Below, piece by piece: positions 1 through 50,258 of a stretch of 50,258 bases of DNA. The notes under the pieces were generated by a model. That model was not told the DNA's origin, made no database searches, and saw nothing but the letters and a program-made list of their open reading frames with translations. The stretch comes from Pseudomonadota bacterium. Lineage in GTDB: Bacteria > Pseudomonadota > Gammaproteobacteria > Steroidobacterales > Steroidobacteraceae. The stretch lies in assembly GCA_025356815.1 (NCBI GenBank), contig JANXQL010000036.1:1-50258 (forward strand), given 5' to 3'. The position numbers and the translations under genes were made by a program. Numbering within the stretch: position 1 is the stretch's first letter; every line of letters starts with the position of its first letter.

Positions 1-230
1 GGGGACTGGCCAAGAACCTGAACCGCCTGGAAGTGACCGCTGCGCTGACCAATCTGTATCTCGTCCGACGACGATTGCTGAATGCGTAGGAGACGTGTCG
101 GTGAAAGTTAGGAAATGTGCGATATGGACGAGAAAGCCGCCAAGCGGCGGCGCGAAATCGCGCCGCTCTGCGCCACAAACCCAAAATCCTTGCCGCCCGC
201 CTCTGTCATGACCAGTTCTTCAGGGATTCC
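1..230 (+). mobile_element. Right end of an IS5-type insertion sequence (left part outside window)
   Basis: The window opens inside a transposase C-terminus and is followed by about 140 noncoding bases. A candidate right terminal repeat lies at 212-230, reading inward as GGAATCCCTGAAGAACTGG. It is followed directly by CTAA at 231-234, which fits the YTAR target preference known for IS5-group elements. The left end and left repeat are not in the window, so the exact boundary is inferred. Confidence 0.5.
3..89 (+). CDS. IS5-family transposase, C-terminal fragment (runs off left edge)
   Basis: The last 28 residues of a protein are visible, ending in a TAG at 87-89. They start GLAKNLNRLE and end LVRRRLLNA. 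This matches the conserved tail of IS5-family DDE transposases, which typically reads RGLAKN, then ANLYMVRRRLL, at the extreme C-terminus. The protein would cut and paste the flanking element. Only the tail is present, so catalytic residues and integrity cannot be judged. The call rests on recalled family similarity of this short tail; an unrelated protein is possible but less likely given the candidate terminal repeat downstream. Confidence 0.6.
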   Translation, partial: GLAKNLNRLEVTAALTNLYLVRRRLLNA

Positions 231-891
231 CTAAATCTAGCGTTGCCGCCGTCGACCCTAGCGGTCGCGACGGCAACCCTTCGGATACGCAACGTTTGGC
301 TCTCGTCAGGCACATGGAGTCGCAGTTGTCGCACATCGACGGGCGGGACCGAAGATCGATCACTGGGCCCCAAACCCCGCTTCGCTCCTGTTCTATGGCA
401 GAACCGGGCCCCTGCCAGCCTCCCGCGGCCATGATCTTGGGCTGTGCGGCGCTGAGCATGATCAGATCCTGGGACGCTCGCCGAATACCCGCTGCCGTGA
501 CTGGCTGCCGCGAAGCCGGCACCGATGCGGTGCTATTCGCTTGAACGTCCCCGCGACTTCGCAGGCCGGGCACCGCGCGAACGCACCCGAAATACAGCGA
601 CCGTCGACTCAATCAAGGCATCATCATGCGCGGCACCAAGACCCTCATCAATCCTCGATGAATTGCCACAGCGGCTCGCCAAGGCGCATCCTTGTGGATA
701 TGGTGGGTCGCCAAAGTGGCCTATGGATTGACGGGTAAAATGGACTGGACCACGAGCAGTAGCCACTGCAGGAAAACGCGATTCGTTGAGCGGAAAGGGG
801 CATCGCGGGGACAGCGTGGCCCGCCCACTGTCCTGGGCCGTGTACCGCTCAGAAGCATTGAACGGTGAGTCATCGTTGGGGGTCCTAAGAA
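231..891. other. Intergenic stretch without a recognisable gene
   Basis: About 660 bases lie between the IS end and the lipoprotein gene. The open frames here give Arg/Ser/Pro-rich translations typical of out-of-frame GC-rich DNA. None shows a domain or a convincing ribosome binding site. No RNA gene or strong terminator was seen. Confidence 0.5.
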
Positions 892-1581
892 ATGCACTGC
901 GCAGCGATCAATGCGTGCCTCATTGTGACAATCGCCATGGGGGGCTGTGCCCAGTTGCAGCCCGCCGCTCCGGCAGGCGTGCCCGTCGAGCCGGTATCAA
1001 TCCCCACGACACCGGCGGCCATTAGCCCCGCTGAAGCCTCCGCACAGACCGCATCGCGACCTGTTCCGGCACCACCTGTCAGCTCGGTCGCGCCACCCGC
1101 AGCACCCACCCCGGTGCGTGCCGCCGTGCGTCTCACCGGTTCAACGGCCACCAATGCAAGTACGACCACGGCGAAAGCGCCCGCCAATACTGCGGCGCCG
1201 CCGCCGGCAGCACCGATGGCACGGGCTGTGCCGCCGGCTGCTTCGGCCAAGCCCGAAGCGTCGGGGCCCAAGGCGTCCGTCGCCGAGACGCTCGACCTCG
1301 GCGCGCTCGAGCAACGGCTGCGGGAAACCCGCAGCATCGGGCTTTTCACCAAGTTGTCGCTCAAGAACCAGGTGGATGATTTGCTCGAGAAAGTCCGCAG
1401 CTATTACCGCGCGCAGGGCAAGCCACCGCCAACCCCACTGCGGCAGCACTATGATGGCCTGCTGTTGAAGGTAATCGCGCTGCTGCAGGACGGCGACCCG
1501 CCCCTGGCAGCCACCATACTGTCTTCGCGGGAAGCCATCTGGGGAATCCTGGCGGATCCGGTCAAGTTGTCGAAGACCTAA
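892..1581 (+). CDS. Pro/Ala-rich lipoprotein with conserved C-terminal domain, unknown function
   Basis: This is a 229-residue predicted exported protein. The first 18 residues are hydrophobic and end in GG-Cys19, an acceptable lipobox, so it may be a membrane-anchored lipoprotein. Residues 20-130 are a low-complexity Ala/Pro/Thr linker like those of envelope-spanning proteins. Residues 135-229 look folded and charged (LDLGALEQRL, then KNQVDDLLEKV, then a PLAATILSS segment) and are probably helical. I do not recognise the family. It lies 20 bases upstream of a second small secreted protein, which suggests cotranscription. A G-rich stretch upstream of the ATG could serve as ribosome binding site. 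Confidence 0.65.
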   Translation: MHCAAINACLIVTIAMGGCAQLQPAAPAGVPVEPVSIPTTPAAISPAEASAQTASRPVPAPPVSSVAPPAAPTPVRAAVRLTGSTATNASTTTAKAPANTAAPPPAAPMARAVPPAASAKPEASGPKASVAETLDLGALEQRLRETRSIGLFTKLSLKNQVDDLLEKVRSYYRAQGKPPPTPLRQHYDGLLLKVIALLQDGDPPLAATILSSREAIWGILADPVKLSKT

Positions 1582-1601
1582 TTTGGAAGGCAGGAGAACC
1601 T

Positions 1602-1853
1602 ATGAGCAAAGTCGCAATGAGTATGGTGCTGTTGGCCACCGCGGGGCTGGTCAGCGCGAGCGTGAAGGCGGCCGACGACTCCTCGCTGGGAGCCGACCTC
1701 AAAGTGACGATTGCGCTGCAGGGCAAGCCCTGCGACGAGGTCGTAAGTTCAAAGCGAAACGCCGATAGCGATTACACAGCGAACTGCAAAGACGGCAACC
1801 GCTATCACGTGTTCGTGAACGCGCAGGGCCGTGTGGTCGTCGACAAGCAGTGA
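1602..1853 (+). CDS. Small secreted protein (83 aa), unknown function
   Basis: This 83-residue protein has a clear Sec signal peptide: SK charge, a hydrophobic core and cleavage after VKA near residue 24. The mature part is about 59 residues. It has two cysteines (in GKPCDEV and TANCKDG) that could form a disulfide, and ends NAQGRVVVDKQ. The layout resembles small PepSY-like periplasmic proteins, but the assignment is weak. The start is supported by a GCAGGAG ribosome binding site at about 1590-1596. It follows the lipoprotein gene at 20 bases and is probably in the same transcript. Confidence 0.75.
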   Translation: MSKVAMSMVLLATAGLVSASVKAADDSSLGADLKVTIALQGKPCDEVVSSKRNADSDYTANCKDGNRYHVFVNAQGRVVVDKQ

Positions 1854-1975
1854 GGATCCGCCGCACGCCGGTGCTGCGCATTGCCCGCAACGACTGACCG
1901 ACCCCCTATGGCATGGGGATACGCCACCGATGACCGATGACAAAGTCGGCATTGCGCGGGAAATCGGCGGATCCT
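1853..1975. repeat. 11-bp perfect inverted repeat with a ~100-base spacer
   Basis: AGGATCCGCCG at 1853-1863 is matched by its exact reverse complement CGGCGGATCCT at 1965-1975. The left arm begins at the last base of the stop codon of the small secreted protein. It could be a long-range stem at the transcript end or the ends of a tiny mobile remnant. Chance similarity is not excluded. Confidence 0.4.
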
Positions 1976-2374
1976 GAGCTGCAATGCCATGTTGCGGTGC
2001 GCCACAAGGCAGCGATCGTTTCAGCCTGCCACACTCGGCGTATCCACAGCCCGGTACTCCCTGATCGCCGTCGTCCCATGCAGTGGGCGCCTGCCAGTGG
2101 ATTCTCCGGCGGCACCGACCGGATTCGTTGCAGGCCATATTTCAGCTGTTCCCGTCCGCGGTGTGTCCGATCGGATCGCCCGTGCCACGACAAGACAGCA
2201 CGCCGCCGGTGAATACGCAGGCTGTCCCGCGCGGATCCTTTGTATTGGCGTGACCTCGCTTTGGCGGCGCAAGCCCGCGCTGCTATCCTTCCTTTCGGGC
2301 TCGCTGCCGCATCGCTGACAATCGGCGAGGGAAGCTCGGCGTTCGTTGCCGGGCAGCGTTGGGGACTCATCGAT
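1976..2374. other. Intergenic stretch upstream of the aminotransferase
   Basis: No gene is supported here. An in-frame ATG at 2240 would extend the aminotransferase by 45 residues, but those residues have no counterpart I recognise in the family and no signal peptide logic. The stretch is therefore read as leader or promoter DNA. Confidence 0.45.
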
Positions 2375-3736
2375 ATGTCGACCAACACCCTCGCAAGGCG
2401 CATTCGCGAACTGAAGACTCGCGAAGATACTCGCTACCACAAGGCGCGCCCGAAGTCGGCGGCATTGCGCCGGCGTGCATCCGCGGTGATGCCGAACGGC
2501 GTACCCATGGCCTGGATGCGCGGCAGTTATCACCACGAGCCGCCGTGGGTCGCCGGTGCCGCTGGCGCGCACTTCACTGATGTCGATGGTTTCGACTACG
2601 CCGACTTCAACATCGCCGACATGTCGATGTTCTGCGGCTATGCGCCCGCGCCGGTGGTCCGCGCCACCCACGAGGCGATGCTGCGCGGCAACCAGTTCAT
2701 GCTGCCTGTGGAGGACGCGATCGAGGTGGCCGCGGAACTGGGTCGACGTTTCGGGTTGCCGCAGTGGCAGTTCACGTCGTCCGCCTCGCAGGCGAACATC
2801 GAGGCGATCCGCATCGCGCGCGTAGCGACCGGCCGCGAGAAGGTGCTTGTGTTCGAGGGCAAGTATCACGGCCATCTCGACCAGACGCTGGTGGCGCTCG
2901 ATCCACAAGGGCGCGTGGTACCGGAGGAGCGGGGCGTGTCGGCGCTGTCTGCGGCACAGTCGGTCGTAGTTCCATTTAACGACCCCGAGGTCTTGCGCGC
3001 AGCGCTACAGCGGGGCGACGTCGCGCTCGTGATGGCCGAGGCTGCGCTCACCAACAGCCACGTGCTCATCCTGCCCGATCCCGGCTTTCACGATGCGCTG
3101 CGCTCACTCACGCGAGAGGCGGGAGTGCTGCTGTGCATCGATGAGACTCACACCCAGGTGGTGGGCGCGGGCGGGCTCACGCGGGCCTGGGGCCTGGAAC
3201 CCGATCTCGTGACGGCCGGCAAGTCGATCGCGGCGGGAATTCCCTTTGGTGCATGGGGAATGACGGCGGCGATCGGCGAGCTCATGACGCAGCGCAAGGG
3301 CCCCGATGGCGAACGCGACGAACTGATCGCCACCGGTGGCACGCTGTTCGGCAACCCCCTCGGTTTGGCGGCGGCGCGCGCGGCGATGGAGGAGGTATTG
3401 ACGCCTGAAGCCTATGCCCACACGCAGGCGTTGGGTGGGCAACTCACGGCCGGAATGCGCGAATCCGTGCGGCGAGCCGGACTTCCTTGGTTCATTCATG
3501 GGCTTGGCCCGCGTGCGGGGTACGTCTTCGCCCCGCAACCGGCCCGAAATGCGACCGAGGCGCTTGCCGTGCATGACGATACCCTCGCCCGACTCATCCG
3601 CGTGTGGTTCGCGAATCGCGGCATCTGGGAGGCGATCGTAGGGGCAGGTCCCACCGTGCCGGTGCCGGGGAGTCCGGCAGATGTGGCTCTCTACCTGGAG
3701 GGCTTTGACGGCCTGCTACAGGCGCTCGTCACTTAG
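2375..3736 (+). CDS. Class III PLP aminotransferase, glutamate-1-semialdehyde aminomutase-like
   Basis: A cytosolic fold-type I PLP enzyme of 453 residues. Family marks are visible: KYHGH near 163-167, the cofactor-binding Asp256 in CIDETHT, and the Schiff-base lysine Lys283 in TAGKSIAAGIPFGAWG. The FGAWG continuation and overall length resemble the GSAM/HemL-like branch. The context is not tetrapyrrole synthesis, so it is more likely one of the many HemL-like aminotransferases acting on an amino or keto acid. The start at 2375 gives MSTNTLARRI with a GGGGA upstream. A longer frame from 2240 is rejected because the extra residues look like intergenic translation. The next gene is over 400 bases away, so it is probably monocistronic. 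Confidence 0.85.
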   Translation: MSTNTLARRIRELKTREDTRYHKARPKSAALRRRASAVMPNGVPMAWMRGSYHHEPPWVAGAAGAHFTDVDGFDYADFNIADMSMFCGYAPAPVVRATHEAMLRGNQFMLPVEDAIEVAAELGRRFGLPQWQFTSSASQANIEAIRIARVATGREKVLVFEGKYHGHLDQTLVALDPQGRVVPEERGVSALSAAQSVVVPFNDPEVLRAALQRGDVALVMAEAALTNSHVLILPDPGFHDALRSLTREAGVLLCIDETHTQVVGAGGLTRAWGLEPDLVTAGKSIAAGIPFGAWGMTAAIGELMTQRKGPDGERDELIATGGTLFGNPLGLAAARAAMEEVLTPEAYAHTQALGGQLTAGMRESVRRAGLPWFIHGLGPRAGYVFAPQPARNATEALAVHDDTLARLIRVWFANRGIWEAIVGAGPTVPVPGSPADVALYLEGFDGLLQALVT

Positions 3737-4150
3737 CGGCGGCAGAACCTGGCTGGATCGGGCCACGGATGCTGAGCGCGCATCGACGTCGCGCATTCCA
3801 GTGCCCTTGGTCGGTGCGGCGTGGCCCCCCCGGGGGGTTGGCCTGCCGGCGCCTTCGCTGCTCAAGGTGGGCGCAGTCGCGTCGCGACGATGCGCCGCAA
3901 TTCCGTCGGGAGATCCAGCCCATGTGGCCCGCGGAACAGCGCTGCCGCGGATGGGCCATTGTGGCTGTGCTCACGCGCGCAGGCTCGGGTCTTTCCCGTC
4001 GAGGCGAGCGAGCGTGGCGCCCCCTGCCGTTCGATCCTTGGCGCTGACGGGCGTGCCGCCCGCCTGCAGTATAAGATTGAGGTGCGGTTGCGCGCGGGCC
4101 GTTCCCCGACATTCCGGGTGTGGCGAACGAGCGCGGCGACGGAGGGGTGC
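3737..4150. other. Intergenic stretch; no 2Fe-2S subunit gene found
   Basis: These 414 bases separate the aminotransferase from the molybdopterin subunit. I looked for the small 2Fe-2S subunit that normally precedes IorB-type genes, using cysteine patterns such as CGxCGxC and CGFCTPG. None is present in any frame. The start of the downstream frame could be placed at 3821, but the preferred start is 4151. Confidence 0.55.
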
Positions 4151-6409
4151 ATGAAAATCGAGCAGAATCGAGTCGGAACCGATGACGTCCCGGTGGACAC
4201 CACGCGCCGCGCATTGCTGAAGGCCGGTGGCGGGCTCGTCATCGGTTTCACGTGGCTGGCGGGTTCGAAGGCGATGGCGTTCGCGAAGCCGATCCCGCAG
4301 CCCGGGGACGCGGCCATGGCCCGTGCCGACGGCAGTCCTGCGTTTGCGCCGAATGCATTCGTCCGTATCGGCAGCGACGGCAGCATCCGTCTGGTGATGC
4401 CGGAAGTCGAGATGGGGCAGGGCGCCTACACCGGTCAGGCGACGCTGCTGGGCGAGGAACTCGGGGTCGATCTCGACCAGATCACCCTGGAACATGCGCC
4501 GCCGAGCGAAGAGCTCTACGCTCTCGAGATACAAGGGTCCCAGAATACCGGTGGCTCGAACACGATCCGAGGTTGCTGGGATCTGCTGCGCCAGGCCGGC
4601 GCTGTCGCCCGCTCGATGCTAGTCGGCGCGGCGGCCAAGCGCTGGGGCGTCCCCGCCGACCAGTGTCGTGTCGAGCGCGGGGTCGTCCATCACGACGCTT
4701 CGCGTCGGACCTTGACCTTCGGTCAGGTCGCCGGCGACGCCTCGCACCAGCCGGTCCCGGACAAGCCCGCGCTCCTGTCCGCAAAGACGTTCCGCCTGAT
4801 TGGCAGGTCGCTGCGGCGGATCGACACCCCACCGAAGACGGATGGGTCGGCCACCTTTGGCATCGACGTGCGTGTCCCGGGCATGAAGGTCGCGGCCGTG
4901 GCCATGTCGCCGGTCGTCGGCGGCAAGGTGGCGCACCTGGACGATCGCAAGGCCCGTGCCATCGACGGCGTGGTCGATGTTGTAGTTCTAGACGACGTGG
5001 TGGCGGTGACGGCTGGCGACTACTGGACGGCGCACAAGGCGGTGGCGGCACTGCAGATTCGCTGGGATAGCGGAACCGGCGCGAAGATCTCGAGCGATGC
5101 GCTGTTCGCGGAACTCGCGGAGGCGTCCCGGACCGGCACCGCCCGGACCGGTAAGGAAATCGGCGCGGGGACGAAGGCGGGCGGCAAGACGGTTGAGGCG
5201 GTGTACGAATCGCCGATGCTCGCGCACGCGACAATGGAGCCGCAGAATGCCGTGATCTGGGTGAAACCGGGCAGTTGCGAAATCTGGGTCGGTACACAGG
5301 TGCCGACACGCGTCGTCGCCGCAGCGGCGGCGGCGACCGGTCTGCCACCCGAGCAGATCTTGGTCCACAACCACTATATCGGCGGTGGCTTCGGCCGTCG
5401 CCTCGAGGTCGATTCGGTCGCGCAGGCGGTGGCAATCGCCAAGCGTGTGAGCTATCCAATCAAGCTGGTGTGGTCGCGGGAGCAGGATCTCGCCCGCGAC
5501 TTCTTCCGGCCGCCGTACCACGATCACCTTGTCGCCACGCTCGATTCCAAGGGGTACCCGGCGACCTGGCGGCATCGCGTCACCAGCGATACGGTCCTCG
5601 ATCGCTGGAGTCCGGCTGACATGCCGAAGGACGGCGTCGATCCCGATGCGCTCGATGGGGCCGCCGAGCCGCCGTACTCGATTCCCGCACTCAAGGTGGA
5701 GTGGGTGCGACACGACCTGCCGAAGGCGGTCAAGATTGGCTGGTGGCGCGGCGTGGGTGCGACGCACAATCTCTTCCCGGTCGAGAGTTTCATCGACGAA
5801 CTCGCGCATGCGGCCGGCCAGGATCCGCTTGCGTACCGACGGGCGCTGCTCGCCCAGAATCCACGTGCGCGCGGCGTGCTCGACCTCGCCGCAACGAAGT
5901 TCGGCTGGGACAAGTCGCTAGACAAGGTCGACGGCCTGCGTATCGGTCGTGGCGTGGCTCTCGGTACGTCGATGGGCACGTTGATCTGCGCCATCCTCGA
6001 GGTCGGGGTGACGGCGCAGGGCGAGGTTCGGCTTCGTCGCGCCGTGGCGGTGGCCGACTGCGGCCAGGTCGTGAACCCGAATACCGTCGAGGCGCAGTTG
6101 CAGGGTGGGCTCGTATTCGGCCTGTCGGCCGCGCTGTGGGGCGAGGCGACACTCAAGGCCGGCGCGATCGAGCAGGGCAATTTCCACGACTATCGCGTCC
6201 TTCGGATGCACGAGACGCCTCGTATCGAGGCCTACACGGTGCCCAGCACCGAATCGCCCACAGGCATCGGCGAGCCGCCTACGGCGATTTCCGCGCCGGC
6301 ACTCGCCAATGCGGTGTTTGCCGCCACCGGCGTGCGGATCCGAAAGCTGCCGATCGCGCGCGCGGACCTTGCGGCAGGCGCGGCGGCTCGTGGCCAGGTG
6401 GTGATCTGA
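4151..6409 (+). CDS. Tat-exported molybdopterin-binding subunit, isoquinoline 1-oxidoreductase beta-like
   Basis: A 752-residue xanthine-oxidase-family large subunit of the IorB/aldehyde oxidase type, which hydroxylates N-heterocycles or aldehydes. It starts with a Tat signal, twin arginine at 19-20 in TTRRALLKAGGG, so it acts in the periplasm. Later marks include VEMGQGAYTGQ, the glycine-rich YIGGGFGRR segment, IGWWRGVGATHN, and near the C-terminus GIGEPPTA, whose Glu is the expected catalytic base. The start at 4151 has a GGAGGG ribosome binding site; the longer frame from 3821 lacks support. The stop is one base from the ATG of a multihaem cytochrome c, the usual electron acceptor partner. 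The 2Fe-2S subunit is absent from the neighbourhood. Confidence 0.85.
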   Translation: MKIEQNRVGTDDVPVDTTRRALLKAGGGLVIGFTWLAGSKAMAFAKPIPQPGDAAMARADGSPAFAPNAFVRIGSDGSIRLVMPEVEMGQGAYTGQATLLGEELGVDLDQITLEHAPPSEELYALEIQGSQNTGGSNTIRGCWDLLRQAGAVARSMLVGAAAKRWGVPADQCRVERGVVHHDASRRTLTFGQVAGDASHQPVPDKPALLSAKTFRLIGRSLRRIDTPPKTDGSATFGIDVRVPGMKVAAVAMSPVVGGKVAHLDDRKARAIDGVVDVVVLDDVVAVTAGDYWTAHKAVAALQIRWDSGTGAKISSDALFAELAEASRTGTARTGKEIGAGTKAGGKTVEAVYESPMLAHATMEPQNAVIWVKPGSCEIWVGTQVPTRVVAAAAAATGLPPEQILVHNHYIGGGFGRRLEVDSVAQAVAIAKRVSYPIKLVWSREQDLARDFFRPPYHDHLVATLDSKGYPATWRHRVTSDTVLDRWSPADMPKDGVDPDALDGAAEPPYSIPALKVEWVRHDLPKAVKIGWWRGVGATHNLFPVESFIDELAHAAGQDPLAYRRALLAQNPRARGVLDLAATKFGWDKSLDKVDGLRIGRGVALGTSMGTLICAILEVGVTAQGEVRLRRAVAVADCGQVVNPNTVEAQLQGGLVFGLSAALWGEATLKAGAIEQGNFHDYRVLRMHETPRIEAYTVPSTESPTGIGEPPTAISAPALANAVFAATGVRIRKLPIARADLAAGAAARGQVVI

Positions 6410-6410
6410 C

Positions 6411-7652
6411 ATGCGCAACCTGAAGCTGGTGTTGATCGTGATCGCCGTGGCCCTGATCGGGTTCGTCGGTTTCGCCATGTATCGCGACGGCAAGGCGCGG
6501 ATTGACCACGGAGCCGCCGACGGGCCGCTGGCGTTGACCGGGACCGCTGTCGAGCGAGGTCGCTATCTCGCGGCGGCAGCCGACTGCACTGCGTGCCACA
6601 CGCTGCCGGGCAGCGATGAATATGCCGGCGGCGTGGCCTTCAGGCTGCCGTTCGGGACCCTCTACTCCAGCAATCTCACAGCCGATCCCGAGACAGGCCT
6701 CGGCGGCTGGACCGAAGACGAGTTCGTCAATGCCGTCCGGGCGGGAGTCGCCCGCGGTGGCCGGCACCTCTATCCGGCGCATCCCTACACATCGTATGCC
6801 GGAATGGCGCGCAATGACGTCCTCGCGATAAAGGCCTATCTCGACAGTTTGCCGGCGGTAAAGAACGCCGTACCGGTGAGCGAGCTGTCGTTCCCCTATT
6901 CGCAGCGGGGCCTCATGCCGCTATGGAACGCACTGTACCTGCCGTCGGTCGGATTCAAGGCCGATGTCGCCCACGACGAGAACTGGAATCGGGGGGCGTA
7001 TCTTGCGAATGAGCTCGGTCACTGTGGCGAGTGCCACACGCCCCGCAATGCCGCGTACGCTGCCAGGGACGGTCAGGCGCTGTCCGGTGCCGTGACGCAG
7101 GGCTGGAAGGCCTACGACATCACGGCGGCCGGTCTTGCCACTTGGACGGCCGAAGCGCTCGAGACCTATCTCGCGACGGGACATGCGCCGAATCACGGAA
7201 TCGCAGCGGGTCCGATGAAAGCGGTCGTTGCCTTCGATACCGAGCAGCTGTCCGTGGACGACCGACGTGCGTTGGTGCGCTACCTGCTCGGTGATGCTCC
7301 GCGAACGGCGGCACCATCCGTCCAGAGTGTCGCAGACCCAGCGTCTGTCGGCGCGAAGCTGTATGCCGGTGCCTGTGCCGGATGCCATGCGCCAGACCCG
7401 CGTGCCGCCGGTGACGGCTCGGCGACGCTGACCGGCGCGAGTTCCGTACGCGATCCTGGTGGCACCAACGTGCTGCGCCTGCTCGCGGAAGGCTCGCAAC
7501 ATGGCGCAGACACCGGCTTCGCGATGCCTGTGTTCGCGCGCGGCTACAGCGACGCCGAGCGCGCGGCATTGGCAAATTATGTGCTGGCGCAGTGGGGCGG
7601 GTTGACGCCCAAACTCACACCGAACGATGCCGAGATTGCCGCGCTCCCCTGA
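6411..7652 (+). CDS. Membrane-anchored three-haem cytochrome c, electron acceptor of the molybdoenzyme
   Basis: A 413-residue periplasmic c-type cytochrome with an uncleaved N-terminal anchor (residues 4-23, hydrophobic). Three CxxCH haem sites are visible: CTACH at 59-63, CGECH at 205-209 and CAGCH at 322-326. Each lies in its own cytochrome c domain, the plan of alcohol/aldehyde dehydrogenase cytochrome subunits and of cytochromes paired with IorB-type proteins. The ATG follows the stop of the molybdopterin subunit by one base, so the two are almost certainly translationally coupled. It probably passes electrons from substrate oxidation to the quinone pool or a terminal oxidase. Confidence 0.88.
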   Translation: MRNLKLVLIVIAVALIGFVGFAMYRDGKARIDHGAADGPLALTGTAVERGRYLAAAADCTACHTLPGSDEYAGGVAFRLPFGTLYSSNLTADPETGLGGWTEDEFVNAVRAGVARGGRHLYPAHPYTSYAGMARNDVLAIKAYLDSLPAVKNAVPVSELSFPYSQRGLMPLWNALYLPSVGFKADVAHDENWNRGAYLANELGHCGECHTPRNAAYAARDGQALSGAVTQGWKAYDITAAGLATWTAEALETYLATGHAPNHGIAAGPMKAVVAFDTEQLSVDDRRALVRYLLGDAPRTAAPSVQSVADPASVGAKLYAGACAGCHAPDPRAAGDGSATLTGASSVRDPGGTNVLRLLAEGSQHGADTGFAMPVFARGYSDAERAALANYVLAQWGGLTPKLTPNDAEIAALP

Positions 7653-8347
7653 TCGTAGAGATCACTTTCGGCCAGGGCAGCGCTGAGCGTGCGGTGCCGA
7701 CTCGTCCGAGGCCGCGGCGTGACACGCCGCGGTCGCAAGTGATCGACACGGCCGTGACGGATATGGGTCGAATCGTGATCGGTGAGACCACGATGATCTG
7801 GTTGGAAACGCCGGCGAAGACGTCGACGATCGTCTTCTGGTACGAGCAGCGCACTGTGTTGGCGCTCGGGCGCCCCAGCGGGAAATGGACGCTCCTTCGA
7901 AACACTTGCCCAGATCCGGCGAGTTTGGAGGGCGGTGAGCCCGCGATTGGGACGACGCCTTGGCCTTTTGGCGCTCATGCCCTGGAGACATCTCGATTGC
8001 TCGCGTGCTGCACTTTGCAACGGATTGATGAGCATCCCTCGGGTCGGTCGATTTGTTCCGCTGCTATCTCGCGCTCTTGCTCGCTGCTGCGGATTCCCGC
8101 GCGCGTGCACGAAGGCAACAACGCTCGCAATTCGCGGGCCGGTTCCCGCGTGCGTCCTCTCCGCCGATCGGAGCGCCGGACTGCAGGAATACGCAGTCTT
8201 GACGCGACTCGCCCCAAGCCCGGCGCTAGACCGTACAGGAACTGCCGAACATCGCTGGTGCGTGAATAGCCACATCGTACAGCGGGTTAAATTGGAAGCG
8301 GCTATCTTACGGAAAGCACCAACATTAAACGAACATCCGAAGACACC
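7653..8347. other. Intergenic stretch before the decarboxylase
   Basis: About 695 bases. Apart from the palindrome at 7712-7732 I see no supported gene. Overlapping open frames of 225-232 codons on both strands have Arg/Ser-rich translations without domains. The last 60 bases before the decarboxylase are less GC-rich (TTAAATTGG, ACATTAAACG) and probably contain its promoter. Confidence 0.45.
7712..7732. terminator. Perfect 21-base palindrome, possible terminator
   Basis: CCGCGGCGTG, a central A, and CACGCCGCGG form a perfect palindrome about 60 bases after the cytochrome stop codon. As RNA it can make an 8-bp GC stem with a TGACA loop. No T-run follows, so a classical intrinsic terminator is uncertain; a protein binding site is an alternative. 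Confidence 0.4.
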
Positions 8348-9838
8348 ATGAAAAGTGCGAATCCCAACCTAGCGCAAGCAGCCGTCTCGCTTGACCCCGA
8401 CGACTGGGAGCAATTTCGGGCCTTGGGTCATCGGATGCTTGATGACATGGTCGATTACCTCCAGACCGTTCGTGATCGGCCGGTGTGGGAAAGCCCGCCG
8501 GACACCGCGCGCCGTGCCTTGCAGGCGGGGTTGCCTCGCGAGTCATCGTCCATTGAAGACGTGTACGAGCTGTTCAGGAAAAACATCCTTCCCTATCCGA
8601 CGGGGAACATTCATCCGCGGTTCTGGGGATGGGTGATGGGCACGGGAACACCGATAGGGATGCTGTCCGACCTGCTGGCGTCGGCGATGAACTGCCATGT
8701 GGCTGGATACGACCAGGCGGCAACGCTGGTCGAGCGGCAGGTGACTGGCTGGCTCGCCGAAATGCTCGACTTTCCGTCTGCCGCCAGCGGCCTGCTAGTC
8801 AGCGGCGGTACCGTAGCGAATCTGATCGGCGTCGCCACGGCGCGAAACCAGCTCACCGGCACGAACGTACGCCAGGTCGGGGTCAATCCGAGCGATACCG
8901 GCAAGCTCACCATCTACGGCTCAAGCGCGACGCATGGATGGGCGGAAAGATCCTGCGACCTTCTGGGTCTAGGTTCCGATGGCTTTCGTAAGGTGCCAGT
9001 CGACCGCCATCATCGCATTCAAATCGATGAACTCGTACGCATCCTGCGTGAGGATCGGCGCCGGGGGTACCGACCGCTATGTATTGTCGGCAATGCGGGG
9101 ACCGTCGCAATAGGAGCGACCGACGATCTCAATGCCCTCGCGGACCTCGCAGCCGCCGAAAGTCTCTGGTTTCATGTCGACGGCGCATTTGGCGCGCTGG
9201 CGAAGCTGTCGCCGAAATACCGCCACCTCGTCGACGGGCTGGAGCGGGCGGATTCTCTGGCCTTTGATCTGCACAAGTGGGGATATCTGCAGTATGAGAC
9301 CGGGGCCATACTCATTCGCGATGCAAAGAGGCACGAAGAGGCGTTTTCTTTCGCTCCCTCCTATTTGGAAAACTTCACCGGGGGAATTTCCGTCGATCCT
9401 ACGGAATTCGCGTCCCGCGGCATCCAGCTGTCGCGAGCCTTTCGCGCCCTTCGTGTCTGGATGAATGTGTCCGTTTATGGCGCCAACAAGCTAGGCGCTG
9501 CAATAGAGCGGAATATCGAAGATTCTCAGTATCTGTCATCGCAAATCGACGCGCATCCTGGTTTAGAGTTGCTTGCGCCCGCCGCAATGAATGTCGTCTG
9601 CTTTCGGGTTGCGCCCGCCGGCCGTACTGAAGCGGAACTCGACGCTCTCAATATGCGGGTCCTCGTTCGTATACAAGAGTCAGGCATTGCCGTGCCGTCC
9701 AGCGCTCGAATTGATGGGCGTTTTGCCATCCGAGTGGCGCATACCAACCATCGCACGATTCGCGCGGACTTCGATGTTCTGCTTGCGAGCGTTCTGGAGA
9801 TTGCAACGCAGATCCTTCACGCGGAAACCGCCGGCTAA
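8348..9838 (+). CDS. Group II PLP-dependent decarboxylase (aromatic-L-amino-acid decarboxylase-like)
   Basis: A 496-residue cytosolic enzyme that should remove the alpha-carboxyl group of an amino acid to give an amine. The PLP lysine is Lys310 in FDLHKWGYLQ. Asp278 in FHVDGAFGAL would bind the pyridine nitrogen, and His196 in SSATHGWAE would stack on the ring. The N-terminal PTGNIHPRFWGWV segment is typical of plant and bacterial AADC/tyrosine decarboxylase relatives. Substrate cannot be read from sequence. The ribosome binding site is weak (CCGAAGACACC before the ATG). It is followed by a GNAT gene 76 bases downstream on the same strand. Confidence 0.85.
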   Translation: MKSANPNLAQAAVSLDPDDWEQFRALGHRMLDDMVDYLQTVRDRPVWESPPDTARRALQAGLPRESSSIEDVYELFRKNILPYPTGNIHPRFWGWVMGTGTPIGMLSDLLASAMNCHVAGYDQAATLVERQVTGWLAEMLDFPSAASGLLVSGGTVANLIGVATARNQLTGTNVRQVGVNPSDTGKLTIYGSSATHGWAERSCDLLGLGSDGFRKVPVDRHHRIQIDELVRILREDRRRGYRPLCIVGNAGTVAIGATDDLNALADLAAAESLWFHVDGAFGALAKLSPKYRHLVDGLERADSLAFDLHKWGYLQYETGAILIRDAKRHEEAFSFAPSYLENFTGGISVDPTEFASRGIQLSRAFRALRVWMNVSVYGANKLGAAIERNIEDSQYLSSQIDAHPGLELLAPAAMNVVCFRVAPAGRTEAELDALNMRVLVRIQESGIAVPSSARIDGRFAIRVAHTNHRTIRADFDVLLASVLEIATQILHAETAG

Positions 9839-9914
9839 CGCGGGGTGATGCAGAGCTCGTCCATGCCAATCGAGATCATTTTTGCGCTTGATACAGTGAT
9901 GGAGGACGATAACC

Positions 9915-10460
9915 GTGACCACTTCGCCTAGCGCCGGGATGGCAGCGCGACGTGCGACTCGGGCGGATTTCGACGCCCTGCGGACCCTCATGGACTCAGC
10001 GATCTTTGAACTGCAGAGGCCATTTCTCGATCCGATGCAGATTGCATCCAGCCGGCTCATCATGGGGCTCGATGCGCAGCTTATCGACGATCAAACCTAC
10101 TTCGTGATCGAGATGGAAGGGCAGATCGCCGGCTGCGGAGGCTGGAGTCGACGCGCAACGCTGTACGGCGGCGATCAGACCCCTGGACGAAATTCAACGT
10201 TCCTCGATCCGCAGATTGATCCCGCCAAGATTCGCGCGATGTATACGAGTCCGCGTTACGCGCGCCGCGGCGTTGGTCGATGCGTGCTCGCGCTATGTGA
10301 GGCGGACGCCAGGGAGGCGGGTTTCAAGAAGACCGAGCTCATGGCCACGATGGCGGGAGAGCCCCTGTACCTCGCCTGTGGCTACGTTCCGGTGGAACAC
10401 ATTCAGGATAGTCGTGGTGGCGTGCCCGTACCCCTGGTTCGCATGCAAAAGGAGCTGTAG
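9915..10460 (+). CDS. GNAT-family N-acetyltransferase
   Basis: A 181-residue acetyl-CoA-dependent acyltransferase. The acetyl-CoA pyrophosphate loop is seen in YTSPRYARRGVGR, followed by the helix LALCEADAREAGF and the C-terminal strand ACGYVPVEH. The start is GTG at 9915, chosen because GGAGG lies nine bases upstream; an internal ATG at 9939 is possible. Given the decarboxylase just upstream, acetylation of an amine product is an attractive idea but only inference; the substrate is unknown. Confidence 0.8.
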   Translation: MTTSPSAGMAARRATRADFDALRTLMDSAIFELQRPFLDPMQIASSRLIMGLDAQLIDDQTYFVIEMEGQIAGCGGWSRRATLYGGDQTPGRNSTFLDPQIDPAKIRAMYTSPRYARRGVGRCVLALCEADAREAGFKKTELMATMAGEPLYLACGYVPVEHIQDSRGGVPVPLVRMQKEL

Positions 10461-10489
10461 CCTACGGCCGGTCCACCCGGATCTGCGCG

Positions 10490-10511
10490 GCGCCACCGGA
10501 CCCGGTGGCGC
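10490..10511. terminator. Strong GC hairpin after the GNAT gene
   Basis: GCGCCACCG at 10490-10498 pairs with CGGTGGCGC at 10503-10511 around a GACC loop, 30 bases past the stop codon. It lies between genes that converge, so it may stop transcription from either side. No T-run is seen. Confidence 0.5.
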
Positions 10512-10787
10512 TCGGGATCCGCAGAGTGGAGTCCTCGAAAGGTCAGAACCGGCGGGAGCTGCTGGTCTTGCTCGGTCACATTTCAAGAGTATTCTTGGGG
10601 CGTTCTCAATTTCAGAGCGGCGTTCCATCGTCGGTATCTTGAAGACATGGGTTCAGGACATCCCTGTAACAGGCGTGCTAACCGGACGAACCTGCGGGCC
10701 TGAGCATGTCGCTTCTCGCGTGGTCAGATCCCAGCGGGCAGGAGGTGAGAGCGGAGCCGGGTCGAAAGCGTGGCCGACACTCCCGAC
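10512..10787. other. Intergenic stretch between convergent genes
   Basis: With the hairpin, about 327 bases lie between the acetyltransferase and amidohydrolase stop codons. No further gene, repeat or RNA is supported. Confidence 0.4.
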
Positions 10788-12812
10788 TCATTCACGGTGC
10801 CGATACACCTCCCGTCCCATGAACCACGTCTCGAGCACCTGCGTGTCGCGGATGTCCTGCGCGTTGCCGCCATCGGCGAGTGCCAGGATGTCGCGATCGA
10901 GCACAATGAAATCCGCGGACTTGCCGCGCTCGATGGATCCGGTGATGGCGTCACGCTCGAGGTACTGAGCACCATTGATCGTATAGGCGTCAATGACGTC
11001 GCGGATCGACACCGACTCGCGCGGGTTTAGCGGTGCCTGTCCGGGCAGGCTGCGCAGAATGGCAGCTGCCATGTTTACGAACGGGCGCGGATCGCGCGTA
11101 TCAACCGGAGCGTCCGAACCCGCCACGAGGACGGCGCCGGCGTCCTTCAATGATTTCACGGGGTAGGCGTTTCGCTCGTAGTAGCCATCGGCAGGGTGCA
11201 GCGCGGCATGATCGCTGCCCACGACGTGGTCGAAGAATGGCACGACGGACAGGTCGTACTGGGGATCGGTGTAGGCCCACGCATAGGTGAAAGCAAGGTA
11301 CAGGTGATCCCGTCCGATGCGTGCGACGTCGTCCGGATGGACGAGCTGAATATGGGCGAGGGCGTCGTGCTGCGTCGCAATGCCATCCGCCTTGCGGGCT
11401 GCCTCGATCGCATCCACAGCAGTTCGAATCGGCATGTCGCCGATGGCGTGGATGTGCACGGCAAAGCCCGCCAGGTGGAAGCGCCTGACGAATTCCATAA
11501 TCACCGCCCGATCGTGCTGTAGTTCTCCGAGCGAGATTCGGCACTGTCCGGGGTGAAAACCGTGCTCCTTGAGGAAGGCCCCGGCGGGCTTTGCGTCCAT
11601 ATAGCGGTCGGCGTGCGCGCGCGCGTCGACGCACAACGGCGAAGTCGTGTCGACGTATCCGGTTACTCCGAAGCGACCGCTCTTGTCGTTGCTGAAGATC
11701 GGTTGCAGGTACGGCTTTATTGTCGCGACTTCGGGAAGGGTCGGCGGGTTCGCGAACGGATTGCCCTCGAGAACGCCGTCGGCAAATAGCTTGACGACGT
11801 TCGCGCGCAGCAAGGAGTCGTGGGCGTACTTCTCGCGCACTTGCTGGGCAGCCAAGACCATCTTGTCCCAGTCCGGCTTGCCATCTGCGCTGAGGTTCGT
11901 GTCGGGATCGAAGTACTGGGCGAGGGTGGCGCGGACGCTCAGTCTGCCTGTTCTTTCCAGAGTGTCGTAGAGCTCGATGGTCTCCGGCTGAAGCGCCGCC
12001 TCGAGGATTCCTGTTATGCCGACGCTATTCAGGCGCTGCGTCACGCGTTCCGGCGCTTTCATCATTTCCTTGAAGTCTACCGACAGCATAGACGGTACCG
12101 CCATGCGGCTCCGGGCGTCCTCGTTGACCGTGCCGTTGGGCTCACCGACCACGTCGACGCCGACGAAGTTCCTGAATTCTCGCAGCGGGCCGGTCAGCGT
12201 CGCCTTCGAGTAGCCGACGATCCGACCCGCGGCGTCGGTTGCACGCGCCAGAGCCATGCTGTTGAACGCGCCGTGGTGGCCATCGTTTCCGACCAGGACG
12301 ACCGGGTGTCGGCGAGTTGCAAGGTCAAGTGCCGCACGCAACGTCGGGTGCGCTGCGTCCGGCTCATTGCCGTTTGAAAAATTCCACTGCCGGACGATCA
12401 CCCACTCGCCCGCCTTGATCATGTAGCGCTTGATGCAGCCGCGGATGAAGCCCGTCATCTGGACAAGCGACTTGCCTTGGCTCTTGAGATCGCAGACGTC
12501 CAGATCGACGATGCCAGCCGGATGGAGATGGGAATCGAACAATCCTGGCAGCACCAGGCGCCCGGAAAGCGGCTCGATCCGGGTGCTGGGCCCGACGAAA
12601 GCCGCTGCGCCTTCGTCCGCGCCCACGTAAACGAGAGTGCCGTCGCGCACGGCCATCGCGCTTGCGATGGTCCTTGCGTGATCGGCTGTGTAGATGCGCC
12701 CGCCCGTGAGGACAAGGTCGGCTGGCACGGGAGTGGCGGCGGGCGCCGGCAGCGCCGCGAGCAACGCCGTGGCAAAGCACGCCAATGCAACACGCCGACG
12801 ATGATCTGACAT
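10788..12812 (-). CDS. Exported amidohydrolase, YtcJ-like (amidohydrolase 3 family)
   Basis: A 674-residue metal-dependent hydrolase. A Sec signal covers about residues 1-26 and ends in PAPAAT, so it is periplasmic or extracellular. The metal-binding HLHP motif follows LVLPGLFDS, and later marks are VHIHAIGDMP and VAGSDAPVDTRDPRPF, which are conserved in YtcJ-like exoenzymes acting on cyclic amides or related bonds. The start at 12812 is chosen because an AGGAG lies about eight bases upstream and the signal peptide begins there. A second member of the family lies at 20618. It may share a transcript with the M28 peptidase upstream (205-base gap including candidate start regions). Confidence 0.85.
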   Translation of the reverse strand: MSDHRRRVALACFATALLAALPAPAATPVPADLVLTGGRIYTADHARTIASAMAVRDGTLVYVGADEGAAAFVGPSTRIEPLSGRLVLPGLFDSHLHPAGIVDLDVCDLKSQGKSLVQMTGFIRGCIKRYMIKAGEWVIVRQWNFSNGNEPDAAHPTLRAALDLATRRHPVVLVGNDGHHGAFNSMALARATDAAGRIVGYSKATLTGPLREFRNFVGVDVVGEPNGTVNEDARSRMAVPSMLSVDFKEMMKAPERVTQRLNSVGITGILEAALQPETIELYDTLERTGRLSVRATLAQYFDPDTNLSADGKPDWDKMVLAAQQVREKYAHDSLLRANVVKLFADGVLEGNPFANPPTLPEVATIKPYLQPIFSNDKSGRFGVTGYVDTTSPLCVDARAHADRYMDAKPAGAFLKEHGFHPGQCRISLGELQHDRAVIMEFVRRFHLAGFAVHIHAIGDMPIRTAVDAIEAARKADGIATQHDALAHIQLVHPDDVARIGRDHLYLAFTYAWAYTDPQYDLSVVPFFDHVVGSDHAALHPADGYYERNAYPVKSLKDAGAVLVAGSDAPVDTRDPRPFVNMAAAILRSLPGQAPLNPRESVSIRDVIDAYTINGAQYLERDAITGSIERGKSADFIVLDRDILALADGGNAQDIRDTQVLETWFMGREVYRHRE

Positions 12813-12881
12813 GGGTATCGCTCCTAAGACGGGTAGGGGAACTTCGCAGCGCACGTCTGTCACCTGCTGCGTGACGCGAGT

Positions 12882-15017
12882 TCAGCGGGGCAAGGCGTTG
12901 GTGGCTGCCGTGGCGGTGGAGCGTTCGGCACGGGCGACGCCCGGCATCGTGTGCGCGTCAGGCTCGCTGCGGAACTCCACCAGCCCTGCGGTCGCGGAGT
13001 GCACATGGGCCGTCATCAGCGCCACCGCTTCGGCGACCTGCTGCGCTGCGTGTGTGCGAAGCACAGCCAAGGCCGCGATAAAGGCCGGGGTGTCGAGACT
13101 GGGTTTGGCCAGAAGCGCGCAGGCGGCTTCGAACGCCGGCGGTGGTGGCGGCGCGCGATGCTGGAAGCGCGATGCCCAGCCTCCTTCGCCGGCCCAGAAG
13201 GACCGCTCGAATTCGTAGACGGCCGGCGCGAGGCGCAGGCACTGGCGGCCCTCGTACAGTTCCTGCAGAGCGGCGACGGCGGTGGCGGCATCGCCGGCGC
13301 CAGCGGCCGCCGAGGTGCGTTCAAGGACCGCGACGCGGGTTGCGAGCAGCGCCGTGCGGGTGGCCTGCTCGAAGTCATCGTCACTCGCGTAGAGCCAGGG
13401 CACGAGGCCATGGCGGGTAGCCATCAGGAGTCGGTTTACCTCGTCGGCTCGAGCAGGATCGTCGACTGCCTCGACAGCTGCCGCCGCCGCCCGAAATCCC
13501 GCCAGCGCGTCGTGCAGGCCGACGAAGGATACATCTGGCACCTTCACGGCATCCTTCCCGAGTTGCCCGTCTATATAGTCCGAGACTGCCGTGAGTGCGA
13601 TCGGCAGGCGCCGGGCGCTGGCTGCACGCCACAAGCTCAGCGTGAGCAGGCGCAGGTCCATCGCCATATTCTGGAAGAGCTCGGGTCGGTAGGTGTCCAC
13701 CTGCGTGTGGTAGATGGGGAAATAGCTGTCCGGGATCCGGTTGAGATGACTAGTGGCCGCCCCGCCGACGACGCCATAGTTCCACGCGTCGATCGAGCTG
13801 CCGATAGAGGCCTTCCGGGTGATTTGCCTGTCGAGTCCCAAATCCTTTAGGGTCGTCGCCTGCTGGGCCATCAGGTCCGGTGTCGAGGTCAGCGAGGCGG
13901 TGGGTGAGGTTCGCCCAAGCAGGTCAACGTTAAACACGAGCGCGGCGCTGCGCAGCACCTCGGGGTGGCGCATCACGAAAGCGTTGGAGCCTGCCAGCCA
14001 GTCACGCTCTGGGTCCTCAAGACCCGCTTCCTCGCTGCCGGCAAGGACGAAGAGGATGGTTCGGCGCGGCTTGAGGCCGGAGCGGGTGAATGCCCTTGCG
14101 ATCTCAAGTACTGCAGCAACGCCGCTGGTGTTGTCCGCTGCCCCCTCGAACCAGCGGTCGTAGTGCGCCGAGACGAGCACATATTCGTCCGCCCGCTCGC
14201 TGCCGCGGATCCGCGCGACGACATTGCGCGAGGTGCCGTCGGCGACTTGCGCACGGCTCTCGAGCAGGATCTCCACCGGCCCGGTGGCAAGCTGCGCCTT
14301 TAGCGCGTTACCAGACCGACGGCTGATCGCGATGCCAGGCAGCTGGTCGTGGCCCCACAGGCTGTCCTGGCGCAGCGCGTCTGGTTGCTGATCCGATGAG
14401 GGGTGATCGAAGAACAGAACGGCAAGGGCGCCGTGATGAGCGGCTTCGGTGATCTGCGCTGGCGGCCAGTCGCGCAGCTCACGCCGTACCAAGACGATCC
14501 TGCCACGGACGTTGCCGATGCGCGCGTAGTCCGATTCGTAGCCGTCGCCCGCGTCGACCAGCGATGCACGCAGCTGGTGACTGCCGCCATCTCCGCGTGC
14601 GAATGGGACGGCGTCCCGCGTGCCCCACGTTCCACCCGTGGCGTGCAGGCTGATCGCCGCGATGGCGCTGCCGTTCGCCTCGAGCGTCAGCGGGCCATAG
14701 CGGTAGGCCCGGACCGGGAAGTCTTCGAGGGTCACCTCGAGGCCCATGGCGCGCAGCGTTTCGGCGAGGCGGCGGGCCGCGGCATTCTCCTCGGCGCTAC
14801 CGGAGACGATGGTGCCTGCGCCTAGCCCGGTCTGGCTGGTCACGGACCGTTTGGACAGGCGCTCAAGATCCGCGAGCGCCCTTGGCGCATTGAGTTGGGC
14901 GAGCAGCCGCTCTTCCTGCGTGCTGAGGCCGGCATGCACGACCGGCGCGACGACGGCGAGCGTGATGGCGAGAATCAGGAGGAGCCCGGGCACATGATTC
15001 GGGCGGTGAGGCGGCAT
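12882..15017 (-). CDS. Exported M28-family zinc metallopeptidase with PA insertion
   Basis: A 711-residue aminopeptidase-like protein. A signal or anchor (LLLILAITLAVVAPVVHA) precedes the mature part. A protease-associated (PA) type region lies around residues 100-240, then the M28 catalytic core: SAHYDRWFEGAADNTSG (His and bridging Asp), LAGSEEAGLED (catalytic and metal Glu), VFNVDLLGR (metal Asp), and IYHTQVDTY (metal His). All ligands expected for M28 are present. Start 15017 (MPPHRPN) is preferred over 15035 because GAGG lies eight bases upstream. Residues beyond about 470 are a helical C-terminal extension of unknown role. Likely degrades peptides outside the cytoplasm. Confidence 0.87.
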   Translation of the reverse strand: MPPHRPNHVPGLLLILAITLAVVAPVVHAGLSTQEERLLAQLNAPRALADLERLSKRSVTSQTGLGAGTIVSGSAEENAAARRLAETLRAMGLEVTLEDFPVRAYRYGPLTLEANGSAIAAISLHATGGTWGTRDAVPFARGDGGSHQLRASLVDAGDGYESDYARIGNVRGRIVLVRRELRDWPPAQITEAAHHGALAVLFFDHPSSDQQPDALRQDSLWGHDQLPGIAISRRSGNALKAQLATGPVEILLESRAQVADGTSRNVVARIRGSERADEYVLVSAHYDRWFEGAADNTSGVAAVLEIARAFTRSGLKPRRTILFVLAGSEEAGLEDPERDWLAGSNAFVMRHPEVLRSAALVFNVDLLGRTSPTASLTSTPDLMAQQATTLKDLGLDRQITRKASIGSSIDAWNYGVVGGAATSHLNRIPDSYFPIYHTQVDTYRPELFQNMAMDLRLLTLSLWRAASARRLPIALTAVSDYIDGQLGKDAVKVPDVSFVGLHDALAGFRAAAAAVEAVDDPARADEVNRLLMATRHGLVPWLYASDDDFEQATRTALLATRVAVLERTSAAAGAGDAATAVAALQELYEGRQCLRLAPAVYEFERSFWAGEGGWASRFQHRAPPPPPAFEAACALLAKPSLDTPAFIAALAVLRTHAAQQVAEAVALMTAHVHSATAGLVEFRSEPDAHTMPGVARAERSTATAATNALPR

Positions 15018-15585
15018 GGTCGGATCCTCGGACATCGAAGCGTGGGGCGCTCGTCCGGATCACTGGCTTGATCGGTCGCGCGACACCAGAGCAGTATATT
15101 CCCAGTTCGACTTGGTCGGGTCGCAATGCGCCGCCTGACGGTTGACCGATATCAAAGGCGAGTTGCGAACGCCTGTGGACAGAGGAATCGCAAACTGGAC
15201 GAGTATGGACTCCTTGCGCGGGCAGGCGACGTTCCTGATCAACGGCGCTCTATCGGAGTACTTCGAAACGATGGATGGGACCCACATCGCGCGAGGTCCC
15301 GCTGACTATGAAAATCGGGTCCAAAGTCGAGTGCCCGGCGCAGTTGTTCAATGCGTCTATCGCAATCAGTCGCGGCAGGAGAGCGGGCAAGCAAGAGCAG
15401 CGCGGCCCTGTGTCCCGGACGTTGCTAAGAAGGCCCGGCGGGGGAATCTCCACGACATCTGTGACCAGGGGAGCATCGTAGAGCTCTCGGCCTACCCGGG
15501 CCCGGTGTTGGATTAGGCAGAAGTCTGGCGGCGATGAGTGGGCGCCGAGCTTCGCTGCCAATCTTCAAGAACGTTCGCCCCGACT
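15018..15585. other. Intergenic stretch without a supported gene
   Basis: About 570 bases. A 124-codon open frame at 15142-15516 (+) begins at TTG, lacks a ribosome binding site and shows no domain, so it was not called. Opposite-strand frames of 75 and 103 codons are equally unsupported. Confidence 0.45.
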
Positions 15586-16446
15586 TTAGGTATCGATCGA
15601 TCGAGCGCGAGGGACCAGAGTCAGTAGGTCGCCCGCATATGGGCCGAGGGCGCCCAGAAGGTCTGCCATATCGGCGATACGCCATCCCTGGTCCAGGAAA
15701 TTGGCCCATTCAGCGTCCGTGGGATATGAATAGTAGCTGGCGCCGTTCGTCGGCTGCGGGACTCCAATTAGCGGGACCCCCTTCGCGAGGCTCCCAATCG
15801 CGTCGCTGATGAGGTCGGCTCCGGGTGAATAAAGGGCAAGGACGTGCCAGAGCAGCGAACGGCGTCGGTCCACGGAGACCGTCCGGACACCGACAATATC
15901 GCCGGTATCAATGGAAGCATTCGAGATGAAGTGCAGCGTGCAGCCGATCTCGGCGTCGCCATTGATCAGCGCGCGAAAGGCCGCAAGGACGCCACGATAC
16001 GACGGCAGTATCCCCGAATGCAGGTTTACCACGCCAAGACGCGGAATGCTGAGAACCGGCTGCTTCAGGATCGTCCCGTATCTGATCGTCACGATCAGAT
16101 CCGGAGAAAATGACCGCACGGTGTCCAGGCCGATGTCCGTGTTCGGATTTTCGATCGGAATCACCGGGATGCCGCGGTACTTCTCGACTTCCCGGAACGT
16201 CAAACGTCTCGAGCCGTCGTCGGGAAGACCGGCGCGCTCTATGAGTGGGAAATGAAGTTCGTTTGGCAATGCTTGTTCGGCGATACGCAGTTCACGACGT
16301 GCCGCATGCTCTGTCGTTTTCGACAGTGCATTGCCGACGCGTTCGCTCAAACCCACCAGGACTTGGTGGTGGTGCAACGTCGGTAGCAGCAAATTCAGGG
16401 CCAGACTGCTGGCGAGGTCTCGATTAAGGAGGCAAAGAATACGCAT
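15586..16446 (-). CDS. Formyltransferase-fold protein, methionyl-tRNA formyltransferase N-domain-like
   Basis: A 286-residue protein with the catalytic layout of 10-formyl-THF-dependent formyltransferases: VNLHSGILPSYRG supplies the Asn and His of the N-x-H pair, and NASIDTGDIVG supplies the conserved Asp. It lacks the C-terminal tRNA-binding domain of Fmt. It is therefore more likely a formyltransferase for a small molecule, such as an amino sugar, than the housekeeping Fmt. The start at 16446 gives MRILCLLNRD, the usual beta-strand beginning; an upstream frame to 16656 reads as noise. No clear ribosome binding site. It stands alone, with no sugar-nucleotide genes nearby. Confidence 0.75.
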   Translation of the reverse strand: MRILCLLNRDLASSLALNLLLPTLHHHQVLVGLSERVGNALSKTTEHAARRELRIAEQALPNELHFPLIERAGLPDDGSRRLTFREVEKYRGIPVIPIENPNTDIGLDTVRSFSPDLIVTIRYGTILKQPVLSIPRLGVVNLHSGILPSYRGVLAAFRALINGDAEIGCTLHFISNASIDTGDIVGVRTVSVDRRRSLLWHVLALYSPGADLISDAIGSLAKGVPLIGVPQPTNGASYYSYPTDAEWANFLDQGWRIADMADLLGALGPYAGDLLTLVPRARSIDT

Positions 16447-17010
16447 GGTGGCTTGAGCGCAGCTGCCCTTGGCTGGTGGTCCCGGCATCCTAGCCGTTGA
16501 CACGCCAGCGGGCGACTTCTCCAGAGCGCGCAATGCAATGGTTGACGCCGCGCCCGGCCATACGCGGGGATACCCGCCCGCCCCGCCGTGGTTGGAACAC
16601 CCAATGGTGTTGGCTGAAGGGCCGCTCAGGCGGCCGCACCGGCGGTCCCAGTCCAAGACATCCGTGGTTCCGGCCTGGGTGGGAACCGGGTCTATCCGTT
16701 CAGAGCAAGCCGCGCGCGTCTCAACCGGTCATGCGTGCGCGAAACGGCGGTCGGTGCCGGGTGTGCGGCCCTTGCGCGGGGAGTTTCCACCGGCGCCCGG
16801 TCAGTCCAAGACGATCGCCGCGGGGAAAGGACCGAAGGTGTACTTTGCGCCCATGCCCGCCATTAGGTTCTTCAGCGCGTCGTGGCTGATGCCGGGGCCG
16901 GCCGCGTGCCCGGCACGGTTGCGCAAGCCGGGACAATCAATCCGATTACGAGCGATCGACGGCACTTCGTTGGCGACGCGACCCGGAATCCGGCGACATC
17001 ATCAATGAAC
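16447..17010. other. Intergenic stretch with small hairpins
   Basis: About 560 bases without a supported gene. Two small hairpins are visible: GCGGG-GATA-CCCGC at 16564-16577 and AACACC-CAAT-GGTGTT at 16596-16611. Their role is unknown; the open frames are low-complexity Arg/Pro translations. Confidence 0.4.
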
Positions 17011-17042
17011 GGGGGCGGGAATGCCGAAGCTCTCCCGCCCCC
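17011..17042 (-). terminator. Terminator-like hairpin after the TonB receptor gene
   Basis: GGGGGCGGGA at 17011-17020 and TCCCGCCCCC at 17033-17042 form a perfect 10-bp stem with a 12-base loop, 22 bases past the receptor stop codon. The 3' flank on the minus strand is GTTCATTGATG, with no long T-run, so termination efficiency is uncertain. Confidence 0.65.
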
Positions 17043-17064
17043 GGTGCGCCGAGCGCGCAGTTCC

Positions 17065-19713
17065 TCAGAATTTCACTCTCAGACTCGCGTACCAGAACGC
17101 GCCGTTGATCCCAAACGGACCGCCGCTGCGCGGATAGATCTGGCCGTCGCCCGTACCACCCGTCAGCTTGTAGATCGGGTTGTCGCCGGTCGCCATGATC
17201 TTGTCCGGACGGGTGTCGAACAGGTTGCTCGCACCGAGCGTCGCCGTGTAGTGGTCGAGGAACGTGTAGCTGACGTCGAGGTCCGTCGTCAGCTTCGCAC
17301 CGAACTCCTGACCGCCGATGATGTTGCCACCAGCATCGCGTATGGGGTAGTCGTTCGCGTCGACCCACGAGCCGAAGTAGCTTTCGCGCACGTTCAGGCT
17401 CAGATTGCCCCGCGACCAGTTGGCGGCGAGCGTCGCACGGTTGTGCGGCGCGAGGCCCTCGATGTCGATGATCTGGTAGTTACCGACCGCGCCCGGATCG
17501 TACTTCGTGACCGTGCTCTTGTTGTAGTTGTACGCGAGCGACAGGTTCAGTCGTCCGCCGGCCAGCTCGGTGTGGTAAGTCGTGACCAGGTCGATACCTT
17601 TGGTCGACGTGTCCAGCGAGTTGGTGAAGTACTGGACGCTGCCACCAGAGCCGACCGAATTTAGTTCCGGCAGGTCGATGATGTTCAGGTCCGTCACGGT
17701 GAAGCTCTTCGAGATGAAAATGCGGTCCTTCACGTTGATCTTGTAGAAATCCAGCGTCGTGAGCCAGTCGCCCGACAGCTTCAGCACGATGCCGGCGCCG
17801 AAGTTTGTCGACTTCTCGGGCTTGAGCGGCACGGCGCCGTAGAACTGCGCGACGGCGCTCGTGACCGGGAACGTGCCTTGCTGCAGCGACGTGCCCTGGA
17901 AGAACGTCGTCGTGAGGACCTGGGTGTTGTTCTGGCCTGGCGACGGCGCGTGGAAGCCGCTACCAACCGTGGCACGCAGCGCCACCTCGTCGTTCAGGTG
18001 CCACATCGCGTTCAGCTTGCCGACGGTCGCGGAGCCGAAGCTATTGTACTTCTCGTAGCGACCGGCCACGCCGACGCTGAGATTCTTGGCGACGTCGCCT
18101 TCCGCGCCGAGATAGATACCCTTGCTGGTCTCGCTGTGCGAACCGGCGTAGGTTGGGCTCGTGCCGCCGTAGCCGCTGGCCGCTGGACCTTCCGTGGCCG
18201 TGAACGCGCCGGTTGCCTCGTACACGCCGGGCGAGGTCTCGATGTACAGCGGGTGCGCCGCGGCATAGGGACCGGAGCCGTACGACTGCGGATCGCCCGC
18301 CGTCGCCGTGAACTCCTCGCGACGGAACTCAAGGCCGCCTGACAGCGTCACGGGACTCGCCATGCCCATGTCGACTGGCAGGGCGAGGTCGAGGTTCGCG
18401 TCGGTTTCCTTCTGGATCTGCTTGCCGAACTTGAAGCTCGTCTGCGACGCGCCGCCGAACGATGGGCTGATCGAGTCGTACATCGACAGCTCGATCTCGT
18501 TCTTGCTGTTCGACACCGACAGGTCGTACGTGAGGCCGCCTGAGGTCTTGCCCTTGTAGCCCGCGACGCCGTACATCTGATCGTTCTTGCCGACGAAGCG
18601 CGGCGTGAAGCCGCCCGGGTAGATCGAGGTCAGGTTGAAGACGTTGCTGTCCTGAACGTAACCGCCAACGGGGCAGGTGTCATTCCCCGTCGGGCACAGC
18701 GTCTGGTAGTACGGGTGCTGGAAGAACGACCGGCCGCCCCATTCATCAAAGCCACCGGCAGTGTTTTCGTAGAGACGGCTGCCCTGTAGCGAGGACCGGA
18801 AGTTGAAGCTCTCGTCGGTCTTGCTCGAGGCGGCGTTCGCGACGAGGTAGACCTTGCTCGAATCGGTCACGTCGACCGCCGAGTTCAGCATCAGCTTGTA
18901 GCCATGCGAGGGCGACTGGCCCCAGATCTGCGCCGGCAGCGGGTAGTTCGGCAGCGTGTTCGCGAGTGCCGGGTTCTCCTGGGCGAACGTGACGGCTGTC
19001 ACGCGGGTCACGCCACGGCTCGTCTGGCCGTCATCGTCGTACTCCCCCGACAGGTTGACGAACCCGCTGGTGCCGAACTTCAGGCCGCCGTTGAAGGCGT
19101 ACTGGTAGCTCTTGCCGTCGTTGTGTTCCTTGTACTGGCCGTAGCGGGCCTGTACTTCGAAGCCCGCATCGTCACGCAGGCCGTAGTTGAGCACGCCGGC
19201 GATGGCATCCGAGCCGTACTGGGCGGTCGCGCCGTCACGCAGCACTTCGAGGTTCTTGACGGCGATCGAGGGGATCGAGGACAGGTCCGAACCCTGCGAG
19301 CCGAATGCGAGTTCGGTGTCGCCACCGGCGTACACTTGGACGAGGGCCGAGCGGTTGAAGCGCTTGCCGTTCAACTGCACCAGGATTTCGTCCGACGGCA
19401 GGCCGCGCAGCGAAGGCGCGCGTACGAGGCTTGACGCATCCGAAATGGTGTTCTGGCCGACGAAGAACGACGGCACGACGTTCTTGATCTGATCGAGCAT
19501 GTTCGCGGCGGGCTGCGCGCGCAGCTCGGCGCTCGAAATGATGTCCACCGGCGACGCAGAATCGGTCACCGTACGGTCGCTACGGCGAGTGCCCGTGACG
19601 ACGACCTCGGCGAGCTCGCTGCCGCTTGCGCCGGCGGGTTTTCCCTGAGCTGCTGCTAGGTGCGTGGCCAACATGAGGACCGATGCGGTCAATAGTTTCG
19701 ACGTCCGTTTCAT
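17065..19713 (-). CDS. TonB-dependent outer membrane receptor (intact)
   Basis: An 882-residue outer membrane active transporter. It has a signal peptide (KRTSKLLTASVLMLATHLAAAQ), a TonB-box-like ELAEVVVTGTRR, a plug domain (VDIISSAELRAQPAANML, then SLRGLPSDEILVQLNGKR and DAIAGVLNYGLRDD), and a long beta-barrel ending in SLRVKF, with the terminal Phe needed for BAM insertion. An extracellular loop with paired cysteines (CPTGNDTCPVGG) is visible. The start at 19713 has GGGGAG eight bases upstream. The substrate is not predictable. It is divergent from the amidohydrolase at 20618 across 900 bases; receptor and exported hydrolases may form an uptake and digestion set. Confidence 0.93.
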   Translation of the reverse strand: MKRTSKLLTASVLMLATHLAAAQGKPAGASGSELAEVVVTGTRRSDRTVTDSASPVDIISSAELRAQPAANMLDQIKNVVPSFFVGQNTISDASSLVRAPSLRGLPSDEILVQLNGKRFNRSALVQVYAGGDTELAFGSQGSDLSSIPSIAVKNLEVLRDGATAQYGSDAIAGVLNYGLRDDAGFEVQARYGQYKEHNDGKSYQYAFNGGLKFGTSGFVNLSGEYDDDGQTSRGVTRVTAVTFAQENPALANTLPNYPLPAQIWGQSPSHGYKLMLNSAVDVTDSSKVYLVANAASSKTDESFNFRSSLQGSRLYENTAGGFDEWGGRSFFQHPYYQTLCPTGNDTCPVGGYVQDSNVFNLTSIYPGGFTPRFVGKNDQMYGVAGYKGKTSGGLTYDLSVSNSKNEIELSMYDSISPSFGGASQTSFKFGKQIQKETDANLDLALPVDMGMASPVTLSGGLEFRREEFTATAGDPQSYGSGPYAAAHPLYIETSPGVYEATGAFTATEGPAASGYGGTSPTYAGSHSETSKGIYLGAEGDVAKNLSVGVAGRYEKYNSFGSATVGKLNAMWHLNDEVALRATVGSGFHAPSPGQNNTQVLTTTFFQGTSLQQGTFPVTSAVAQFYGAVPLKPEKSTNFGAGIVLKLSGDWLTTLDFYKINVKDRIFISKSFTVTDLNIIDLPELNSVGSGGSVQYFTNSLDTSTKGIDLVTTYHTELAGGRLNLSLAYNYNKSTVTKYDPGAVGNYQIIDIEGLAPHNRATLAANWSRGNLSLNVRESYFGSWVDANDYPIRDAGGNIIGGQEFGAKLTTDLDVSYTFLDHYTATLGASNLFDTRPDKIMATGDNPIYKLTGGTGDGQIYPRSGGPFGINGAFWYASLRVKF

Positions 19714-20467
19714 GGAAGAGCTCCCCATTGAATTGTCAAAAATCCTGACGATGACTGATATTTGCGCGCGGAATCCGGTGCAGGCGCCGGCCAAACCCTA
19801 CGCCTGAAGCCGCGCAGTGACGGTCCGGTGCACATGAGCCTCCGGCCTGGGAAAGGCCGACGCGCCGTGGCACGACGTTCCGCGAACCAAATTCGACTGC
19901 CCCCGCCCTCGGATCCAGCGGCCGCGGTTACTGCAGCGGAGGTACGCCCCGCAGCCCAACACGGCGCTGTGTTCTTTACTTGGCTGTTGTAATCCTACAA
20001 CAGAATATCGCTATTGCGACGCTGGAGTGTATGGACAGTATCACCCCACTTGCAACAGGCACGGCCCCAAGCCGCCGGGAGACGCAGTCGTGGCCGCCTC
20101 GTTGCGATGGCCGGCCGACCCTGGAATCCGAATGCGCCTTGGCACGGGTGTGGTTTGATAGCGACGAGGAGGGGCGCGGCCGGTCGCGGTCGAAGGCAGA
20201 ACGTAGGTCTCTGGCATCCAGCCCGCGCCTGGCCCGGAGGGGCTTGAGGCCCCGCGCTTCCACAGGACTGATTCGTTCAATGCGCACGGTGGGCCCGGCC
20301 GGCGCGCGCTGCGGCGTTGGCCGCGCCATGGCGGTCTGTGCTGTAAGCAGGTTGGGATCTCTCATCAGGATTTGCGCTTCGAGCTGACGGCGACGCGCGT
20401 AGATCCAGTCGTCCGATCAGGAATGTAAGATGCCCCCCTGTCCGCGACATTGCCCGGGAGATCTGCC
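19714..20467. other. Divergent intergenic region
   Basis: About 750 bases separate the divergent receptor and amidohydrolase genes and must hold promoters for both. Frames of 129-135 codons on both strands cover 19976-20387 but overlap each other and lack domains or ribosome binding sites. Nothing else was recognised. Confidence 0.45.
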
Positions 20468-20505
20468 TAAGATATTATTATAATCAATAGGTTATAAGAT
20501 ATTAT
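20468..20505. promoter_or_regulatory. AT-rich direct repeats with a perfect -10-like TATAAT
   Basis: TAAGATATTAT occurs at 20468-20478 and again, identically, at 20495-20505, with repeat starts 27 bases apart. Between them TATAAT at 20479-20484 matches the sigma-70 -10 consensus. No good -35 lies 16-18 bases upstream. The stretch is strikingly AT-rich for this window and sits 113 bases before the amidohydrolase start. It is probably a promoter with tandem operator sites. Confidence 0.5.
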
Positions 20506-20617
20506 GAACCCGAAGCGGCCGGCAGTGGCGTCCTCGCGTTTACCGTGCAATGAAGGCGGGGAGGAGCAGTCAGCAATCCACCCGTGTCATGATCAATCGA
20601 AAATAAGCGAGGGCTCC

Positions 20618-22273
20618 ATGAAAGCCAACGGGCACCGCATCACTGTCGCGATAGTACTTTTCGCCGTGGCGCTCGCTGCGAATGCAGCGCCGACACTCCT
20701 GGAAAACGTCGACGGGTACACCCTTGCCGGCAGCGAGCTCAGGCATTTCAGCGGACTTGTGTTCGACCACGGCCGCGTGATCGAAACGGGCGATGCCGCA
20801 GCCCTGCACGGGGCCTTTCCGACCGCGAAGGTGATCGATGGCGGGGGGCGCGGACTGCTACCAGGGCTCATCGATGCGCACGGGCACATCGTCGGACTCG
20901 GCGTCCAAAGCGAGCGCGCTGACCTCACCGACACACGGTCGCTTGCGGATGCGCAGCAGAAGATCCGCGCGTACCGGGCCTCTCGTCCGTACCAACGTTG
21001 GCTGCTCGGCGGCGGCTGGAACCAGGTTCTGTGGAGTCTCGGCCGGTTCCCGCTGGCTGCCGAGCTCGATGCCGTCGAAAAGGATCGCCCCGCCGTGATG
21101 GAGCGCGTCGACGGACATGCGAAGTGGCTCAACTCCGCCGCCCTGCGCGCTGCCGGCATCGGAAAGGGCACGCCCGATCCCGTCGGTGGCCGAATCGAGC
21201 GGGATGCGAACGGTGACCCGAGTGGCGTGCTCGTCGACAAGGCCATGGACCTCATCGACCGGGTCGTGCCGCCGCTGACCGATACGGAGCGGCGCCGCGT
21301 GGTTCTCGCTGCGCTCAAGCACATGAATGGGGTGGGCCTGACAGCGGCCGTGGACGCAGGGTCCAGCGCGAGCGACGTGGCGCTGTACCGGAAACTGGCC
21401 GACGAAGGGCAGCTCAGCGTGCGCATCTACGCGATGATTGCCGACGTCGGCCCGGACTTCGCCCACCTCTCGAAGCAGGGCCCGGTGATCGGTTACCGCG
21501 ACGACCGACTCTCGGTACGCGCGGTGAAGCTATTCGCGGATGGCGCACTTGGCAGCCGTGGCGCCGCGCTTACGGCGCCCTACGCGGACAGCCCCGGGCA
21601 GCGCGGGCTGCTCTTCATGTCAGCCAACGACATGGAGAAGAAAATCGAGACGGCGCTGCGCGCCGGTTACCAGGTTGGCGTGCACGCGATCGGCGATGCC
21701 GGCAACCATCAGGTGCTGGATGCATTCGAGGCGGCCTACCGCGTCGTCGGTGGGCGCGAACTGCGCAACCGCATCGAGCACGCCCAGATCGTCGCGCCTG
21801 AGGACATTCCCCGCTTCAAGCAACTCGACCTGATCGCGTCGATGCAGCCGACCCATGCGACCAGCGACATGAATATGGCGGAAGACCGCCTCGGCCGGGA
21901 GCGACTGCGCGGAGCCTATGCGTGGCGTACGTTCCTCAGCCAGGGGACGCATATCGCGGGCGGCTCGGACTTCCCGATTGAGTCCGACAACCCGTTCTAT
22001 GGCCTCTACTCTGCCGTAACCCGTACCGATCACGCCGGCCAGCCTGCCGGAGGCTGGCATGCTGAGGAAGCAATGACGTTGATCGAGGCCTTTCGAGCGT
22101 ACACGATGGACGCCGCGTACGCGGAGCACCTCGAGCTGTCGATTGGTTCCCTGGAGCCGGGTAAATGGGCTGATTTCATCCTGACTGACCGGAGTCTCTT
22201 TGCCACCCCTGCGTCCGAGATTTGGAAGATTCGGGTCGAGCAGACGTGGGTGGCGGGCAGACAGGTCTACTGA
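20618..22273 (+). CDS. Exported amidohydrolase, YtcJ-like (second copy)
   Basis: A 551-residue metal-dependent hydrolase with a Sec signal (ITVAIVLFAVALAANAA). Family marks are GLLPGLIDAHGHIVGLG (metal-binding HxH), KLFADGALGSRGAALTAPY, VGVHAIGDAGNHQVLDAFE and IAGGSDFPIESDNPF. It should hydrolyse an amide or related C-N bond outside the cytoplasm. The start at 20618 (MKANGHR) has GAGGG just upstream and begins the signal peptide; a start at 20504 would add 38 residues and overlap the AT-rich promoter repeat. It is shorter than, and clearly diverged from, the copy at 10788, so this is not a recent duplication. Confidence 0.87.
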   Translation: MKANGHRITVAIVLFAVALAANAAPTLLENVDGYTLAGSELRHFSGLVFDHGRVIETGDAAALHGAFPTAKVIDGGGRGLLPGLIDAHGHIVGLGVQSERADLTDTRSLADAQQKIRAYRASRPYQRWLLGGGWNQVLWSLGRFPLAAELDAVEKDRPAVMERVDGHAKWLNSAALRAAGIGKGTPDPVGGRIERDANGDPSGVLVDKAMDLIDRVVPPLTDTERRRVVLAALKHMNGVGLTAAVDAGSSASDVALYRKLADEGQLSVRIYAMIADVGPDFAHLSKQGPVIGYRDDRLSVRAVKLFADGALGSRGAALTAPYADSPGQRGLLFMSANDMEKKIETALRAGYQVGVHAIGDAGNHQVLDAFEAAYRVVGGRELRNRIEHAQIVAPEDIPRFKQLDLIASMQPTHATSDMNMAEDRLGRERLRGAYAWRTFLSQGTHIAGGSDFPIESDNPFYGLYSAVTRTDHAGQPAGGWHAEEAMTLIEAFRAYTMDAAYAEHLELSIGSLEPGKWADFILTDRSLFATPASEIWKIRVEQTWVAGRQVY

Positions 22274-22291
22274 TCCCCCGGATCTCGGACG

Positions 22292-22317
22292 GCTGGCCCG
22301 CCTTAAGGCTGGCCAGC
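22292..22317. terminator. Hairpin between convergent genes
   Basis: GCTGGCC at 22292-22298 pairs with GGCCAGC at 22311-22317; the 12-base loop contains the palindrome CCTTAAGG. It lies 18 bases after the amidohydrolase stop and faces the receptor pseudogene from the other side. Confidence 0.5.
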
Positions 22318-22430
22318 ATCAGCTATTCGTCGCCCCGGCCATGGGCGTGTCTCTCACCGCCGTCAAGCGATGACCGGTTAGGTTCCGTACCGAGGGATCG
22401 GGTGTGTGACCGGATCCGCGCGCTACGACC

Positions 22431-23729
22431 TCAATATCGGAAGGTGACCTCGGCCCCGAACATGCGCGGCGCGCCGACCAGGACGTAGTCGAAGCCGAGG
22501 CCGCCGTCTTCAGGATTGCGCTGCGCCAGGCCGTACGCAAGGTACTGCCGATTGGTCAGGTTCTTGGCCCAAAGTGCGGCCGAGAAGTGATGCGATGAGT
22601 TGCCTAGCAACGCCAGCCGTGCGTTCACGATCGAATACGCCGGCTGCGAAAGCTGCCTAGGTCGTGCGAGGAGATGCGCAGCTCCTCGGAAAATGCGTTC
22701 ACGCTCGAGGAGTAGGTGTTCGGGTCATCGAGGTGGATCGCAGTTCCTGTGTCGGTGACCGCGAGGGCGCCGTCGTCGCTCTTCTCGTACCAGAGACCGT
22801 AGTCGAAGCCGGTGACCGACGTCAGCGTGTAGTGATCCGAAAGCTGCCAGTCGAGCTTCAGGGACGCACCGTCGTTCTTGAGCTTCTTGTGGATCGCGTA
22901 CTTCGCGCCGCTGTTGAACCAGCCGTAGTCGCCGCTGAAGCCAGTGACGGAAGGGTTGTTGTTCAACGCGTGGGCGCCGTATGGGGTGCCGCCGGAGTCC
23001 GTGACGTTGACTTTGGGCAGCGCGGTCAGCCGGTCGGTTGGCTTCCAGAGGAAGGACACGCGCGCGGAGATCGCATCGATGCTGTTGAGCGGCTCCACGC
23101 CCGGGACGACACTACGGACCCTGCCGTCGCGCTGTTCGTAGAACACCGCGGCGCGCACTGCGAGCGTGTTTTCCACGAGCGGCGTTCCAGCGGCGGCAGT
23201 GATGTAGCCGTCTGTCTCGGTCAGGCTCGGGTTGCGCGAGTAGAAATTCATCGCGCCGCCGGTGGCGTTCTTACCGTACAGCGTGCCCTGAGGGCTGCAC
23301 AGCACCTCGACGCGGTCGAGGTCATAAGTCTGCAGCGCCTGGACGGCGCCAACGCTCTTGTACACGTCGTCCACGTACATGGCGATGGGGCTGCTCTGGT
23401 TCTGGCTCCAGTCGTTGGTCGTGACGCCGCGCAGCGCGAATGTGGGTTGCGCCTCCTCGCCGTACGGCGAACTCAGCATCAGGTTGGGGACGCCGGCGGC
23501 GATGTCGCCGGCCTGGCGCACGCCGCGGCTTTCGAGGTCAGCCGCCGAAAATGCCGAGATCGCGATCGGCACGTCCTGGGCGCGCGCGGAGCGGCGCTCG
23601 GCCGTGACGATCACTTCGTCGAGGATGACCTGCTCGGCTGCCTGGACGAGACCGGGCGCCACGGCGGCTGCGGCGAGGCAGAGTGAACATGCGATGCGCA
23701 GTGCGGGGTGAGGGCGCGACGGCCGTCAT
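22431..23729 (-). pseudogene. TonB-dependent receptor pseudogene (frameshift plus internal deletion)
   Basis: Remnant of an outer membrane receptor. An ATG at 23729 with GGAGAA upstream opens MTAVAPSPRTA, but the signal peptide core (IACSLCLAAAAVAPG) and plug continue in another frame, so there is a frameshift near 23700. The plug and early barrel are well preserved (DEVIVTAERR, TFALRGVTTNDWSQNQ, YVDDVYKSVGAVQAL, GTLYGKNATGGAMNF). After about 345 residues the frame breaks near 22650 and only the last strand region follows in a new frame (YSIVNARLALLG to GAEVTFRY). About 300 or more residues of barrel are missing compared with usual receptors. It lies 76 bases after, and in line with, the FAD-GcvT gene, so it probably imported that enzyme's substrate. 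Confidence 0.85.
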
Positions 23730-23804
23730 TTTCAGTGTTCTCCGGCGGAAGGTCGTTGAGGTCCGAGCGCCATGCTGGCCGGTGACGGTGCGCATGGCGG
23801 TCCG

Positions 23805-26258
23805 TTACTGTCGAATTCTGAGGTTTTTCGGGTCGTACATCGGCACCAGCGACGGTCGCGCCATGACTCGATGATCGGCGAGTTGGATCTCGTAGCGGCC
23901 GGCGAGCACGAACTCGTCACTCGCGCCATCAGGATTGGTGACGAAGCCCATCGCCACGCAGGCACCGAGCGTGTGTCCATACATGCCGGACGTCACGTAG
24001 CCGACTCGCACGCCGTCGCGATAGATCGGTTCGTTGTGGTAGACGACCGGTTCCGGGTCCTCGAGGAGGAACTGCACGAGGCGTCGCTTCGGCACGCCGG
24101 TTGCGCGCTGTGCGGCGAGCTCCTCCATGCCGATGAAGCCGCCGGGCTTCTGCCACGCGCAAGTGAAGCCGAGCCCGGCTTCGAGCGGCGAGTCGTCCGG
24201 CCCGATGTCATGAGACCACTCGCGATAGGCCTTTTCGATGCGTAGCGAGTTCAGTGCGTGGTAGCCGCAGTGCCTGAGTTCAAACGGCTGGCCGGTCGTG
24301 ACGAGCGTGTCGTACACGGGCAGCGCGAACGCAGTCGGTATGTAGAGTTCCCAGCCGAGCTCGCCGACGTAGGTAAGTCGGATCGCCATGACCGTCTGGT
24401 GGCCGAGGCGCACCTCGCGGCATGTCCCGAACGGAAATCCAGCGTGCGAGAAGTCGTCACCCGACATCGACTGCAGCAGCTCCCGCGACCTCGGGCCCTG
24501 GACGTTGAGCATCGCATACGCACCGGAGATGTCGGTGATCACGCAGAATGCCCCATCCGGCACGTGGTTCTGGATCCAGGACTCGACGTGCGTCTGCGTG
24601 AAGGCGGCCGTCAGCACCAGGAATCGATCGACGGCGAGTCGCGTGATGGTGAGGTCCGCCTCGATGCCGCCGCGCGGATTGAGGAACTGCGCATAGACGC
24701 AACGGCCGACCGCGACGTCGACATTGGCCGTCGACAGGCGATTGAGCACGGCCGCGGCATCGCGGCCCTGCACGAGGAGCTTGCTGAAGGAGGACTGCTC
24801 GAAGACGCCGACCGCCTCGCGCACCGCAGCATGCTCGGCCGTGCTGTTCGCCCACCAGTTCTGCCGACCCCAGCTATATTCGTACACTGGAGCCTGGCCC
24901 GGGTTGGCGTACCAGTTCGGTCGCTCCCACCCCGCGCCCTCGCCGAAGCAGGCGCCGGCGGCCGCGAGTCGGTCGTGGAGGATGGATTTCTTGACGCCGC
25001 GCGCTGATTCCCACTGCCGGTACGGCCAGTGGTCCTGGTAGCCGATGCCGAGGGACTCGACGATGCGATCCTGGAGGAACCGGTCGTTGTCCTGCCAGGC
25101 ATGGGCACGCCGCAGGTTCACGGACCAGACGTCCATGGGCGGATGGCCATCGACGATCCACCGTGCCATCACCTGTCCGGCGCCGCCGCCCGAGAGGATG
25201 CCGAGGGAGTTGAAGCCCGCCGCCACGAAGAAGTTCTTGAGGTTCGGCGCCTCGCCCATCAGGTAGTTGTGGTCCGGAGTGAACGACTCCGGGCCGCAGA
25301 ACAGCAGCTTGATGCCTGTCTCGAGCAGGACGGGGACGCGACGCATGGCTTTTTCGATGTGGGGCGTCATCCGATCCCAGTCCGGTGGGATGTCTCCGAA
25401 GCAGAAATCCTCCGGGATTCCATCGAGTGCCCATGGGCTGGCCGCTGTCTCAAACAGCCCCACCATGATCTTCCCGGCTTCCTCGCGGATGTAGGCGGAG
25501 TTGCCTGGGTCGCGGAGGATCGGCAGCAGCGGATGGATTCCCGCGACGGGCTCGGAGATCAGGTAGTAGTGTTCCGCGGCCTGCAGCGGGACGTTCACGC
25601 CGGCCATCTTGCCGACGGCGCGCGCCCACATCCCGGCGCAGTTCACGACGATTTCTGCCCGGATGTCGCCCGAGTCAGTGCTGACTCCGGTGACCGTTCC
25701 GTGCTCCTGCAGCACAGCCGTCACGGCCGTGTGCTCAAAGATGCGCACACCGTTCTGACGCGCGCCCCTTGCAAGCGCCTGAGTGACGTCCGTGGGATTC
25801 ACGCGCGCGTCGTTCGGGAAGTGGAACGCGGCGTGCAGATCGCTGACGTCGGCGAGCGGCCACATCGCCTTGACCTCGTCGCGCCTGATCTCGCGGGCCT
25901 CGACCCCGAACGAGGTAGCCATATGCAGCCCGCGGCGCATCTCAACCGCCTTGTCGGCGGTCATCGCGAGCTGGATGGATCCGCAGCCGATCAGCCCCGT
26001 CGACTGGCCGGTTTCGGCCTCGAGGCTTCGATAGAGGTCCTGGGTGTACTTCGCGAGCTTCGTCTGGGTCTCGGTGTCGCGCAGGGTCGTCAGCAGGCCG
26101 GCCGCGTGCCAGGTCGTACCGGATGTGAGTTGCTTGCGCTCGAGCAGCGCGACGTCTCGGCAGCCGAGCTTCGCCAGGTGGTAGGCGATCGAGCAACCGA
26201 TCACCCCGCCACCGATGATGACGACGCGGGCCTGGGAGGGGAGAGGAGTGGTGCTCAA
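23805..26258 (-). CDS. FAD-dependent dehydrogenase/GcvT fusion, sarcosine or dimethylglycine dehydrogenase-like (copy A)
   Basis: An 817-residue enzyme that should oxidatively demethylate an N-methyl amine and pass the one-carbon unit to tetrahydrofolate. The N-terminal DAO domain has the dinucleotide motif VVIIGGGVIG. SGTTWHAAGLL follows; its His51 is at the site of covalent FAD attachment known for sarcosine and dimethylglycine dehydrogenases. A middle FAO domain is followed by the GcvT folate-binding module from about residue 430 (VFEQSSFSKLLV, then LNVQGPRSRELLQ, ELGWELYIP) and a GcvT C-terminal barrel (GCVAMG-like GACVAMGFV). A TTG start at 26258 gives MSTTPLPSQARVV, matching the other copy; an ATG at 26381 would overlap the preceding gene. 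Confidence 0.87.
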   Translation of the reverse strand: MSTTPLPSQARVVIIGGGVIGCSIAYHLAKLGCRDVALLERKQLTSGTTWHAAGLLTTLRDTETQTKLAKYTQDLYRSLEAETGQSTGLIGCGSIQLAMTADKAVEMRRGLHMATSFGVEAREIRRDEVKAMWPLADVSDLHAAFHFPNDARVNPTDVTQALARGARQNGVRIFEHTAVTAVLQEHGTVTGVSTDSGDIRAEIVVNCAGMWARAVGKMAGVNVPLQAAEHYYLISEPVAGIHPLLPILRDPGNSAYIREEAGKIMVGLFETAASPWALDGIPEDFCFGDIPPDWDRMTPHIEKAMRRVPVLLETGIKLLFCGPESFTPDHNYLMGEAPNLKNFFVAAGFNSLGILSGGGAGQVMARWIVDGHPPMDVWSVNLRRAHAWQDNDRFLQDRIVESLGIGYQDHWPYRQWESARGVKKSILHDRLAAAGACFGEGAGWERPNWYANPGQAPVYEYSWGRQNWWANSTAEHAAVREAVGVFEQSSFSKLLVQGRDAAAVLNRLSTANVDVAVGRCVYAQFLNPRGGIEADLTITRLAVDRFLVLTAAFTQTHVESWIQNHVPDGAFCVITDISGAYAMLNVQGPRSRELLQSMSGDDFSHAGFPFGTCREVRLGHQTVMAIRLTYVGELGWELYIPTAFALPVYDTLVTTGQPFELRHCGYHALNSLRIEKAYREWSHDIGPDDSPLEAGLGFTCAWQKPGGFIGMEELAAQRATGVPKRRLVQFLLEDPEPVVYHNEPIYRDGVRVGYVTSGMYGHTLGACVAMGFVTNPDGASDEFVLAGRYEIQLADHRVMARPSLVPMYDPKNLRIRQ

Positions 26259-26328
26259 CGGGGATACCTGATCTTGGGCGTTCCATGGAAGCGCGCGCCA
26301 CGTGTGGCGGCGCAGAGTGCGGGACGGA

Positions 26329-26778
26329 TCAAAGAAGCGAGACGGTGAAGTCGTAGCTGGTGTGACCGGCATCCCGCGCATGGACGCGCAGAGTGCCGCG
26401 GGCGCCGGCGTACTTGCCCGTGCCCCCCGTGATTGCGAAATCGGCGTCGCCGTCGTCCGGGTACTCCCCGGCCACCTGCAGCTGCCCGGCGGCGAGCGTC
26501 ATCGTCCATGCGCACTGCCAACGCTGGCCAACGACGGTCCGGGCGCAGGAGCCGTTGCTCGTCCCGAGCGACTTGGAGTTCGACGCGTCGTACAGCGGGT
26601 TGGCGAATACCAAAGCGTCGCCGAGTGAATCGCCCTGCGCGCCGAGGTCAATGACATGCTCGTTGGTCGCGCGTTCGACGAGCCGGATCGGTTGCGCCGC
26701 GCGCGCGATCGGTGCTGCGATGCAGGCCGCTACTGCAAGGAGGATCGGGGCTCGGAGCCCTCGCCTGAAGTTGACCAT
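26329..26778 (-). CDS. Secreted allene-oxide-cyclase-like barrel protein
   Basis: A 149-residue protein with a Sec signal ending in PIARA near residue 27. The mature part resembles the allene oxide cyclase/dirigent-type eight-stranded barrel: LGAQGDSLGDALVFANPLYD, a CARTVVGQRWQCAWTM strand pair with two cysteines, and the diagnostic FAITGGTGKYAGARGTL segment. Bacterial members are usually of unknown function and the plant jasmonate reaction should not be assumed. The start is supported by AGAGGGA eight bases upstream. It lies between the AraC regulator and the FAD-GcvT gene, same strand, so it may be cotranscribed with the catabolic enzyme. Confidence 0.75.
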   Translation of the reverse strand: MVNFRRGLRAPILLAVAACIAAPIARAAQPIRLVERATNEHVIDLGAQGDSLGDALVFANPLYDASNSKSLGTSNGSCARTVVGQRWQCAWTMTLAAGQLQVAGEYPDDGDADFAITGGTGKYAGARGTLRVHARDAGHTSYDFTVSLL

Positions 26779-26915
26779 GCGTAATTCCCTCTGCGCGCCG
26801 TTGTTCGACGGGCCACGCCGTCGGGTCCAGCGTGCGCCGGTGACTGCTGTGGGTCTTTCGCGTTCCTGCTACTCGTGTCGGAAACTTGCCGTTTTAGGGC
26901 TGGCCCCCGCGTTGC

Positions 26916-27815
26916 TTATGCGCGACATGTATCGCGGTACCGGGCTGGCGTGGTTCCGCACACGCGGCGGAACACGTCCGTGAAGTGACTTTGGGTCGAA
27001 AAGCCGGTCCGCTGGGCGATCTGCGCCAGATCCTGGTCGCCGGTCCGCAGCAGCGCCTTCGCGCGCTCGATGCGGCGGTGGATCACGTACTGGCGCGGGG
27101 ACTGACCGGTCGCCTTCTTGAACGCCCGAGCGAAGCGGAATGGGCTCATCGCCGGGGCCATCGCGATGGTTTCGAGCGACAGGTCCTCATCGAGGTGCGA
27201 CTCGATGTAGTCGGTCGCAGCGCGCAGCTGCCGCGCAGTCATCTCGATGCGGCGCGGCGCCTCGGTCACGCCTGCGGTCGAGTGCCGTCGCAGCAGGTGG
27301 AGCGCGAGCGTCCGCGCGATCGTGTCCCCGAACAGGCGCGTGCCCATGCCCGGGCTCTCGATCTCGGCGAGGATCTGCAGCGAAATGTTGCGGATGACCG
27401 GGTCGACGATGCCAACGCCCTCGATCAGGTTGAAGCGTGGCACTCCGATTTCGGCGGCCACCTCGTCGACGACGCCGGGATCGAGGAAGACCTGCAGTTC
27501 GTCGATGGCCGTGGCACAGTGCCAGACGCTGTCCTGACCCGCGGCCATCAGCATCGCATTGCCGGGTACCGAGTGGCCCCGAACCGCGCGGCCGCTCCAG
27601 CGCGTCTGGATGTCGCAGGGCCGTAGCAGGTGCGCGGAGATGAAGTGGCGTTGCACCGGCGGCAGGTCGAGGTCCCAGCAGCGCACTCCGTCAAAGCGGT
27701 ACGCCTCGAGGTAACGCCAGCCGAGGTTCGCGCTGGAGCAGTTCGGGCCCTGCTGGAACGCACCGAGCCAGCGCGCCTGCATCGGGTCCGCTGCGGTATT
27801 TCCCGACATCGCCAT
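26916..27815 (-). CDS. AraC-family transcriptional regulator
   Basis: A 299-residue regulator. The C-terminal 100 residues form the double helix-turn-helix of AraC/XylS proteins: MSPFRFARAFKKATGQSPRQYV for the first, and LAQIAQRTGFSTQSHFTDVFRR for the second, followed by the conserved GTTPARYR. The N-terminal 190 residues should be a ligand-binding part and are not assignable. The start is one of two close ATGs (27815 or 27809); a GGGGGG tract is better spaced for the second. It heads the minus-strand run AOC-like protein, FAD-GcvT, receptor pseudogene, which are its most likely targets. Confidence 0.9.
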   Translation of the reverse strand: MAMSGNTAADPMQARWLGAFQQGPNCSSANLGWRYLEAYRFDGVRCWDLDLPPVQRHFISAHLLRPCDIQTRWSGRAVRGHSVPGNAMLMAAGQDSVWHCATAIDELQVFLDPGVVDEVAAEIGVPRFNLIEGVGIVDPVIRNISLQILAEIESPGMGTRLFGDTIARTLALHLLRRHSTAGVTEAPRRIEMTARQLRAATDYIESHLDEDLSLETIAMAPAMSPFRFARAFKKATGQSPRQYVIHRRIERAKALLRTGDQDLAQIAQRTGFSTQSHFTDVFRRVCGTTPARYRDTCRA

Positions 27816-27890
27816 ACGCCCCCCGTTTGGCTCTCCGAGGCCGACAGCCCATTCCGGCTCGCGGACTATATCGACTGCCCGGACCGGATA

Positions 27891-29284
27891 CTACGCCTGC
27901 CCGTATCCTCCGCGCCCGGCGCGGCGCACGATCCGCGATCCAAGCGCGTGGACGAGCCCGGCAACCAGCGCAGCGGGCAGCGATGCGGTTAGGAATCGGT
28001 ACGGGCGCCAGGAGGCGTAGGTCAGCGGGTTTAGCAGCACGATGTGGGCCGGCGCAGCCGGCGGCGAGCGCAATGAGCGCGATCGGGTTGACGCCCTGCC
28101 AGAAGTAGTAGGGGGGCGGGCGAGCCGTCGAAGATCGCGTGCAGGTCGAGCCGGCGGCGGCGCAGAAAGTGGTAGCCCACGATCTGGATGCCGCACAGGG
28201 GGAGCGAAGGCCACGCCGATGAAGGCGAGGAGGTTGCCGGACTTGGCGAAGAAGAGCTCCGGAATCAGCGCGCCGACGAGCGCCACCGGGCTGATCGTGA
28301 GCAGCAGGAGCGTCGCCCAGCTGCGCGTCTCCAGGCTCGCGAAATTTCGCAGCCCGATGGTCGAGGCAAAGATCCCCGCGACGGCCGCGCCGAAGTTCGC
28401 GGCTGTCACGAAGCACAGCGCGACGATCGCATAGCCCGGTCCCCCAACTGTGCGCAGCCACACAGACGGGTCCGGCGATTTCACCACCAGCACGCCGGCA
28501 AGGCCGATGAAGCTGAGTAGCGGCACGGATGCACCCATGCCCAGCAACACCGGTAGGACTGCCGCGCGGCCGTTCAGAGCCATCCGGATCATCGCGCTGA
28601 TGTATGGCTACCACGACAGCGTCGTGGCAATGCCAAGTTCGAGGCCGGTCGTGTAGTTCCAGAGGGGATCGATGCTCGCCGACGCAGCCTGTGCGGCAAC
28701 CGGTTCGGGCCAGCGGCGCGAGACCAGCAGGTACAGCATCCACAGCCCGACGAACACGTGCGCGACCAGGACGTTAGACACTGCGGAGACGCCGGTGGCG
28801 CTGCGGCGCAGCACGACGAAGATCAGGGTGCACGCGAAGAGCGTCAGGACAGGGACCGAGGCTGCGCCTGTCGCTGGCAGCAGCAGTCCGAGTGCCGTCG
28901 CGAGCTGGATCGAAAACTTTGCGACGAAGATGATCAACAGCGAATTCCAGCCGATGATCGACACGCCCTGCAGTGCCGCGGGAACGATTCAGCCGCGAGG
29001 CCCGAGCTGTGGTTTGGTGCCGGCAATCGAATCGATGTCGAACCGGACGCTCGCCGGGCCTGCTGCCATCAGCACGAGCAGCATCCCGATCATGCCCCGG
29101 CCGTGAGGGCACGCGCTCCGCGCACGAAGCCGAGGTAGCCGTCAACCGACTCTCCAATGAGGTAGCACCAGGTCGCCGCCGACGCCGTGACCAGCGTCAC
29201 GGCGAGCCTGAGCGGGCTCCAGGTGCGCCCGGATGGAAAAAGCGGCCAGGCGCTCTCGTCCGGCGGCGCCGAGTGAGCGCTCAC
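27891..29284 (-). pseudogene. NCS1-type (cytosine/purine/allantoin) permease pseudogene
   Basis: Remnant of a 12-helix inner membrane permease. Translation pieces from three frames join into one protein: LRLAVTLVTASAATWCYLIGESV, MIGMLLVLMAAGPASV, SIIGWNSLLIIFVAKF, the segment ending WNYTTGLELGIATTLSW, then PYISAMIRMALNG and a last piece ending GRGGYGQA. Lesions: a frameshift near 29095; TGA at 28989-28991 where Trp is expected; TAG at 28608-28610 where Trp is expected; and frameshifts near the G-runs at 28198-28202 and 28111-28116 and near 28050-28065. The GTG start at 29284 overlaps the previous stop. Homopolymer frameshifts could be read errors, but the two Trp-to-stop changes are substitutions. 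Confidence 0.82.
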
Positions 29285-29463
29285 GGCGTCCCGCCGAGCC
29301 ACCAGCCGGCAACGATCAGCGCGAGCGGGTTTAGCAGGCCGAGCGTCACCATCCACGCCCAGCTCGCAGCATCGAAATCAGCGTCCGCGCCAGCGGTGGC
29401 GGCGGCGATGCGTGCTTCGAGTTCGGCGGGAAGTCGCGCGTCGCCCCCGCGATCGTCAGCCAC
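29281..29463 (-). CDS. Small single-span membrane protein (60 aa) coupled to the permease
   Basis: A short gene starting at GTG, five bases after the aldehyde dehydrogenase stop. Residues 1-35 are charged (ADDRGG, AELEARIAAATAG) and residues 36-57 form one hydrophobic span (WMVTLGLLNPLALIVAGWWL). Its TGA stop overlaps the GTG start of the permease in a GTGA, a sign of translational coupling. The role is unknown; a small accessory subunit of the transporter fits the position. It is intact although the permease is broken. Confidence 0.6.
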   Translation of the reverse strand: MADDRGGDARLPAELEARIAAATAGADADFDAASWAWMVTLGLLNPLALIVAGWWLGGTP

Positions 29464-29468
29464 CGTGC

Positions 29469-30974
29469 TTACCGGGGGAAGGCCTCGGCGTCCGAATAGG
29501 GAAACCACCAGAAGTCATGATCGCGCGCTGCCGGATCGATCATCGCAAGTTTGGTGTGCCGGAACGAGTCCAGACCCTCGGCGCCAAGCTGCCGGCCCAT
29601 CCCGGACTGCTTGCGGCCGCCGAAGGGGCCGGCGTCGTTATCGAGCAGCGGAGCATTGACCCACACCATCCCGGCTTCGAGTTCGTTGACTGCGCGCATC
29701 GATTCCTCGAGGTCGCGGGTATAGATCGTCGACCCCAGGCCGTACCGCGACTGGTTCGCGAGCGCCAGCGCCTCGTCGAGGTCGCGCACGCGCGTGACCG
29801 GGGCCACCGGACCGAACGACTCGTCGTTCATGATCGCCGCGGTCGCCGGCACGTCGCCGAGCACGGTCGCGTCGACGAACCAGCCCTTTGCAAGATTGGC
29901 AGGCCGGCCGCCGCCCGTGAGCACCTTCGCGCCGTCCCTGCCGGCGCCTTCGAGGACCCGCAGGTAGCGCTCGAGTTCGCGCTTGGAGCCGAGGGGGCCC
30001 ATGTCGACCTTGTCCAGGCCATTGCCGATGCGGACCTGCCGGGCGTAGTGAACCAGGCGCTCGACGAACTGATCGTAGACCGCATCGTGCACGTAGAAGC
30101 GTTCCGCTGCCGCGCACACCTGGCCGCAGTTTAGGAACGCACCGAAGGCGGCGCCGCGCGCGGCAGTCTCGATCGGGGCCGATGGCATTACGATAAACGG
30201 GTCATTGCCCGAGGTTTCGATCAGGCTCCGCTTGTACTGCCGCGCACAGGATTCAGCGACGATCCGGCCGGTCTCGATGCCGCCGGTGAAAGCCACCATA
30301 TGCGTGTCCGGGTCCTCCACCAACTGCCGGCCCACGGCGCCACCGCCGGCGATGACCTGCACCAGCCCCGGCGGCAGCGCGTCGAAGGCCTTGACGAACT
30401 GCAGCGTCGTCAGCGTCGTCATTTCCGACGGCTTGATGATGACGGCGTTCCCGCTCGCGATGGCCGCGGCAGCCTGCCAGCACAGCAGGCAGAGCGGGAA
30501 GTTGAACGGCAGGATGATGACGACGACGCCGAGCGGTTCCTTCGTCGTGAAGTGCAACTGCCCGTCGGTTGCCGGACCCAGGACGCGGCCCAGCTCGTGA
30601 CGCGCGGCTTCCGCGTAGTAGTCGACCGACGAGGCGGACCAGGTCGTCTCGTCGATGGATTCCTTGTAGGGCTTGCCCATTTCGCGGGTCAGCATCTCGG
30701 CCGTCAGTGGCCGGGTGGTGATCATGCGCCGTGCCACCTCGTGCAGGAGTTCGGCGCGCCGGTGGGCGTTGACCTTGTTCCAGACCCGTTGGGCCGTGTT
30801 CGCGATCGCAATCGCCGCGGCGACCTCCGCAGGTGTGGCATCGACGATCTCGCCGACGCGATCTTCGGTCGCCGGGTCAATGACCGGGGTGACCGTACCA
30901 CCGGCAGCCCGGACGAGGGCGCCGCCGATGCGGTGCTGGCCGCTCAGCGACCGGAATGTCTCGATTGCGCTCAC
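29469..30974 (-). CDS. NAD(P)-dependent aldehyde dehydrogenase
   Basis: A 501-residue cytosolic aldehyde dehydrogenase, probably converting an aldehyde from amine breakdown into an acid. Catalytic residues are visible: Asn158 in LPFNFP, Glu253 in LIETSGNDPF, and the nucleophile Cys287 in NCGQVC. The nucleotide-binding FTGGIETGR is at 229-237. The lysine of KPSEMT at 181 is in the usual place. It starts with GTG and has TAGGAG nine bases upstream. It lies in the minus-strand run below the MttB-like and FAD-GcvT genes and directly above the small membrane protein and permease. Succinate- or betaine-aldehyde specificity cannot be decided from sequence. Confidence 0.9.
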   Translation of the reverse strand: MSAIETFRSLSGQHRIGGALVRAAGGTVTPVIDPATEDRVGEIVDATPAEVAAAIAIANTAQRVWNKVNAHRRAELLHEVARRMITTRPLTAEMLTREMGKPYKESIDETTWSASSVDYYAEAARHELGRVLGPATDGQLHFTTKEPLGVVVIILPFNFPLCLLCWQAAAAIASGNAVIIKPSEMTTLTTLQFVKAFDALPPGLVQVIAGGGAVGRQLVEDPDTHMVAFTGGIETGRIVAESCARQYKRSLIETSGNDPFIVMPSAPIETAARGAAFGAFLNCGQVCAAAERFYVHDAVYDQFVERLVHYARQVRIGNGLDKVDMGPLGSKRELERYLRVLEGAGRDGAKVLTGGGRPANLAKGWFVDATVLGDVPATAAIMNDESFGPVAPVTRVRDLDEALALANQSRYGLGSTIYTRDLEESMRAVNELEAGMVWVNAPLLDNDAGPFGGRKQSGMGRQLGAEGLDSFRHTKLAMIDPAARDHDFWWFPYSDAEAFPR

Positions 30975-31559
30975 GGGAACACTCCTAGTGAAATCAGTTG
31001 TCGGGGGCGAAGCGCCGCGATACTTCTGGCGATGCCGCGGCTGCCACTACGGCCCGTAGTCTGCGAGAGTGCTTGTCAGGGTGGTACCCTTTTCGTGCCG
31101 GATTTGTCGGGAGCTTGCCGTTTTTCGCCGGAAATGGACCGGGCGTGCGCTGCATTCGTGCGGGAGCGCGCGCTGGCGCTGCGCCCGGCCTACTGCAGCC
31201 GATATCGTCGATCGCGCCCGATGGACGGACCGGCGCCAAGACGGGGCCCGCGACCTGAGTGCGCAAGACCAGAAGGTGAACCGGTCGGTCGGCCGACCCG
31301 CGGGACGGCCGGGTCCAACCAAGGCCAATTCCCAGATAGGAAGAAAAGTTCTTCGAACTACCAAGATCGATGGGCAGTTATCGTACGAGTGAACGCGCCC
31401 GGCCTCGACACGATTCCACCCAGATCATGAACTCTATCCCACCGTCGTCGGGCGGTGGCTGTGGCGATTAGCGTTGGACCGGAATCTGACCCCGGACGGA
31501 TTGCTTCCCCGGGGGCGAAGCAGTTTCAGCTTCTCGCAGAAGCCGTTACCCTTTCGTAC
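30975..31559. other. Intergenic stretch within the catabolic run
   Basis: About 590 bases separate the FAD-GcvT gene from the aldehyde dehydrogenase gene, so the dehydrogenase probably has its own promoter. No gene is supported. A 13-base string, CAGTTATCGTACG at 31375-31387, recurs at 43099-43111 in another intergenic region. Confidence 0.45.
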
Positions 31560-31577
31560 GCGGAGCGCTAGCTCCGC
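31560..31577 (-). terminator. Hairpin overlapping the FAD-GcvT stop codon
   Basis: GCGGAGC at 31560-31566 pairs with GCTCCGC at 31571-31577 around a four-base loop. The TAG stop codon of the FAD-GcvT gene lies in this loop region. There is no T-run; it may protect the transcript end or attenuate transcription. Confidence 0.4.
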
Positions 31578-34015
31578 ATCCTGGTTCCCGCGGGGTCGTA
31601 GACCGGAGTATCGACAACCGTCGCCGGCCACATCTCCCCGTCGATCTCTATCTCAAGCCGTTGACCGCCGGTCGCATGTGCCGCACCGACATACCCGAGC
31701 GCCATAGACTTACGGATGTGGTGAGCAAACCCGCCCGAGGTCACGTGTCCCACGCAGGCGCCCGCCGACATGATCGCCTCATCTCCCACCACGTCTCGAC
31801 CATCGACGTCGACAATCATCGATACGAGGCGCGTTGTCGGAGCCGCAGTTCGCTCCGCCATCGCCGCTTCTCTTCCGACGAAGTCTCGCTTCCAGTCGAT
31901 GAAGGCATCGAGCCCGCTCTGCGCCGCCGTAAAGTCCGGCCGGTAGTCGAGTGTCCAGACTCCCCAGCTCTTCTCGAGCCGAAGGCTCATCAGGGCGCGC
32001 GCTCCATACGGAGCGAGCCCCAGGTCTTCCCCGTGCGCTTCCAATTGCTCCCAAAGCGCCAGGTGAAACTGCGGCTCGCAGTAGATCTCGTAGCCGAGCT
32101 CGCCGGAAAACGAGATTCGCAAAAGGTAGGCCGGTACGCCGCCCACGAAAGTCCGCCGCACGTCACGGAACTTCAGCGACGACGCCGAAACGTCCTCCCG
32201 GGTTATCCGTGCGAGCAAGTCTCGTGACTTCGGTCCGGAGATCGCAAAGCCATGCAACCGGGCGGAAATGTTCTCGTAGCGGACATCGATGTCCGTCAGG
32301 TGCGACTCGAACCAGCGACGATGCATCTCCTGCGCGGCCCCGGAGCCGAGCAGCAAGTAATGGTCTTCGGCGAGCGCGGTGACCGTGAGGTCCCCGTATA
32401 GCTTGCCGTTGGGCAGCAGCATCGGACTCAACGCTACCCGCCCGGGCTTCGGCAGGTGCCCGGCCAGCAGGCGGCCCAGCAGTTTCCGCGAATCCGGCCC
32501 CTTCAGCTCGTGCTTGCCGAAATTGGCAATCTCGATTGCGCCGACACCGCTCCTGACTGCCCGGACCTCGCGCCCGACGTAGTCATGGCTGCGATTGCGT
32601 GCGAAAGTCGGGTCCTCGTGCGCATCCCCTCGGCCGTCCGCGAACCAGAGCGCGTGCTCGAGCCCGAACGACGTGCCCATGACGGCGCCCCGCTCGACGA
32701 AGCGGTCGTACAGGCTGGTTGTCTTCTGGCGCCGCCCCTTCGGCAGCGTTTCGTTCGGAAAGGTCATCACGAAACGGCGCTCGTAGTTCTCGGCTGATTT
32801 GACGGTGCCCCAATCCGGGGTCGCGAAGCTGCCGAAGCGCGCGATGTCCATGGCCCACACGTCAATCGACGGCGCCCCATCGATCATCCATTCGGCCAGG
32901 CACAGCCCGACCCCGCCGGCCTGACAGAACCCGGCCATCACGCCGACTGCAGCCCAGTAGTTGGTCATGCCCGGCACGGGGCCAATCATGGGGTTCCCGT
33001 CCGGCCCGAATGTGAACGGCCCGTTCACGACCGTCTTGATCCCAGCGTCCGCCAGCGCCGGAATGCGCTGGAAGGCGAGTTCCAGTCGATCGGCAATCCG
33101 GCCGAGGTCCGGCGGTAGTAGCTCGTGCCCGAAGTCCGCCGGCGTGCCATCTACCCGCCACGGCGTCGAGCGAGGCTCGTAGGTACCCAGCAGCATGCCG
33201 TTGCGCTCCTGGCGGAAATAGATGTTCGCCTCGTAGTCGATGCCGGCCGGAAGGCGCTCGCCAGACTTCATCCGCTCGGCGATCGTCGGGATCGCCTCCG
33301 TGATCAGGTAGTGGTGCTCCATCGGCTGCACCGGCAGGTGAACCCCCGCCATCCGGCCTGCCTCGCGGGCCCAGAGGCCCGCCGCGTTGACGACGATTTC
33401 CGCGTTGATGGTGCCGCGTGGCGTGGCGACGTCCCAGCTGCCGTCGCTACGCTGGCGCGTCGAGATCACGGGCGTGTGCGTGTGGTACTTGGCCCCGTGC
33501 ACGCGCGCTGCCTTCGCGTACGCGTAGACGACGCCGGACGGGTCGATGTCTCCATCGAGCGGGTCCCACAACGCCGCGAGGTAGTGGCTGGGGTCGATCA
33601 GCGGATGCCGGCGCGCGACTTCCTCGACGCTGATGAATTCCTGATCCAGGCCCATCGTGCGCGCCTTGGAGCGCTCGCGCTTGAGGTAATCGAACCAGAC
33701 CTGATTCGAGGCGAGGTAGAATCCGCCGGTCGCATGCATGCCGATGTCATGGCCGGAGGTTTCCTCGATCTCCTTGTAGAGCTTGATCGTGTAGCTCTGC
33801 ATTCGACTGATGTTGGGATCGGAACTGATCGTGTGGATCTGGCCCGCCGCGTGCCAGCTCGAGCCGCTGGTGAGTTCAGAGCGTTCGAGCAGCACCGAGT
33901 CCTTCCAGCCGAACTTGGCCAGATGGAAGAGGATCGAGCAGCCGACGACACCGCCGCCTATGATGACGACCTTGGCGTGACTCTGCAGGGCCGGGAGGGT
34001 GGGTTCTGTGTTCAT
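31568..34015 (-). CDS. FAD-dependent dehydrogenase/GcvT fusion, sarcosine or dimethylglycine dehydrogenase-like (copy B)
   Basis: An 815-residue paralogue of the enzyme at 23805. The N-terminal DAO domain has VVIIGGGVVG and SGSSWHAAGQI, whose His55 should carry covalent FAD. A middle FAO domain follows, then the GcvT folate module (IEIANFGKHELKGPDSR, LHGFAISGPKSRDLL, GELGYEIYCEP) and a C-terminal barrel (SMALGYVGAAH). It should oxidise an N-methylated glycine or related amine and load methylene-tetrahydrofolate. The start at 34015 gives MNTEPTLPALQ with no strong ribosome binding site. Only 19 bases separate it from the upstream MttB-superfamily gene, so the two are very likely cotranscribed and may act in sequence. 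Confidence 0.9.
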   Translation of the reverse strand: MNTEPTLPALQSHAKVVIIGGGVVGCSILFHLAKFGWKDSVLLERSELTSGSSWHAAGQIHTISSDPNISRMQSYTIKLYKEIEETSGHDIGMHATGGFYLASNQVWFDYLKRERSKARTMGLDQEFISVEEVARRHPLIDPSHYLAALWDPLDGDIDPSGVVYAYAKAARVHGAKYHTHTPVISTRQRSDGSWDVATPRGTINAEIVVNAAGLWAREAGRMAGVHLPVQPMEHHYLITEAIPTIAERMKSGERLPAGIDYEANIYFRQERNGMLLGTYEPRSTPWRVDGTPADFGHELLPPDLGRIADRLELAFQRIPALADAGIKTVVNGPFTFGPDGNPMIGPVPGMTNYWAAVGVMAGFCQAGGVGLCLAEWMIDGAPSIDVWAMDIARFGSFATPDWGTVKSAENYERRFVMTFPNETLPKGRRQKTTSLYDRFVERGAVMGTSFGLEHALWFADGRGDAHEDPTFARNRSHDYVGREVRAVRSGVGAIEIANFGKHELKGPDSRKLLGRLLAGHLPKPGRVALSPMLLPNGKLYGDLTVTALAEDHYLLLGSGAAQEMHRRWFESHLTDIDVRYENISARLHGFAISGPKSRDLLARITREDVSASSLKFRDVRRTFVGGVPAYLLRISFSGELGYEIYCEPQFHLALWEQLEAHGEDLGLAPYGARALMSLRLEKSWGVWTLDYRPDFTAAQSGLDAFIDWKRDFVGREAAMAERTAAPTTRLVSMIVDVDGRDVVGDEAIMSAGACVGHVTSGGFAHHIRKSMALGYVGAAHATGGQRLEIEIDGEMWPATVVDTPVYDPAGTRMRS

Positions 34016-34034
34016 GGCGGGCGTCGTCGGGGTG

Positions 34035-35555
34035 TCAGTACCAGGCGTCGGGCAGAGCCGCCTTGCGACGGGCTACGTAGTCCTCGAGCGACTCGAGTGT
34101 TGCGGCATCGATCGGCGGTGGTTCGTACTCGTCGAGCAGCCGGTTCCAGCGCTCGTACGCCCGTCGCGCGGCGTCCTTTGAGCCCTGCTCCTCCCACTGC
34201 TCGACGCTGTTCGAATCCGATAGCTGCGGCTCGTAAAACGCCGTCTTGTAGTGCGATAGGGTGTGCGCGGAGCCGAGGAAGTGGCCGCCCGGCTCGACGT
34301 CAGCGTAGGCGTCACGGCCTACCGCATCGTCGTCGGTCTCGAACCCGCGCAGCATGACCTCGTACGCGCCGAGCCGGTCGGCATCCAGCACCAGCTTCTC
34401 GTAGCCGGTCGACAATCCGCCCTCCAGCCAGCCCGCTGCATGCAGTACGAAGTTCGCGCCACCCAGTACGGTTGAGAGCATCGAGTCGGCGCTCTCCGCC
34501 GCCGCCTGCGCGTCAGGCACCTTGGAGGCCGTCAGCGCGCCACCGCAGCGCAGCGGCAGGTTCAGGCGCCGCGCGAGCTGCCCAATCGCCAGGTTCGACA
34601 TCAACGGCTCTGGCATGCCGAAGGTCGGTGCGCCCGAGCGCAGATTCATCGACGAGAGGAAGTTACCGAGGATGAATGGCGCGCCGGGACGGACGAGCTG
34701 GGTGTAGGCGCCTACGATCATCGCCTCAGCGAGCGCCTGGGCGATCGCGGCCGCGGTCGTGACCGGACCCATCGCGCCGGACAGGATGAACGGCACGACG
34801 ATGAGCCCTTGGCCGGCGCCGCAGTACACGGCGGCCGCGTCCGTCACGACCTTGTCGACCAGGAGCGGCGAGTTAGTGTTGACGTTCGCCATGATCACGC
34901 ACTGGCTGTCGAAGACATCGCCTCCGTGCAACAGCCGCGCCATCGCGACGCTGTCTTCGGCGCGGCTCTTCTCTGTGATCGCGCCCAGGTGCGGCTTGTC
35001 GGTCAGCGTCATGTGCGCGAACAACATGTCGAGATGGCGCTTCGAGACCGGAATGTCGCAGGGCTCGCATGTCACGAAGCCGGAGTGATGTAGGGGCTTG
35101 AGCAGGTGGGTGAGCTTCACCAGCCGCCGAAAATCCTCAAGCGTGCCGTAACGTCGCCCGCCTTCCAGGTCGCGGACAAATGGCGAGCCGTATACCGGCG
35201 CAAACACTTGGTGCCGACCGCCGATCCGTACCGAGCGCGCCGGATTGCGCGCGGTCTGCGTGAAATCCGCTGGCGCACTCGCGAGCAGCGCCTCGATCAG
35301 CGCTCGCGGCGTTCGCACGCGGTGGTCGGTGACCTCGGCGCCAGCGGTACGCCAACGCTGCAGGGCATCGGGTGCCTCGCGGAACTCGATCCCCACCGTT
35401 TCGAGCAAACGAAATGCCTGGTGTTCGATCCGTTCCAACGCCTCGTCGTCTAGAAACGAGTAATACGGAATTCGGCGTGTCACATAAGCTGGACTGGCTT
35501 CCACACTGGGCGTCGCGCCGCGGGGCATGCGCCCCCGAGAACCCGGCCTGTTCAT
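34035..35555 (-). CDS. MttB-superfamily (trimethylamine/glycine-betaine-type) methyltransferase, non-pyrrolysine
   Basis: A 506-residue member of the trimethylamine methyltransferase superfamily. Marks include DDEALERIEHQAFRLLETVGIEF near the N-terminus, GGRRYGTLEDFRRLVKL, the SGAMGPVTTAAAIAQALAEA helix and a glycine-rich TFGMPEPL segment. The frame is complete without an internal TAG, so it is of the non-pyrrolysine MtgB-like kind that demethylates quaternary amines such as glycine betaine. Family members normally need a corrinoid partner; none is seen here. The ATG at 35555 has a weak ribosome binding site; an ATG at 35528 behind GGGGGC is an alternative. It is divergent from a LysR gene and upstream of FAD-GcvT copy B. 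Confidence 0.87.
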   Translation of the reverse strand: MNRPGSRGRMPRGATPSVEASPAYVTRRIPYYSFLDDEALERIEHQAFRLLETVGIEFREAPDALQRWRTAGAEVTDHRVRTPRALIEALLASAPADFTQTARNPARSVRIGGRHQVFAPVYGSPFVRDLEGGRRYGTLEDFRRLVKLTHLLKPLHHSGFVTCEPCDIPVSKRHLDMLFAHMTLTDKPHLGAITEKSRAEDSVAMARLLHGGDVFDSQCVIMANVNTNSPLLVDKVVTDAAAVYCGAGQGLIVVPFILSGAMGPVTTAAAIAQALAEAMIVGAYTQLVRPGAPFILGNFLSSMNLRSGAPTFGMPEPLMSNLAIGQLARRLNLPLRCGGALTASKVPDAQAAAESADSMLSTVLGGANFVLHAAGWLEGGLSTGYEKLVLDADRLGAYEVMLRGFETDDDAVGRDAYADVEPGGHFLGSAHTLSHYKTAFYEPQLSDSNSVEQWEEQGSKDAARRAYERWNRLLDEYEPPPIDAATLESLEDYVARRKAALPDAWY

Positions 35556-35612
35556 GTTTTAGCACTGCAAATTGTTGAACTTACCGCCGAGTATAGAATC
35601 CGGCCGATCGGT

Positions 35613-35649
35613 GACTTGTCTTTAAAACTTGGGATAAGTATAAGTCTAT
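35613..35649. promoter_or_regulatory. Candidate LysR operator in the divergent promoter
   Basis: The 97-base gap between the divergent methyltransferase and LysR genes contains ACTT at 35614 and 35627 and the inverse AAGT at 35636 and 35642. Near the LysR start lies an ATA-N10-TAT (35634-35649). Such interrupted dyads fit LysR T-N11-A sites, and autoregulation with divergent control is the usual LysR plan. The exact site is inference. Confidence 0.4.
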
Positions 35650-35652
35650 GTT

Positions 35653-36573
35653 ATGAGAGAGTTAATACGTCATGTCGGTTCCACACACAATCTCGTCGTC
35701 TTCGAGGCGGCGGCGCGACTTGCCTCGTTTTCCAAAGCAGCCGAGGAACTGGGACTGACCCAGCCGGCCGTCAGCCAGGCCGTGCGGCGCCTGGAGTCCG
35801 CCATCGGAACCCGGCTATTTCAGCGGAGTCACCGTGCGATTGCCCTGACCGACTCCGGAGATCGTCTGTACGCGGATGTCGTCGATGGCTTCTCCCGTAT
35901 CCTCGCCACCGCACGCCAGATCCGACGCTCCGCGCGCAGAGAGCACGCGACCCTGCTCGTCTCCACGGCGTTTGCCACCTGGTGGATGGTGCCGCGACTG
36001 GCGGAATTCCGCACGCGTCATCCGCAGGTGGACCTGCGCCTGGAGACTCGGGACAAGGACGTCGATATTGCAGCTGAGGCGACGACGTTAGCGGTCCGCC
36101 GCGGCACCGGCGAGTGGCCGGGGTATCAGAGTGCTCTCATCACGCCGGAGCGTATCACGGCAGTTGCAAGCCCGAAGCTCCTGGCCGCTCATCCGCGACT
36201 GTCTGACGTAGGCGCGCTGCTGTCGTTGCCGCTGATCCATTTGGACGAGCCGCATCGGTATCGTCCAGGCTGGACCGAATACTTCAATCACTTTGGGGGC
36301 AAGTTCCGCGATGATGGCGACGGACTGCGGCTGAACGACTATGCGTTGGTTCTGCAGGCCGCGATGGCGGGCGAGGGCGTCGCGATCGGGTGGCAACATA
36401 TCTGCGAGCGCCCGATCGAGCAAGGGCTGCTCGCGCAGGCCGGGCCGGGCACCTGGGATACGGGTCAAGGGTTTTATCTGGTGTGGTCGGGAACGACTCC
36501 ACTCGCCGAAAACGCACAGCTGGTGCGCGACTGGATCGCCGCGACCCCTGCGCTCTCAGCGACAGACCCGTAG
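35653..36573 (+). CDS. LysR-family transcriptional regulator, GcvA-like
   Basis: A 306-residue regulator. The N-terminal winged helix-turn-helix is clear: FEAAARLASFSKAAEELGLTQPAVSQAVRRLE, then GTRLFQRSHRAIALTDSGDRL. The C-terminal 210 residues are the periplasmic-binding-protein-like effector domain. The family's closest characterised members (GcvA) control glycine cleavage, which would suit the divergent MttB/FAD-GcvT genes that yield one-carbon units, but the effector is not known. The ATG at 35653 has a poor ribosome binding site, consistent with low expression. It converges with norD at 26 bases, so the nor cluster ends here. Confidence 0.92.
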   Translation: MRELIRHVGSTHNLVVFEAAARLASFSKAAEELGLTQPAVSQAVRRLESAIGTRLFQRSHRAIALTDSGDRLYADVVDGFSRILATARQIRRSARREHATLLVSTAFATWWMVPRLAEFRTRHPQVDLRLETRDKDVDIAAEATTLAVRRGTGEWPGYQSALITPERITAVASPKLLAAHPRLSDVGALLSLPLIHLDEPHRYRPGWTEYFNHFGGKFRDDGDGLRLNDYALVLQAAMAGEGVAIGWQHICERPIEQGLLAQAGPGTWDTGQGFYLVWSGTTPLAENAQLVRDWIAATPALSATDP

Positions 36574-36599
36574 GTCGCCGATATCCGCCAGGCCCTCAA

Positions 36600-38435
36600 C
36601 TACCGGGTCATCGCGGCATAAAGGCGAAGCAGTTGCTGCGGGAGTTCCTGTGGGCGTCGAATGATCGCGTACCCCCCAGCGCCGAACACATGCGGTAGAT
36701 ACGAGGGGCTCTCGCGATCGATCGTCACGCAGAATGGGCGCAGACCGTGCCGCTTGGCGTCCATGACGGCACTTCGAGAGTCCTCGATGCCGTATCGTCC
36801 CTCGTAGAGATCCAGATCGTTCGGCTTGCCATCCGACAGGATCAGCAGCAGCCGCCGACTCGCGGCCTGCTTTTCCAGCAGGTTGCTCGCATGGCGTATC
36901 GCGGCGCCGAGTCGGGTGTAGTAGCCCGGCTTGATCGCAAGCACGCGGCCTCGCTCTGCTGCGGCGAACGGCGCGTCGAAATCCTTCAGCCGTGAAAAGC
37001 GAACGTTGTTGCGGCGCACAGACGAGAATCCGCAAAGTGCGAACCGGTCGCCAGTCGCGGTCAGGGCGGTACCGAACAGCAGCAGCGATTCGCGCACCAC
37101 GTCGATCACCCGCGCTTCGTTCGACACCCACGCATCGGTCGACAGTGAAAGATCGGCGAGCACCAGGCACGCGAGGTCCCGCTCGCGACGCTCCTGCGAC
37201 TGGAAAACGTTGTCGACGGCCTGCATCCCGCACGCCCGATCCGTCGTTGCACGCACGACTGCGTCGAGGTCTATCTCGGCGCCGTCGGCTTGCGCCTTGA
37301 CCCAGCGCCTTGCTGGGCGGAGCGCCTCAAACTGCTGATATAAACGGCGTGCGGTCCGAGTCAGGTGGTTGGGCAGCGCGGCCGGCGTCGCGCCGCATGG
37401 CGACATTTCAATCAGCCGGACGTGATCCTCGAGCAGACGACTCTTGCGATAGTCCCACTCGGGCAACGAAATACCGGCGCCGAGCACGATGTCGTCCTCG
37501 GCGGCCGATGGCAGATCGAGGTCAAACCGCACCCGCGAGCGAGCGCGCTGACCATCGGCCGAGATGGCTAGCTGGTCGAGGTCGCGGGCCGCGACATCCG
37601 TGCGCGCATCAGGATCGTCGTCCTCCGAGCGGTTCACGCGCGCGTATTCGCCCATCGATAGCAGGCTCTCGGCCCGAAACGGCATCAGCATGCCGTTGCG
37701 CTGTCGCTCGTATTCCACTCGCGTGGCCGCATGTGCAATCGAGGTTGCGTCGTTCTTGCTGGTGTGGCCCGCATTTTCTCCAATGGTGCTTCCTGACGCG
37801 AAGGGAGGTGCCCCCGCGGGAGCGCCCTCCATCGTCAGCCACAGTGGCACTGGCTGCGGCGTCACCGCCGGCGACGGCAGAGCGTCGACGCTGCCCGGGT
37901 CCTGCAGAGCCTGACGTACAGCACGCTCTGTCCCGCGCTCTGGCACCGGGAGCCGTTCCTCGGGCAAGCGCTGCTCGAGATGGGCGGCCACGAGTCGCCG
38001 ATAGCGGGCATTGAGCCCAGGCCAGGTCGACAGCGCCAGGCGCGTTGCCTGCTGGTTGCGGCAAAACTCATCGGGCGTTCCAGCGACGCCAGGAGAGACC
38101 GCTGCCAGCGCCGCCAGCCAAAAGTACAGCTCCCGGTTCAGTTGCGGGTCGGCGAACGTGGAGATCTGGGCCGGCAGTCGCAGGGTCGCGACGCCGAGCG
38201 ACGCCTGCGGCACCTTCTCCTCGGTACCTGCGATGCGAGCGAGCAGGCGTCGGCGCGCGCCGTGGCGCCGTTCTGGCGCCTGCGCCATGCGCAGGCCCGG
38301 GTCACCTCCGAAGGCGCGGAAGGTGATCCCGAGCGTCCGCTCGATGTCGCGCAGGTGGATCGTGGCCGCCTGATGCTCTACCCGAGCTAATCGACTGATC
38401 GTGCGATGCCACAACTTGCCGATCGACTCTTCCAT
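36600..38435 (-). CDS. norD: Nitric oxide reductase activation protein NorD
   Basis: A 611-residue cytosolic protein required, with NorQ, for assembly or metal insertion of nitric oxide reductase. The C-terminal von Willebrand A domain carries the MIDAS motif DLSLS at 428-432 and a later LSDGKPNDLD. The N-terminal 400 residues are the long helical region typical of NorD, here with an acidic stretch (EDDDPDAR) near 271. It lies four bases after the polyferredoxin gene and ends the nor run. Confidence 0.9.
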   Translation of the reverse strand: MEESIGKLWHRTISRLARVEHQAATIHLRDIERTLGITFRAFGGDPGLRMAQAPERRHGARRRLLARIAGTEEKVPQASLGVATLRLPAQISTFADPQLNRELYFWLAALAAVSPGVAGTPDEFCRNQQATRLALSTWPGLNARYRRLVAAHLEQRLPEERLPVPERGTERAVRQALQDPGSVDALPSPAVTPQPVPLWLTMEGAPAGAPPFASGSTIGENAGHTSKNDATSIAHAATRVEYERQRNGMLMPFRAESLLSMGEYARVNRSEDDDPDARTDVAARDLDQLAISADGQRARSRVRFDLDLPSAAEDDIVLGAGISLPEWDYRKSRLLEDHVRLIEMSPCGATPAALPNHLTRTARRLYQQFEALRPARRWVKAQADGAEIDLDAVVRATTDRACGMQAVDNVFQSQERRERDLACLVLADLSLSTDAWVSNEARVIDVVRESLLLFGTALTATGDRFALCGFSSVRRNNVRFSRLKDFDAPFAAAERGRVLAIKPGYYTRLGAAIRHASNLLEKQAASRRLLLILSDGKPNDLDLYEGRYGIEDSRSAVMDAKRHGLRPFCVTIDRESPSYLPHVFGAGGYAIIRRPQELPQQLLRLYAAMTR

Positions 38436-38439
38436 CGCG

Positions 38440-39387
38440 TCAGCGCCAGTCCGATCGTACCGACGAGGTGAAGCCGGCTTCGCCGGCTCGCGCCGCGTCG
38501 CTGTCGACCCATCTCAGAAGAGTCCCAGGCGGCCGCCCCGATTGCGCGGTCTGGCAGGCCTCCAGGCACTTGCCGCACTGTGTGCACGCGAACATGTGCC
38601 GCTTCAGTGCGCGGGGCTTCAGGCGCATCGGGCAGGCCAATTCGCAGGCGAACGCCCGTGCCGGCACGCAGACCGAGCAGGCGGAGGCTCGCTTCCTGGA
38701 AAAGCCGACCACCATGGCGTTGGGATTTGCGATCCATGCCAGGCTCTGGAACATGCCGACCGCGCAGGCATACCGGCAGAAGAGGTGTCGACCGAGGAAG
38801 AACTCCAGTGACAGCACGATTGTCGCGGCGCCGAGGAACAACGCCTCGGAGCGTCTGAGGACGCCATGCCACAAGTGGCCGTAGACTTCGGCCGGCGGCA
38901 GCAGGTAGGACAACAGGACTACGGCCCAGGTAAACGCGAAGCCGATCGTCAGGAGGATCAGCACCAGCCACCAGCGGGCATCCTGGCGGCGCGGCGATGT
39001 GCCGTCCATGCTATGCACAGGTGTGTCCCAGAAGCTGAAACGCCCGCAGGCGCGTCGCATCAACTCGTTCAGGGTCTCGACGACCGAGAAGTGTGGGCAG
39101 AGCCAGCCGCAGTACAGGCGCCCCCACAGCCATGCAACGCCGAGCAGCATCCCGGCGATCGTCAGCAACGGCAAGAACAGCCGTAACACGACCTGCAGTG
39201 CGGCCTGGCCCGCGCTGATTTTCCCGGCGCTGAATTCATCGAGTCCCAGGCGCCACGGGAAGGTCAGGATCCACGCATGCCCCACCGTGAGGTCGTAGCG
39301 AAACAAGTCGAACCAAGGCGCTAAGACGAAAAGCACGAAGAAGCCGGTCTGCCACACACGCCGACGGCGCTGGGTATGGTTCCTCAT
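38440..39387 (-). CDS. Membrane polyferredoxin (NapH/NosR/CcoG-like) in the nor cluster
   Basis: A 315-residue inner membrane protein with about five hydrophobic spans (FFVLFVLAPWFDLF, LRLFLPLLTIAGMLLGVAWLW, WLVLILLTIGFAFTWAVVLLSYL, LFLGAATIVLSLEFFLG). Membrane-edge CGWLCP at 93-97 and CRYAC at 204-208 resemble NapH/NosR. A cytoplasmic tail holds ACSVC with ACELACP (237-252) and CTQCGKCLEAC (268-278), enough for two 4Fe-4S clusters. It could feed electrons to, or help mature, the nitric oxide reductase. A GTG at 39459 overlapping the previous stop in a GTGA is an alternative start that would couple the two genes and add 24 residues. Confidence 0.82.
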   Translation of the reverse strand: MRNHTQRRRRVWQTGFFVLFVLAPWFDLFRYDLTVGHAWILTFPWRLGLDEFSAGKISAGQAALQVVLRLFLPLLTIAGMLLGVAWLWGRLYCGWLCPHFSVVETLNELMRRACGRFSFWDTPVHSMDGTSPRRQDARWWLVLILLTIGFAFTWAVVLLSYLLPPAEVYGHLWHGVLRRSEALFLGAATIVLSLEFFLGRHLFCRYACAVGMFQSLAWIANPNAMVVGFSRKRASACSVCVPARAFACELACPMRLKPRALKRHMFACTQCGKCLEACQTAQSGRPPGTLLRWVDSDAARAGEAGFTSSVRSDWR

Positions 39388-39455
39388 GCCACGCGCCGCC
39401 GCGTCGCCGGGCAACGAGCAGGCGGTTCCCGCAACCTCCTTGCTTGCGCACACCG

Positions 39456-39854
39456 TCACGGCTGGAGCCTTGGCCCGATCACCGGGAAGCGGAAGCATTG
39501 CCCGGCCATGGCTCTGGCGAGTCCGGCGACACCCACGAGCACCAACGTCGAATGAATGCAGGTGAAATAGAGGATCGTCGCAACCCAGGCAGCGCCGCTG
39601 CCGTGACCGTGCACCGGGCCCAAAAGCGCGATGACCGCGCCGGTCACCAGCACGATCAGTACGCCGCCGTAGAGGCTGACCCAGAATGCCTGCCGCAGGT
39701 GGTTTCGCGCTAGCACGCCGCTGCTGGCGCCGTGCCGAAACCACAACACCGCGAGGATCACGAACGCGACGCCGGGCATCAGAGTGAGGTTTGCAAGGTA
39801 GAGGGTCTCGGCGATTACCGCGAGCGTTCGGTCCCGTGCGTCGCTGTCACTCAC
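39456..39854 (-). CDS. Small multi-span membrane protein in the nor cluster
   Basis: A 132-residue protein with about three transmembrane helices (LANLTLMPGVAFVILAVLWF, FWVSLYGGVLIVLVTGAVIALLG, VATILYFTCIHSTLVLVGVAGLA). The ARNHLRQAFWVSLYGG segment between the first two recalls the HxRQA pattern of DUF4870-type membrane proteins. Function is unknown; it is not NorE, which is longer and COX3-like. It starts at GTG with GGGAGGT nine bases upstream and lies seven bases after norQ. Its TGA overlaps a possible GTG start of the polyferredoxin gene. Confidence 0.72.
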   Translation of the reverse strand: MSDSDARDRTLAVIAETLYLANLTLMPGVAFVILAVLWFRHGASSGVLARNHLRQAFWVSLYGGVLIVLVTGAVIALLGPVHGHGSGAAWVATILYFTCIHSTLVLVGVAGLARAMAGQCFRFPVIGPRLQP

Positions 39855-39861
39855 GCTCGTG

Positions 39862-40653
39862 CTACCTCCCGAACGTGGCGTGGACGATCTCCATCAGCGC
39901 CGTGGTCGTCTCGAGGTCGTCCGTCAGGCCCTCTACGATGCATGTCCGGCATGCGCTGATCGGCTCCAGCCCATCCTTGATCAGCTTGGCGGCGTAGACC
40001 AGCAGCCGGGTGCTGGCGGCCTCCTCGAGATCCTGATCCTTCAGGCTGCGGTAGGAGCGGCCTATCGCAACGAGGCGGCGCGCGAGCTCGGCGTCGGCGC
40101 CGGCCTCGTTGCACAGAATTGACTCCTCAAGCGCGGCAGTTGGAAAATCGAAGCGCAGCGAAACGAAGCGCTGACGGGTAGACGGTTTGAGCCCCTTCAA
40201 GAGGTTCTGATAGCCGGGGTTGTATGATACGACCAGCATGAACGACGGCGGGCAGTAGACAGCCTCGCCGGTCCGCTCGATCAGCAGAACCCGCCGGTCG
40301 TCCGCGAGTGGGTGCAGCACGACGGTAGTGTCTTTGCGCGCCTCGACGATCTCGTCGAGGTAGCAGACGCCACCCGCGCGGACGGCGCGGGTCAGCGGAC
40401 CGTCGCACCACCAGGTAGCGCCGTCCCGGATCAGATGCCGGCCGACCAGATCGGCGGCCGTCAGATCGTCGTGGCAGGCTACCGTATAGAGCGGCAGCCG
40501 CAGGCGCGCGGCCATGTGGGCGACGAATCGGGTCTTGCCGCAGCCCGTCGGTCCCTTTATCAGTAGCGGCAGCCTGTTCTTCCAGGCGTGCTCAAAGAGT
40601 TCGACCTCGTCGGCTGTCGGTGCGTAGTAGGGCGGCGCCACCTGCATGTCCAT
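39862..40653 (-). CDS. norQ: Nitric oxide reductase activation ATPase NorQ
   Basis: A 263-residue MoxR/CbbQ-type AAA+ ATPase. Walker A is GPTGCGKT at 34-41, Walker B is CYLDE at 97-101, and a sensor asparagine follows in VVSYNPGYQ. With NorD it forms the chaperone pair that activates the catalytic subunit, thought to help insert the non-haem iron. It lies 120 bases after norB on the same strand. The ATG has AGGTGA just upstream; a second in-frame ATG lies two codons on. Confidence 0.92.
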   Translation of the reverse strand: MDMQVAPPYYAPTADEVELFEHAWKNRLPLLIKGPTGCGKTRFVAHMAARLRLPLYTVACHDDLTAADLVGRHLIRDGATWWCDGPLTRAVRAGGVCYLDEIVEARKDTTVVLHPLADDRRVLLIERTGEAVYCPPSFMLVVSYNPGYQNLLKGLKPSTRQRFVSLRFDFPTAALEESILCNEAGADAELARRLVAIGRSYRSLKDQDLEEAASTRLLVYAAKLIKDGLEPISACRTCIVEGLTDDLETTTALMEIVHATFGR

Positions 40654-40773
40654 CTTTCACCTGCACTCAATCGGGCCTGCCCGGGCAGCGGGTCGGCACC
40701 TGCCGGCCCTGGGACCGTCGTCCATTCTCCTCTGGCGCTGCATGCGTGTGCCGCGCCAGGGGTGCGAACCTGC

Positions 40774-42637
<1,864 letters not shown>

Positions 42638-42711
42638 CGACCGCTCCCCGGGACTGGATGCAACTGCACGCGCAGCAGGGATCAGGTTGCGGCGAGCAGT
42701 GCTCTGCTGCC

Positions 42712-42725
42712 TTGACTCCGGTCAA
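42712..42725. promoter_or_regulatory. FNR/Dnr-type box upstream of norC
   Basis: TTGAC-TCCG-GTCAA is a perfect dyad that fits the TTGAY-N4-RTCAA consensus of the CRP/FNR superfamily regulators controlling anaerobic and denitrification genes. It lies 75 bases before the norC start codon, a position suited to activation. Which regulator uses it (FNR/ANR, DNR or a relative) cannot be told here; no such gene is in the window. Confidence 0.75.
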
Positions 42726-42764
42726 GCGGGGGCACTCCCGCGCATAGGTATTTGATGAAATTGC

Positions 42765-42778
42765 CCTGTTCGAACAGG
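42765..42778. promoter_or_regulatory. 14-base perfect palindrome in the norC upstream region
   Basis: CCTGTTCGAACAGG is a perfect palindrome centred about 53 bases upstream of the centre of the FNR-type box. It has the CTG...CAG ends seen in several repressor operators, but with a six-base core it does not match the LexA spacing. The binding protein is unknown. Confidence 0.45.
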
Positions 42779-43355
42779 AACGTCGCGAGCTTCTGTATCG
42801 TGGGAAGTTCTGGAGAAGGCGTGATCGGAAGCGGTTATCGCTGCACCGCAGCATGACAGCTTGATCGGCGTCGATGTCGCGAAAACTCTCCCCAACGACA
42901 CCCTATTCTGGCATCCGCGATTGGATGGAGACCCAGCCCATCACCGGCTCCGTAGTCCTGTTCGAGAGGCCCGCGCAGCGTTCAAGGCGCTGGGGTCGGG
43001 ACAATACGCCGGCCGGTGTTGATTGCGTTCTGCGGGAAACCGATCACGGGATTACTCCGGAATCGGCCAGTAGCGCGGATCAAGCCCGTTGATACGGCCA
43101 GTTATCGTACGTTCGGATCGGTGAAAAGCAACGTCCGCATACTCCAACGAGGACGACGCCACGACCAATGCGCGACGTCGGGGACGCTACGAGATACACG
43201 TCTCCGGCAGAGGAGTCCCGGCAATGATATCGCCCGTGCCGCTCCCCGATTCGAAGAGCACGCGCGTTCGCATAGAGTCCAAGCAACGATCTTCCCTGAG
43301 GGAGGCCGCCTCGGGCCCCTTCAGCTGGAGAACACTTTGAGTCCAAGGGCGGCCT
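42779..43355. other. Intergenic stretch between the nor cluster and the transporter
   Basis: Together with the sites above, about 740 bases lie between norC and the permease stop. Frames of 72-148 codons exist but show no domain or ribosome binding site. The 13-base string shared with 31375 is at 43099-43111. Confidence 0.45.
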
Positions 43356-43371
43356 GGTCCTTCGGAGGACC
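43356..43371 (-). terminator. Hairpin directly after the ABC permease stop
   Basis: GGTCCT at 43356-43361 pairs with AGGACC at 43366-43371 around a four-base loop, six bases beyond the TAA at 43377-43379. The stem is short and lacks a T-run, but its position at the end of the transporter run suggests transcript termination or protection. Confidence 0.5.
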
Positions 43372-43376
43372 GGACC

Positions 43377-44180
43377 TTAGCCGGGCGAGACGACCGGCTC
43401 GCCGCTCCCGCGACGAGATAGCCAGGTTCCGAACACGATCAGAAGGACCGAGGCGACGATAACGAGCGTGGACACGGCGTTCACCTCAGGCGTCGCCTCC
43501 CGGCGAAGCAGCGACCAAAGAGTCATCGGCAGCGTGTTTTGGCGTCCGGTTAGCAGGTAGGTCACGGCAATTTCGTCGAACGAGATTGAGAATGAGATCA
43601 ACATCGCACCGATGAGCGCGGGCAGAACCCCCGGCAGCGTGACCTTCTGGAAGACCTCCCACTCGTTCGCGCCCATGGTGCGCGCCGCTTCCTCGACGCT
43701 ATGACCCATCTGGCGCAGCCTTGCCGTGACTTCCGTGATGGTCACGCACATCAGTCCGGTACCCTGGCCGAGCATGATCGTGTACAGCGATAGCCTGAGG
43801 TGCATCGCCATGTAGAACAGCAGCAGTGCGACGCCCGTGATGACGCCCGGCAGCACGATCGGCAGCAGCACGAGCCGCCCGAACCAGCGCTTGCCGGGGA
43901 ACTCGAAGCGATCAAGCGCGATGGCAGCCGGCAGGCCGAACAGCGTGCTGAGACCGACGACACCGAGCGCGACGTACACGCTGTTCCACACTGATTCCAG
44001 CAGCCGGTCATCCGCCAGCAGCATCGAATACCAGCGCCACGTGAAGCCGAGAAACGGCAGTCCGGTGAAGTCGCTGTCGTTGAACGAGAACACTGCCATG
44101 ACGAGCAGCGGCGCATACAGAAACGCAATTACCGACCAGCCCAGTGACCAGGCAATGCGCCGACTACCAAGATCCCGCAT
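43377..44180 (-). CDS. ABC transporter permease, PotC-like
   Basis: A 267-residue inner membrane permease with about six helices. The EAA loop that docks on the ATPase is visible as EEAARTMGANEWEVFQKVTLPGVLPAL. The segment ISFDEIAVTYLLTG is typical of PotC/YdcV permeases of the polyamine/opine/phosphonate group. It is the last gene of a binding protein-ATPase-PotB-PotC run and lies nine bases after the PotB-like gene. Polyamine import is the family's best-known role, but related systems carry other amines. Confidence 0.9.
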   Translation of the reverse strand: MRDLGSRRIAWSLGWSVIAFLYAPLLVMAVFSFNDSDFTGLPFLGFTWRWYSMLLADDRLLESVWNSVYVALGVVGLSTLFGLPAAIALDRFEFPGKRWFGRLVLLPIVLPGVITGVALLLFYMAMHLRLSLYTIMLGQGTGLMCVTITEVTARLRQMGHSVEEAARTMGANEWEVFQKVTLPGVLPALIGAMLISFSISFDEIAVTYLLTGRQNTLPMTLWSLLRREATPEVNAVSTLVIVASVLLIVFGTWLSRRGSGEPVVSPG

Positions 44181-44189
44181 GGTGAATTC

Positions 44190-45068
44190 CTAGTACCGCA
44201 CCTGGGCGCGGTGTTCCAGATACTGGGCCACTGAAATTAGCGCGGTTCCGATGCCGATCACGACGATGCCGATGGACGCGGCCATCGGCCAGTCGAAGGC
44301 GACGCCGAGGAGGTTGATGACGACGTTGCTGATCATCAGGGCGTCGGGCCCGCCGACAAGCGCAGGGGCGATGAAGTCGCCGGTGGCCAGCGCAAAGGTG
44401 ATGATCCCGCCGGCCACCACGCCCGGCAAGCTCAACGGAATCACGAGCCGCGTCAGCGTCTCGAAGGTGGTCGCTCCGAGGTTGCTCGAGGCTTCGAGCA
44501 TCGACGTAGGGATCCGATCCAGCTGCGCGTAGATCGAAAGGATCGAGAAGGGGGTGAAGATGTAGACGAGCGTCAGTACGACGCTGAACTGATTGTACAG
44601 AAACAGCGTCATAGGCTCGCTGATCACGTGCAGGTTCAAGAGCACTGCGTTCAGGATGCCGCTTGTGCCGAGGATGGTCTTCCAGGCATAGGCCTTGACC
44701 AAATACGCCGCCCACCACGGCACGATTACCAGCAGATAGATGATGAATTTCGAGCGCGCCGAGCGCGTGTGGAAGGCGAGGCAGAACGCCACCGGGTAGG
44801 CAAGAATCGTCGCGCCGATAGCCGTCAGAGCGCCGATCCGCGCCGACTTGATCAGCACCGACAGGTACGGTTCTGTCTGAAACACCCTGGCGAGGTTCAC
44901 CAGCGAGAAGCCTGGCTTGAACGTCATGTAGTCGGTCGAACCGAGGCTGTAATAGAAGAGCATGCCGTAGGGAACGACCATGAACACGGCGAACCACAGC
45001 AGCGGTGGGGCCAGCCAGAGCAGCAGCTGTCGCCGGTCCCGACCCATCGCCAGCGTGGCGTCGCTCAC
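44190..45068 (-). CDS. ABC transporter permease, PotB-like
   Basis: A 292-residue permease with about six helices and the EAA loop LEASSNLGATTFETLTRLVIPLSLPGV. The N-terminal helix LLLWLAPPLLWFAVFMVVPYGMLFYYSLG and the SIYAQLDRIPTSMLEAS stretch are typical of PotB/YdcU proteins. It starts at GTG and overlaps the ATPase gene stop by four bases (GTGA), so translation is coupled. Pairs with the PotC-like gene to form the membrane channel. Confidence 0.9.
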   Translation of the reverse strand: MSDATLAMGRDRRQLLLWLAPPLLWFAVFMVVPYGMLFYYSLGSTDYMTFKPGFSLVNLARVFQTEPYLSVLIKSARIGALTAIGATILAYPVAFCLAFHTRSARSKFIIYLLVIVPWWAAYLVKAYAWKTILGTSGILNAVLLNLHVISEPMTLFLYNQFSVVLTLVYIFTPFSILSIYAQLDRIPTSMLEASSNLGATTFETLTRLVIPLSLPGVVAGGIITFALATGDFIAPALVGGPDALMISNVVINLLGVAFDWPMAASIGIVVIGIGTALISVAQYLEHRAQVRY

Positions 45069-46174
45069 GGAGCGGATCTCTGCGGTGGACTTTGGCCGAT
45101 GATCCGCACATGCCGGGGATCCGCGCTGACCGACAGATCGTCGCCGAGCTGAAACCCACCTTGATCCCCGGTATCCAGTGCCGAGAGGCGGGTGTTGCTG
45201 CCGTGGACACAGAGTTCGTAGCGCACCTTCTCACCGAGGAAGAGCCTTTCGGTGACCCGCGCGACGAAGCCGTCGGTGCCCGGCGCCGCCGGCGACAGGC
45301 GCAACTGTTCCGCCCGGAGCATCACGGTGACCGAGTCACCGACAGCGGCGAGGGCCGTATTGTCGCGGGCCTCAACCCGGGCGTTGCCTGCGAGTCGAAC
45401 CACGGCGACGCCATCGCCCTTGGACTCGACGATGCCCTCGAGTACGTTAGCGGCGCCGACGAACCGGGCGACTTCCGCGCTGTTCGGCCGGAAGTAGATG
45501 TCGTTGGGCGGTGCGATCTGTAGCAGGCAGCCGTCCTGCAGTACCGCGACTCGGTCGCTGAGCCCCATGGCCTCTTCCTGATCATGGGTAACGTAGATAA
45601 AAGTCTTGCGCAACTCCCGGTGCAGTCGCTTCAGCTCCAGCTGCATGGACTTGCGCATGCTCGCATCGAGCGAGCCGAGCGGCTCATCGAAGAGCACCAC
45701 GGGCGGATCGGTGACCAGCGCGCGCGCGAGTGACACGCGCTGGCGCTGTCCACCGGACAGCTGGTGCGGCAACTTCTGAGCGTGGCCCGAAAGCATTACG
45801 GTCTCAAGGTAGCGCCCGACGCGGGTCTTGATCTCCTCGTGGGTTACGCGGCCGCGGTTGATCTTGAGCCGCAGGCCGAATGCGACGTTGTTCCAGACGG
45901 TGAGATTCGGGAATAGCGCGAAATCCTGGAACACCATTCGCATGTCGCGCTGCGCGGCCGGCACATGGGTGATGTCCTGGCCGCGAAAGAGTACCGAACC
46001 CGCGGTCGGCGTTTCCAGCCCGGCGATCATGCGCAGCGTAGTCGTCTTGCCGCTGCCACTCGCACCGAGCAACGACAGGAATTCTCCCTCTGTGACGGAG
46101 AACGAGACGTCCCTGACCGCGAGGGGGCCGCCATAGTGCTTCTGCAGTTGTCGTGCTTCAATAATCGCAGTCAT
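45065..46174 (-). CDS. ABC transporter ATPase, PotA-like
   Basis: A 369-residue ATP-binding subunit that powers import. Walker A is GASGSGKTT at 37-45, the Q-loop Gln is 83, the signature LSGGQ is at 139-143, Walker B is VVLFDEP at 159-165, and the switch His is 197 in YVTHDQEEA. The C-terminal 110 residues are a TOBE regulatory domain as in PotA/UgpC-type subunits. It follows the binding-protein gene by 39 bases and overlaps the PotB-like gene by four. Confidence 0.93.
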   Translation of the reverse strand: MTAIIEARQLQKHYGGPLAVRDVSFSVTEGEFLSLLGASGSGKTTTLRMIAGLETPTAGSVLFRGQDITHVPAAQRDMRMVFQDFALFPNLTVWNNVAFGLRLKINRGRVTHEEIKTRVGRYLETVMLSGHAQKLPHQLSGGQRQRVSLARALVTDPPVVLFDEPLGSLDASMRKSMQLELKRLHRELRKTFIYVTHDQEEAMGLSDRVAVLQDGCLLQIAPPNDIYFRPNSAEVARFVGAANVLEGIVESKGDGVAVVRLAGNARVEARDNTALAAVGDSVTVMLRAEQLRLSPAAPGTDGFVARVTERLFLGEKVRYELCVHGSNTRLSALDTGDQGGFQLGDDLSVSADPRHVRIIGQSPPQRSAP

Positions 46175-46213
46175 TTAGGATGCTCGTGTAAATAGGCGCG
46201 CAGAAAAGCGTGC

Positions 46214-47266
46214 CTACCGTGCCTTGACTTGGTTCCAGATTTCGAGGTACTTGCCGCGTCGCTTGACGAGCTGCCACCAATCGAGTGTCTTAATGACGTT
46301 CGGGTCCGTCATGCCGAGCGCTTCGTAGCGATCCCGATCCGCCGGCGCTAGCTCCTGCGGCATCCTCGAGTTCGAGTAGCCGAAGCCGGTGACCGCGTGA
46401 GCCAGCGCCTGCGCCTTCGGCGTCGAGGCCCAGTTGAGCCACTGGTAGACACAGGGGTTGCTGCTCGCGCCCTTGACGATCATCCAGCTGTCGGAATAGG
46501 CGCTGCGGCCTTCCTTAGGGATGACGTCGGTGATGTGGCGGCCGGCCTTGCGCAGGCTCACCAGCGTCGGCTCCCACGAGTTGCCCGCGACGATTTCCCG
46601 GGACTGCATCAGCGTGCCCATCTCGCCCGTCGTCGCCCAGTACTTGCGGATGTTCGGCTTGAGCGCGATCAGCGCAGCCTTGACCCTCTGCAACTGATCG
46701 TCGGTCAGGTCGTATGTATTCTTGAAGCCCAGATAGCGGGACGCCATGTAGACTGCTTCGACGTCGTCCCAGATCGACACCTTCCCCTTCAGTTTCGGTT
46801 GCCAGAGGTAAGCGAGGCTGTCCGGCGTTGCGATGCCGGCGTCAGCATCCAAGAGCAGTCGAACGATTCCCCATCCATACGGAACGCCGTACAGCGCGCC
46901 GTTCTTCACCAGCCAGGGCGGAGACGAGAAAATGGGGAAGAAATCCTTCATCGACGTGATACGGCTACGGTCCACCGGCTCGACCGCGCCGGCATCGATG
47001 AGACGCATTGTCGTATCATTCGACGGCGTAATCAGGTCGTAGGCACCCCCGCCGGCGATGATTTTGGCGATGAATTCGTCATTCGAGCCGACATAGGTGG
47101 CCGACACCCGGCACCCCGTAGCCTTTTCAAACGGCTTGACGAAGTTAGCGTCCGCGTAGCCCTCCCAACTGAGGATGTTGAGGTCCCCGCTGGCGACTGC
47201 CGGCAACGACAACAGGACCACGACGGTCATCGCCAGCCACCGGATCAGCTCGCGTTTTTTCGGCAT
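46214..47266 (-). CDS. Periplasmic substrate-binding protein, PotD/PotF-like
   Basis: A 350-residue extracytoplasmic binding protein with a Sec signal ending in LSLPAVASG. The mature protein opens LNILSWEGYADANFVKPFEKATG, the classic PotD/PotF start, and continues with GGGAYDLITPSNDTTMRLIDAG, VPYGWGIVRLLLD and AGNSWEPTL. It should bind a polyamine or similar cationic amine and deliver it to the permeases. GGAGAT lies five bases before the ATG. It is the first gene of the transporter run, 154 bases after the aminotransferase gene. Confidence 0.92.
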   Translation of the reverse strand: MPKKRELIRWLAMTVVVLLSLPAVASGDLNILSWEGYADANFVKPFEKATGCRVSATYVGSNDEFIAKIIAGGGAYDLITPSNDTTMRLIDAGAVEPVDRSRITSMKDFFPIFSSPPWLVKNGALYGVPYGWGIVRLLLDADAGIATPDSLAYLWQPKLKGKVSIWDDVEAVYMASRYLGFKNTYDLTDDQLQRVKAALIALKPNIRKYWATTGEMGTLMQSREIVAGNSWEPTLVSLRKAGRHITDVIPKEGRSAYSDSWMIVKGASSNPCVYQWLNWASTPKAQALAHAVTGFGYSNSRMPQELAPADRDRYEALGMTDPNVIKTLDWWQLVKRRGKYLEIWNQVKAR

Positions 47267-47420
47267 CAGGATCTCCGCCAGAGGCAGTGGGCCCGGACAG
47301 TATAGAAGCGGTCATTCGGTGCGGGCGGGCCCCGAAATGCAAGGCCTGCAGGCGTGACGGCGCATGGAGTGCCTGCCCTACGGCACGACGCGGTCGCCGG
47401 GTGCCTGGTGCGCGCCACAG

Positions 47421-48836
47421 TTACGCCGCTAGTCCCGCGGCTTCGACGTTCGTCGAGACTCGGTCGAGTGCACGACCGAACCGGGTCACGATTTCATCCG
47501 CGTCAGCTCGGGTGGCCAGCAAGGGTGGCGCGAATGCGGCCAGTACGCGCCCATGTCCGCCACGCACTAGCAGTCGTTCCTCAAAGCAGGCGCGACTCAG
47601 GAAGCCGCCGACGCGATGCGTATCTGCGAAAGGCCGGCGTGCGCCGCGGTCCCCATCGAGTTCGACGCCGATCAGCAGGCCCCGGCCACGGATCTCGCCG
47701 ACGAGCGGGTGCTCGCCAAACGCTTCGAGGAGCCTGGACAGCAAATAGTCGCCGACCGTCGCGGCGTTGCCCGGCAGGTCCTCCGCCTCCATGAGGTCGA
47801 GATTGGCATGCGCGACGGCGGCGCCGACCGGATGCCCGGACCACGTAAAGCCATGCGCGAACATTGCGTCCGCACTCTTGTCCGCGTACAGCACGTCGGC
47901 GACCTTGGACGATATTAGGCAGCCCGACATCGGGAAATAGCCGCTGGTCAGGCCCTTTGCGATCGATATTAGGTCCGGCTTGATGTCAAGGCCGGGGCTC
48001 GCAAACCAGTTCCCGGTGCGACCGAATCCGGTGATGACCTCATCGGCAACCATAAGGATGTCGTAATGTTCTAGGACCTGGCGGATCGCCGTGAAGTAGC
48101 CGGGCGGGGGCACCAGCACGCCCCCCGTCCCGGTGACGGGCTCGGCGATGAACGCGGCGATAGTTTCCGGGCCTTCCTTCTCGATCATCTGTACCAGCGC
48201 ATTGATGAGATGACGCGTATAGGCCTCGGGAGTGGTCACATCCACGGGGCGGCGGTGGTAGTCGGCGGCGAGCGTGTGGAGGATTCCGGGAATCGGCAGG
48301 TCGAATGTCTTGTGCATCATCGGCAGTCCGCTGAGGCTGGCACCCGCGACCGTCGATCCGTGATAGCTGCTCAGGCGAGCGATGATCTTCTTCTTGAGCG
48401 GTCGGCCGAGCAGGTTGTTGTACCTGCGAATGATCTTGATTTGAGTGTCGTTCGCCTCCGAACCACTCGACGCGAACACGACGCGCGCCATCCCAGCCGG
48501 CGCGAGCTTAAGCAACCGCTCGGAGAGTCGGATCATCGGTTCGTTCGAGAAGTTGCCGAAGCTGTGGAAGTACGGCAGCTTCTCCATCTGTGCCGCCGCG
48601 GCGGCGGCGATGGACGGGCGGCCGTAGCCGACGTTCATGCACCACAGGCCGCCCCCGGCGTCGAGAAATTCCCGACCCCGTTCGTCGATCACACGCATGC
48701 CCTTGGCCTCGCGCACCACCACGACCTCGTTGCTGGCCTGGGCGCACGGCGCGGAGAAGCCGTGCAGGACGTCCGCGCGATCGAGCTGCTCGAGTGCAGA
48801 CGCTGCCGCGCCGGCTTCATGAATCTTGGTCACCAT
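47421..48836 (-). CDS. Class III omega-aminotransferase (putrescine/beta-alanine:pyruvate type)
   Basis: A 471-residue PLP enzyme that should move a terminal amino group from an amine or omega-amino acid to pyruvate or a keto acid. Marks are SSGSEANDTQIK, LSSYHGSTVAGASLSG, MVADEVITGFGRTG with the cofactor Asp at about 265, and the Schiff-base lysine at about 294 in ISIAKGLTSGYFPMSG. The ATG at 48836 sits six bases after GGAG; a GTG one codon earlier is possible. Placed directly above a polyamine-type transporter and below two dehydrogenases, it most likely takes the first cytosolic step in breakdown of the imported amine. Confidence 0.9.
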   Translation of the reverse strand: MVTKIHEAGAAASALEQLDRADVLHGFSAPCAQASNEVVVVREAKGMRVIDERGREFLDAGGGLWCMNVGYGRPSIAAAAAAQMEKLPYFHSFGNFSNEPMIRLSERLLKLAPAGMARVVFASSGSEANDTQIKIIRRYNNLLGRPLKKKIIARLSSYHGSTVAGASLSGLPMMHKTFDLPIPGILHTLAADYHRRPVDVTTPEAYTRHLINALVQMIEKEGPETIAAFIAEPVTGTGGVLVPPPGYFTAIRQVLEHYDILMVADEVITGFGRTGNWFASPGLDIKPDLISIAKGLTSGYFPMSGCLISSKVADVLYADKSADAMFAHGFTWSGHPVGAAVAHANLDLMEAEDLPGNAATVGDYLLSRLLEAFGEHPLVGEIRGRGLLIGVELDGDRGARRPFADTHRVGGFLSRACFEERLLVRGGHGRVLAAFAPPLLATRADADEIVTRFGRALDRVSTNVEAAGLAA

Positions 48837-48915
48837 CACGAACTCCTCTGACTTGTCCCGAGTACGATCCGCGGTTCGCTGCTGCCTCGGCGGGAAGGAT
48901 CTCGCCGCACGTGGA

Positions 48916-49686
48916 TCAGTGGCCGGCCGCCAACCCGCCGTCGGCCGACAGAATGGCGCCGGTCGTGTACGAGTTCACCGACGCGGCGAAGTACAGAATG
49001 GCGCCGACCGCTTCCTGCGGCGTGCCTACGCGGCCGACGGGCGCGACGCGTGCGATATACTTGTAGAGCGCATCGCCACCCGCAGCGGCGTTGTCGCGCT
49101 GAATCATAGGCGTGTCGATCCAGCCCGGACAGAACGCGTTGACTCGGATGCCGTCCGGCGCCAGCGCCAGGGCCATCATTCGCGTCATCTGCGTAACTGC
49201 GCCCTTCGTCGTGGCATAGACCACCGACCCCGGCGGCCCCGCCGTGAGGCCGAGGATTGAGCTCACGTGGATGATGTTTCCACGGGACCTGCGAAGTTCA
49301 GGTACGCAGGCCTGTGATGTGAAGAAACCCGCCTTGAGATTCAGGTCAACCATGCGCTGCCAGTATTCCTCGGTAAGGTCGTCGACAAGGCAGTCGTCGC
49401 CGCGGCCGGCGTTGTTCACGAGGACGTCGAGGCCCCCCAGATCCGCCAAGGCGCGAGACACCGTGCTCCGTCGCTGCTCCGACACCGACAGGTCACCGGG
49501 CGCGGCAATCAGCCGCGGCCCGCCCCCCATTTCCGCTATCGTGCGGTGCACTGAATCCGTGGTGCGGCCATTCACCGCCACCGTGGCGCCCAGCGACAGG
49601 AATGCCTCGGCAGCCGCCCGGCCGATGCCGAGCGTACTGCCGGTGATCAGCACCCGGCGTCCGGTGAAATCGAACATGGCGGTCAT
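48916..49686 (-). CDS. Short-chain dehydrogenase/reductase
   Basis: A 256-residue NAD(P)-dependent Rossmann-fold oxidoreductase. The cofactor motif TGSTLGIG is at 15-22, NNAG at 91-94, the catalytic serine pair in HVSSILG near 142, and YATTK at 157-161 gives the catalytic Tyr and Lys. The C-terminus AILSADGGLAAGH is usual for the classical family. It lies between a paralogous SDR (18 bases upstream) and the aminotransferase (79 bases downstream). Substrate is not predictable. Confidence 0.92.
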   Translation of the reverse strand: MTAMFDFTGRRVLITGSTLGIGRAAAEAFLSLGATVAVNGRTTDSVHRTIAEMGGGPRLIAAPGDLSVSEQRRSTVSRALADLGGLDVLVNNAGRGDDCLVDDLTEEYWQRMVDLNLKAGFFTSQACVPELRRSRGNIIHVSSILGLTAGPPGSVVYATTKGAVTQMTRMMALALAPDGIRVNAFCPGWIDTPMIQRDNAAAGGDALYKYIARVAPVGRVGTPQEAVGAILYFAASVNSYTTGAILSADGGLAAGH

Positions 49687-49704
49687 GCGTGTCCCGGCCT
49701 CCGC

Positions 49705-50258
49705 TCAGCCGTGCTGCGGCGTTGGAACATAGGCCGCCTGCGGTATGGCGAGGGCGCTTGCGTTTGCACCCCCCCAGCTACCATTGGCCATGCAACCGCC
49801 ATCGTTGGAGAGAATCGCGCCTGTGCAGTAGCCGCCGAGCTCCGAGGCGAAGTAGAGGACGGATGAGGCGCATTCCCTGACGGTGCCGACGCGTCTCAGG
49901 GGCGTCGTCTCGCGGATGAACGCGTGCACTTGGCCGCCGGTGGCAACGTTCTCCGACTGGATCATCGGCGTGTCTATGTAGCCCGGGCAGACGGCGTTGA
50001 CGCGCACGCCATCCGGGGCGAGCTCGATGGCTAGCGCCTTTGTCATGTTGACCATCCCGCCTTTCGAGATGGCATAGACGAAACTGTCCGTAGGTCCCGC
50101 GCAGAGCCCGGCGATCGACGCGACCATCACGATGTTGCCCCGGGAGCGCCGCAGCTCAGGGAGGGCGAACTTCGAGCAAAACAGCGCGGAGCGCAGGTTC
50201 ACGTCGATGACCTGATCCCAGTGCTCCTCGGTCACGTCCATCATGTAGCTGAGCGGAC
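49705..50258 (-). CDS. Short-chain dehydrogenase/reductase, 5' end outside the window
   Basis: The visible 184 residues are the C-terminal three quarters of a classical SDR. The cofactor-binding N-terminus lies beyond the edge; the frame continues upstream as PLSYMMDVTEE. Seen are DVNLRSALFCSKF, MVASIAGLCAG with a single catalytic Ser, YAISKGG with the catalytic Tyr and Lys, and AILSNDGG. After this the protein carries an unusual 24-residue tail (MANGSWGGANASALAIPQ...). It is clearly paralogous to the SDR 18 bases downstream, suggesting a tandem duplication followed by divergence. Confidence 0.9.
   Translation of the reverse strand, partial: PLSYMMDVTEEHWDQVIDVNLRSALFCSKFALPELRRSRGNIVMVASIAGLCAGPTDSFVYAISKGGMVNMTKALAIELAPDGVRVNAVCPGYIDTPMIQSENVATGGQVHAFIRETTPLRRVGTVRECASSVLYFASELGGYCTGAILSNDGGCMANGSWGGANASALAIPQAAYVPTPQHG

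Follow-up and report, generated by a model that had tools for sequence, protein, structure and literature searches.

Among the closest described systems is the MtgBCD hub of Ruegeria pomeroyi, in which a glycine betaine methyltransferase is combined with a split methionine synthase (Mausz et al. 2025, PMC12478193). According to that paper, two MttB-family proteins were raised in R. pomeroyi on glycine betaine, and up to seven MttB genes are found for one MtgC. The paper also cites MtgB of Desulfitobacterium hafniense, an anaerobe, as a glycine betaine methyltransferase and calls its partner corrinoid protein phylogenetically distinct. The multi-MttB systems of Eubacterium (MtpB, MtcB, MtyB and others) are described there as having differing substrate specificities and one corrinoid protein. 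With the MtgBCD hub published in 2025, the corrinoid system itself is already known.

We analyzed a gene pair on a contig of 50,258 nucleotides (contig C120, the whole of which is here referred to as the window) from a gammaproteobacterial draft genome. The pair consists of the genes of a MttB-superfamily methyltransferase and of a FAD-GcvT fusion (Table 1).

Table 1. Features of the gene pair and its upstream region (positions within the window)
Feature	Position	Strand	Remark
MttB-superfamily (PF06253) methyltransferase, non-pyrrolysine, 506 aa	34035..35555	-	profile match; first gene of the pair
FAD-GcvT fusion (DAO-FAO_M-GCV_T-GCV_T_C), 815 aa	31568..34015	-	second gene; closest solved relatives are dimethylglycine dehydrogenases
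Spacer between MttB gene and FAD-GcvT gene, 19 bases	34016-34034		
LysR-family regulator, divergent from MttB gene	35653..36573	+	best NCBIfam matches TIGR03418 and GcvA, both below cut-off
Intergenic stretch separating the MttB gene from the LysR gene; both promoters are presumed to lie here	35556..35652	.	inferred

The MttB protein matched the profile PF06253 (MTTB) over its full length (709.5 bits against a cut-off of 25, profile positions 5-500 of 500). The model of the pyrrolysine MttB (TIGR02369) reached 244.8 against a cut-off of 525, no in-frame TAG was present in the ORF and the pyrrolysine column of the alignment was occupied by Leu. Judged by these sequence features the protein is assigned to the non-pyrrolysine branch of the superfamily. 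A preliminary description of the window was thus right in calling the gene complete and non-pyrrolysine, as it was in placing it 19 bases before the fusion.

In the fusion protein the domains DAO, FAO_M, GCV_T and GCV_T_C were each found above cut-off by profile search, in the order of the dimethylglycine dehydrogenase (DMGDH) family. Compared with solved structures it scored 578.6 bits with DMGDH, matching end to end, and 295.3 bits with dimethylglycine oxidase. The SSWHAAG motif was kept (residue 52) including His55, which we take to be the covalent-FAD histidine of this family.

The preliminary description had reported no corrinoid gene in the 50 kb. This is correct, since all four B12-binding matches of the genome are located on contigs other than C120. 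The search of the whole genome proposed there revealed one stand-alone corrinoid methyl carrier (MtgC) among these four matches. It comprises a B12-binding plus a cap domain (PF02310 and PF02607) and is a fragment cut by a contig end. The remaining matches were a mutase fused to MeaB, a MerR-type regulator and a match of 134 aa (C92), left unclassified. Additionally, the genome contained one RACo gene (RamA-like activator) and, besides a FolP-like one, a single pterin-binding gene (MtgD) in two contig pieces. The hub contigs also hold DUF1638, MetF2 and another MttB gene (C156), and the Pfam domains DUF1638, DUF5981, MTHFR and RACo were found at the hub; the presence of MtgD, RamA/RACo, DUF1638 and MetF2 is read from domain matches only. 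The contigs C184, C181 and C156 are connected by exact end overlaps of 141 and 121 bases. In the genomes G008, G014, G010 and G029 the hub locus was contiguous, with MtgD identified by Pfam in G029 only. Two stand-alone PF02574 proteins and no fused MetH (PF00809 matched no MetH-like protein) were found, as expected for a split methionine synthase (MtgCDE), the absence of MetH being provisional because the genome is a draft. In total, nine PF06253 genes were above cut-off, one of them cut by a contig end.

The puzzle of the missing corrinoid protein therefore dissolves, because MtgC, the RamA-like activator and MtgD are encoded in the same draft genome outside of the 50 kb. Of the two alternatives considered earlier, that of a methyl-accepting partner located elsewhere is supported. 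A dedicated corrinoid protein and reductive activator in a co-regulated locus elsewhere had been named as evidence against the earlier interpretation. This is largely what was found, since both genes are present elsewhere, except that their locus, at most putatively co-regulated, appears to be a common and not a dedicated one.

We propose, with a probability of roughly 0.8, that the pair forms an operon for N-demethylation in two steps, served by a corrinoid hub which is shared and encoded in trans. In the first step MttB would demethylate a quaternary amine (betaine), transferring the methyl group to Co(I) of the stand-alone MtgC in trans. MtgD would pass the methyl group on to tetrahydrofolate, MetF2 would oxidise it and the RACo/RamA-like protein would re-reduce the corrinoid. 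In the second step the FAD domain of the adjoining fusion would oxidise the resulting tertiary amine, and the one-carbon unit would reach tetrahydrofolate in the GcvT domain, as in dimethylglycine dehydrogenase. Members of the window clade would bind quaternary amines. Successive demethylation by MttB and then FAD-GcvT, as suggested previously, is the likely logic of the pair, which probably represents a new branch of the pathway described recently and not an enzyme independent of B12.

The co-occurrence of both components was determined in 60 genomes (our own and 59 relatives), 28 with and 32 without MttB. MtgC (at least 64% identity) was present in 27 of the 28 genomes with MttB and in 2 of the 32 without, and the same counts were obtained for RACo (Fisher p 1.6e-13 for each, kinship ignored). 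In the relative G007 (87% complete) RACo but no MtgC was found. Searching 79 genomes that carry a MttB of the window clade (L125 left out) yielded a stand-alone corrinoid protein in 75, with at least 66% identity in 74 of these; the best match in G079 was only 46% identical and that in G101 holds a stop codon. In the other four, all MAGs (G087, G097, G114 and G118), MtgC was not found. The match coordinates of G060-G063 are those of G014, G009, G029 and G001, so both sets of counts overlap. The presence of MtgC does not prove its use by the window MttB, because methionine synthesis would need MtgC anyway.

In 49 of 71 homologous MttB loci a FAD-GcvT gene follows MttB in the same orientation. 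The 71 comprise all loci, among 80 named ones (the best 80 of 257 confirmed), with a FAD-GcvT match or with 3 kb or more of downstream sequence; truncated loci with a FAD-GcvT match were counted in numerator and denominator. With this frequency the pairing is more than chance, in agreement with the coupling to a folate-linked demethylase noted before. However, an adjoining FAD-GcvT was lacking in L100 and L101, two of the five loci with the most similar sequences (84-86%). A LysR gene recurred at the equivalent position. For both neighbours proteins were clustered at a minimum of 35% identity and 60% of the longer protein, a threshold by which diverged neighbours are missed. Homologous operons in other bacteria can carry carbon-skeleton genes, namely Kbl-Tdh, an enolase-family enzyme or an OYE-like flavoenzyme (scored on one or two example loci per family). 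In some relatives the genes between MttB and the flavin-folate demethylase encode either an enolase-superfamily enzyme or threonine dehydrogenase together with glycine C-acetyltransferase. Genome G040 carried the pair (64-66% identical) near a BCCT-family transporter gene.

In a quick tree the window MttB fell into a clade of 88 rows (SH-aLRT 100). The hub-linked paralogue C156 was found in another, MtgB-like clade of 9 rows (SH-aLRT 91) together with 4YYC and the P. aminovorans protein. 2QNE (also 9YCE), which we take to be MtgB of D. hafniense, a non-pyrrolysine glycine betaine methyltransferase, branched outside both clades; it scored 453 bits with C156 and 336 bits with the window MttB. 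By its position in the tree the window MttB is classed as a paralogue in a separate clade and not as the hub-linked MtgB-like enzyme. In the alignment 43 fixed positions differed between the window and hub clades, from which it follows that partner recognition could differ. No characterised member of the window clade was found.

With the window MttB placed as a paralogue beyond the hub-linked, MtgB-like clade, a betaine other than glycine betaine may be its substrate. Nevertheless, the protein could be another glycine betaine:corrinoid methyltransferase (MtgB isozyme) that together with the FAD-GcvT fusion, acting as DMGDH, converts glycine betaine to sarcosine. We regard this as a tentative possibility, somewhat short of even odds. 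The similarity of FAD-GcvT to DMGDH is consistent with it, as are 4YYC and MtgB (2QNE) as the nearest solved structures and the two MttB-family proteins raised in R. pomeroyi. An operon for glycine cleavage and serine ammonia-lyase adjoins the homologous operon of Paracoccus sp. TOH, and a clade member (57%) of Rhodobacter sp. CZR27 has genes of a glycine betaine/proline ABC transporter nearby. However, MtgB is more similar to C156 than to the window MttB, the clades branch apart and show the 43 fixed differences, and the Kbl-Tdh, enolase-family and OYE-like genes have no obvious role in such a pathway. Glycine betaine may therefore not be the substrate.

A more speculative and rather unlikely reading is that the corrinoid-dependent window clade is specific for a different betaine. 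The pathway might for example break down a beta-hydroxy amino acid betaine such as threonine betaine (N,N,N-trimethylthreonine), as the inserted genes match what such catabolism would need. The demethylation core would then be fixed while modules for the carbon skeleton are swapped. Threonine betaine, serine betaine and trimethylthreonine gave no open-access literature match, all matches arising via 'homoserine betaine'. Among the matches listed (titles and abstract starts) no open-access paper on this MttB clade or its Kbl-Tdh/enolase cassettes was found, except the general hub paper (PMC12478193). Proline betaine or hydroxyproline betaine as substrate, by way of an HpbD-like epimerase, was rejected: such a label was absent from the 15 and 20 matches listed (E up to 1e-20) for the enolase-family proteins in Paracoccus TOH and at locus L160. 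Their best matches were named isomerase, dehydratase or cycloisomerase, and the NCBIfam model of cis-3-hydroxy-L-proline dehydratase scored 100.1 on the L160 protein (cut-off 500).

That the MttB-like protein works without corrinoid, e.g. with the methyl group passed directly to folate or a different acceptor, was the second alternative given previously and is now highly improbable. It would agree with the 50-kb contig and the four clade genomes lacking a corrinoid match. Of 80 residues that two corrinoid-dependent enzymes (7XCL and 2QNE) have in common with 85% or more of the hub clade, 18 were changed in the window MttB, but 62 were kept. Given the hub in the genome and the co-occurrence of MttB and MtgC with few exceptions, this mechanism was set aside. 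Least probable of all is contamination of the 207-contig draft by the corrinoid contigs in an organism without hub: GC at codon position 3 (0.66-0.87 in picked window ORFs against 0.85-0.94 in hub genes on C181 and C156) and overall GC (0.647 against 0.671 and 0.681) would fit, but contamination is estimated at 1.15%, MtgC of 93-99% identity was present in 13 of 14 same-genus genomes and in G008, G010 and G014 the hub shares long contigs with further MttB genes.

With the preferred reading of a shared, trans-encoded hub the apparent paradox of a MttB enzyme without corrinoid is removed. The aerobic B12-dependent demethylation hub would be extended to a gammaproteobacterial genus known from draft genomes; in the present genome a single corrinoid protein is accompanied by nine methyltransferase genes. 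The operons of the window clade are conserved yet varied, and the betaine substrate can be tested directly in Leisingera, Ruegeria or Roseovarius, which are culturable.

Among known systems, the FAD-GcvT protein resembles mitochondrial dimethylglycine dehydrogenase (4P9S, 5L46) in end-to-end alignment, domain order and WHAAG motif, but is bacterial, adjoins a MttB gene and has a putative substrate. With MtgB of D. hafniense the window MttB shares the family, a near full-length alignment and the Leu at the pyrrolysine column, although at only 336 bits. The Eubacterium systems are alike, by their description in PMC12478193, in having several MttB homologues and one corrinoid protein; unlike the present system their hosts are anaerobes. 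With R. pomeroyi, as described there, our genome has in common a MttB-family protein, stand-alone MtgC, MtgD, MetF2, a RamA-like protein and DUF1638, as well as MttB-type genes apart from mtgC and several MttB per MtgC; in line with this likeness, our genome yielded no classical MetH. It differs in being a gammaproteobacterial draft with nine PF06253 genes, in which the window MttB belongs to a different clade from the hub-linked one.

The MttB-family gene and the gene for the FAD-GcvT fusion are separated by 19 bases and are located on the same strand, at the positions named in the preliminary description. The MttB protein matched PF06253 over its full length (709.5 bits, Pfam) and fell far short of the pyrrolysine-type MttB model (244.8 with a cut-off of 525). 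No in-frame TAG was present in the ORF and a Leu occupied the pyrrolysine column of the alignment, which bears out the earlier non-pyrrolysine assignment. The closest solved structures were 4YYC and 2QNE/9YCE for the MttB protein, the latter being glycine betaine methyltransferase (MtgB), and dimethylglycine dehydrogenases for the fusion. A LysR gene is divergent from MttB; its best NCBIfam matches, a choline-sulfate regulator and GcvA, were both under the cut-off.

Positions of the genes discussed in the window, on hub contig C156 and at two plasmid loci
Feature	Sequence	Position	Strand	Remarks
MttB-family ORF	window	34035-35555	-	PF06253 (Pfam)
FAD-GcvT fusion, 815 aa	window	31568-34015	-	DAO, FAO_M, GCV_T, GCV_T_C (Pfam)
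Second FAD-GcvT fusion, 858 aa	window	23805-26381	-	DAO, FAO_M, GCV_T, GCV_T_C
AraC-type gene	window	26916-27815		upstream of second fusion
Nor-like cluster	window	36600-42637	-	small ORFs around VWA and COX1 genes
VWA-domain protein	window	36600-38435	-
COX1-family subunit	window	40774-42147	-
Polyamine-type ABC transporter genes	window	43377-48839	-	solute-binding protein, ATPase, permease; aminotransferase gene adjoins
Fatty-acid-hydroxylase-family and PhyH-family genes	C156	2404-4501		between RACo and hub MttB
MttB operon	L178, Paracoccus sp. TOH plasmid	11941-18003		MttB 80% identical to that of the window
MttB-family and aminomethyltransferase-family genes	L182, Leisingera plasmid	8959-11606

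A homologue (52%) of the second fusion is located 3.7 kb from the MttB gene of contig C184. The Nor-like cluster, in which the VWA and COX1 genes alone were scored, resembles a nitric oxide reductase cluster.

No corrinoid gene was found in the 50 kb of the contig, which makes up the entire window, as described earlier. A stand-alone corrinoid protein, consisting of a B12-binding domain and cap, is encoded elsewhere in the draft genome (4.0 Mb, 207 contigs, 95% complete); the apparent lack of a corrinoid partner is an artefact of the 50-kb view. The other three of the four B12-binding matches were a MeaB-fused mutase, a MerR-type regulator and a protein of 134 aa on contig C92. Downstream of the corrinoid gene (mtgC) are genes for DUF1638, 'Virulence_fact', DUF5981 and MTHFR proteins, after which a pterin-binding gene begins. 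Contig C156 opens with the end of a pterin-binding gene; the activator RACo, two other genes and, on the opposite strand, an MttB gene come next. Both intervening genes were retained in relatives G008 and G010 and the PhyH-family gene alone in G014, and neither was found in G029. The ends of C184, C181 and C156 are identical over 141 and 121 bases, and the hub genes are contiguous and in the same order in these four relatives apart from minor variation between RACo and MttB, the pterin-binding gene having been scored in G029 only. Contamination is therefore unlikely, despite unequal GC at codon position 3 between the contigs. The genome contained nine PF06253 genes above the cut-off, one truncated by a contig end, and a tenth match under it. 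Two stand-alone PF02574 proteins were present and no PF00809-bearing MetH was found in the draft.

Among 60 genomes (the own genome and 59 relatives), 28 carried an MttB homologue. Stand-alone MtgC was present in 27 of these (at least 80% identity, the match in G019 being partial) and in two of the 32 MttB-less genomes (G032, 64%; G053, 80%), with a third match at 48% in G058. RACo was found in 27/28 and 2/32 genomes (G044, G058), respectively. The MttB-bearing exceptions, G007 lacking MtgC and G012 lacking RACo, are both less than 90% complete and each carries the other marker (Fisher p = 1.6e-13 for either table, kinship ignored). A stand-alone corrinoid protein was also present in 75 of 79 genomes searched from 80 named loci with the MttB clade of the window (best 80 of 257), four of which are apparently identical to relatives in the former set, so that the counts overlap. 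In 74 the identity was at least 66%, and in G079 it was 46%; the match in G101 contained a stop codon. The four genomes in which no corrinoid protein was found were all MAGs according to their titles (L126, L136, L153, L157).

Tree reconstruction with 106 MttB proteins (quick method, SH-aLRT support alone, several long branches) placed the window MttB within a clade of 88 (support 100), separate from a hub-linked clade of 9 rows (support 91) that includes the C156 paralogue, 4YYC and the annotated plasmid hub of Paracoccus aminovorans. The hub paralogue matched MtgB better than the window MttB did (453 and 336 bits). Fixed columns numbered 163 common to both clades and 43 differing. MttB (7XCL) and MtgB (2QNE) share 80 residues that also occur in at least 85% of the hub clade, and 62 of these are retained in the window MttB.

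Across the 80 surveyed loci (best of 257), a same-strand FAD-GcvT was located 3' of MttB in 49 of the 71 that had adequate sequence or a match, 29 times within 400 bases, and a divergent LysR was present in 40 of 76. Counting against the pairing, no FAD-GcvT was found at L100 and L101, two of the five nearest loci. Within the genus, G009 has both genes and, 17 bases on, a GST-family gene, the contig of G014 ends within FAD-GcvT, and G001 has MttB without it. Three more MttB genes of the own genome (C132, C67, C199) have FAD-GcvT adjoining or at most 2 kb away; the pairing thus recurs among the nine paralogues. At L182 the annotated aminomethyltransferase-family gene directly 3' of MttB leaves no room for an extra FAD domain, as it is 1092 bases long.

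The interval between MttB and FAD-GcvT can contain additional genes. Glycine C-acetyltransferase (Kbl) and threonine 3-dehydrogenase (Tdh) were found there in 9/80 loci (one example each scored, both above NCBIfam cut-offs), at times with a CysK-like gene (under the cut-offs) and a PEP-mutase-family gene. An enolase-superfamily gene was present in 8/80 loci, with no FAD-GcvT found at one of them (L171), as well as in those of Paracoccus TOH and a Mesorhizobium plasmid, and an OYE-like flavoenzyme gene in 5/80. On the tree, the Kbl-Tdh label required 3 changes (shuffled mean 8.8) and the enolase label 7 (9.7), and these labels are therefore clustered yet come and go. The Paracoccus sp. TOH operon adjoins one for glycine cleavage and serine ammonia-lyase; its MttB identity suggests transfer between alpha- and gammaproteobacteria.

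Gene context elsewhere points to quaternary amines as putative substrates: in G040 a BCCT transporter gene is located close to the pair, and a clade member in Rhodobacter CZR27 has glycine betaine/proline ABC-transporter genes in its vicinity. An Azoarcus homologue adjoining choline-to-betaine genes belongs to the hub clade and hence informs on that clade only. Glycine betaine is a possible substrate, but placement in a clade of its own and the presence of cassettes with Kbl-Tdh or enolase genes argue for another betaine. Most likely, the window MttB would transfer one betaine methyl group to MtgC in trans, and the pterin-binding MtgD and MetF2 would bring it into the folate pool. The flavin-folate fusion would then demethylate the resulting tertiary amine. 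Flavin oxidation requires a nitrogen lone pair, which a quaternary amine lacks; on general chemical grounds, this would explain why the corrinoid step comes first.

A split methionine synthase with RamA-like and DUF1638 helpers is described by Price et al. 2018 (PMC5764234). Mausz et al. 2025 (PMC12478193) showed for Ruegeria pomeroyi that MtgC and MtgD are required to demethylate glycine betaine as well as to synthesise methionine, that the genes of the system are not co-located, and that one mtgC and mtgD are accompanied by as many as seven PF06253 genes. The type of system is known, and it contains an enzyme clade for which no characterised member was found. The organism studied here fits the scheme of these papers, and the system as such is therefore already known.
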